From Defluviitaleaceae bacterium (GTDB lineage Bacteria > Bacillota > Clostridia > Lachnospirales > UBA5962), in NCBI GenBank assembly GCA_009787355.1, contig WRGD01000139.1, forward strand, positions 1-33,152: a DNA stretch of 33,152 nt, given 5' to 3'. Below the pieces are notes generated by a model that was not told where the DNA came from, ran no database searches, and worked only from the letters and a program-made list of their open reading frames with translations. A program made the position numbers and the translations under genes. Shown here one piece after another: positions 1 to 33,152 of the stretch. The stretch's first letter is position 1; every line of letters begins with the position of its first letter.

Positions 1-87
1 GACGCTCTTGCCTTTCGCTAGTAGTTGGCTACGACAAGCCCCTACAGTGGACTTGCACCACCTAGATTTGTACCATGCACGGCACAC
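1..87 (-). mobile_element. 5' end of a bacterial group IIC intron (domain I), cut by the window edge
   Basis: Read on the minus strand from position 87, the sequence begins GTGTGCC and continues with GCATGG, TCTAGGTGG, CAAGTCC, CAACTACTAGCG and GGCAAG. This order closely follows, as I remember it, the 5' end of the Oceanobacillus iheyensis group IIC intron (GUGUGCC, GCAUGG, UCUA, AGUCC, GCAAGG). GUGUG is the usual group II intron 5' end. The segment is about 53% GC against a very AT-rich background. It lies directly behind the hairpin and T-run of the gntP terminator, which is where class C introns typically insert. The rest of domain I and any reverse transcriptase/maturase gene would lie to the left, outside the window. 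The exact first base is uncertain because GT is repeated at the junction. The class assignment comes from remembered sequence plus insertion site, not from an alignment. Confidence 0.72.
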
Positions 88-92
88 ACACA

Positions 93-129
93 AAAAAGCA
101 CCAAATCTTCAAAAGATTTGGTGCTTTTT
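93..129. terminator. Strong rho-independent terminator behind the gntP-family gene
   Basis: A 17-bp perfect stem (93-109 with 113-129) encloses a CAA loop. A-runs and T-runs at its ends make it work in both directions. On the minus strand it follows the permease stop codon (188) by about 60 bases and ends in TTTTTT. The group II intron starts a few bases later, so this hairpin is also the likely intron target. Confidence 0.9.
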
Positions 130-187
130 AAATAAAAAATATTTAAATTTTACAATTTAATTGCTTTGATAAATTACCAATTTATTT

Positions 188-1456
188 TTATATTTGCATA
201 ATTAAAATTGCTGCAATCATTATTATGCCTCCAACAATAATTTCATATGGTATTATTTTTATTCTTTCTTTCATTGTTATTTTAAAAACTTCACAACTTG
301 CAAGTATATAATTTCCATGAGGTGTTGTATCTAAAAACATACTACCTGCGTGCATCATTATAGCAGCAGATATAGGAGCTATACCATTGTATATAAGCGT
401 ATTTGCAAAAGAACTACCAGCAAGTATTACTCCATTTGATGTAGAACCTGTTGCTAAAGACATAAATGCACCAGATATAGGAGCTAATAAAAATATAGGA
501 ATATTTAATGTATAAATAACATTTTCTATAATATTAGGTAAGTTAGACCTATGTATCATTTCACCTAAAGCACCTACACCCATCATTGTTAAAATAACCG
601 GCATTACTTTTGATATTCCAAGATTTATATATGAAATAATTTCTCTTGTTTTGCCTAATATTATAACACCTATAATAGCAGATATAGGTAAAATAAACAT
701 AATATCTATTATAAGAAATGGTATATCTATAAATATATTTAAAATAGGTCCAAATGATAATAAAAATAAAGCAATTAATGGTGCAGACAAAGATTTTAAT
801 ATGGATGGAAGCTTATTTTTTTCAAGTTTTTTTATCTCTTCATCTATTTGTTCTATATTATCTTTTTTATTCTTTAACTTGTTTGCTATTATTATTGTAA
901 AAGTAATTCCTAAAATGGCAGGTATTATCCCATTTAGCATAACATAACTAAGCGGCAATTCAAAAATTTCAGATGCAGCAACAGTATTTGGGTTTGGAGA
1001 TATTATATTTCCAGCTTTTCCTCCTCCACTAAGTGCAAGTATAATGCTACTTTTAGATATATTAGATTTTTTATACATTTCCATACCAATTGGTCCAAGT
1101 ATAATAACTCCAACAGTAATAAATACACCAAAAGCAGTAGATAACATAGCCGACAATGCTAAAGCTGTTACAGCTCTTTGTTCACCTAAAATATCTATTA
1201 TCCATCTTGCTATTTTTTCCATAGCACCAGAACCTATTAAAACACCTGCCATTATACCACCGCTTATAACACGTGCATTTATTCCAGACATATTAGATAT
1301 TCCAGTAACAAAAATATCTAAAACTTCTTGTAAACTATTTGTAGATATAAAAGCACCTAATAATGTACCAAGCAATAAAGATGAAATAGGATTTAACTTT
1401 TTTATTATTAAAAAAATTGATATTCCTATACCAATAAAAACTGCAAAAAAATCCAA
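188..1456 (-). CDS. GntP-family permease (gluconate/glycerate-type H+ symporter)
   Basis: A polytopic membrane protein of 422 residues, made of about 12 hydrophobic segments, probably importing a sugar acid such as gluconate or glycerate with protons. The family signature SGGGKAGNIISPNPNT is present, followed by AASE and a hydrophobic segment; the C-terminal half carries ATGSTSNG and a MHAGS stretch. The substrate cannot be told from sequence. I place the start at TTG 1456 because GGGAG (1465-1469) lies 8 nt upstream. A longer reading from TTG 1489 adds 11 residues, but that codon has no ribosome binding site and falls inside the terminator hairpin of the upstream gene. The gene ends in its own strong terminator, so it is the last gene of the mecA-DUF2520 group or a separate unit. 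Confidence 0.9.
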   Translation of the reverse strand: MDFFAVFIGIGISIFLIIKKLNPISSLLLGTLLGAFISTNSLQEVLDIFVTGISNMSGINARVISGGIMAGVLIGSGAMEKIARWIIDILGEQRAVTALALSAMLSTAFGVFITVGVIILGPIGMEMYKKSNISKSSIILALSGGGKAGNIISPNPNTVAASEIFELPLSYVMLNGIIPAILGITFTIIIANKLKNKKDNIEQIDEEIKKLEKNKLPSILKSLSAPLIALFLLSFGPILNIFIDIPFLIIDIMFILPISAIIGVIILGKTREIISYINLGISKVMPVILTMMGVGALGEMIHRSNLPNIIENVIYTLNIPIFLLAPISGAFMSLATGSTSNGVILAGSSFANTLIYNGIAPISAAIMMHAGSMFLDTTPHGNYILASCEVFKITMKERIKIIPYEIIVGGIIMIAAILIMQI

Positions 1457-1477
1457 TTTAAAATCTCCCAAAACAAA

Positions 1478-1505
1478 AAAAGTAGCCAAATAAATAGCTA
1501 CTTTT
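1478..1505 (-). terminator. Terminator hairpin overlapping the DUF2520 stop codon
   Basis: AAAAGTAGC (1478-1486) pairs with GCTACTTTT (1497-1505) across a 10-base loop. On the minus strand the hairpin is followed by a T-run (TTTTTTT). It contains the TAG stop of the DUF2520 gene (1498-1500) and ends just before the Shine-Dalgarno of the gntP-family gene, so it should reduce or gate read-through into the permease. Confidence 0.7.
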
Positions 1506-2340
1506 CATTTTCTTTTATAATAAAATTTTCTAGCTCTGTGTAATCAATTTCTATATTTTTAACTCTGCATATATCAATAAGTTTTTTGGACATTAAAAGA
1601 TATATTTTTTTATAATCGTTATTTTCTATAAAATCTAAATGGGATTTTATAGTTTCTATATCGTTTCTTTCAACGGGACCTGTAACAGCTTTAACAATAT
1701 CTTTCTTTATATTTTCTAAAGTTACTTCTGCTATAGAAAATATTGCTTCTATATTATTAAATCCAGATACCTTTGCAAGTTCTATAGCAATATACATTAT
1801 AGGTACTAAAAAATTACTAGAAAAAACAGCACTAGCGTGGTATATTACTTTATTTTTTGTATCAATTACCTGTACTCTGTTCCCTAATTTTTTTAATAAA
1901 TTTTCAATATATTGTATTTTCTCTTTACTACCTTCTACAGTGAAAATTGCATTTTCAAATTTTCTATAAGAGTCTTTATTATTTATAGACATGAAAGGAT
2001 GTACAGAATAAGAGAAAGCTCCAGTGCTTTCTATATCATAAAAAACACTAGAGACCATAGCTCCACTACAGTGACAAATTATCTTATCTTTTATATTAAA
2101 ACTTTTTATTTGTTCCCAAATATTTTTTATTTCTGCATCTGGAACAGTTATAAAAATAATATCACATTCAGCCACTAAATCAGATAAATTTTCAAAATAT
2201 CTTGATTTAGTACGATAGGCAGCTTCTCTTGAGTTTTTTTTATTCTTACTTATGTATCCAATAACAGTAAGGTTTTTATAAAAAAAATATTCCCCAAGAG
2301 AATTGCCAAGCTTACCTGCTCCTACAAATCCTATTTTCAT
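1498..2340 (-). CDS. Rossmann-like DUF2520 domain oxidoreductase-type protein
   Basis: A soluble protein of 280 residues. The N-terminus has a dinucleotide-binding fold with the GxGxxG motif GFVGAGKLG (G7, G9, G12), followed by alternating strands and helices. CHCSGA and YSVHPFMSI near residues 90-120 are typical of the DUF2520 family, which couples an NADP-binding Rossmann domain to a C-terminal helical domain like that of 6-phosphogluconate dehydrogenase-type enzymes. The true reaction is not known for this family. It sits 11 bp downstream of mecA on the same strand, so the two are probably co-transcribed, and it ends in a terminator hairpin. Length is normal for the family. Confidence 0.88.
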   Translation of the reverse strand: MKIGFVGAGKLGNSLGEYFFYKNLTVIGYISKNKKNSREAAYRTKSRYFENLSDLVAECDIIFITVPDAEIKNIWEQIKSFNIKDKIICHCSGAMVSSVFYDIESTGAFSYSVHPFMSINNKDSYRKFENAIFTVEGSKEKIQYIENLLKKLGNRVQVIDTKNKVIYHASAVFSSNFLVPIMYIAIELAKVSGFNNIEAIFSIAEVTLENIKKDIVKAVTGPVERNDIETIKSHLDFIENNDYKKIYLLMSKKLIDICRVKNIEIDYTELENFIIKENEK

Positions 2341-2351
2341 ATTTATTTACT

Positions 2352-2996
2352 TTACATGGTAGAAAAATTTTCTACTGCATTTTTTTCTGTTATAATCTCT
2401 CCGTGCTCCATTAGATGATACTTATTTTTTGTATTAGATATATGTTTTTGACCGTATTCACTAAGTATATAATTAGATTTTTGCGTATACTTACTCTCAA
2501 GCACGAGAAAATACATTTTGTTGTATTTATATACGGAACTTTCACCATTAAAAATACCTACTATTTTTTTTGAAACAGTTATTATATCATCTAAACTGTT
2601 AAAATAGTATATTAAAATATTGTTTTTATTTTTCGATATTTTCGGCACATCAGAAAAAGTGTTCTTGAGTTTGCCTACATTACGAATTGAATTAAGTAGT
2701 TTTTCTTCATTGTCTTTAAAAATTCTAAGATTTTGGTCTATATCTTTTATATTTGAAACTTTTGTTACTATAATCATTATGCTTTCCAAAGTTATTGGTA
2801 TTGCCTCTATCATAAGAGGTGTATTTTCAGATAAAAAACCGTACTCTATACTTGCTTGTTCCATCATTTCATAAAAAAGTTCTTGAGTTTTTGCAGAGCC
2901 ATATTCTAACTCACCAAATTGTATATCTCTTTCAGACAAATCAGTTTTTGTAAGTATAAACTTTATTTGAGTGTCGCTTATTTTTTCTATTCTCAT
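2352..2996 (-). CDS. mecA: Adaptor protein MecA
   Basis: A 214-residue cytoplasmic adaptor that, in Bacillus, hands substrates such as ComK to the ClpC-ClpP protease. The N-terminus MRIEKISDTQIKFILTK with ERDI is the classic MecA start. The C-terminal half (about 105-200) has the strand-helix pattern of the ClpC-binding domain. A short acidic linker (near 80-100) joins the two domains. The start ATG follows AGGAAAGAGGG. The gene faces away from the plus-strand ABC transporter across a 350-bp divergent intergenic region. The targets in this organism cannot be inferred; a ComEA-like gene lies further along the window, but no ComK is visible. Confidence 0.9.
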   Translation of the reverse strand: MRIEKISDTQIKFILTKTDLSERDIQFGELEYGSAKTQELFYEMMEQASIEYGFLSENTPLMIEAIPITLESIMIIVTKVSNIKDIDQNLRIFKDNEEKLLNSIRNVGKLKNTFSDVPKISKNKNNILIYYFNSLDDIITVSKKIVGIFNGESSVYKYNKMYFLVLESKYTQKSNYILSEYGQKHISNTKNKYHLMEHGEIITEKNAVENFSTM

Positions 2997-3038
2997 ACAT
3001 ACCCTCTTTCCTAATAAAATTTTCCTTGAAAATAAATA

Positions 3039-3067
3039 TTGTTAAACAAATAAATTTGTGCTATAAT
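3039..3067 (+). promoter_or_regulatory. Plus-strand promoter framed by an inverted repeat
   Basis: TTGTTA (3039-3044), a 17-nt spacer and TATAAT (3062-3067) form a good sigma-A promoter. The perfect inverted repeat ATTGTTAAAC (3038-3047) and GTTTAACAAT (3069-3078) brackets it, with one arm on the -35 and the other just past the -10. That layout suggests an operator for a dimeric repressor of the ABC exporter, of mecA or of both. Confidence 0.55.
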
Positions 3068-3242
3068 AGTTTAACAATTTGTGAAAATTTTAATATATCT
3101 AATGTCGCATTTAACCTTTTAGTCTCTACACGACTAAATTATTTAACTATCATCTGAATTATAGTATATACTTTTTATCGTACATAATCAACATATAATT
3201 AAAGGTTATTTTTGATAATTCAAAAATTTAAATTTAAAAAAA

Positions 3243-3271
3243 TTGACAATTTTGTTTTTTGTGTGTATAAT
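3243..3271 (+). promoter_or_regulatory. Consensus sigma-A promoter of the ABC transporter gene
   Basis: TTGACA (3243-3248), exactly 17 nt, then TATAAT (3266-3271): both boxes match consensus. Transcription would start near 3278, about 70 nt upstream of the ABC transporter ATG. The rest of the 2997-3346 gap holds the upstream promoter-operator, a weak 7-bp hairpin at 3118-3138 and otherwise plain AT-rich DNA. Confidence 0.8.
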
Positions 3272-3346
3272 TTTTAAAATTAACTTTAATAAAATAAAAC
3301 TAAGGAGAATTTATATTAATAAAATTCATTTATCGGAGGTAATATA

Positions 3347-4972
3347 ATGCCAAAAAACTTAATAAAAAAAGAAGATTATAAATTATTATTTCTAATTTCA
3401 TCTGTCTCATTCTTATTTGTAGCCATAGCAGAAGTATTGTCAGCTTTTATGTTATCCGATATAGTAGATGCTACAGAAGCTGGAACTGTTGATGCTCTTT
3501 TATCAGCTATTAGAAATTTTATAATCTTATGGCTTTTACAGTATATAATAATGTTTGAGGGTTTATTTTTTAGACGAAAATATGTATTTAATTTACTGCG
3601 AGATATAAAAAATAGCAGATTTAATTTTTTGTTTAAAATTGCTACTCAAAAAGATGAAGAATTAGACAAAGAATTATCTTTTTTCACAACAGATGTCGAT
3701 ATTTTAGAAAGCTCTTATTATTCAGCAAAACTTCGTATACCTCTATATATCATACAAATTATTCTAGCATTTTCTGCTCTTGTTTGGATAAATTTATGGC
3801 TAACATTTGCTCTTATTTTTGTTGCTACACTACCTATGCTTAGTTCTTTTTTATTTTCTAGTTTACTAAAAAAACGAAAAAATACTTACTCAGAAAGTAG
3901 TAGTAGATATGTATCTTTTGTATCGGAAAGTTTAAATGGTGTAAAAGATATTGTATCTTATAACAAAGAAGATATATTTTTAGATAGACATAAAACTGAA
4001 AATATTTCTATAGAGAAATCAAGATTTAATAAAGACATAGTAGAAGCATTTTCAAATATAACAGCAGAACGACTAAGTATGCTTGTATTTGTAGTTGCAC
4101 TTGGTCTTGGTTCTTATTTTGTTATACAAGGAGATATGACTTTTGGAAATTTAATAGCTATAATACAACTTATGCAAATTTTGATACATCCTATCACAGC
4201 TCTTTCAGACAGTATTAATTCTATAAAGTCGTGCAAAACAATCTTGGAAAAGGCTAAATCTAATTATCCAGATACAGAAGAATTAACAAAATTAGACGAA
4301 TTTCAAAATAAGATACATATTCAAAACTTATCCGTAAATTACAACGAAAAATATTTATTTAAAAATTTAAATTTTACATTTGAAAAAGGTAAAAAATATG
4401 TAATAAATGCTCCAAGTGGTTTTGGAAAAACTACTATAGCAAAGTCTATTGCATATGAATTTATAAATTATATGGGAGATATTTTTATAGACAATAAAAA
4501 TATAAAAACTTTAGATAGAAAAACATATCAAAAAAATATAAGATTTGTAAGACAAAATCCACAACTTTTCAAAGGCACTATAAAAGATAATATACTATTT
4601 TTCACTACTTCTATAAACGACGATGATTTTAAAAATGTTCTTAGTACAGTTAGGATTTTTGATTTTGTAAATGATAAAGAGCTAAATAGAGATATTTCTA
4701 ATTTTACAGGCATATCTGGAGGAGAAAAACAAAGAATCGTATTAGCTAGGGCATTATTACATAAACCGAAAGTTTTAATATTAGATGAAATAACCTCTGG
4801 AATAGATTTATTACACGCAATAGATATTTTAAAAAATGTTTTTAAAGATAAAGAACTTACTGTGATAGCTATTTCTCATGAAACAAATGAGGAATTTTTG
4901 AATTTATTTGATGAAATTTATAATTTAGAACATATGAGTTTTGAAAATTCAAAAATTTCACAACAAGTATAA
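3347..4972 (+). CDS. ABC exporter half-transporter with fused membrane and ATPase domains
   Basis: A 541-residue protein with an N-terminal type I exporter membrane domain (about 1-300, with hydrophobic segments near 12-35, 55-75, 125-175 and 240-280) and a C-terminal nucleotide-binding domain. Walker A is APSGFGKTT (355-363), the signature is ISGGE (456-460), Walker B is VLILDE (476-481) and the switch histidine is H511. All ATPase motifs look intact. Such half-transporters work as dimers and export drugs, peptides or lipids; no partner gene is adjacent, so it may be a homodimer. GGAGG lies 7 nt before the ATG. It is the only clear plus-strand gene here, has two upstream promoters, and ends in a bidirectional terminator. 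The substrate is unknown. Confidence 0.88.
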   Translation: MPKNLIKKEDYKLLFLISSVSFLFVAIAEVLSAFMLSDIVDATEAGTVDALLSAIRNFIILWLLQYIIMFEGLFFRRKYVFNLLRDIKNSRFNFLFKIATQKDEELDKELSFFTTDVDILESSYYSAKLRIPLYIIQIILAFSALVWINLWLTFALIFVATLPMLSSFLFSSLLKKRKNTYSESSSRYVSFVSESLNGVKDIVSYNKEDIFLDRHKTENISIEKSRFNKDIVEAFSNITAERLSMLVFVVALGLGSYFVIQGDMTFGNLIAIIQLMQILIHPITALSDSINSIKSCKTILEKAKSNYPDTEELTKLDEFQNKIHIQNLSVNYNEKYLFKNLNFTFEKGKKYVINAPSGFGKTTIAKSIAYEFINYMGDIFIDNKNIKTLDRKTYQKNIRFVRQNPQLFKGTIKDNILFFTTSINDDDFKNVLSTVRIFDFVNDKELNRDISNFTGISGGEKQRIVLARALLHKPKVLILDEITSGIDLLHAIDILKNVFKDKELTVIAISHETNEEFLNLFDEIYNLEHMSFENSKISQQV

Positions 4973-4976
4973 ATAA

Positions 4977-5017
4977 AAAATACGTAACTATTGGCATAAA
5001 TAATAGCTACGTATTTT
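4977..5017. terminator. Bidirectional terminator between converging genes
   Basis: AAAATACGTA (4977-4986) pairs with TACGTATTTT (5008-5017). After one mismatch, CTATT/AATAG extends the stem. A-runs and T-runs lie on both sides. It serves the plus-strand ABC gene and the minus-strand gene ending at 5029. Confidence 0.88.
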
Positions 5018-5028
5018 TTTTATTTCAT

Positions 5029-5664
5029 TTAGATATAAGAAATTATCTTATTTTTAAATTCATCACTGTACAAATCATTTTCAATTACATATTTTTTTAA
5101 TTTTTCTATATTTGGTATATCGGTATTTTTCTTGTATAAATCTATCAAATTTTTAAAAGTTGGTAATACATCACATTTAAGTGTGTAAATACAATGTTCT
5201 AAAGATAGTATTGCTTCTTCAAAATAATTATGCTTAATTAAAAGTGTGGAGTAATTATTAATACCATGTATATAGTCATAGTAGTTACCTTCGGCAGATA
5301 TTATACTATCTAAATTTGATATACCATAATTTTTTTTCAATTCTGTATTAGATGTATTCTCTGATAATCTAACCATTGGTTTTGTTGTTTTTTCCAAAAT
5401 AGATTTTCTTATTTCTGATAAAGTATTGTCTTCTTTGTTTAAATTTTTTTCTATATTTTCAAAAATTTCATTTTTAAAAAAATCTACATTTATATTCATA
5501 AAAAAATTTTCTGGAATTGGCTTAGCTCTAGAAAAATTTAATTCGTTCTCTTCTTCTACAAATTTTTCGATACTTTTTATTCTATTCTTAACTTTAGAAG
5601 ATAAGTAAACTTTGAATAATAATCCAAAAATAAAAAATATAACTATAGGTAGTAAAATAATCAT
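5029..5664 (-). CDS. Membrane-anchored protein of unknown function
   Basis: A 211-residue protein I do not recognise. An N-terminal hydrophobic helix (residues about 2-20) is followed by SSKVKNR, so it is probably a single-pass anchor with the bulk in the cytoplasm. Residues 30-110 are charged and helical. The C-terminal part (about 125-211) has paired helices with the spacing of tetratricopeptide-like repeats (NYSTLLIKHNYFEEAILSLE), which suggests a protein-binding role. GAGGA sits just before the ATG. It lies 26 bp downstream of glyA on the same strand and is probably the last gene of the DUF6145-dusB-glyA operon, ending at a strong terminator. Confidence 0.75.
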   Translation of the reverse strand: MIILLPIVIFFIFGLLFKVYLSSKVKNRIKSIEKFVEEENELNFSRAKPIPENFFMNINVDFFKNEIFENIEKNLNKEDNTLSEIRKSILEKTTKPMVRLSENTSNTELKKNYGISNLDSIISAEGNYYDYIHGINNYSTLLIKHNYFEEAILSLEHCIYTLKCDVLPTFKNLIDLYKKNTDIPNIEKLKKYVIENDLYSDEFKNKIISYI

Positions 5665-5690
5665 GGATTCCTCATGCTTTTAAATATTTA

Positions 5691-7163
5691 TTAATCTATT
5701 TGTATTTCTGGGTAAAGTGGAAATTTCAAAAGCAAATCAGCAACTTGTTTTTTAGAGCTTTTTATAATATTTAAATCTGTTTCAAATTTTGCTTTACTAG
5801 CTTTTCCGCTCGATGTTTTAGCAGGTTTTGTATTTTTTAGTATATTGTCTATAATACTTGCTATTTCTTTCATTTCATCTACTCCCATACCAAGGCTTGT
5901 TACAGCTGGAGTACCTAGTCTTAGACCACTTGTATACCACGGACCATTTATATCAAATGGAAGTCCATTTCTATTTAGTGTTATACCTCCTTCACGAACT
6001 GCGTTTTCTGCTTGCCTTCCTGTTAGTCCATAAGACTTAGATACATCTACAAGTAAAAGATGGTTGTCTGTGCCACCTGTTACTATATGTACTCCTTTTT
6101 CCATTAAAGAATCTGCAAGTGCCTGTGAGTTTTTTACTATATTATGAGCATATTTTTTAAAATCATCTGACAAAGCTTCTTTAAAAGCCAACGCTTTTGC
6201 AGCCATAACATGTGGCAGTGGACCACCTAAAAAGCTAGGGCATCCTTTTTCTACATATTCTTTAAACTCTTTTTTACAAAGTACCATACCCCCACGAGGG
6301 CCACGTAATGTTTTATGTGTTGTAGTTGTAACAACATGGGCATAAGGAACTGGATTATATTCTCCTGTAAAAACACCACCAGCTACAAGTCCAGCAAAAT
6401 GTGCCATATCTACCATTAAAACAGCTCCTACTTCATCTGCTATTTCACGCATTTTTGCAAAATTTATTTTTCTTGAGTATGCACTATAACCAACTAAAAA
6501 TATAAGCGGTTTTATTTCATGAGCCATTTTTCTTAAATTATCTATATCTAATAACTTTGTTTCTTTATCTACTGTATAATTGTAAGCATCGAACATTATA
6601 GCAGAATTGTTAAAACGGTATCCATGTGTTAAATGCCCACCAGAATATAAATCCATTGCTAGTAATTTTTGTTTACCATATTTTTCTCTTAATTTTAGAA
6701 AATCTTCGGCTGTTAAATTTATAAGGTCTGTTTCTAGCTCTTCCAAAAATGGTTTTTGTATTTTTGCCATTAAGATAGAAAGAAAAGCTACCATGTTTGC
6801 ATCTGCTCCAGAGTGTGGTTGCACATAGGCATAATCTGCCCCAAAAAGTTCTTGTGCAAGATTTGCAGCTTCTTCTTCTATTTTGTCTACATTATCGCAT
6901 CCTGCGTAAAATCGATTATATGGATAGCCTTCTGCATATTTATCTGTAAGTAGATTTCCCATTGCTGATTGCACAGATAAAGAAGAAAAATTTTCGCTTG
7001 CTATTAATTTTAAATTTTTACGTTGGTCTTGCAATTCATTTAAAATATTTTTTGCTATGCTTGGTGATATTTCTTTTACTTTTTCTAAATTTGCAAAAAA
7101 AGCAATTGTAGATATGTTCAAATTTTCTTTAGGCGTTTCATTTAAATATTTTAGTAAACTCAT
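5691..7163 (-). CDS. glyA: Serine hydroxymethyltransferase
   Basis: A PLP enzyme that interconverts serine and glycine with tetrahydrofolate, supplying one-carbon units. The 490-residue protein shows LIASENF (53-59), the folate/PLP region YAEGYPYNRFYAGC (76-89), VDMAHFAGLVAGG (251-263) with the PLP aspartate D252, and TTTTHKTLRGPRGG (279-292), in which K284 should form the Schiff base. It is longer than the 417-residue E. coli enzyme because of an N-terminal extension of about 25 residues, an insert near 130-165 and a C-terminal lysine-rich loop; I recall similar long forms in some clostridia and spirochaetes. AAGGGG lies 8 nt upstream of the ATG. It follows dusB by 37 bp and is probably co-transcribed with it. 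Confidence 0.96.
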   Translation of the reverse strand: MSLLKYLNETPKENLNISTIAFFANLEKVKEISPSIAKNILNELQDQRKNLKLIASENFSSLSVQSAMGNLLTDKYAEGYPYNRFYAGCDNVDKIEEEAANLAQELFGADYAYVQPHSGADANMVAFLSILMAKIQKPFLEELETDLINLTAEDFLKLREKYGKQKLLAMDLYSGGHLTHGYRFNNSAIMFDAYNYTVDKETKLLDIDNLRKMAHEIKPLIFLVGYSAYSRKINFAKMREIADEVGAVLMVDMAHFAGLVAGGVFTGEYNPVPYAHVVTTTTHKTLRGPRGGMVLCKKEFKEYVEKGCPSFLGGPLPHVMAAKALAFKEALSDDFKKYAHNIVKNSQALADSLMEKGVHIVTGGTDNHLLLVDVSKSYGLTGRQAENAVREGGITLNRNGLPFDINGPWYTSGLRLGTPAVTSLGMGVDEMKEIASIIDNILKNTKPAKTSSGKASKAKFETDLNIIKSSKKQVADLLLKFPLYPEIQID

Positions 7164-7200
7164 ATATTATCCCCTTTTCCGATTTTTCTAATTAAATTTT

Positions 7201-8172
7201 TTATATTAGAGTCATAAGTAAATTTTCGAGTTCTTTCAAAGTCTTAGTCTTATTTATCTCTACTCTTATTAATGTACTACCGTATAAATTTTTTATATAC
7301 CAACCACTTTGTTTGCGTAGCTCTCTTATAGCTATTTGCTCTCCTTTATATTCACATAATTTTCTTGCATGGTATAAGCACATATCTACTTTTTCTTTTG
7401 TGGTTGGGTCTTCTAAAATTTCTCCAGTTTCAAAATAATGATTTATTTTTTTAAATATCCAAGGATTACCGAACGAACCACGACCTATCATAAGGGCATC
7501 GCAAGAAGTAGTTTCAAAAGTTCGTTTTGCAGATTCTATATCTACTACATCTCCACTAGCGAATACTGGTATTTCTACTGCTTCTTTTACTTTTGCTATT
7601 ATATCTAAGTCTACAACACCTTCATATTGTTGTTCACGTGTTCTACCATGTACTGTTATGGCAGATACACCATTTTCCTGTGCATACTTTGCAACTTCTA
7701 CAGCTGTTATTTTCCCATTTATTCCTTTTCTGATTTTTATAGTAAGAGGTTTTTTTATTGAAGAGCTTACACTTTTTACAATTTCTCCCACTAGTTTTGG
7801 ATTTTCTATAAGTGCAGAACCATCTCCATTTTTTACTATTTTAGGAGCAGGGCATCCCATATTTATATCTAGTATGTCGAAAGGTAAATGTTCTATTTTT
7901 TTTGCTGCTTCGGATAAGATTTTTGGGTCAGAGCCGAATATTTGAAGTACAACAGGGCGTTCTTTTTCTGATGTATCTGTTAGTCTAAAGGTATTTGAAC
8001 TTTCATATAATATTCCTTTTGCACTTATTAATTCGGAATAAACAAGAGCGGCACCGTAATCTTTACATATTTCTCTAAATGCCATATCTGTAACTCCTGC
8101 CATTGGTGCTAAAAATATATTACCATTTATGTGAACATCTCCTATTTTGATGTGTCTTGTTTCGTGTTTCAT
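7201..8172 (-). CDS. dusB: tRNA-dihydrouridine synthase (DusB type)
   Basis: A 323-residue flavoenzyme that reduces uridines in the tRNA D-loop with NADPH. It has a TIM barrel with the FMN-binding start LAPMAGVTDMAFR (21-33), DINMGCPAPKIVKNGDGSAL (102-121) with catalytic C107, TVHGRTREQQYEG (near 174-186), and the FMN phosphate site ASGDV and MIGRGSFGNPW. A helical tRNA-binding domain follows from about residue 245. The stop codon of the upstream DUF6145-like gene directly abuts the ATG (TAAATG), so the two are translationally coupled. Confidence 0.95.
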   Translation of the reverse strand: MKHETRHIKIGDVHINGNIFLAPMAGVTDMAFREICKDYGAALVYSELISAKGILYESSNTFRLTDTSEKERPVVLQIFGSDPKILSEAAKKIEHLPFDILDINMGCPAPKIVKNGDGSALIENPKLVGEIVKSVSSSIKKPLTIKIRKGINGKITAVEVAKYAQENGVSAITVHGRTREQQYEGVVDLDIIAKVKEAVEIPVFASGDVVDIESAKRTFETTSCDALMIGRGSFGNPWIFKKINHYFETGEILEDPTTKEKVDMCLYHARKLCEYKGEQIAIRELRKQSGWYIKNLYGSTLIRVEINKTKTLKELENLLMTLI

Positions 8173-8496
8173 TTACTGTATATTTTCCTTTAGAATAAAA
8201 ATTTTGTACCAAAGAGTCAAGCTTTCTATAAGTTCTTTGTTTTGCTCTATAATGATATTTATAACTTCGTCTGTTTCGTTTTCTTTAAAAAGATTATCTT
8301 CATCCTTAGCACGTGCTTCAAAATAAATACTGCCATCTTCATTAAAACCTATTAAAAATATACAATGTAAATAATTCGATGTTTTTATACAAATTGTTTT
8401 CAATTCTTCTTGTATATTTATAGGTATTTTTTCAAATTCAGACTCTATATAATATTTTTCATTATAAACAGATGATGCAACAAGTATTTTTTTCAT
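8173..8496 (-). CDS. Small conserved protein, DUF6145-like
   Basis: A 107-residue soluble protein. From memory it matches the DUF6145 family of Lachnospiraceae: an N-terminal ILVASSVYNEKYY, then FEKIPINIQEELKTICI, a FNEDGSIYFEA strand, and a C-terminal LTLWYKIFILKENI. No catalytic motif is visible and the function is unknown. The family often sits next to dusB, as here, where the stop codon touches the dusB start. AGGAG lies 5 nt before the ATG. A possible promoter for this operon (two TATAAT boxes between 8497 and 8544) is not well supported at -35. Confidence 0.7.
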   Translation of the reverse strand: MKKILVASSVYNEKYYIESEFEKIPINIQEELKTICIKTSNYLHCIFLIGFNEDGSIYFEARAKDEDNLFKENETDEVINIIIEQNKELIESLTLWYKIFILKENIQ

Positions 8497-8544
8497 ATAC
8501 TCTCCTAAAACAAAAACTATATTATACTTATATTTTCTATTATA

Positions 8545-9372
8545 TCATATATTTTGTTTTTGTGTATTATATTCAACGAATTTTTTCATTAAATTTACAA
8601 AAACAAAAAAACAGAGTATCAAAATAAGTGAAATGAATACAATACCAAATATAGAAGTTTCCTGATTATCTATTATTTCATTTATTCGATTTTCTGTAAA
8701 ATTAAAATTATTTAATACCCAGTATGTGTAAACAACAGAAAATCCATTAAATATAAAATGTGCAAGCATAGGGGCAAGTATAGATTTTGTATAATAAAAA
8801 ATATATGTTAGAAGTATACCTAAGATAAATGTATAGAAAAATTGCTGAAAATTCATATGTATAATTCCAAAAAATAGTCCATTAAGAATTGCAGCAGTTT
8901 TTATTGGTAATTTTTCTAGCTCTTTATAAAAAACTCCCCTAAATATAATTTCCTCTAGTATAGATGGTGTAACAGCTATAGATAATAAAAGTAAACCAAG
9001 TGGATAATTAGTGATTGCTGGTAGTAAAATATTTTCTATTTGATTTGTAAAAAACAAAGAACTTATAAAAGATATTAAATTTGCTAAAGGTATTGCAGAA
9101 AAAACAATAGCAAAAATAAACATTGTATTTTTTATCGAAAGTGTTTTTAACGGTATTATATCGTTTATTTTTTTACCTGTTATTAACAAATAAATCAAAA
9201 ATGGCAAGAAAAAACTAAATATCTGAGATAGTATAACCTGAGCAAAAAAGCTTAATCTAATGTTTAATATAAAAAATAAATACGAAAAAACAAAAGAAAA
9301 TGTTATCAAATGGAATATGAGTATTAAAAGTAGTCCAAAACTACGCATTACTATAGCTTTATTCGTTTTCAT
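8545..9372 (-). CDS. CPBP-family intramembrane protease (CAAX protease/bacteriocin-processing type)
   Basis: A 275-residue polytopic membrane protein with about eight hydrophobic segments. The family motifs are present: EE at 140-141 followed by FRG with R145, FGIIHMN with H172, and AHFIFN with H205 and N209; together these form the glutamate-based active site. Members cleave prenylated or membrane proteins, process bacteriocins, or act in self-immunity; the target here is unknown. GGGGAGG lies 13 nt upstream of the ATG, a little long; an out-of-frame ATG just after it would give only 7 codons. It is the gene directly beyond the distal end of the CRISPR array, on the strand the array is transcribed from. 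Confidence 0.88.
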   Translation of the reverse strand: MKTNKAIVMRSFGLLLILIFHLITFSFVFSYLFFILNIRLSFFAQVILSQIFSFFLPFLIYLLITGKKINDIIPLKTLSIKNTMFIFAIVFSAIPLANLISFISSLFFTNQIENILLPAITNYPLGLLLLSIAVTPSILEEIIFRGVFYKELEKLPIKTAAILNGLFFGIIHMNFQQFFYTFILGILLTYIFYYTKSILAPMLAHFIFNGFSVVYTYWVLNNFNFTENRINEIIDNQETSIFGIVFISLILILCFFVFVNLMKKFVEYNTQKQNI

Positions 9373-9417
9373 AAAATGCCATAAGCCTCCCCTTATAATC
9401 TAAAATCTAACTAAATG

Positions 9418-9446
9418 ATTGTAACAAAATATATATAAAGTTACAA
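9418..9446 (-). promoter_or_regulatory. Probable promoter of the CPBP gene with inverted repeat
   Basis: On the minus strand TTGTAA (9446-9441), 17 nt and TACAAT (9423-9418) make a plausible promoter. TTGTAAC (9419-9425) and GTTACAA (9440-9446) form a perfect 7-bp inverted repeat over its two boxes. The remainder of 9373-9563 is AT-rich and includes the palindrome TTACATATGTAA; I see no terminator there. Confidence 0.5.
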
Positions 9447-9563
9447 ACAAAAATTAAAATGTATTTTTAACTATATAGGATTATGAACAAAAATATTACA
9501 TATGTAAAAATATTGTAATGAAAATTCAAATAAAATTATATCTTTTTTAAAAACACTTATATT

Positions 9564-11123
9564 ATTTTAATCCAGTCACACTCACGAGGAGTGCGACTCT
9601 CAAAACGCTCTTCATTCCAAAGCTTTATATATTTCAATCCACGCACTCACGAGGAGTGCGACTAAAATAATTAATATTGGTGGTGCTAATATAATTATTT
9701 CAATCCACGCACTCACGAGGAGTGCGACAATTCCAATTTTATCGTTATAATGAATTACCTAAATTTCAATCCACGCACTCACGAGGAGTGCGACTGTAGG
9801 AGTTCCAACCCGCCAATTTTGGGGGTCTATTTCAATCCACGCACTCACGAGGAGTGCGACCCAAGAAACAAAAGGTATGGGAAGCCTCTAGAATATATTT
9901 CAATCCACGCACTCACGAGGAGTGCGACTGTACTATGGCATCGTCGTATATCCAACAATCGCCATTTCAATCCACGCACTCACGAGGAGTGCGACTAGGA
10001 AAGAAAGACTTTTGAATGATTTTAAGTCAATTTCAATCCACGCACTCACGAGGAGTGCGACCAATCAGAAAACAGGCAATATCGTCTAGGGCAACATTTC
10101 AATCCACGCACTCACGAGGAGTGCGACTTTTGAATATGATACGTGAAGCGGAATTGCTGGATATTTCAATCCACGCACTCACGAGGAGTGCGACATTAGG
10201 CAGGGAAATACAAAACCGCTTGGCAAGTATTTCAATCCACGCACTCACGAGGAGTGCGACTCAAGTGCCTCTCGGTGCCGAACAGTTTGCTCGGGATTTC
10301 AATCCACGCACTCACGAGGAGTGCGACTAGCTCCCCCTTTATAAATGTGCAAAAAGCAATTATTTCAATCCACGCACTCACGAGGAGTGCGACAATTCAG
10401 GGGCATCCGCCATGCGTTCGGCGTTTTATTTCAATCCACGCACTCACGAGGAGTGCGACCTAAACCCGTGAAAGCTATAGCCTGCCCACTTGTATTTCAA
10501 TCCACGCACTCACGAGGAGTGCGACTTGCTGTTCTTGATTTTGCACAATTCTAAGACCTTATTTCAATCCACGCACTCACGAGGAGTGCGACTTTTGATT
10601 CTTTTTCCGCTTCTTTTAAGGATATTATTTCAATCCACGCACTCACGAGGAGTGCGACCTTTTTATATGATACTGCTCGCCTTTCAAATCTATATTTCAA
10701 TCCACGCACTCACGAGGAGTGCGACATATGCCCGCCGCAAGGCGGGCTAGCGATTAATATATTTCAATCCACGCACTCACGAGGAGTGCGACAAAGGATA
10801 AATATTTTTATTTGTATGAAGCACTAATTTCAATCCACGCACTCACGAGGAGTGCGACTTTCTCCGATTTTGAAAAGTTCATCTTTATTGCCATTTCAAT
10901 CCACGCACTCACGAGGAGTGCGACTCACCCTAAAAGGGTAGAAATTGACACTTTTGCAATTTCAATCCACGCACTCACGAGGAGTGCGACTTATTTTCGG
11001 GCTTCCCGTTTCATCAACAGAAGTATTTCAATCCACGCACTCACGAGGAGTGCGACTTTGTAGTTTGGTTTTGCTGGGGTTCGTTTTTTTTATTTCAATC
11101 CACGCACTCACGAGGAGTGCGAC
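9564..11123 (-). CRISPR. Type I-C CRISPR array, 24 repeats and 23 spacers
   Basis: There are 23 identical 32-bp repeats, the first plus-strand copy at 9631-9662 and the last at 11092-11123, plus a degenerate 34-bp repeat at 9564-9597. Spacers are 33-36 bp and all different. In crRNA sense (minus strand) the repeat starts GTCGCACTCC and ends GTGGATTGAAAT, a typical I-C repeat whose CGCACTC and GAGTGCG arms form a 7-bp hairpin. The degenerate copy marks the old end at the left, so the leader is on the right and transcription runs leftwards, the same way as the cas operon. Perfect repeats and unique spacers suggest recent activity. Apparent plus-strand reading frames across the array are artefacts of the repeat. 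The spacer at 10726-10760 contains a strong GC-rich hairpin. Confidence 0.98.
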
Positions 11124-11312
11124 TCCGATTTTAAGGAATTTTAAAGTCTATACATAAACTTTGGCATTTAAAATCGTTTATTTTTACAAATTATATAATT
11201 AAATTACAATTAAGTAAAGATGATTTTTCAATTATTAACATATTTATAAATTAAATCAACAAAATTCAGGTGCGAAACTCCTAACAAAAATATGCTCGCT
11301 TAAAGTTCGCAC
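11124..11312 (-). promoter_or_regulatory. CRISPR leader with inverted-repeat motif
   Basis: This AT-rich region borders the leader-proximal repeat. It contains GTGCGAA (11270-11276) and TTCGCAC (11306-11312) as a 7-bp inverted repeat 29 bp apart; with the AAGCGAGCAT between them this resembles, from memory, a motif found in other type I-C leaders. New spacers should enter at position 11123. The rest of the gap up to the mrr stop (11313-11385) is plain AT-rich DNA without a clear terminator. Confidence 0.65.
11190..11218 (-). promoter_or_regulatory. Probable pre-crRNA promoter in the leader
   Basis: On the minus strand TTTACT (11218-11213), a 17-nt spacer and the consensus TATAAT (11195-11190) point towards the array. 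Transcription would start about 60 nt before the first repeat, a usual distance for a CRISPR leader promoter. Confidence 0.6.
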
Positions 11313-11385
11313 TAAAATAAAATTTTAGAAAATAATATTTACAATAAATTTTTATTTTTAAATAATTAGTCTTTAATAAATTTAT

Positions 11386-12330
11386 TTACAATTCATCGAA
11401 ATAATCATAATTTATTCTATATTCTACATATGTGTTTTTTACTTCTGTTCCTAACTTATATTTGAACATATAATCAACTAAACTATCTCCATCGATTTTT
11501 ATAATATTCATATTATTTGCAGAAATAATTGCTTGTGTAGCGGCATTAGAAAAATAACCAGTTGTTATAAATATTCCATTTCTTGTGGTTTTTTGAGCTA
11601 AAGCACCAAGAAAATCTCTTATATCTTTTTCTGATACTTTTCCCTTATATCTTTTTGATTGGACATAAATCGTACTTATTCCAAGTGGGTCTTGTTTAAT
11701 AACAGCATCTATTCCACCATCACCGCTTCTTTTTGTTACGTATGAAAGTTCTTCAGAACTACCACCGTAACCCATAGCTATAAGTAAATCTTTACATATA
11801 ATTTCAAATTTATAAGGGTCAACCGTTTGGAGTTTTTCCTTCAATTCTGTATATATTTGTGTATTTATTTCATTTAACGCACTGTCTAACTTTTCTTGTG
11901 GTGTTAAATCATCGTTATTTTCTATAGAATTTTCTTTACTTCCATTTGATAAATCGTAATCATTGTTTTTAGTTCTTGCTTTCCTACCTTTTCTATTTTG
12001 AAATTCCAAAAATTCAGGATATTGCTCTAATGTTTTTAAATCAATAACATCATATTTATTTAAAAGTTGGATACCTAAATCAGTAATTTGAAATTTTGCC
12101 CTTTCTGGGTTTAAAATAAGACCTGCTGCTTTTAAATATGTCCTAGCCCACGCAATTCTGTTAACATATTTTGGTTCACCTCCAGATTTAATTAAATCGT
12201 CTTTTTCTTCATTAGTCAAATTCATATGTTTATCTACCCTAGCTATAATTTCTTTACTACTATAAACATTTCCATCTTTAATAACTTCAAGAACTGGTCT
12301 AAAGAAATCATGAAATTTATATCTTAGCAT
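11386..12330 (-). CDS. Mrr-type restriction endonuclease (winged-helix N-terminus, Mrr catalytic domain)
   Basis: A 314-residue protein. Residues about 1-95 match the Mrr N-terminal winged-helix domain (a DNA-binding module). A low-complexity polar linker follows, then the Mrr_cat PD-(D/E)XK nuclease domain from about 165: E176, D208 in GDGGIDAV, and Q224-S-K226 in IYVQSKRY; these are the catalytic residues and look intact. The family cuts modified or foreign DNA. I start at ATG 12330 because GGAG lies 6 nt upstream; a TTG four codons earlier lacks a site. It lies between cas2 (48 bp away) and the CRISPR leader on the cas strand, so it may be transcribed as the last gene of the cas operon. 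It has no CARF domain. Confidence 0.88.
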   Translation of the reverse strand: MLRYKFHDFFRPVLEVIKDGNVYSSKEIIARVDKHMNLTNEEKDDLIKSGGEPKYVNRIAWARTYLKAAGLILNPERAKFQITDLGIQLLNKYDVIDLKTLEQYPEFLEFQNRKGRKARTKNNDYDLSNGSKENSIENNDDLTPQEKLDSALNEINTQIYTELKEKLQTVDPYKFEIICKDLLIAMGYGGSSEELSYVTKRSGDGGIDAVIKQDPLGISTIYVQSKRYKGKVSEKDIRDFLGALAQKTTRNGIFITTGYFSNAATQAIISANNMNIIKIDGDSLVDYMFKYKLGTEVKNTYVEYRINYDYFDEL

Positions 12331-12378
12331 ATTTCTCTCCAATATTTGAATTTTAGAATTTTGTGTATTAATATTTTA

Positions 12379-12675
12379 TTACAAAATAAGAGGTGCTTCT
12401 AAATCCAAAGCTTCTTTTATACCAAAATGTTCAACTTTATTTTTATAGTTATTTCCCATTTGATAAATTCTAAGGCTATCTTCGCTTGTATTCATAACAC
12501 TTTTCAGCTTAATTTTTAATTCTAACAATTGTGTATTATCTACTATACATTCAAAAACAGAATTTTGAACCCGTTGACCATAATTTTGACAAATTTTCGC
12601 TATTTTTTGCAACCTTTTTCTTCCTGTAGCAGTTATTGTACTAACGTCATAAGTAATTAGCACTAACAGTTTCAT
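12379..12675 (-). CDS. cas2: Cas2, type I-C adaptation protein
   Basis: A 98-residue protein with a ferredoxin-like fold. LVLITYDVST contains the conserved aspartate of Cas2 (residue 10), and GQRVQNSVFECIVD and GNNYKNKVEHFG are typical of type I-C Cas2. With Cas1 it integrates new spacers. The start is ATG 12675; a GTG one codon earlier is possible. The ribosome binding site is weak, because AGG lies only 2 nt from the ATG. The 5' flank contains a stray CRISPR-like repeat within 55 bp, inserted between cas1 and cas2. Confidence 0.95.
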   Translation of the reverse strand: MKLLVLITYDVSTITATGRKRLQKIAKICQNYGQRVQNSVFECIVDNTQLLELKIKLKSVMNTSEDSLRIYQMGNNYKNKVEHFGIKEALDLEAPLIL

Positions 12676-12684
12676 CACCTACTT

Positions 12685-12742
12685 TCATTACTTCCATAGT
12701 TCAATCCACGCACCACGATAAGTGCGACTCATTACTTCCATA
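12685..12742. repeat. Perfect 14-bp direct repeats flanking the solitary CRISPR repeat
   Basis: TCATTACTTCCATA occurs at 12685-12698 and again at 12729-12742, directly abutting both ends of the 30-bp CRISPR-like element. The right copy is the 3' end of cas1 (codons TGG AAG TAA on the minus strand); the left copy forms the cas2 upstream region. Removing one copy plus the element leaves cas1 stop and cas2 start 12 nt apart. The arrangement looks like an insertion with target-site duplication. Confidence 0.95.
12699..12728 (-). repeat. Solitary CRISPR-repeat-like element between cas1 and cas2
   Basis: On the plus strand this 30-bp stretch reads GTTCAATCCACGCAC then CACGATAAGTGCGAC. It differs from the array repeat only by one changed base near the handle end, one missing T, and TA in place of GG. 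In mRNA sense (minus strand) CGCAC and GTGCG can still pair into a hairpin, and the 3' part TGGATTGAAC resembles the crRNA handle. It has the same orientation as the array repeats and the cas transcript. It lies in an otherwise 53-56 bp gap and is flanked on both sides by the same 14 bp. Confidence 0.93.
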
Positions 12743-13763
12743 AAAATGGTGGATATTCATCTAAATCACCACGTAAATATCTTGCTAATAATAAAGCTTG
12801 TGCATGGGGAACAAGTCCCCATGCAATTTTTTCACCTAGATAAGGATGAGTTATTTGTTCTTGCTTTTTCTCTTGCCATGAACTTAAAAATTTTTTTCGT
12901 GCTTCATCGGTCATTAAAACAGAGCTGTTCTCTTTTTTCAAAAAATCATCTTTACCTACAATTTTTCTATTTACTAAAGATAAGACAAATCTATCTGCAA
13001 ACACTTCTCTTAATTCTTCAATTAAATCTAATGCTAAAGAAGCTCTGCCGGGTCTATCCCTGTGAAGAAATCCTACATAAGCATCCAAACCAACAGTCTC
13101 ACAAGCTGCTGATGTATCGTTAGTTAGCAGTGTATATGCAAAAGAAAGCATTGCATTCATATTATCTAAAGGAGGTCGACGAGAACGTGTGTCAAAATAA
13201 AAATCTTCTTTTTGTTGTAAAATCATATCGTCAAAAATTTTATTGTAACTATATGCTGCTTGACCTTCCAAACCTCGTAAACGTTCTAAATTTTCACATA
13301 CTTTTATTTCTAAAATTAGGCTAGAAAGATGTTTAGATATTTCTTTAAATTTCACAACGTCAATACGTAGAGGATAATCTCTTGTCATTCGTTCAAGTAC
13401 CCATTTACTATTATAAACTTTTCCGATAATAAAGTTACGTGCTATTTTAGCGGAGTGGTCTTCATCTTCCGAGATTAGATATTGTTTTTTTCTAAGTGTT
13501 ACATTGCCTTTACTTTCACCAATTACCCGAGCTAAAAAGCGACCATTCGACTTTAAAAAAACAATAGAAATATTTTGCTTAGCACAATACCCCATAAGTG
13601 CTGGGCTTGCACCTGTATAGCCAAATGTAACAATAGATTCTAAGTTGTGAAGAGGTACACGTCCTAATTTTTCATCATCTTTTAAAACGACAACATTATC
13701 ACCATCTAAGGACAAATATACGTCCGTTTGGGTTATAAATAAAGTATTTAGGAGTTTTCTAAT
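12732..13763 (-). CDS. cas1: Cas1, type I-C integrase, apparently starting at ATT
   Basis: The spacer integrase; with Cas2 and Cas4 it inserts DNA into the array. From ATT 13763 it has 343 residues, the normal I-C length, and begins (I/M)RKLLNTLFITQTDVYLSLDG, matching the usual I-C N-terminus MKKLLNTLYV. GGGGAGG (13772-13778) lies exactly 8 nt before this ATT. The first conventional start in frame is TTG 13715, which has no ribosome binding site and would remove 16 residues including conserved strand 1. Catalytic residues are E166 in RGLEGQAA, H234 in GFLHRDRPGR and D246 in LALDLIEE. It overlaps the 3' end of cas4 by 16 nt. Its last codons form one of the 14-bp direct repeats. Confidence 0.93.
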   Translation of the reverse strand: MRKLLNTLFITQTDVYLSLDGDNVVVLKDDEKLGRVPLHNLESIVTFGYTGASPALMGYCAKQNISIVFLKSNGRFLARVIGESKGNVTLRKKQYLISEDEDHSAKIARNFIIGKVYNSKWVLERMTRDYPLRIDVVKFKEISKHLSSLILEIKVCENLERLRGLEGQAAYSYNKIFDDMILQQKEDFYFDTRSRRPPLDNMNAMLSFAYTLLTNDTSAACETVGLDAYVGFLHRDRPGRASLALDLIEELREVFADRFVLSLVNRKIVGKDDFLKKENSSVLMTDEARKKFLSSWQEKKQEQITHPYLGEKIAWGLVPHAQALLLARYLRGDLDEYPPFLWK

Positions 13764-14437
13764 TGCGATAACCTCCCCTCAATGTACCTTTTTACTGTTT
13801 GCTTATTCATTAATTCAGGCAAGCAAATATCTTTTAAAGAGCAATTGTTGCAAAATTTACCTGTTTTAACTTTTGGCGTATATTTGCGTTTATACATATC
13901 GTGCATTTCTTTAGTAATATTTTTTAATTTTTCTTTCATTTCTATTGTAATAGGAACTTCTATTCGGTGTTTAATTTCATTGTAAAAAATGTAACCAGTT
14001 TTCACTTCACAAAGCAACATTTCTTCAAGGCACATTGCTTGTGCTATTAGCTGCAAAATATCTTCATTGCCTGTTTTAGGTTTACCTCTTTTGTATTCAA
14101 TGGGGTAGGCTAAATAGAGTCCGTCCATACCGTCAATTGGGACACCTTCTTTATCTCTAATAAATTCTACCACATCACAAATACCGCTAATACCAAGATA
14201 GTTAGATTTTACTGGTAATGCACGTACAATTAACTTATCACCACGTTTTTCACGTGTAAAAGGTTTGTCAACTTTTTGATGAACATATCCTCCTTCGATT
14301 GTTTTTACGTTTTCTTGCCATTGTTGTTCAATATCGATTAAAGCCCATTGACGTTTACAAAATTCAAAATGTTGAATGCCCGATAGCATGAGGTAATCTT
14401 CTTCATCATAAATCATTCTTTGTATTTTATATTCCAT
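13748..14437 (-). CDS. cas4: Cas4, RecB-like nuclease with iron-sulphur cluster
   Basis: A 229-residue protein that trims prespacers and helps choose those with the right PAM and orientation. YDEEDYLMLSGIQHF with C27, then H53, D88 in GICDVVEF, and E114-x-K116 in IEYKRGKPK form the RecB-type nuclease site. The three C-terminal cysteines C196, C199 and C205 (CNNCSLKDIC) with C27 should bind a 4Fe-4S cluster. All expected residues are present. The gene overlaps cas7 by 11 nt and cas1 by 16 nt, so translation of cas7, cas4 and cas1 is probably coupled. Confidence 0.95.
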   Translation of the reverse strand: MEYKIQRMIYDEEDYLMLSGIQHFEFCKRQWALIDIEQQWQENVKTIEGGYVHQKVDKPFTREKRGDKLIVRALPVKSNYLGISGICDVVEFIRDKEGVPIDGMDGLYLAYPIEYKRGKPKTGNEDILQLIAQAMCLEEMLLCEVKTGYIFYNEIKHRIEVPITIEMKEKLKNITKEMHDMYKRKYTPKVKTGKFCNNCSLKDICLPELMNKQTVKRYIEGRLSQLENS

Positions 14438-15248
14438 CTATCTCTTCTACATTTACACCTGTATTATCTAGTGTGTATGTACCATCTTGATTTACTTTCA
14501 AACTACGGTGTATTTTTGCAGAAGAAACAACTTTTTCGCCTTCTTTTTGTTCCCACCATATCAGTTTTAAAACTTCCATACTTCCAGAAGGTCTTGCAGA
14601 AGTTGCATCATTTTCAAAAAGTGTTCTCATCGCTTCTTTTATTTGTTTTACGTCTTCTTCTGTAAAGCCTGTTTTAGATGCTAGTTGTGGAACTATAGAA
14701 CCGTATGTTAAATATATCCCAAAATCTATGCGATGCTTCATTCCCATAGTATCGCTGCCTTTTTTATCATTTGTTGTAGTATTCATACTTTTAGTTATTT
14801 GAATGCTTGTGCTGTTTACAGGTTCTACACTAAAAGCTGATTGTATACTAAGTGGACCACGAATAGCTATAGAAGCTGATACATCGTCTACACCAGCTAA
14901 AACTTGTCCAAAAGTGCGTACATCTATCCATTCTTTGCAAGCTATTTCTGCTTTTTTTTCTGCATTTTTATTTCCTTTGTCTGCTTTTATACGTTCATTA
15001 TTATCGTATCTATCTTTTATACTTAGATATTTATCGTTTTTATAATCACTTGTTTGCATTAAAACATTACAACCCCTATCTAGCAAACGATTACGTATTT
15101 TTCGTTTTAGTGCAACATCACTTATTTCACCATATCCATCATAGTTTATTCGTGGTCTATTTCCATTAAGCGGGTCTCCATTTGGGTTAGCATTTTTTAC
15201 ACTTATTATTATTGCAAAATCTATTTTGTTTTTTAATATGTTACTCAT
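14427..15248 (-). CDS. cas7: Cas7 (Csd2), type I-C Cascade backbone
   Basis: A 273-residue RAMP protein that forms the helical backbone along the crRNA spacer. The N-terminal IDFAIIISVKNANPNGDP is the characteristic Csd2 motif, followed by GNRPR and ISDVALKRKIRNRL. WIDVRTFGQVLAG and SIAIRGPLSIQSAFS near the middle are also typical. I start at ATG 15248 because GAGGA lies 8 nt upstream; an in-frame ATG 5 codons earlier lies inside cas8c without a site. It overlaps the cas8c stop by 8 nt. Confidence 0.95.
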   Translation of the reverse strand: MSNILKNKIDFAIIISVKNANPNGDPLNGNRPRINYDGYGEISDVALKRKIRNRLLDRGCNVLMQTSDYKNDKYLSIKDRYDNNERIKADKGNKNAEKKAEIACKEWIDVRTFGQVLAGVDDVSASIAIRGPLSIQSAFSVEPVNSTSIQITKSMNTTTNDKKGSDTMGMKHRIDFGIYLTYGSIVPQLASKTGFTEEDVKQIKEAMRTLFENDATSARPSGSMEVLKLIWWEQKEGEKVVSSAKIHRSLKVNQDGTYTLDNTGVNVEEIDGI

Positions 15249-15648
15249 CAATTGTATCCTCATCTAAGTCTTTTATTTTTATGTTCTTATTATTTTTAAA
15301 TTCTATCCTTTGCAAACTATAGCTTAATAAATATTTACCTTCTAACGGTTTGTCGTTTTCAAACTCACCGTCTTCAAAAAGGCTAAGTATTTCATCTATA
15401 CCATTTTGAAGCCAATGAAGCGAATTTATACTACTTAACATTTTACGGTAAGGGTCTAATTGTCTATCTATTATTAGCCATGTTCTGTAAGGTTTAGATA
15501 CAAAAGCACTTCTATACCTTAGTGCATTTGTTTGTCCGCCTTTATCATTTCCTTTCTTATATTTTGCATAGTCTTCTAAACGTTCTGCATAGGCAAGCAA
15601 CCTGCCGTACAAATAGCTTCTGTCTGTTTTATTTTTTTCTAATTTCAA
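15241..15648 (-). CDS. cas11c: Cas11c small subunit from an internal start within cas8c
   Basis: In characterised type I-C systems the small subunit Cas11c is translated from an internal site in cas8c and binds the belly of Cascade. Here GGGGAGG (15657-15663) precedes the in-frame TTG at 15648 by 8 nt. This is an almost perfect site in the expected place, giving 135 residues that match the C-terminal helical domain of Cas8c. YLYGRLLAYAE follows within a dozen codons, as in known Cas11c. The site falls in codons for KGEE, where a strong Shine-Dalgarno is not otherwise needed. Its use is inferred, not shown. Confidence 0.75.
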   Translation of the reverse strand: MKLEKNKTDRSYLYGRLLAYAERLEDYAKYKKGNDKGGQTNALRYRSAFVSKPYRTWLIIDRQLDPYRKMLSSINSLHWLQNGIDEILSLFEDGEFENDKPLEGKYLLSYSLQRIEFKNNKNIKIKDLDEDTIDE

Positions 15649-17094
15649 ACTTATTTCCTCCCCTTTGTTTTTGTAATACATTTTTAATAATGCACATGTT
15701 ATGTTTATCGCTTTTTTATATGCCCAAGGCTCAAAAGAATATGGATTTGAAACTCTGCGTAATGCAGATGTTATATAATTTTTATCAAGTGGTTTTTCAC
15801 TAAAAATAGTAAAAAGCATCTGCTCACGCTGGCGTTTTTGTATTTTTTTAAAACTCGCATCTTTAAAATCACTAAAATCTTTTTTACTTCCAAAAACCAA
15901 ACTAAGTATATCGTCTACTCTCGGTGCAGATATATATTCCACTCTTTTTTTAGATTTTTTATCACTTTTTTTATCACTTTTTTTATCCTCAACATAAGAC
16001 TCCATATGCCAGTTACAATTCTCGTGCCAGTATATTAACTTTTTGTGATATTCATCTGTATCTAACTCTTGGTAATACGTTACACTTAGCCTCCCAGTTG
16101 TAGCTGCGTCTAATGCTATAATTGCTATTTTGCAGTTATGTTCTTTTAACTTTTCAGTGAGCTTATATCCACGCAAGGAATTATGTATACCATCTGCATA
16201 ATTTTTATTTAATAAAGTTTCCGCTGTTTCTTCGATTTCATTAAAATCTTCGCCCCATGTATCTATTTCGTTAGTTAGCTTAGACCACTCTGGAATTCTC
16301 GGACTTTGTCCTATTGCATATGTTAATATAACACCGCTATCGCATTTGTAACCATACTTTTCTACTAAATATGCAAGCATTGCATGAGATTTTTGGCTAG
16401 AATTATAACTGATTTGATTTGTTTGTTCTGGCTTTTTAAAACGCCCTTTGTAAGTATAACCGGTTGCATCATTTGCAGAAATAAGCTTTGCACCATAAGT
16501 TGAAGAATAAGAATTTATGCCCTTTGGATGACTTGTCGCAATTTTTTCTTCTATATCATTTGTGGAGACACCATTTATATAACATAACATTGATGATTTA
16601 ATAATAGATTTGTAATAATAATTATGCCATGCTTCTGCAATAGCTTTGTCTTCCCATAATTCTGTTATTGGGTCTCCTTTTATTTCAACACTAAACGCTA
16701 TAAAAGTCTTTTCATCATAATTTGTTTTTTTACTATCTAAATCAGATTGTAGTGTTTGGTTCACAATATAATTATATACCGCTTTCAGTTTCTGATTTTT
16801 ATCCTTCCATTTGTTTAAAAGTTCAAGATAAGAGTTATAACCTTTACCGCTAGGCAAAAGATATTTTGTATTTTCATGCAAAGGGTGTGGCGAAATTCCA
16901 CTCGTTCTACCTGCACTTTTTTCCGTAACTGGTATAGGTATTTTTATTTTTAATTCTTTTAACTCTATAAATTCACCTTTATCATTAAGTAGTATCTCAT
17001 AATCAACATTTTGTAGTTTATGGCTAAGCGGGGTTATATCATTTGCCACATTTTCAACCCTATCATAATTTTCAACAAGCCTATGCATCCACAC
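15241..17094 (-). CDS. cas8c: Cas8c (Csd1), type I-C large subunit
   Basis: The large subunit of the I-C Cascade, which recognises the PAM and recruits Cas3; 617 residues, a normal length. LVENYDRV near the N-terminus, GISPHPLHENTKYLLP (66-81), the GRLSVTYYQEL strand (334-344) and the C-terminal helical region with YLYGRLLAYAERLEDYA (494-510) are typical Csd1 features. Residues 370-384 are a lysine-rich linker with DKKS tandem repeats. Start GTG 17094 is supported by GGGGTG about 10 nt upstream; ATG 17088 is an alternative. It overlaps cas5c by 14 nt. An internal in-frame start for Cas11c lies at codon 483. Confidence 0.94.
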   Translation of the reverse strand: MWMHRLVENYDRVENVANDITPLSHKLQNVDYEILLNDKGEFIELKELKIKIPIPVTEKSAGRTSGISPHPLHENTKYLLPSGKGYNSYLELLNKWKDKNQKLKAVYNYIVNQTLQSDLDSKKTNYDEKTFIAFSVEIKGDPITELWEDKAIAEAWHNYYYKSIIKSSMLCYINGVSTNDIEEKIATSHPKGINSYSSTYGAKLISANDATGYTYKGRFKKPEQTNQISYNSSQKSHAMLAYLVEKYGYKCDSGVILTYAIGQSPRIPEWSKLTNEIDTWGEDFNEIEETAETLLNKNYADGIHNSLRGYKLTEKLKEHNCKIAIIALDAATTGRLSVTYYQELDTDEYHKKLIYWHENCNWHMESYVEDKKSDKKSDKKSKKRVEYISAPRVDDILSLVFGSKKDFSDFKDASFKKIQKRQREQMLFTIFSEKPLDKNYITSALRRVSNPYSFEPWAYKKAINITCALLKMYYKNKGEEISLKLEKNKTDRSYLYGRLLAYAERLEDYAKYKKGNDKGGQTNALRYRSAFVSKPYRTWLIIDRQLDPYRKMLSSINSLHWLQNGIDEILSLFEDGEFENDKPLEGKYLLSYSLQRIEFKNNKNIKIKDLDEDTIDE

Positions 17095-17815
17095 TACTAA
17101 AATTCACCCCACTTTCAAACTTTTTAAAATGATATTTTTGTCCATATTGCAAAATTACTCTTTTCATAGATTTATCTATCTCTTTTGGTTTGTCAAATAT
17201 TATTACACCATCTTTCATAACTGGTCTTGTTAATCTTATACCTAGTGATTTTATACCAGTTTCATCTGGGTAATCAAAACCATGAAACATAACACCCAAA
17301 TGCATTTCTCCATAGTTATCATAAAAACTACATCCACTTCCAAATTCACACGGTTCTACATACGCAGAACATTCGCTTGTACCAAGAAAAACATCTCTTC
17401 GACCACCTTGCTCTATACTTCGTTTTGCTATGTTGTGGTGTTTGTTCTCATTTCTATCGTATGATAACTCGGGTCTATTCTCATTCCATTCAAAATGTCC
17501 TATAACTTGGTATTCTACATCTTTTAAATATGTGTAAAAACTTAAATCTTGCCCTGAACTGTTTAGTTTTATAGTACGTATACCTTTGCTTTCTGTTTGT
17601 ATTTTTTTAATTACACGCACAGCATCTATATGCCATATAATAGTTGGTTTCCAATACACACTTTCTAATATACCTTTTAATGCTTGGTATGTAGGTACTG
17701 GGTAACTAAATTTTTCGCCACCTGGACGTGTAACAGGATCACTAAAAAGTGCATATCTACCATGTACTTTAAATTCTACACTATTCCATTTTTTATCTAT
17801 ACCATTTATATTCAT
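17081..17815 (-). CDS. cas5c: Cas5c (Cas5d), type I-C crRNA-processing endonuclease
   Basis: A 244-residue RAMP protein which in type I-C replaces Cas6: it cuts the repeat RNA below its hairpin and stays on the 5' handle. EFKVHGRYALFSDPVTRPGGEK (14-35) is the family start. Y43, K125 and H126 lie where the Bacillus halodurans catalytic tyrosine, lysine and histidine occur. GGRRDVFLGTSEC (137-149) and FHGFDYPDE are also typical. AGGAG overlaps the cas3 stop, 7 nt before the ATG. As no cas6 is present, it is the only visible enzyme to make crRNAs for both the I-C and the Cmr complexes. Confidence 0.94.
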   Translation of the reverse strand: MNINGIDKKWNSVEFKVHGRYALFSDPVTRPGGEKFSYPVPTYQALKGILESVYWKPTIIWHIDAVRVIKKIQTESKGIRTIKLNSSGQDLSFYTYLKDVEYQVIGHFEWNENRPELSYDRNENKHHNIAKRSIEQGGRRDVFLGTSECSAYVEPCEFGSGCSFYDNYGEMHLGVMFHGFDYPDETGIKSLGIRLTRPVMKDGVIIFDKPKEIDKSMKRVILQYGQKYHFKKFESGVNFSSVDA

Positions 17816-17825
17816 ACATTAACTC

Positions 17826-20114
17826 CTAAAAAACAAGCAATTCTAACTTGCCATTTGGATCAAAACCAAATTCTTCATTATAATAACTTTTTGATAATCT
17901 TTTTATGCCATTTATTTCTTTTATGTGTTCACCTAATGTTTTTAATTGGTGTGGATATATGCCTATACTATATGCACCTAGTTTTTTTATAATCCTTACT
18001 TTTTCTTTTATTTCATATTCTTTAAGTTTATCGTATTCATCTAACAAGCTTTGGCTTTCATCGTATATAATAACTATAGTCTCTTGACCTTTTTCTATAA
18101 CAAAAAATTCATCGCTCGCTGTTTTTATAGCATGCTTTAAAAAAATATGTCTTTGTTCATTGCTTTTCTTATCCCGATAAGATGTAACTCCTCTATTATT
18201 TGTTGTTAGTAAATTATATATTGTTATAGGACTTTGTTTATCAAGCGTTGTATTATAGTCCATCTTATCTTTTTGTTTATATAAATAATATTTATAATAA
18301 TCATCTATATATCCATTTTCTCTAAATACACGCTTTGTAACATCTGCACCTATTTTTATATCTGGAAGCATATCTAAATTTTCAAAATCTGGATTTATCA
18401 CATATACTTCTTTTGGTTCTCGATATTCTCCATGCCTATTACACCGCCCTGCTGCTTGGTGTATGCTATCTAATCCAGCTATTGAACGCACTACACATTC
18501 AAAAGATATATCTATTCCTGCTTCTATCAATTGTGTTGAGATACAGATAATTTTTTCTTTATTTTTTAATTTTTCACGCATATGTGCTATATTTTTCTTG
18601 CGATGACTACTACACATATTTGTACTTAGATGTATTATTTTTATATTTTCTTTTTCGCAGTGTTCTTTCAATGACAAATAAACCTCTAGTGCGGCTTTTT
18701 TTGTATTAAATATAGCAAGTAAAGAAGTATTAAACTTTTCTTTTATAAAATTAGAAACTTCGTTTATTCTGTACTCATCTTGTTTTATACAATTTTTTAT
18801 ATCTGTTCTTTTTGGCATAGTTACAGTTGTTATAGATTCTGACATTGAAAGTATAACTGGTTTATCTACTTTATCTAAATGCGGTTGCGTAGCTGTACAT
18901 AGTAAAACGGTGCTTTCACAAGATTTTACTAAAAAATTAATAAATCCATTAAATAAATGATAGCATTTAATCGGCATACTTTGTACTTCATCAAAGATAA
19001 GTACGCTATTTGACATATTGTGTAATTTACGCAAGTTCGTACCACGTGCTGAAAAACCACTTTCTAAAAACTGTACAAGCGTTGTGATAACAACCGAACT
19101 GTCCCAACGTTCTGTTTGTAGTCTGTATGCTTTCTCTTTCTGTTCTTCTGTTTTTTCATCTTCAAAAATCACATTAGAAGTATGCTCTAAAACAACATCT
19201 TCACCAAGTAATTCTTTTAATTCCATTGCTGTTTGGTCTATTATAGACAAAAATGGTATTACATATATCACTCTATCCATATTGTGTATTTTTGCGTGTT
19301 CCATAGCAAAACGTAAACTTGCTAGGGTTTTACCACCACCCGTTTCGACTTCTAGTTTGTATGTTCCTTTTGATTTTTTACTAGATTTTTTAGCGTCTTC
19401 TGATATTTGTTTTCGTATTTTTCCTATATCGTTACTATTTTCTTTTGATTTAAGATGTTCTTCAAGTTTATTTATATATAAATTCCAATTTGGTTTTGTT
19501 TCTGAATAAACTGTATTTGTAGCAAAATGGTATGCATCAAGCCTATCCGCATCAACAAGACAAGAAAAAATGTATTTTATTAAAAAAGAAACCATAAAAA
19601 TCTTTTCGTTTTTTTCAAATTTTTCTAAAAAGCACTTTAATTCTTGCTTAGCTTTTTCAATGTCAAAATTAATATTTAAATTTTTTATCTCAATTTGTTC
19701 ATTAAGTTCTTTTTCGAGCTTGTCTAAAATTACGTTTTCTCCTTGGTGGTCAATATTGTCAACAAGTGAACCATGGTGTCCTAATATAATATTTGCTATT
19801 ATCTCAGCTATACCTATGTCATTTTTAGTTAATTCGTTATAAACAAGCTTTGCTCCGTATATGCTATGACCGCCTTCATGTTTTTTAGTTTTTCCAGCTA
19901 AATAATCTTGAAAGCCAACCGTACTTTTACCAATGTCGTGATACATTGCGACTATTTTGCAAAGTTCCTCAACACCGATTTTTGCACCAAAATGTACAGC
20001 GTTTTTTTCTACATTTTCTAAATGTTCTATAAGAGGTTGCTCTCTTAATTCTTCTCTATCTGGGAGTGTGCCGTCTTTATTTTTATTAGTTCTAGCAATA
20101 TATTTTTTATTCAT
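17826..20114 (-). CDS. cas3: Cas3 helicase-nuclease (HD plus DExH)
   Basis: The effector that degrades DNA marked by Cascade; 762 residues. The N-terminal HD nuclease domain has H31, YHDIGK with H59-D60, H83 and GHHGS with H113-H114. The superfamily 2 helicase shows Walker A ETGGGKT (257-263), motif II DEVQ (375-378), SAT-like TATQ (407-410), and motif VI HQAAGRCNRHGE (552-562) with the arginine finger. A C-terminal domain follows. All catalytic residues are present. The ATG lies 7 bp after the cmr6 stop with only a weak ribosome binding site and no room for a promoter, so expression appears to depend on the cmr transcript. Confidence 0.95.
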   Translation of the reverse strand: MNKKYIARTNKNKDGTLPDREELREQPLIEHLENVEKNAVHFGAKIGVEELCKIVAMYHDIGKSTVGFQDYLAGKTKKHEGGHSIYGAKLVYNELTKNDIGIAEIIANIILGHHGSLVDNIDHQGENVILDKLEKELNEQIEIKNLNINFDIEKAKQELKCFLEKFEKNEKIFMVSFLIKYIFSCLVDADRLDAYHFATNTVYSETKPNWNLYINKLEEHLKSKENSNDIGKIRKQISEDAKKSSKKSKGTYKLEVETGGGKTLASLRFAMEHAKIHNMDRVIYVIPFLSIIDQTAMELKELLGEDVVLEHTSNVIFEDEKTEEQKEKAYRLQTERWDSSVVITTLVQFLESGFSARGTNLRKLHNMSNSVLIFDEVQSMPIKCYHLFNGFINFLVKSCESTVLLCTATQPHLDKVDKPVILSMSESITTVTMPKRTDIKNCIKQDEYRINEVSNFIKEKFNTSLLAIFNTKKAALEVYLSLKEHCEKENIKIIHLSTNMCSSHRKKNIAHMREKLKNKEKIICISTQLIEAGIDISFECVVRSIAGLDSIHQAAGRCNRHGEYREPKEVYVINPDFENLDMLPDIKIGADVTKRVFRENGYIDDYYKYYLYKQKDKMDYNTTLDKQSPITIYNLLTTNNRGVTSYRDKKSNEQRHIFLKHAIKTASDEFFVIEKGQETIVIIYDESQSLLDEYDKLKEYEIKEKVRIIKKLGAYSIGIYPHQLKTLGEHIKEINGIKRLSKSYYNEEFGFDPNGKLELLVF

Positions 20115-20121
20115 AAGTCAT

Positions 20122-21015
20122 CTAACCAGTCCCTAAGCCATAGCCATAAGCCGTTTTTGCACCAATACCATATTCATTAAAAGCATTTACAATATTTTCG
20201 TTTAATTTTTCCTTATATCTTTTCCAAAGCTCAATATCACCCCAAGCAATATAAATCTCAAACTCTGAATCCTTTACACAAGGAAAAGTTAAAATATTTA
20301 TTTTTTGGTCATCGGTAGGTTCTTCTTTATTTTGGTAATACTTTTGATAATGAGGTGTTAGCACATCGAAACATAATTCATATTTTTTTGGAAAAATATC
20401 AAAAAATATAAGTCCGCCTTGTTTTTCTTCGGTTCCAAATAGTGATTTTAATTCCTTTTTATTAGCTTCTGTTAGTTCTGTATTATTTTTATCTTTTAAA
20501 TTTTGTTTTTGTATTAAAAGATTGTGCCAATAGCTTCTTAATATTCCTTTAATTGCACTAGCAGGCAAATAAGGCGTTCCATATAGTGAGTGTAGTGTCA
20601 TCAGTAAAGTTGAATCGTAAGGGGAAGTTTCACCAATTCCAATAGCTAATTTGTCTATAGGTTTGTATTTGTAGCAAATAGGTTCACAAAAATTGCATAG
20701 CTTTGCTAATTTTTCTGTTCGTTCATTAAGTTTACGATTTAGATTTTTCACAATGTCTTCATTTATTTTAATTGGTATTTTATTATCTTTAGTAGGTATT
20801 TTGATAGACTTTAAAAGACTATCGGGTTTGTTTTTTAACTTCCTATTTTTTAACTGCATAGAATAACGATGATGTAGCAAATACATATTATCTAGTTCAA
20901 TTTTATTTTCTTTCCCTAAAAAAAATTTAGCTGAACTTTTAGGAAGATTAAATTCGATATTATTTTCTTTAGATTTAGGTTGTTTACTATGATTGTTGTT
21001 ATTTTTCTTATTCAT
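20122..21015 (-). CDS. cmr6: Cmr6, type III-B Cas7-like subunit
   Basis: A 297-residue RAMP protein that caps the Cmr backbone. Its first 40 residues are lysine- and asparagine-rich. YLPASAIKGILRSYWHN (154-170) is the conserved Cmr6/Cas7 helix, GGLIFFDIFP follows, and the glycine-rich C-terminus IGAKTAYGYGLG is diagnostic. The ATG lies within the last codons of cmr5 (8-nt overlap), and its stop is 7 bp before cas3. Length is normal. Confidence 0.92.
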   Translation of the reverse strand: MNKKNNNNHSKQPKSKENNIEFNLPKSSAKFFLGKENKIELDNMYLLHHRYSMQLKNRKLKNKPDSLLKSIKIPTKDNKIPIKINEDIVKNLNRKLNERTEKLAKLCNFCEPICYKYKPIDKLAIGIGETSPYDSTLLMTLHSLYGTPYLPASAIKGILRSYWHNLLIQKQNLKDKNNTELTEANKKELKSLFGTEEKQGGLIFFDIFPKKYELCFDVLTPHYQKYYQNKEEPTDDQKINILTFPCVKDSEFEIYIAWGDIELWKRYKEKLNENIVNAFNEYGIGAKTAYGYGLGTG

Positions 21016-21385
21016 CTTTCAACAACCCCTCTGCAAAACGTTTTACCCAAAGTAAATAAGCCATTATTTCTTTACTTACAATACGATAATCATCACGACT
21101 TAATTCAACAATTCCATCCATCAAACATTTATTTTTATCTATGAAATTTTGTTTAATTAACCATCCTTCAATTGAAAGGTACAATTTTTCATGGTGAAGT
21201 TTACATTTAGCTTGCAAAAAAGCAATAGACGCACAAAGACCATTGTTTTGTATCATTACTGGAAAACTTCGTGCTAAACTACGAAATTCTTTTTGAAGTT
21301 TTTCATTTTTTTCTTCTGAAATACGAAAAGCAAAATCATAAGCATATTTGGCACGTTCATCGTTATATTTTTTATTTACACTCAT
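21008..21385 (-). CDS. cmr5: Cmr5, type III-B small subunit (Cas11 type)
   Basis: A 125-residue, mostly helical protein that lines the Cmr complex and helps hold target RNA. NDERAKYAYDFAFRI (8-22) matches the family start ERAKFAYE. FRSLARSFPVMIQNNGLCASIAFLQAK is the characteristic Cmr5 core. I use ATG 21385, preceded by GGAGG with 9-nt spacing; a longer reading to 21445 lies inside cmr4 and gives an atypical N-terminus. It overlaps cmr4 by 14 nt and cmr6 by 8 nt, so translation is coupled. Confidence 0.93.
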   Translation of the reverse strand: MSVNKKYNDERAKYAYDFAFRISEEKNEKLQKEFRSLARSFPVMIQNNGLCASIAFLQAKCKLHHEKLYLSIEGWLIKQNFIDKNKCLMDGIVELSRDDYRIVSKEIMAYLLWVKRFAEGLLKDE

Positions 21386-22355
21386 CGCTAGTATCCTCCA
21401 AGTGAATTTTAAACAATCCTTTACCGAGGGTTGTATTACCACCAATTTGTAATAAGCCGTCTGAAATCATACCGAACATTTCTTTTTCAATACACTTAGC
21501 TGACATTCTATTATTTTCTTTATTATTTTCTTCATTATTTTTCTCTTCCGAAAAAAACAGCAAGCTATACAAAATACTTTCAGGTGGTAAATATTCTTCT
21601 GTAAAAAGTGCACCATCTTCAACAATACCCGTTTCATGATTAATTTTAATTCGTGTAACAACTTCAGTTGACTGTGTTACGAAGTATTCAAAATCTTCAT
21701 CCGAAATCATTGTTACCTTTTTTTTAAATTCATCGTTTTTGAGAGTAAGTTCATTAGGTTTGTTTGAAAGAAATTTTTCAGTAACTTCATCAATCCAAGC
21801 TTTAAATTTATCACATGGCTCGCTATCAAAAAGAATTTCTTCAAGCATAACTTTCTTCTCATTACTTCCGTTCTTCCCGTTCATAACCAAACTACAAAAA
21901 CCATTATAAGTTAATATTTTGTTTTCCAAACTTAAATTATCTAATTGTTCTACTAATTCTTCTAAACTTGGACAATCAATTTCAATCAACTTACAATCTT
22001 GTAGAAAACGCCTAACCACAGTTGGACAAATTACCCATGCAAAAATTCCTTTTGCAGACTTAACGGGAAAAAATAAAATTCTAGCGTCCGAAATTGAAAC
22101 AGCTGAAGGAGTATCTCCATTCTCCCAACTTCCAAGTATACGATTTATTTTATCTTCTTCACTTAATTTATCTTTTTTTATACTGTTAATCATTGCTTCT
22201 CTAATACTTCCCTTTAAGCTAGAAGCTTCTATTTTGGGAAAGTTTGTATGTTTTTCTCGTTGAATTGGCAAATCAATATAACTTAAATTATCGCCACTAC
22301 CTACATGTGCAGACGTAAGTGTATACAACAACATTAATTTTTTATGCTCAAACAC
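21372..22355 (-). CDS. cmr4: Cmr4, type III-B backbone and target-RNA endonuclease
   Basis: A 327-residue RAMP subunit, present several times per complex, that cuts bound target RNA every 6 nt. SAHVGSGDNLSYIDLPIQRE (15-34) is the Cmr4 hallmark; D28 should correspond to the catalytic aspartate (D26 of Pyrococcus furiosus). IEASSLKGSIREAM, DARILFFPV and the C-terminal LLQIGGNTTLGKGL also fit. The start is GTG 22355 with AGGAGGAG upstream, overlapping the cmr3 stop by 8 nt. The nuclease residue is intact, so RNA cleavage should be functional. Confidence 0.94.
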   Translation of the reverse strand: MFEHKKLMLLYTLTSAHVGSGDNLSYIDLPIQREKHTNFPKIEASSLKGSIREAMINSIKKDKLSEEDKINRILGSWENGDTPSAVSISDARILFFPVKSAKGIFAWVICPTVVRRFLQDCKLIEIDCPSLEELVEQLDNLSLENKILTYNGFCSLVMNGKNGSNEKKVMLEEILFDSEPCDKFKAWIDEVTEKFLSNKPNELTLKNDEFKKKVTMISDEDFEYFVTQSTEVVTRIKINHETGIVEDGALFTEEYLPPESILYSLLFFSEEKNNEENNKENNRMSAKCIEKEMFGMISDGLLQIGGNTTLGKGLFKIHLEDTSDECK

Positions 22356-23592
22356 TTTTAAATTTCTCCTCCTGTTCTTTATTAACTGTACCGACTAAAA
22401 CGTAACCAAAACCACGGTCGCAATAACGCAAACGGTCATATGAAACTTTTGGTCGTTTAAAACCATAATTTAAACGGTAATCACTCATACATTTTTGGTG
22501 AAATAAATGAACAGCATCTTCAAAGGTGCCTTCTAAAATTTCAAAGTAGTAAACACTACCTGCTGGAACTGCATAACGCATTTCTCTCGGTTGATATTTT
22601 TCATTCTCTTTTTCTTGACCAAAACCACCCGCTGGAACATATCTTCCGACGGTTGCTGCTATAAGTTTAACTTTTATATTTCTCTTTTTGCCATGAAATT
22701 TTCCTATCTTTGCTTCATTGTCGTCAATCCATTGTGGAAACCAGCCATTTTCAAAAATCGCTGGCGTTGCTAAATAAAGTTTAAAATACTTAGAATCACT
22801 TTCAAGTTTTGGAATATTAAGAGTTTTTTCTGACAATCGCTGTATTTCTGCAATTTTACTTTCTCCACCAAGTCTATTAAGTTTTATATTCTCAATTTCA
22901 ATGCCTTTCACTTCAACAGCAAGCTGTAAATCGGCATGTGGTCGAACCATTTCAATTTCGTACAAATTATTATCTTTTTTATAATCGTCTTTATCAAGCT
23001 CTCTTTTATCGATACTTTTAGAGTTAATTTTTATGCCAAGCTTTCTTTCTCTTGATAAATGGTTATTTAATGAAAATCCATTAATAAAACTATCTTCTCC
23101 TTTTAGGTAGCTAATCAAGTCGCCTTCTTCAATATAAATGTCTTCTAGAGTTTTCATCTTTTTTTCATTCGTATTCTCTGTAGGTAAATTCGATTTAATT
23201 AAACAATATTTAAGAGGAAAGTTTGACATTGGTCTACACATAAGCTCCATTGTTTTTAATTCATACTGTTGTTTTTCTTTAATTTCTTTTTCAGAAGTAA
23301 AATCATATGATTTGGATATAAACATATCTAACGGCTGTGGAAAGCAAAAATTATCTTTATACAAAACTCCATTGTAAGAGATTTTTAAAGCATGGTTAAT
23401 ATTTTTTTCATTACTTTTATTATTTTCATATTCAGATTTGCAATTTTTTGAAACAAAAGGCTTAAACATTCCTGAGTAAGTGCTTGGAATAGGAGGGAAA
23501 GCACTGCCAAGCAAATGAGTTTCTCCCTCTGCTTCAAAAGGTGTACCGAGGCGAAAGAACAATTGGTCAATTGCTTTAATCTTATAAATCAA
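22348..23592 (-). CDS. cmr3: Cmr3, type III-B Cas5-like subunit
   Basis: A 414-residue RAMP protein that holds the 5' tag of the crRNA next to Cas10. KAIDQLFFRLGTPFEAEGET (6-25) and GSAFPPIPSTYSGMF (29-43) are the conserved N-terminal motif. The glycine-rich region PAGGFGQE, AVPAGSVYYFEIL and NYGFKRPKVSYDR follow near the C-terminus. It starts at TTG 23592, whose bases overlap the Cas10 stop (TTGA), behind AAAGGAGG with 10-nt spacing. It ends overlapping cmr4. Confidence 0.92.
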   Translation of the reverse strand: MIYKIKAIDQLFFRLGTPFEAEGETHLLGSAFPPIPSTYSGMFKPFVSKNCKSEYENNKSNEKNINHALKISYNGVLYKDNFCFPQPLDMFISKSYDFTSEKEIKEKQQYELKTMELMCRPMSNFPLKYCLIKSNLPTENTNEKKMKTLEDIYIEEGDLISYLKGEDSFINGFSLNNHLSRERKLGIKINSKSIDKRELDKDDYKKDNNLYEIEMVRPHADLQLAVEVKGIEIENIKLNRLGGESKIAEIQRLSEKTLNIPKLESDSKYFKLYLATPAIFENGWFPQWIDDNEAKIGKFHGKKRNIKVKLIAATVGRYVPAGGFGQEKENEKYQPREMRYAVPAGSVYYFEILEGTFEDAVHLFHQKCMSDYRLNYGFKRPKVSYDRLRYCDRGFGYVLVGTVNKEQEEKFKSV

Positions 23593-25280
23593 TTTTGCAT
23601 TACCTCCTTTGATAAAAACCCAACGATATTAAGCATATTAAGAAAATTTTCATGATTTTTATTTTCATACAAAACATTTAAATGTTTTAAAACTTCATCG
23701 GATTTACATATTCCCTTACTTTGAAGAGATTGTTCTATAAGCGTAGTAGCTATTTCTTCTTCTATGTCAAAAGACAATTTGTTTAATGTTTGACTAATAT
23801 CATAAATAAAGGTTTTTGAATTCGTATCCTCTTTGAATAGATTAATCAAACATTTGAGAGATTCAAGCTTCTCATATTCAGCTTCAAAAGAATAAGTAAT
23901 ATGTCGGATTTCAGAACCTCGCTTCATTAAAGAAACTGAAAAAGAATTTTTGTTATTAGCTTCTTTGGCAAGTTTTTCAGCTTTATTTGCTTGGTACATT
24001 ACATCTTTTAAAGGTTGCATCAAATGGGCAATGACAATCCCAGAGGAAAAAGTAAATGGTTCTACACACGGCATTTTTAGCATTTCACCAAATTTAAAAT
24101 GAAGTTCTTGCAATGTTTCCCAAAGTTCTTCCAGGGGCAAAATGGCTAAAATATCTTCACCACCAGCATAAATACAAATACCGCCGACTTTTTTAATCAT
24201 TTCTTCGGCACAAATAGCAAAATTGCATATTTTTTTGCTTAATTTTTTATGTTCGCTTTTTGATTTTAATTCAAGGTATTTAGTTCCCATGTAATCGCCA
24301 TCAAATTTCAGCAACGCATAGTATTGTTGAAGTTTAAATGATTTATTTTTCAAGTTTTCAACTAGCTTTTCAGCTATCTCAAATATTTCTAATGAATATT
24401 CATCGTTATTTTTGGGAAGCTTATTATATACGTCATAAATTGCATTGACTAACTGGGTTTGAATATTCCTAACTTCACAAGTTATATTTTCTTTATACCA
24501 TTTGGCACCTAATAAGTTATTATTAAAATCTAAAGTTTTCTTAAGTACAATTTCTCGTATAGAACGAACTTCATTATCACCGTAAAGTCTTTTAAGCATA
24601 GCAACAGCAGACAATGCTTCATTTTGTTTAACTTTATAATTCAGGCTTTCGACATTTGAAATATCAATAATTTCATTAGGGTTCGTGTTATGTGGATAGT
24701 TACATTTTTCATTTTTCTTAACAAATATTGCATTGTATTCTGGGTGTAAACTACACTTTCTACCCCACGGCTCATTTAACTGTTTAAATTGTCTTATACT
24801 TTTCACTGAATGTAAATTATGAAATATATCTTGATAAGCTTCGTTGTATTCTTCATCACAATTATAAGGTTGAAATAGCCAGTAAAATTCAAGAAAATTT
24901 TTAAGTTGATTTTCAGCTTTTTTTAAATCACTTTCTGAAATATTAAAGTTTTTAAATTTTGTAAATTCTTTCTTATATATTTCCTCAAAATTCTTTTTTA
25001 CATGGCAACTTAAATCTTCTGCTAACTTTTTATGTTGCTCTTCACAATAGTTTTCTATATTTGCAAGTAAGCGATTTGGCAAACTGTCAAACTCTTTAGA
25101 AGGTAAAGGAAAAATCACTTCTATGTTTTTATTTTCGCTTTTTTCTTCAAGAAATTCAACAGCACACTTTGTTAACTTCGATAACAAACGACTACCAGCG
25201 TATAAGTCATTCATCTTACGACCATTTTCTACAAATGATTTTACTGGACCTATTGTAAATGCAAATAATGCTTTCCCCAT
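23589..25280 (-). CDS. cas10: Cas10 (Cmr2), type III-B large subunit, without HD domain and with GGED
   Basis: The large subunit, which in many type III systems makes cyclic oligoadenylate once target RNA binds. At 563 residues it is shorter than HD-containing Cmr2 (about 870 in Pyrococcus). It begins MGKALFAFTIGPVKSFV, typical of Cmr2 palm 1, so the N-terminal HD nuclease is absent. The second palm carries KFDGDYMG (325-332) with acidic metal ligands, and YAGGEDILAILPL (371-383), where GGED replaces the usual GGDD. Acidic character is kept, as in GGDEF/GGEEF cyclases, so synthesis is possible but unproven. No CARF-domain effector is seen in the window. Its ATG overlaps the cmr1 stop (TAATG) and its end overlaps cmr3. 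Confidence 0.93.
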   Translation of the reverse strand: MGKALFAFTIGPVKSFVENGRKMNDLYAGSRLLSKLTKCAVEFLEEKSENKNIEVIFPLPSKEFDSLPNRLLANIENYCEEQHKKLAEDLSCHVKKNFEEIYKKEFTKFKNFNISESDLKKAENQLKNFLEFYWLFQPYNCDEEYNEAYQDIFHNLHSVKSIRQFKQLNEPWGRKCSLHPEYNAIFVKKNEKCNYPHNTNPNEIIDISNVESLNYKVKQNEALSAVAMLKRLYGDNEVRSIREIVLKKTLDFNNNLLGAKWYKENITCEVRNIQTQLVNAIYDVYNKLPKNNDEYSLEIFEIAEKLVENLKNKSFKLQQYYALLKFDGDYMGTKYLELKSKSEHKKLSKKICNFAICAEEMIKKVGGICIYAGGEDILAILPLEELWETLQELHFKFGEMLKMPCVEPFTFSSGIVIAHLMQPLKDVMYQANKAEKLAKEANNKNSFSVSLMKRGSEIRHITYSFEAEYEKLESLKCLINLFKEDTNSKTFIYDISQTLNKLSFDIEEEIATTLIEQSLQSKGICKSDEVLKHLNVLYENKNHENFLNMLNIVGFLSKEVMQN

Positions 25281-26224
25281 TAATTGCTCACTCCTTTGCG
25301 TTCAACTTTATCAACAAAAGTTTCCCATTCTTTTTTAGTTTTTTGTTTATCCAAGACTTCTTTATTAGCAACCGCTTTCACACAAGTATAAATCGGCAAA
25401 TAGCCTTCTTTTGTATGTGCAAGACCTACAATAATTGACGAAGCAAATTTATTATTTGAAAGTGCTGAGCCAGTTGCATAATATGCTTTTCCATCAATTC
25501 GATGCGGCTTTAATTCTGATTTAATCTCATGAGAAGCAGTGTCAACTGACTTCAAAAAACTTTTCCAGCTATTTTTTTCAATATCTCCAAATAAAATTTT
25601 CTTAATAACTGGTCGTTTAACATTTGAGGAAACATTCTTTGAAACAATCATATTATCACATTTATAAAACTCTTTTGAGTTTTCATTATTTTGCTCTTTA
25701 TAAATGTTATTCAACTTACTTAGAATACTATTTTTTACTTCACAGCTAGTAGGTTGATTTTCATTTAAAATCATAATTCTTCCACGCCCTTTACGACTTC
25801 TTTGACCAAGCCCGATAAGTAAAAATGATAACTCTATCAAATCTATGTACCAATTTAATTCTTTTAGCGAATTCTTTCTAGTTCTTACTAGAAGGCTAAA
25901 GTTTTCATTTGGAAATATACAATTTTTAGAATTGTTTTTCCCATTTTTTTTATTATCATGGAGAAGAAATTCACATGAGCTAGTATTGATTTTAGAAGAT
26001 AAAACGGATAGTCTAACAGGTGAAGCTATGCTTTCAGCGTTCCCAAAGATTGCATTTTCAAGTTCTAATAAATCTTTAGTATCTAGTATGGGCTGAGCAA
26101 TACGAAACATGTAACGCATCATTCCTTTTATAGATGAAGCACGAATTTCAGGATGTTTAGCACTAATACCATAAGAAAATATTGGAGTAATAACTTTATA
26201 TTTAACATTTTTTGATTCCATCAT
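25280..26224 (-). CDS. cmr1: Cmr1, type III-B Cas7-like subunit
   Basis: A 314-residue RAMP protein at the 3' end of the crRNA in the Cmr complex. KYKVITPIFSYGI (8-20), IRASSIKGMMRYMFRI (27-42) and FGNAESIASPVRL (60-72) are typical. The glycine-rich LIGLGQRSRKGRGRI (136-150) is the family signature. This is the first intact gene of the cmr-cas operon. Its ribosome binding site AAGGAT overlaps the stop of the broken gene upstream and lies rather far (about 12 nt) from the ATG pair. Confidence 0.93.
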   Translation of the reverse strand: MMESKNVKYKVITPIFSYGISAKHPEIRASSIKGMMRYMFRIAQPILDTKDLLELENAIFGNAESIASPVRLSVLSSKINTSSCEFLLHDNKKNGKNNSKNCIFPNENFSLLVRTRKNSLKELNWYIDLIELSFLLIGLGQRSRKGRGRIMILNENQPTSCEVKNSILSKLNNIYKEQNNENSKEFYKCDNMIVSKNVSSNVKRPVIKKILFGDIEKNSWKSFLKSVDTASHEIKSELKPHRIDGKAYYATGSALSNNKFASSIIVGLAHTKEGYLPIYTCVKAVANKEVLDKQKTKKEWETFVDKVERKGVSN

Positions 26225-26240
26225 TATAAATTATTAATCC

Positions 26241-26758
26241 TTATTTTTTATTTTCGAGTTCATTAGGAGTTTCTAGCTTATTAAACATTCTTACATAAGC
26301 AAGATGAGGGAAAAGCATTGGATTGTTAATAATCATAAGCAGTTGGTTTAATTGAAAATTAAACGTAAGTAATGAAACTTTCTCTAAATTATCTTCAATT
26401 TAACTACTGCGACCGCCTCAATGGGTACAAATTTCAATTTTCCATACCTAAATATATAAGGAGTATAATTTTCATCAATGATAGCTAAATCTACTTCTTT
26501 TGAAATGCCAATTTGTTTCTCACTTCTGCTTTTCTTATTATTCCAAGAAGAATCAATAATAAAAATCGATTCTTCAATAACGAATTTTTTAGGAACAATC
26601 ATTTCAAACAGCTGTTTCCAAACATCTTCTCTTTGGCTTCCAACAGTACCTCCGTGAATATCATGTTTCATATAAAGCTGTTCAACAATAGATTTCTCTA
26701 CACTTAAATAGTTATCTATGATGTTATCTATAATATTCTCTTTTGTTTTTTTACTCAT
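26241..26758 (-). pseudogene. Broken nuclease-like gene at the head of the cmr operon (DUF6602-like)
   Basis: Two pieces lie in different frames. The N-terminal piece (ATG 26758 to a stop at 26384) is 124 residues with KHDIHGGTVGSQREDVWKQ, a DLAIIDE strand and PIEAVAVV. It should run into an E-x-K motif, but reads KLKII and stops. The C-terminal piece (about 26404 down to TAA 26241) encodes SLLTFNFQLNQLL, NNPMLFPHLAYVRMF and a charged tail. The two together look like one protein that lost its middle, including the presumed PD-(D/E)XK lysine, by an internal deletion that also shifted the frame. From memory the first part resembles DUF6602 proteins. A GTG/ATG extension to 26833 is possible but looks unlike the family start. 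Confidence 0.65.
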
Positions 26759-26857
26759 TTTAACATTTTTATCCTTATTTAAACGAATTTTTGCATTTTT
26801 TTGTTTTCTAAATGTTTGATATAAAATCACCACTTAAAATTATTTATAAATGTTGTT

Positions 26858-26917
26858 TTTAGTGGATGTTGTCAACGTTCTTATAACAGCATCCACTAAA
26901 TAATATATTATTTAGTG
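26858..26917. promoter_or_regulatory. Cluster of palindromes upstream of the cmr-cas operon, possible operator
   Basis: TTTAGTGGATGTTGT (26858-26872) and ACAGCATCCACTAAA (26886-26900) form a 15-bp inverted repeat with one mismatch. Overlapping its right arm is a perfect 24-bp palindrome at 26894-26917 (CACTAAATAATA and its complement). The heptamer TTTAGTG thus occurs three times in alternating direction. On the minus strand TTGACA (26875-26870) sits at the edge of the first arm. A -10 box is weak (CATTTA or ATTTAT near 26847-26852), so the promoter is only probable. Confidence 0.6.
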
Positions 26918-26943
26918 ATTTTTTTCAAATTAAAATATAAAAA

Positions 26944-26997
26944 AAATAAACGTAAGAAACAAAATGATTTTCAACATTTCGTTTCTTACGTTTATTT
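26944..26997 (-). terminator. Long terminator hairpin at the response-regulator stop codon
   Basis: A 17-bp perfect stem (26944-26960 with 26981-26997) extends, after one mismatch, by 5 bp around an 8-base loop. On the minus strand it is followed by TTTATTTTTTTT. It overlaps the response-regulator stop and isolates the CRISPR island from the genes to the right. Confidence 0.92.
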
Positions 26998-27679
26998 AGC
27001 AAAAATAATATCCTATCCCCCATTTTGTAAAAATATATCTTGGATTTGAGGGTATTTCTTCCAATTTTTCTCTTAATCTTCTTACATGAACATCTACTGT
27101 ACGTATATCTCCTATATAATTATCTCCCCATACTATTTTTAACAAATCATCTCTACTATATATTTTACCTTCATTTGTCATAAAAAGCTCTAGTATATCA
27201 AATTCCTTTATTGTCAAATTTATTTCTTCATTTTTTACATAAACTTGCCTCTTTTTTATGTCTATTTTTAAATCTCTAAAAGTAATTGTATTTATGTCTT
27301 CTATTTTGCTTTCTTTTATCGTTGTTCTTCTAAGTATTGCTTTTATCCTTGACTTTAATTCTACAATGTTAAAAGGTTTTGTAATATAATCATCTGCTCC
27401 AAAATCAAGTCCCATTACTTTATCCATCGGTTCTCCTTTGGCTGTTAACATAATAATGGGTACATTTGAAAATTCTCTTATATTCTGACAAACTTCCAAC
27501 CCATCAATTTTTGGTAGCATTATATCCAAAATTATAAGATGATAATCATTTTCAGTTGCAAGATTTATTGCTTCTTCACCATCGTATGCAACATCCACAT
27601 CCATTTTATCTTGTTCTAAACTAAATTTTATTCCCTTTACTATAGACTTTTCATCGTCTACTACTAATATCTTCGACAT
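26996..27679 (-). CDS. OmpR/PhoB-family response regulator, orphan
   Basis: A 227-residue two-component transcription regulator. The receiver domain (1-120) has the acidic pair D8-D9, the phosphorylation site D52 in LIILDIMLP, T79 and K101 in YITKPF. The winged-helix DNA-binding domain (about 130-227) ends GDIRTVDVHVRRLREKL and FTKWGIGYYFC, as in PhoB-type regulators. It ends two or three residues sooner than many relatives, which looks harmless. No histidine kinase gene is next to it. AAGAGGAA precedes the ATG. It is the last gene before a strong terminator and may be read from the operon upstream. Confidence 0.93.
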   Translation of the reverse strand: MSKILVVDDEKSIVKGIKFSLEQDKMDVDVAYDGEEAINLATENDYHLIILDIMLPKIDGLEVCQNIREFSNVPIIMLTAKGEPMDKVMGLDFGADDYITKPFNIVELKSRIKAILRRTTIKESKIEDINTITFRDLKIDIKKRQVYVKNEEINLTIKEFDILELFMTNEGKIYSRDDLLKIVWGDNYIGDIRTVDVHVRRLREKLEEIPSNPRYIFTKWGIGYYFC

Positions 27680-27733
27680 AAATTCCTCTTACTCTTTATT
27701 TTATATGTTAAATTTTTGTAAATCTAATTCATA

Positions 27734-28687
27734 TTATAAGAAACCCATATTTATCAAAAAAAATATCCAAAATGTTAAAGTAATACCAGATAAAACAGTT
27801 GTAATGACTATATTTGTAGATGCAATATAAGTGTCTCCACCAAGTTCCACAGCCATTACATAGGAAGATACAGAAGTAGGTAAAGCAGCCATGATAATTA
27901 TTATAACAAAATCAGTACCATTAAACCCAAATATATATGCCAAAACACCTACAAATATTGGCATAATAATAAGTTTTAATATACTTGAATATACAACATA
28001 TTTAAAACCATCGGAAAATTTACTAAAAACTATACCGCCACCAAGGCATATAAGAGCCGTGGGTGTACTAAAACCTGCTATCATTGTAATAGGAGTAATA
28101 AGAATAAAAGGCAATGTAGTATTTGTAATAGAAAATATAGAGCCTATAATTATTGCTATCAAGAGTGGATTTTTTAAAATTTCTAATATCATTTTTTTTA
28201 TGCTTATATTTTTATTGTTTTCATTATGTAGAGATAACAAAACAATAGACATAATGCTATAAAGTGGTATAAGAAAAGCTATTCCAAGTGTTCCTTTTGC
28301 AGCATCTTCAGTTCCCAATATATTTATCAAAATAGGAAGTGCTAAAATAGGTACATTGCTTCTAAATGAGCCTTGTACAAAAGAGCCAATTACACTATAG
28401 AAATTTTTTCTTAAAATAAAATAAGAAAAAATCCAAACTATAAAAAACCAAAGTGTTGTAGATGATATTATAAATATAGTAAATTTTAAATCGAATATGT
28501 CATGAATATTTGTATTGTATATATTAGTAAAAAGTAAAGCAGGTATACCTAAATAAAATACTAACTTATTTGCATCTGTTAGAAAAGCTTTGTTTATAAA
28601 TTTTGCTTTTTTCAAAAACATACCCAAAGCAAGTAAAATTATTGTTGGTGCAACACTACTTACACTTAAAATGAAATTGTTTAACAT
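27734..28687 (-). CDS. AEC-family transporter (auxin efflux carrier/malate permease type)
   Basis: A 317-residue membrane protein with about ten hydrophobic segments in two halves, as in the AEC/bile acid-arsenite-type fold. FLKKAKFINKAF near the start, FRSNVPILALP in the middle and a C-terminal AALPTSVSSYVMAVELGGD are typical of the family, which carries organic acids or similar anions. The substrate cannot be told. AAAGGA lies 7 nt before the ATG. It is 29 bp downstream of comEA and 54 bp upstream of the response regulator on the same strand. Confidence 0.87.
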   Translation of the reverse strand: MLNNFILSVSSVAPTIILLALGMFLKKAKFINKAFLTDANKLVFYLGIPALLFTNIYNTNIHDIFDLKFTIFIISSTTLWFFIVWIFSYFILRKNFYSVIGSFVQGSFRSNVPILALPILINILGTEDAAKGTLGIAFLIPLYSIMSIVLLSLHNENNKNISIKKMILEILKNPLLIAIIIGSIFSITNTTLPFILITPITMIAGFSTPTALICLGGGIVFSKFSDGFKYVVYSSILKLIIMPIFVGVLAYIFGFNGTDFVIIIIMAALPTSVSSYVMAVELGGDTYIASTNIVITTVLSGITLTFWIFFLINMGFL

Positions 28688-28716
28688 GGTGTTTCCTTTA
28701 TTTCTATATTTTATTT

Positions 28717-29358
28717 CTAATTAACTGTTATTAAATCTCGTATACCATTAAAAATATTTTGACCTATTCTATTTACATTTTGTATTTGTTCTATTGATGT
28801 AAAATTTCCGTGTTGTTCTCTATATCTTATAATGTTTTGACTAATAGATGGACCTATACCTGGCAGATTTTGAAGTGTAGCACTATCTGCTGTATTTATA
28901 TTTATAAGTCCACTACTATTATTTGTATTTTGAGTATTTTGCATTTCAGTTACTATATTTTGCTCCGTATAATGTGGTATTATTATATGTTCAGAATCAC
29001 TTATTATTCTTGCAAGATTTATTTTATTTATATCTGCGTTATCAGTTGCACCACCAGCAATTTCTATAGCATCTATGACTCTAGAACCATACGGGAGTTC
29101 AAAAACATTTGGATTTTCAACTTCACCAGATATAAATATGATAATAGTATTTTTTGTATTTTCTATCTCAAAAGTATTTTGAAAATTTGAATTGTCATAT
29201 ATATTTATTTCTGTGTTATAAGGTTCTCTTTGTAATCTTATTGTTTGTGTTGATGTGCTTTGTATTTCATTTTGAAAAAAATTAATATACACAAAACCAG
29301 AGATAATTATAAAAACTATAATACTAGATATATAAATTTTGCTTTTATCCATTTTCAT
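28717..29358 (-). CDS. comEA: ComEA-like DNA-binding protein (SLBB plus helix-hairpin-helix)
   Basis: A 213-residue protein with an N-terminal membrane anchor (about 8-26), an SLBB domain (72-128, with VENPNVFELPYGSRVIDAIE) and a C-terminal double helix-hairpin-helix (150-213, INTADSATLQNLPGIGPSIS). ComEA binds incoming double-stranded DNA outside the membrane during transformation. No other com genes are in the window, so natural competence is not established. It lies between a D,D-carboxypeptidase and an AEC transporter with 29-bp gaps, probably one operon. AAGGAA is rather far (about 16 nt) from the chosen ATG. Confidence 0.88.
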   Translation of the reverse strand: MKMDKSKIYISSIIVFIIISGFVYINFFQNEIQSTSTQTIRLQREPYNTEINIYDNSNFQNTFEIENTKNTIIIFISGEVENPNVFELPYGSRVIDAIEIAGGATDNADINKINLARIISDSEHIIIPHYTEQNIVTEMQNTQNTNNSSGLININTADSATLQNLPGIGPSISQNIIRYREQHGNFTSIEQIQNVNRIGQNIFNGIRDLITVN

Positions 29359-29387
29359 AGTGTATAATTTAATATTCCTTTCTTTAG

Positions 29388-30773
29388 TTAAAATTTATAT
29401 TTTTTTGAACCCTTGCTTTTCAATCTTTTTCTTCTTATGTTTATTACGATATTTGTAAATTGATAGCATATTATTCCGAAAAATATTATAGCAAGCATAA
29501 AACTAAGTCCGAATATTGAAAAAGGATTCTCTATTAAATAATTTGTGACAAATCCTATACTTGAAAGGATAGACCAAGGAAGTACATCTTTTGGAACTAC
29601 TATATTATCTCTAAAAAGCTCTACACCATTTAAAGAATAGATAACATTGCCAACAACATCTCCAGCATAGAGTGGAGCTAAAAATAAAATTTCATCATTT
29701 TCATTTCCATATTCAGGGGTATATAATAAATTTTCGAAAAACACTATATCTCTATTTATTTGTGATAATTCTTCAATACTTATATAATGAGAAAAACTAG
29801 TTGTTCCAAATGTGTTTACTGTGCTTTCATCACCCCATCTAGAATTTTGAATATTAATTGTTTCTATAACATTACTAGGATTATGTATTGTTGTTATTTC
29901 ATAATTTTCAAAGGAATAATCAAATAAAGCATTTGTATCTACCCATCTAACATTTGCATAAGAACCAGCTATAACGCTTATAAGCTCTATACCATCTCTA
30001 TATGCTGTACCAATAAAACACCATCCCGCAGGAGTATGAAATCCTGTTTTTAAACCTGTAACATCTTCATTAAAAAATTCACCAACTAGTAATCTATTTG
30101 TATTACTCCAATCTATTTCTCTTGTATTTAAATTTCCATCTGGATTTGGAGCACTTTCTCCTATAAAAGATATTTCGGAAGCAACAGACATAATTATACT
30201 GTTATTCATTGCATAATCTGTAATTTTAGCTAAATCTCTTGCTGTTACCTGCATAAGAGGGTCATGAAACCCGTGTGCATTTGTAAAATTAGAATTTACA
30301 GCACCTATACTTCTTGCACGTTCGTTCATTAAATTTGCAAAAAATTGTTCTGCCTCAGCAAAATCCATATCTTCGCCAGATACAACATATGAAACGTGAG
30401 CTGCAACTATATTTGCTGTATCATTTCCAGACGGTAACAACAAGCCTCTTAATAGATTATGTACAGTTATATGCTCTCCGTAAAAATGACTTGCAATACT
30501 AGAACCAAAAGGAACATGGTATATTGAATTTCCAACACGAACTATATCGTTTATATCTGTATGGTCTAATAATACAATAGCTGTTAAAACTTTTATCATA
30601 CTTGCTGGGTATATTGGAGTATCTGCATTTCTTTCGTATACAACACGACCTGTACTTCTTTCCATTAAAATTACTGCTGTACCTGTTATATCTAAATGCT
30701 GTTCTGCAAATATATCTTTTACAAAAAAACTATTAAAAATAAAAAATGTTAAATAAAAAATGACTTTCTTCAT
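29388..30773 (-). CDS. D-alanyl-D-alanine carboxypeptidase (DacF/PBP5 type, peptidase S11)
   Basis: A 461-residue penicillin-binding protein that trims the terminal D-alanine of peptidoglycan stems. It has a signal peptide (about 1-23), the SxxK motif S58-M-I-K61, SGN (115-117) and KTG (242-244), so the active site is complete. A second domain (about 285-385) follows, then a membrane helix and a very basic tail (RRKRLKSKGSKK), which should anchor it with the catalytic part outside. The promoter TTGTTA-17-TATAAT lies 37 nt upstream. It heads the dacF-comEA-AEC-response regulator operon. Confidence 0.92.
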   Translation of the reverse strand: MKKVIFYLTFFIFNSFFVKDIFAEQHLDITGTAVILMERSTGRVVYERNADTPIYPASMIKVLTAIVLLDHTDINDIVRVGNSIYHVPFGSSIASHFYGEHITVHNLLRGLLLPSGNDTANIVAAHVSYVVSGEDMDFAEAEQFFANLMNERARSIGAVNSNFTNAHGFHDPLMQVTARDLAKITDYAMNNSIIMSVASEISFIGESAPNPDGNLNTREIDWSNTNRLLVGEFFNEDVTGLKTGFHTPAGWCFIGTAYRDGIELISVIAGSYANVRWVDTNALFDYSFENYEITTIHNPSNVIETINIQNSRWGDESTVNTFGTTSFSHYISIEELSQINRDIVFFENLLYTPEYGNENDEILFLAPLYAGDVVGNVIYSLNGVELFRDNIVVPKDVLPWSILSSIGFVTNYLIENPFSIFGLSFMLAIIFFGIICYQFTNIVINIRRKRLKSKGSKKYKF

Positions 30774-30809
30774 TTTGCATCACCCTATATATTATATTAA
30801 TGTTCATTT

Positions 30810-30838
30810 ATTATAACAGTAATAGACTATCCTAACAA
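30810..30838 (-). promoter_or_regulatory. Promoter of the carboxypeptidase operon
   Basis: On the minus strand TTGTTA (30838-30833), 17 nt, then TATAAT (30815-30810). Transcription should start about 25-30 nt before the carboxypeptidase ATG. A second TATAAT-like box lies nearer the gene. Confidence 0.7.
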
Positions 30839-30907
30839 CTTTTTTTGTATATTTTTATAACAACATTTTTATACATTATAGCATATTCAAAATTTAAACT
30901 GTAATCA

Positions 30908-30951
30908 AAAAAACTAGCAAAATTTTATACTTATAATTTCGCTAGTTTTTT
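30908..30951 (-). terminator. Terminator of glmS
   Basis: AAAAAACTAGC (30908-30918) pairs with GCTAGTTTTTT (30941-30951) around an AT-rich loop that can pair further. It lies about 45 nt beyond the glmS stop on the minus strand and ends in a T-run. It separates glmS from the carboxypeptidase operon. Confidence 0.85.
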
Positions 30952-30995
30952 ATGTTCATTGTTTGTTAAAAAATGTAAGTATATTTTGAGTAAAT

Positions 30996-32822
30996 CTATT
31001 CAACCGTTACAGACTTTGCCAAATTTCTTGGCATATCTATATCCGAACCAAGCTCTCTAGAGATATAATAAGAAAAAAGCTGCATATATATAGCTGTTAA
31101 GCTGGGTGTAAAATAATCATTTATCTTAGGTATGATTAACAAATTGCTTTTATCTACATCAACATTTATTTCTTTAATGTAAGCTTCTTCATTTGTTATT
31201 ATTATAGATTCTGCACCTCTTGCTTTTACTTCTTGAAGATTGCTCATTGTTTTTTCAAATATATGTTTTTGTGTTATACAAGATATAACAAGTGTTCTAT
31301 CTTCTATTAATGATATCGTACCATGTTTTAATTCTCCTGCTGCATATGCTTCACTGTGTATATATGATATTTCTTTTAATTTTAAAGAACCCTCCAAAAC
31401 AGCAGCATAATCTAGTCCACGACCTATAAAAAATATACTCTTATTATTTTTGTATTTTTTCGATAGTTCCTTTATTTGATTTTCACTAATTTTTAATATG
31501 TTTTCTATTTTTTCTGGTATAGTCAATATTTCTCCAACTAGTAATTTTTCTGTTTCTTTTGTTATTTTCTTTCTTTGAAATGCAAATTTTATCCCTAACA
31601 AATATAGTAAAGATATTTGTGCAGAGTATGCCTTTGTTGTTGCAACAGCTATTTCAGGACCAGCCCATGTAAATAAATTCAAATCACTTTCTCTTGCTAT
31701 AGAACTACCTAGAACATTTACTATCGAAAGTGTTTTTACACCATTAGTTTTTCCGTGTCTTAGAGCTGCTAATGTATCAGCAGTTTCTCCAGACTGACTT
31801 ATTACTAATATCAAATCATTTTCTTCTAAAATTGGATTTTGATATCTAAACTCAGATGCCAAATATACTTCTGTAGGTATTCTTGCTAAAGATTCAACTA
31901 TATTTTTAAAAACAATACCAGCATGTGCTGCACTACCACAGGCAACTACATGGATTTTGTTTATTTCTTTTGCATCTATATCTATTTTTAAATCTATTTC
32001 ATCGTTTATAACTCTTGGATTTATTGTATTTCTTATTGCTGTTGGTTGCTCATATATTTCTTTTAACATAAAATGGTCAAAACCATTTTTTTCTGCTGCA
32101 GAAACATCAAAATCTACTACGTATATATCTTTTTTTATTTCATTTTTATTTTTATCAAAAATTTGTATATTATCTTTTTTTACTATGCCTATTTCTTCTT
32201 CTTCTAAAATATAATAATTTTTGGTATATTCTAAAGTTGCAGATATATCTGAAGAAATAAAATTTTCATTTGTTCCGATTCCGATAACAAGTGGACTTTG
32301 CTTTTTTACAGTATATATTGTATTTTCATTTTCAAAAAGTATCCCTAATGAAAAAGAACCCTTTCCTTCTTTTAAAAATTTAGAAATGGATTCTAATAAA
32401 TCTTTTGTTTTTTCATATTGATATTCAATAAAATTTGATATAACTTCTGTATCTGTATCAGATAAAAAATTATAACCTTCTTTTTGCAAGTTATTTTTTA
32501 TTTCTTTATAATTTTCCAAAATTCCATTATGGACAATTGTAAAAAGACCATTATTGCTAGTATGAGGGTGGGAGTTTATATCACTAGGTTCTCCATGCGT
32601 TGCCCACCTTGTATGTGCTATACCTAAATTTCCATTTAAATTTTCTTTTTTTAGTTTTTCTTCAAGATTTATTATTTTCCCTTTTGCTTTAACAATTTTC
32701 AATTTTTTATTTAAAATAGCTATGCCAGAAGAATCGTATCCCCTGTATTCCAATCTTTTTAAAGATTTTATTAAAATATGTGTAGCTCCTTTATTTCCTA
32801 TATATCCAACTATACCACACAT
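30996..32822 (-). CDS. glmS: Glutamine-fructose-6-phosphate aminotransferase
   Basis: Makes glucosamine-6-phosphate for cell wall synthesis from fructose-6-phosphate and glutamine. The 608-residue protein has the N-terminal glutaminase domain, in which C2 is the nucleophile (MCGIVGYIG) and YRGYDSSGIA and HTRWATHG follow. It then has two SIS sugar-binding domains (about 285-420 and 455-595) with SQSGETADTLAAL, and the C-terminal DMPRNLAKSVTVE. Length and motifs are normal. AAAAGGGGG precedes the ATG. I see no glmS ribozyme core in the 5' region, which is common in Bacillus but not in all clostridia. Confidence 0.96.
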   Translation of the reverse strand: MCGIVGYIGNKGATHILIKSLKRLEYRGYDSSGIAILNKKLKIVKAKGKIINLEEKLKKENLNGNLGIAHTRWATHGEPSDINSHPHTSNNGLFTIVHNGILENYKEIKNNLQKEGYNFLSDTDTEVISNFIEYQYEKTKDLLESISKFLKEGKGSFSLGILFENENTIYTVKKQSPLVIGIGTNENFISSDISATLEYTKNYYILEEEEIGIVKKDNIQIFDKNKNEIKKDIYVVDFDVSAAEKNGFDHFMLKEIYEQPTAIRNTINPRVINDEIDLKIDIDAKEINKIHVVACGSAAHAGIVFKNIVESLARIPTEVYLASEFRYQNPILEENDLILVISQSGETADTLAALRHGKTNGVKTLSIVNVLGSSIARESDLNLFTWAGPEIAVATTKAYSAQISLLYLLGIKFAFQRKKITKETEKLLVGEILTIPEKIENILKISENQIKELSKKYKNNKSIFFIGRGLDYAAVLEGSLKLKEISYIHSEAYAAGELKHGTISLIEDRTLVISCITQKHIFEKTMSNLQEVKARGAESIIITNEEAYIKEINVDVDKSNLLIIPKINDYFTPSLTAIYMQLFSYYISRELGSDIDMPRNLAKSVTVE

Positions 32823-32882
32823 AAAATTCCCCCTTTTATTGCAAAATTGAATAGTACCAATTTATTAAATTTACTATAATTA

Positions 32883-32911
32883 AGTATAGCATAGTTTATG
32901 CGTTTTTTAAA
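32883..32911 (-). promoter_or_regulatory. Possible glmS promoter with a small palindrome
   Basis: On the minus strand TTTAAA (32911-32906), 17 nt, then TATACT (32888-32883). The palindrome GCATA-GTT-TATGC (32889-32901) lies between the boxes. The -35 is poor, so this is tentative. The 32823-33013 gap holds nothing else clear. Confidence 0.4.
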
Positions 32912-33013
32912 CAAAAGTAGATTATTGATACCAAAAATTATCTCTATAAAAATTTTATTATTAAAAAAATTGGAACATAACAAGATATTTTGTAAAAAAA
33001 ATAAAAAAAAGTA

Positions 33014-33042
33014 TTGACTTCCGAAATGAACTAATGTATAAT
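33014..33042 (+). promoter_or_regulatory. Near-consensus plus-strand promoter before the hexamer repeat
   Basis: TTGACT (33014-33019), 17 nt, TATAAT (33037-33042). Transcription would begin near 33049 and run straight into the tandem repeat. The gene it serves lies beyond the right edge. Confidence 0.75.
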
Positions 33043-33056
33043 ATTTTCAATAAGTT

Positions 33057-33152
33057 ATCCATATCCATATCCATATCCATATCCATATCCATATCCATAT
33101 CCATATCCATATCCATATCCATATCCATATCCATATCCATATCCATATCCAT
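33057..33152. repeat. Hexanucleotide tandem repeat, at least 16 perfect ATCCAT units
   Basis: ATCCAT is repeated 16 times without error from 33057 to the last base and continues outside the window. On the plus strand no frame has a start or stop codon inside the repeat (frames read IH, SI or PY), so it is either an untranslated leader or part of a coding repeat begun by an unusual start. A minus-strand MD-repeat frame exists but looks accidental. Such perfect short repeats vary in length by slippage. Confidence 0.95.

Follow-up and report, generated by a model that had tools for sequence, protein, structure and literature searches.

The window analysed here, 33,152 nucleotides long, is an entire contig (C139), and its last position, 33152, lies inside a perfect tandem array of the hexamer ATCCAT. 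The locus raises the question of what gene this array leads into and whether the number of its units could matter to that gene. The array occupies positions 33056-33152 of the plus strand (97 bp, period 6, 16.2 copies, 100% matches, with the unit read as TATCCA or ATCCAT). Directed into it on the same strand is a sigma-70-type promoter (33014-33042) with TTGACT at 33014-33019, a 17-nt spacer and TATAAT at 33037-33042, matching the consensus at 11 of 12 positions and leaving a gap of 13 nt between the end of the -10 box and the start of the array. This promoter is unlikely to stand there by chance because the genome has matches of at least 11/12 at a background density of one in 13,657 strand-bp. 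From the position of the -10 box, transcription is predicted to begin at about 33049, with AATAAGT (33049-33055, plus strand) as the initial leader bases in front of the array. The original observation of a perfect array close behind a promoter is borne out.

The array does not lead into its visible neighbour, a divergent glmS-like gene with glutamine amidotransferase and SIS domains (30996-32822, minus strand) that starts 233 bp away. Upstream of this gene (32700-33152), neither a glmS ribozyme nor any other convincing Rfam leader was matched, and such a leader was rejected as an explanation. Elsewhere in the window, 9630-26224 holds CRISPR-like arrays of direct repeats (ATTTCAATCCACGCACTCACGAGGAGTGCGAC) and, behind them, an extended series of minus-strand genes; by their translations these include cas1/cas2/cas4-like genes, a type I-C set and another set that resembles type III.

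As the contig ends within the array, the 16 units are merely the part that the assembler retained. The genome is a metagenome-assembled genome of 152 contigs and 2.25 Mb; the contigs seen range down to 2.5 kb, consistent with a metagenome bin. The array resumes on the minus strand at one end of contig C81 (L009:11307-11211) with the same 97 bp, 16.2 copies and 100% identity. Only these two ATCCAT array edges occur in the genome, one left and one right, so both bound one array. A length of exactly 97 bp is common to many contig ends in the bin, including those at ordinary dispersed repeats, and 97 is therefore the k-mer of the assembler. When a k=97 graph was simulated, a 6-bp array broke at 103 bp or more and always left roughly k bases on either contig. 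An internal 15-mer array of 110 bp, just short of its threshold of 112, came through assembly intact. The true array thus measures at least 103 bp (at least 17 units) and could be far longer. A false array, or a false join between C139 and C81, is very improbable: both contigs do terminate within the array and the genome is a MAG, but the simulation reproduces both the break and the near-constant length, 97-bp ends also occur at dispersed repeats, and there is a single edge on each side.

Reading across the join locates the gene, which had been placed just outside the window. Outward from the array, C81 carries 172 nt, the motif AAGGAGG and a 20-codon precursor ORF (MTNVKVRKLENLEATWWIIV), then a 15-pair terminator-like hairpin and genes for a ThiF-family protein, a YydH/LiaK-like membrane protein, an ABC ATPase and permease, HlyD and MacB-like proteins. 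The ThiF/E1-like enzyme matches PF00899 (E 4.6e-51), and the nearest solved relatives of its profile are MccB (E 8e-43) and PaaA (E 2e-32). Its N-terminus, where a peptide-recognition (RRE) domain might lie, is a conserved region of about 115 aa with no Pfam match, which the PaaA profile match spans. The gene after ThiF scores 39 bits, below the cut-off, with the YydH/LiaK epipeptide protease model NF058609. The best explanation of the ATCCAT array is that it forms the untranslated 5' leader of this putative ThiF/E1-type RiPP operon.

The alternative that the array is translated, as (Ser-Ile)n within a short open frame, is the least probable reading considered. A frame MYNIFNKL(SI)n...WSTT* is indeed open across C139 and C81, but its ATG (33034) falls within the promoter, ahead of the predicted start and without a ribosome-binding site. 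There is no ATG, GTG or TTG on the plus strand between the -10 box and the array end, and a translated dipeptide is therefore unlikely; the earlier suggestion that slippage might lengthen a dipeptide repeat is not supported. Nor is a switch in leader structure evident: complementarity between the array and the downstream leader is at chance level (P 0.43-0.59), so that RNA pairing of this kind was rejected, and the predicted accessibility of the ribosome-binding site, 0.43 with 2 units, drifts only to 0.31 with 48.

The operon itself has relatives. ThiF genes 63% and 52% identical to that of C81 occur on a Niallia taxi megaplasmid and in Streptococcus sp. 121, with homologous precursors (MKKVTVRRATKVEATTWWIII and MRQAKVREPIQAGDVLWVVF, respectively), so that homologous ORFs of 20-21 aa stand at the matching position in three genera. 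Both of these precursors have VR near the start, Trp at -4 and the ThiF gene next to them, and neither locus has a tandem array upstream. Together they make up a family, spread over three genera, of short precursors containing Trp, and its ThiF enzyme looks uncharacterised. At plasmid ThiF loci of Sporosarcina (L059:3862-3921) and Macrococcus bovicus (L060:3873-3935), other short ORFs occupy the precursor position (MKIRKLSNKQVSKTAVEPR and MSLKMETIKNKAALLGGVPG) and are likely further precursor families.

Judged from its genes, the C81 operon has its nearest characterised chemistry in the ind cluster of S. pneumoniae, in which the IndA core EDTTNWYFI, with Trp at -4, acquires an indolylamide ring between Trp N1 and the C-terminus (PMC12150305). 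Both have a ThiF-like enzyme beside a short precursor, Trp at -4 with a hydrophobic C-terminus (TWWIIV in the C81 precursor), and a Gln/Lys pair of the ATP site spaced 12 residues apart (Q169/K181 versus Q167/K179). The ind protease IndP is of the M16 type, whereas C81 has a YydH/LiaK-like, membrane-bound one, and because of this difference we do not claim membership of ind. Microcin C and pantocin, whose enzymes MccB and PaaA are the best solved relatives, differ in having precursors unlike that of C81 in sequence and length.

The ATCCAT array is one of many in this genome. A first survey found 23 of 147 contig ends (10 of them masked) to be perfect arrays, their units 4-41 bp long, and later samples of 40 and 20 ends added 6 and 2, respectively, in which the array stands at the very end, a 33-base T run being left out of the count. 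About 30 sampled contig ends are thus perfect arrays, and their units differ. Arrays were seen at none of 74 contig ends in five relatives, by which a general assembly artefact and an order-wide trait were both rejected. (ATCCAT)5 occurs in no other genome among 391 of the class; 13 viral stretches have at least five ATCCAT units. A phage origin was rejected, the 15-mer array described below not being found in viral contigs.

The promoter layout recurs as well. At 10 of the 27 edges tested, a promoter matching at 11/12 or better is directed into the array with its -10 end no more than 25 bp away. Random intergenic positions show this in 0.73% of cases, or 0.2 expected of 27, giving P 3e-15, a value somewhat optimistic because the 15-mer and 10-mer loci were counted separately though their promoters are related. 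Nine of the array edges have no visible mate, the promoter side being out of sight. Of the internal arrays, that on C84 has a 12/12 promoter 14 nt away and that on C151 another at 12 nt; the one on C35 has a 10/12 match and the one on C86 none. On C75 (L170:10093-10169) a 12/12 promoter points into a contig-terminal poly-A tract of at least 26, possibly a single-base version of the layout. In the set, arrays begin 3-23 nt behind the -10 box and are followed by the ribosome-binding site of a gene, often of a RiPP or bacteriocin locus.

Some units are shared. An identical 15-mer is found at three promoter-bearing and two downstream ends, and an identical 10-mer at two of each, the downstream ends of the latter being C46 and C103, either of which may pair with either promoter end. 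Such sharing, together with the related promoter sequences of the loci concerned, is what favours arrays of operator or RNA-binding sites, in which each unit would be bound by a regulator, the array would act as a multi-site switch and a common unit would mark a regulon. We regard this as unlikely: at most loci the units are private and unrelated, lengths of 5-15 are a misfit for a single protein, and recent duplications could account for the common units.

The genes behind the arrays include several of the RiPP and bacteriocin type. LanKC synthetases follow arrays on C46 (724 bits) and C68 (673 bits, cut-off 575), the latter with three class-III-like precursors, and a third follows a short array on C151, which turned up in a LanKC search made after the pattern was suspected. 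ThiF loci follow arrays on C81 and C104, on the latter behind an RNPP-type regulator. The C104 ThiF locus (L030:8608-8660) shows no obvious long precursor; ahead of the ThiF gene there is only a 7-codon ORF, MNKYKTF, with a TTG start and a ribosome-binding site, reminiscent of the 7-residue precursors of microcin C. Further arrays lead into genes for immunity and export of the lactococcin-972 type (C45, scores below cut-offs), two radical-SAM genes accompanied by a 30-aa ORF (C92), a 40-aa ORF followed by carbamoyltransferase genes (C84) and a RiPP-like precursor of 57 aa (C149). The last came from an end sample drawn after the pattern was noticed, in which one of two new array edges led to such a precursor. 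Precursors at array loci, those of C68 and C149 included, were assigned by reading the sequence and not by profile hits. Seven LanKC and ThiF-RiPP loci were detected genome-wide, and the layout is present at 5 of them (P ~5e-7, on an assumed background of 3%, which is an estimate). The two loci without arrays are on C124 and C138; the latter, a third ThiF locus (L031:323-394, 474-1556), has a candidate precursor (MKLTPVKKAVVKKMDFSMRSHDH) and an MFS-like gene. Ordinary genes also lie behind arrays, namely an M29 peptidase, DegT, an ECF-S-like protein, MFS, MCP and uvrB, with DegT, ECF-S and uvrB named from translations.

We propose, at somewhat less than even confidence, that these loci form a genome-wide set of strong-promoter leaders containing an array, tuned by slippage and often placed before RiPP or bacteriocin loci. 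At the ATCCAT locus the anatomy is that of an array lying between an 11/12 promoter and a ribosome-binding site, where its length could affect expression. Since it sits between the start site and the ribosome-binding site, a change in unit number changes leader length, and the arrangement fits one in which slippage could resize the leader without touching promoter, ribosome-binding site or protein. Arrays would gain and lose units by replication slippage, and fast turnover of array length, as originally supposed, is plausible. Through leader length, unit number would then tune expression gradually rather than switch it on or off, and tuning of this kind is the likeliest outcome should the arrays act at all. 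The layout before bacteriocin-like genes suggests a way to vary output from cell to cell: each peptide operon would vary independently, amounting to bet-hedging of bacteriocin or signal production. The stronger form, a dedicated leader class in which a strong promoter and a hypermutable array anchored at the start site vary many RiPP or bacteriocin operons locus by locus, we put forward tentatively. The pattern was seen in one genome, a MAG and the sole representative of its genus among those searched.

The main rival is neutral growth beside strong promoters, a real though lesser possibility, in which slippage, perhaps via transcription initiation or R-loops, grows arrays past start sites because long inserts between promoter and ribosome-binding site are tolerated, and no role is selected. 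The differing units from locus to locus agree with this, as do the arrays that lead into ordinary genes and the folding predictions, in which unit number has little effect on the ribosome-binding site. The latter two points also tell against tuning, as does the lack of arrays at the LanKC/ThiF loci on C124 and C138. A heptamer array in frame within a PKS gene has no promoter, with both sides in hand, and also favours neutral growth. It lies at the start of a ketosynthase-like gene (L041:6888-12449) as an open frame (PRTTNHE)n; the mate contig (L076, right end) stops beside what reads as a phosphopantetheinyl transferase-like gene. Neutral growth accounts less well for the over-representation of the layout at LanKC/ThiF loci and for the lack of arrays in the sampled relatives. 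The genome has mutS and mutL, likewise present in nearly all relatives, so a simple mutator explanation, with mismatch repair loss as the cause, does not apply. Selection for unstructured leaders was also rejected: little structure is predicted for most units, but this is not general, given the strong structure of TAGCT and ATGGCA and an ATCCAT hexamer slightly more structured than most shuffles.

Two known repeat systems invite comparison. Simple-sequence contingency loci, such as the TAAA repeats of Neisseria nadA and the poly-G spacer of porA (PMC3899988), are likewise perfect short-unit arrays at promoters, there of variable genes. Their arrays occupy the promoter or the stretch upstream of it; in the present genome units of 5-15 bp stand just past the predicted start site, often before RiPP/bacteriocin operons. 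Intergenic TAACTGA heptamer repeats of Beggiatoaceae, Cyanobacteria and Bacteroidetes, with up to 43 copies in some species (PMC4679880), are also perfect arrays spread across a genome, and an action at the RNA level has been proposed for them. They use a single unit genome-wide, near start codons in the main species, while the present arrays have many units and are promoter-anchored, and TAACTGA is not among the array units seen in this genome. A literature search on repeats controlling bacteriocins yielded no direct precedent.

Repeat-driven variation is mainly known from surface structures of pathogens. Short-read assemblies break right at arrays of the present kind, which would routinely escape notice for that reason; the arrays also offer a simple test system for the effect of long transcribed repeats on bacterial expression. 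If the proposed role is correct, bacteriocin output itself would be bet-hedged in this organism, through arrays anchored at the start sites of many peptide-antibiotic operons.
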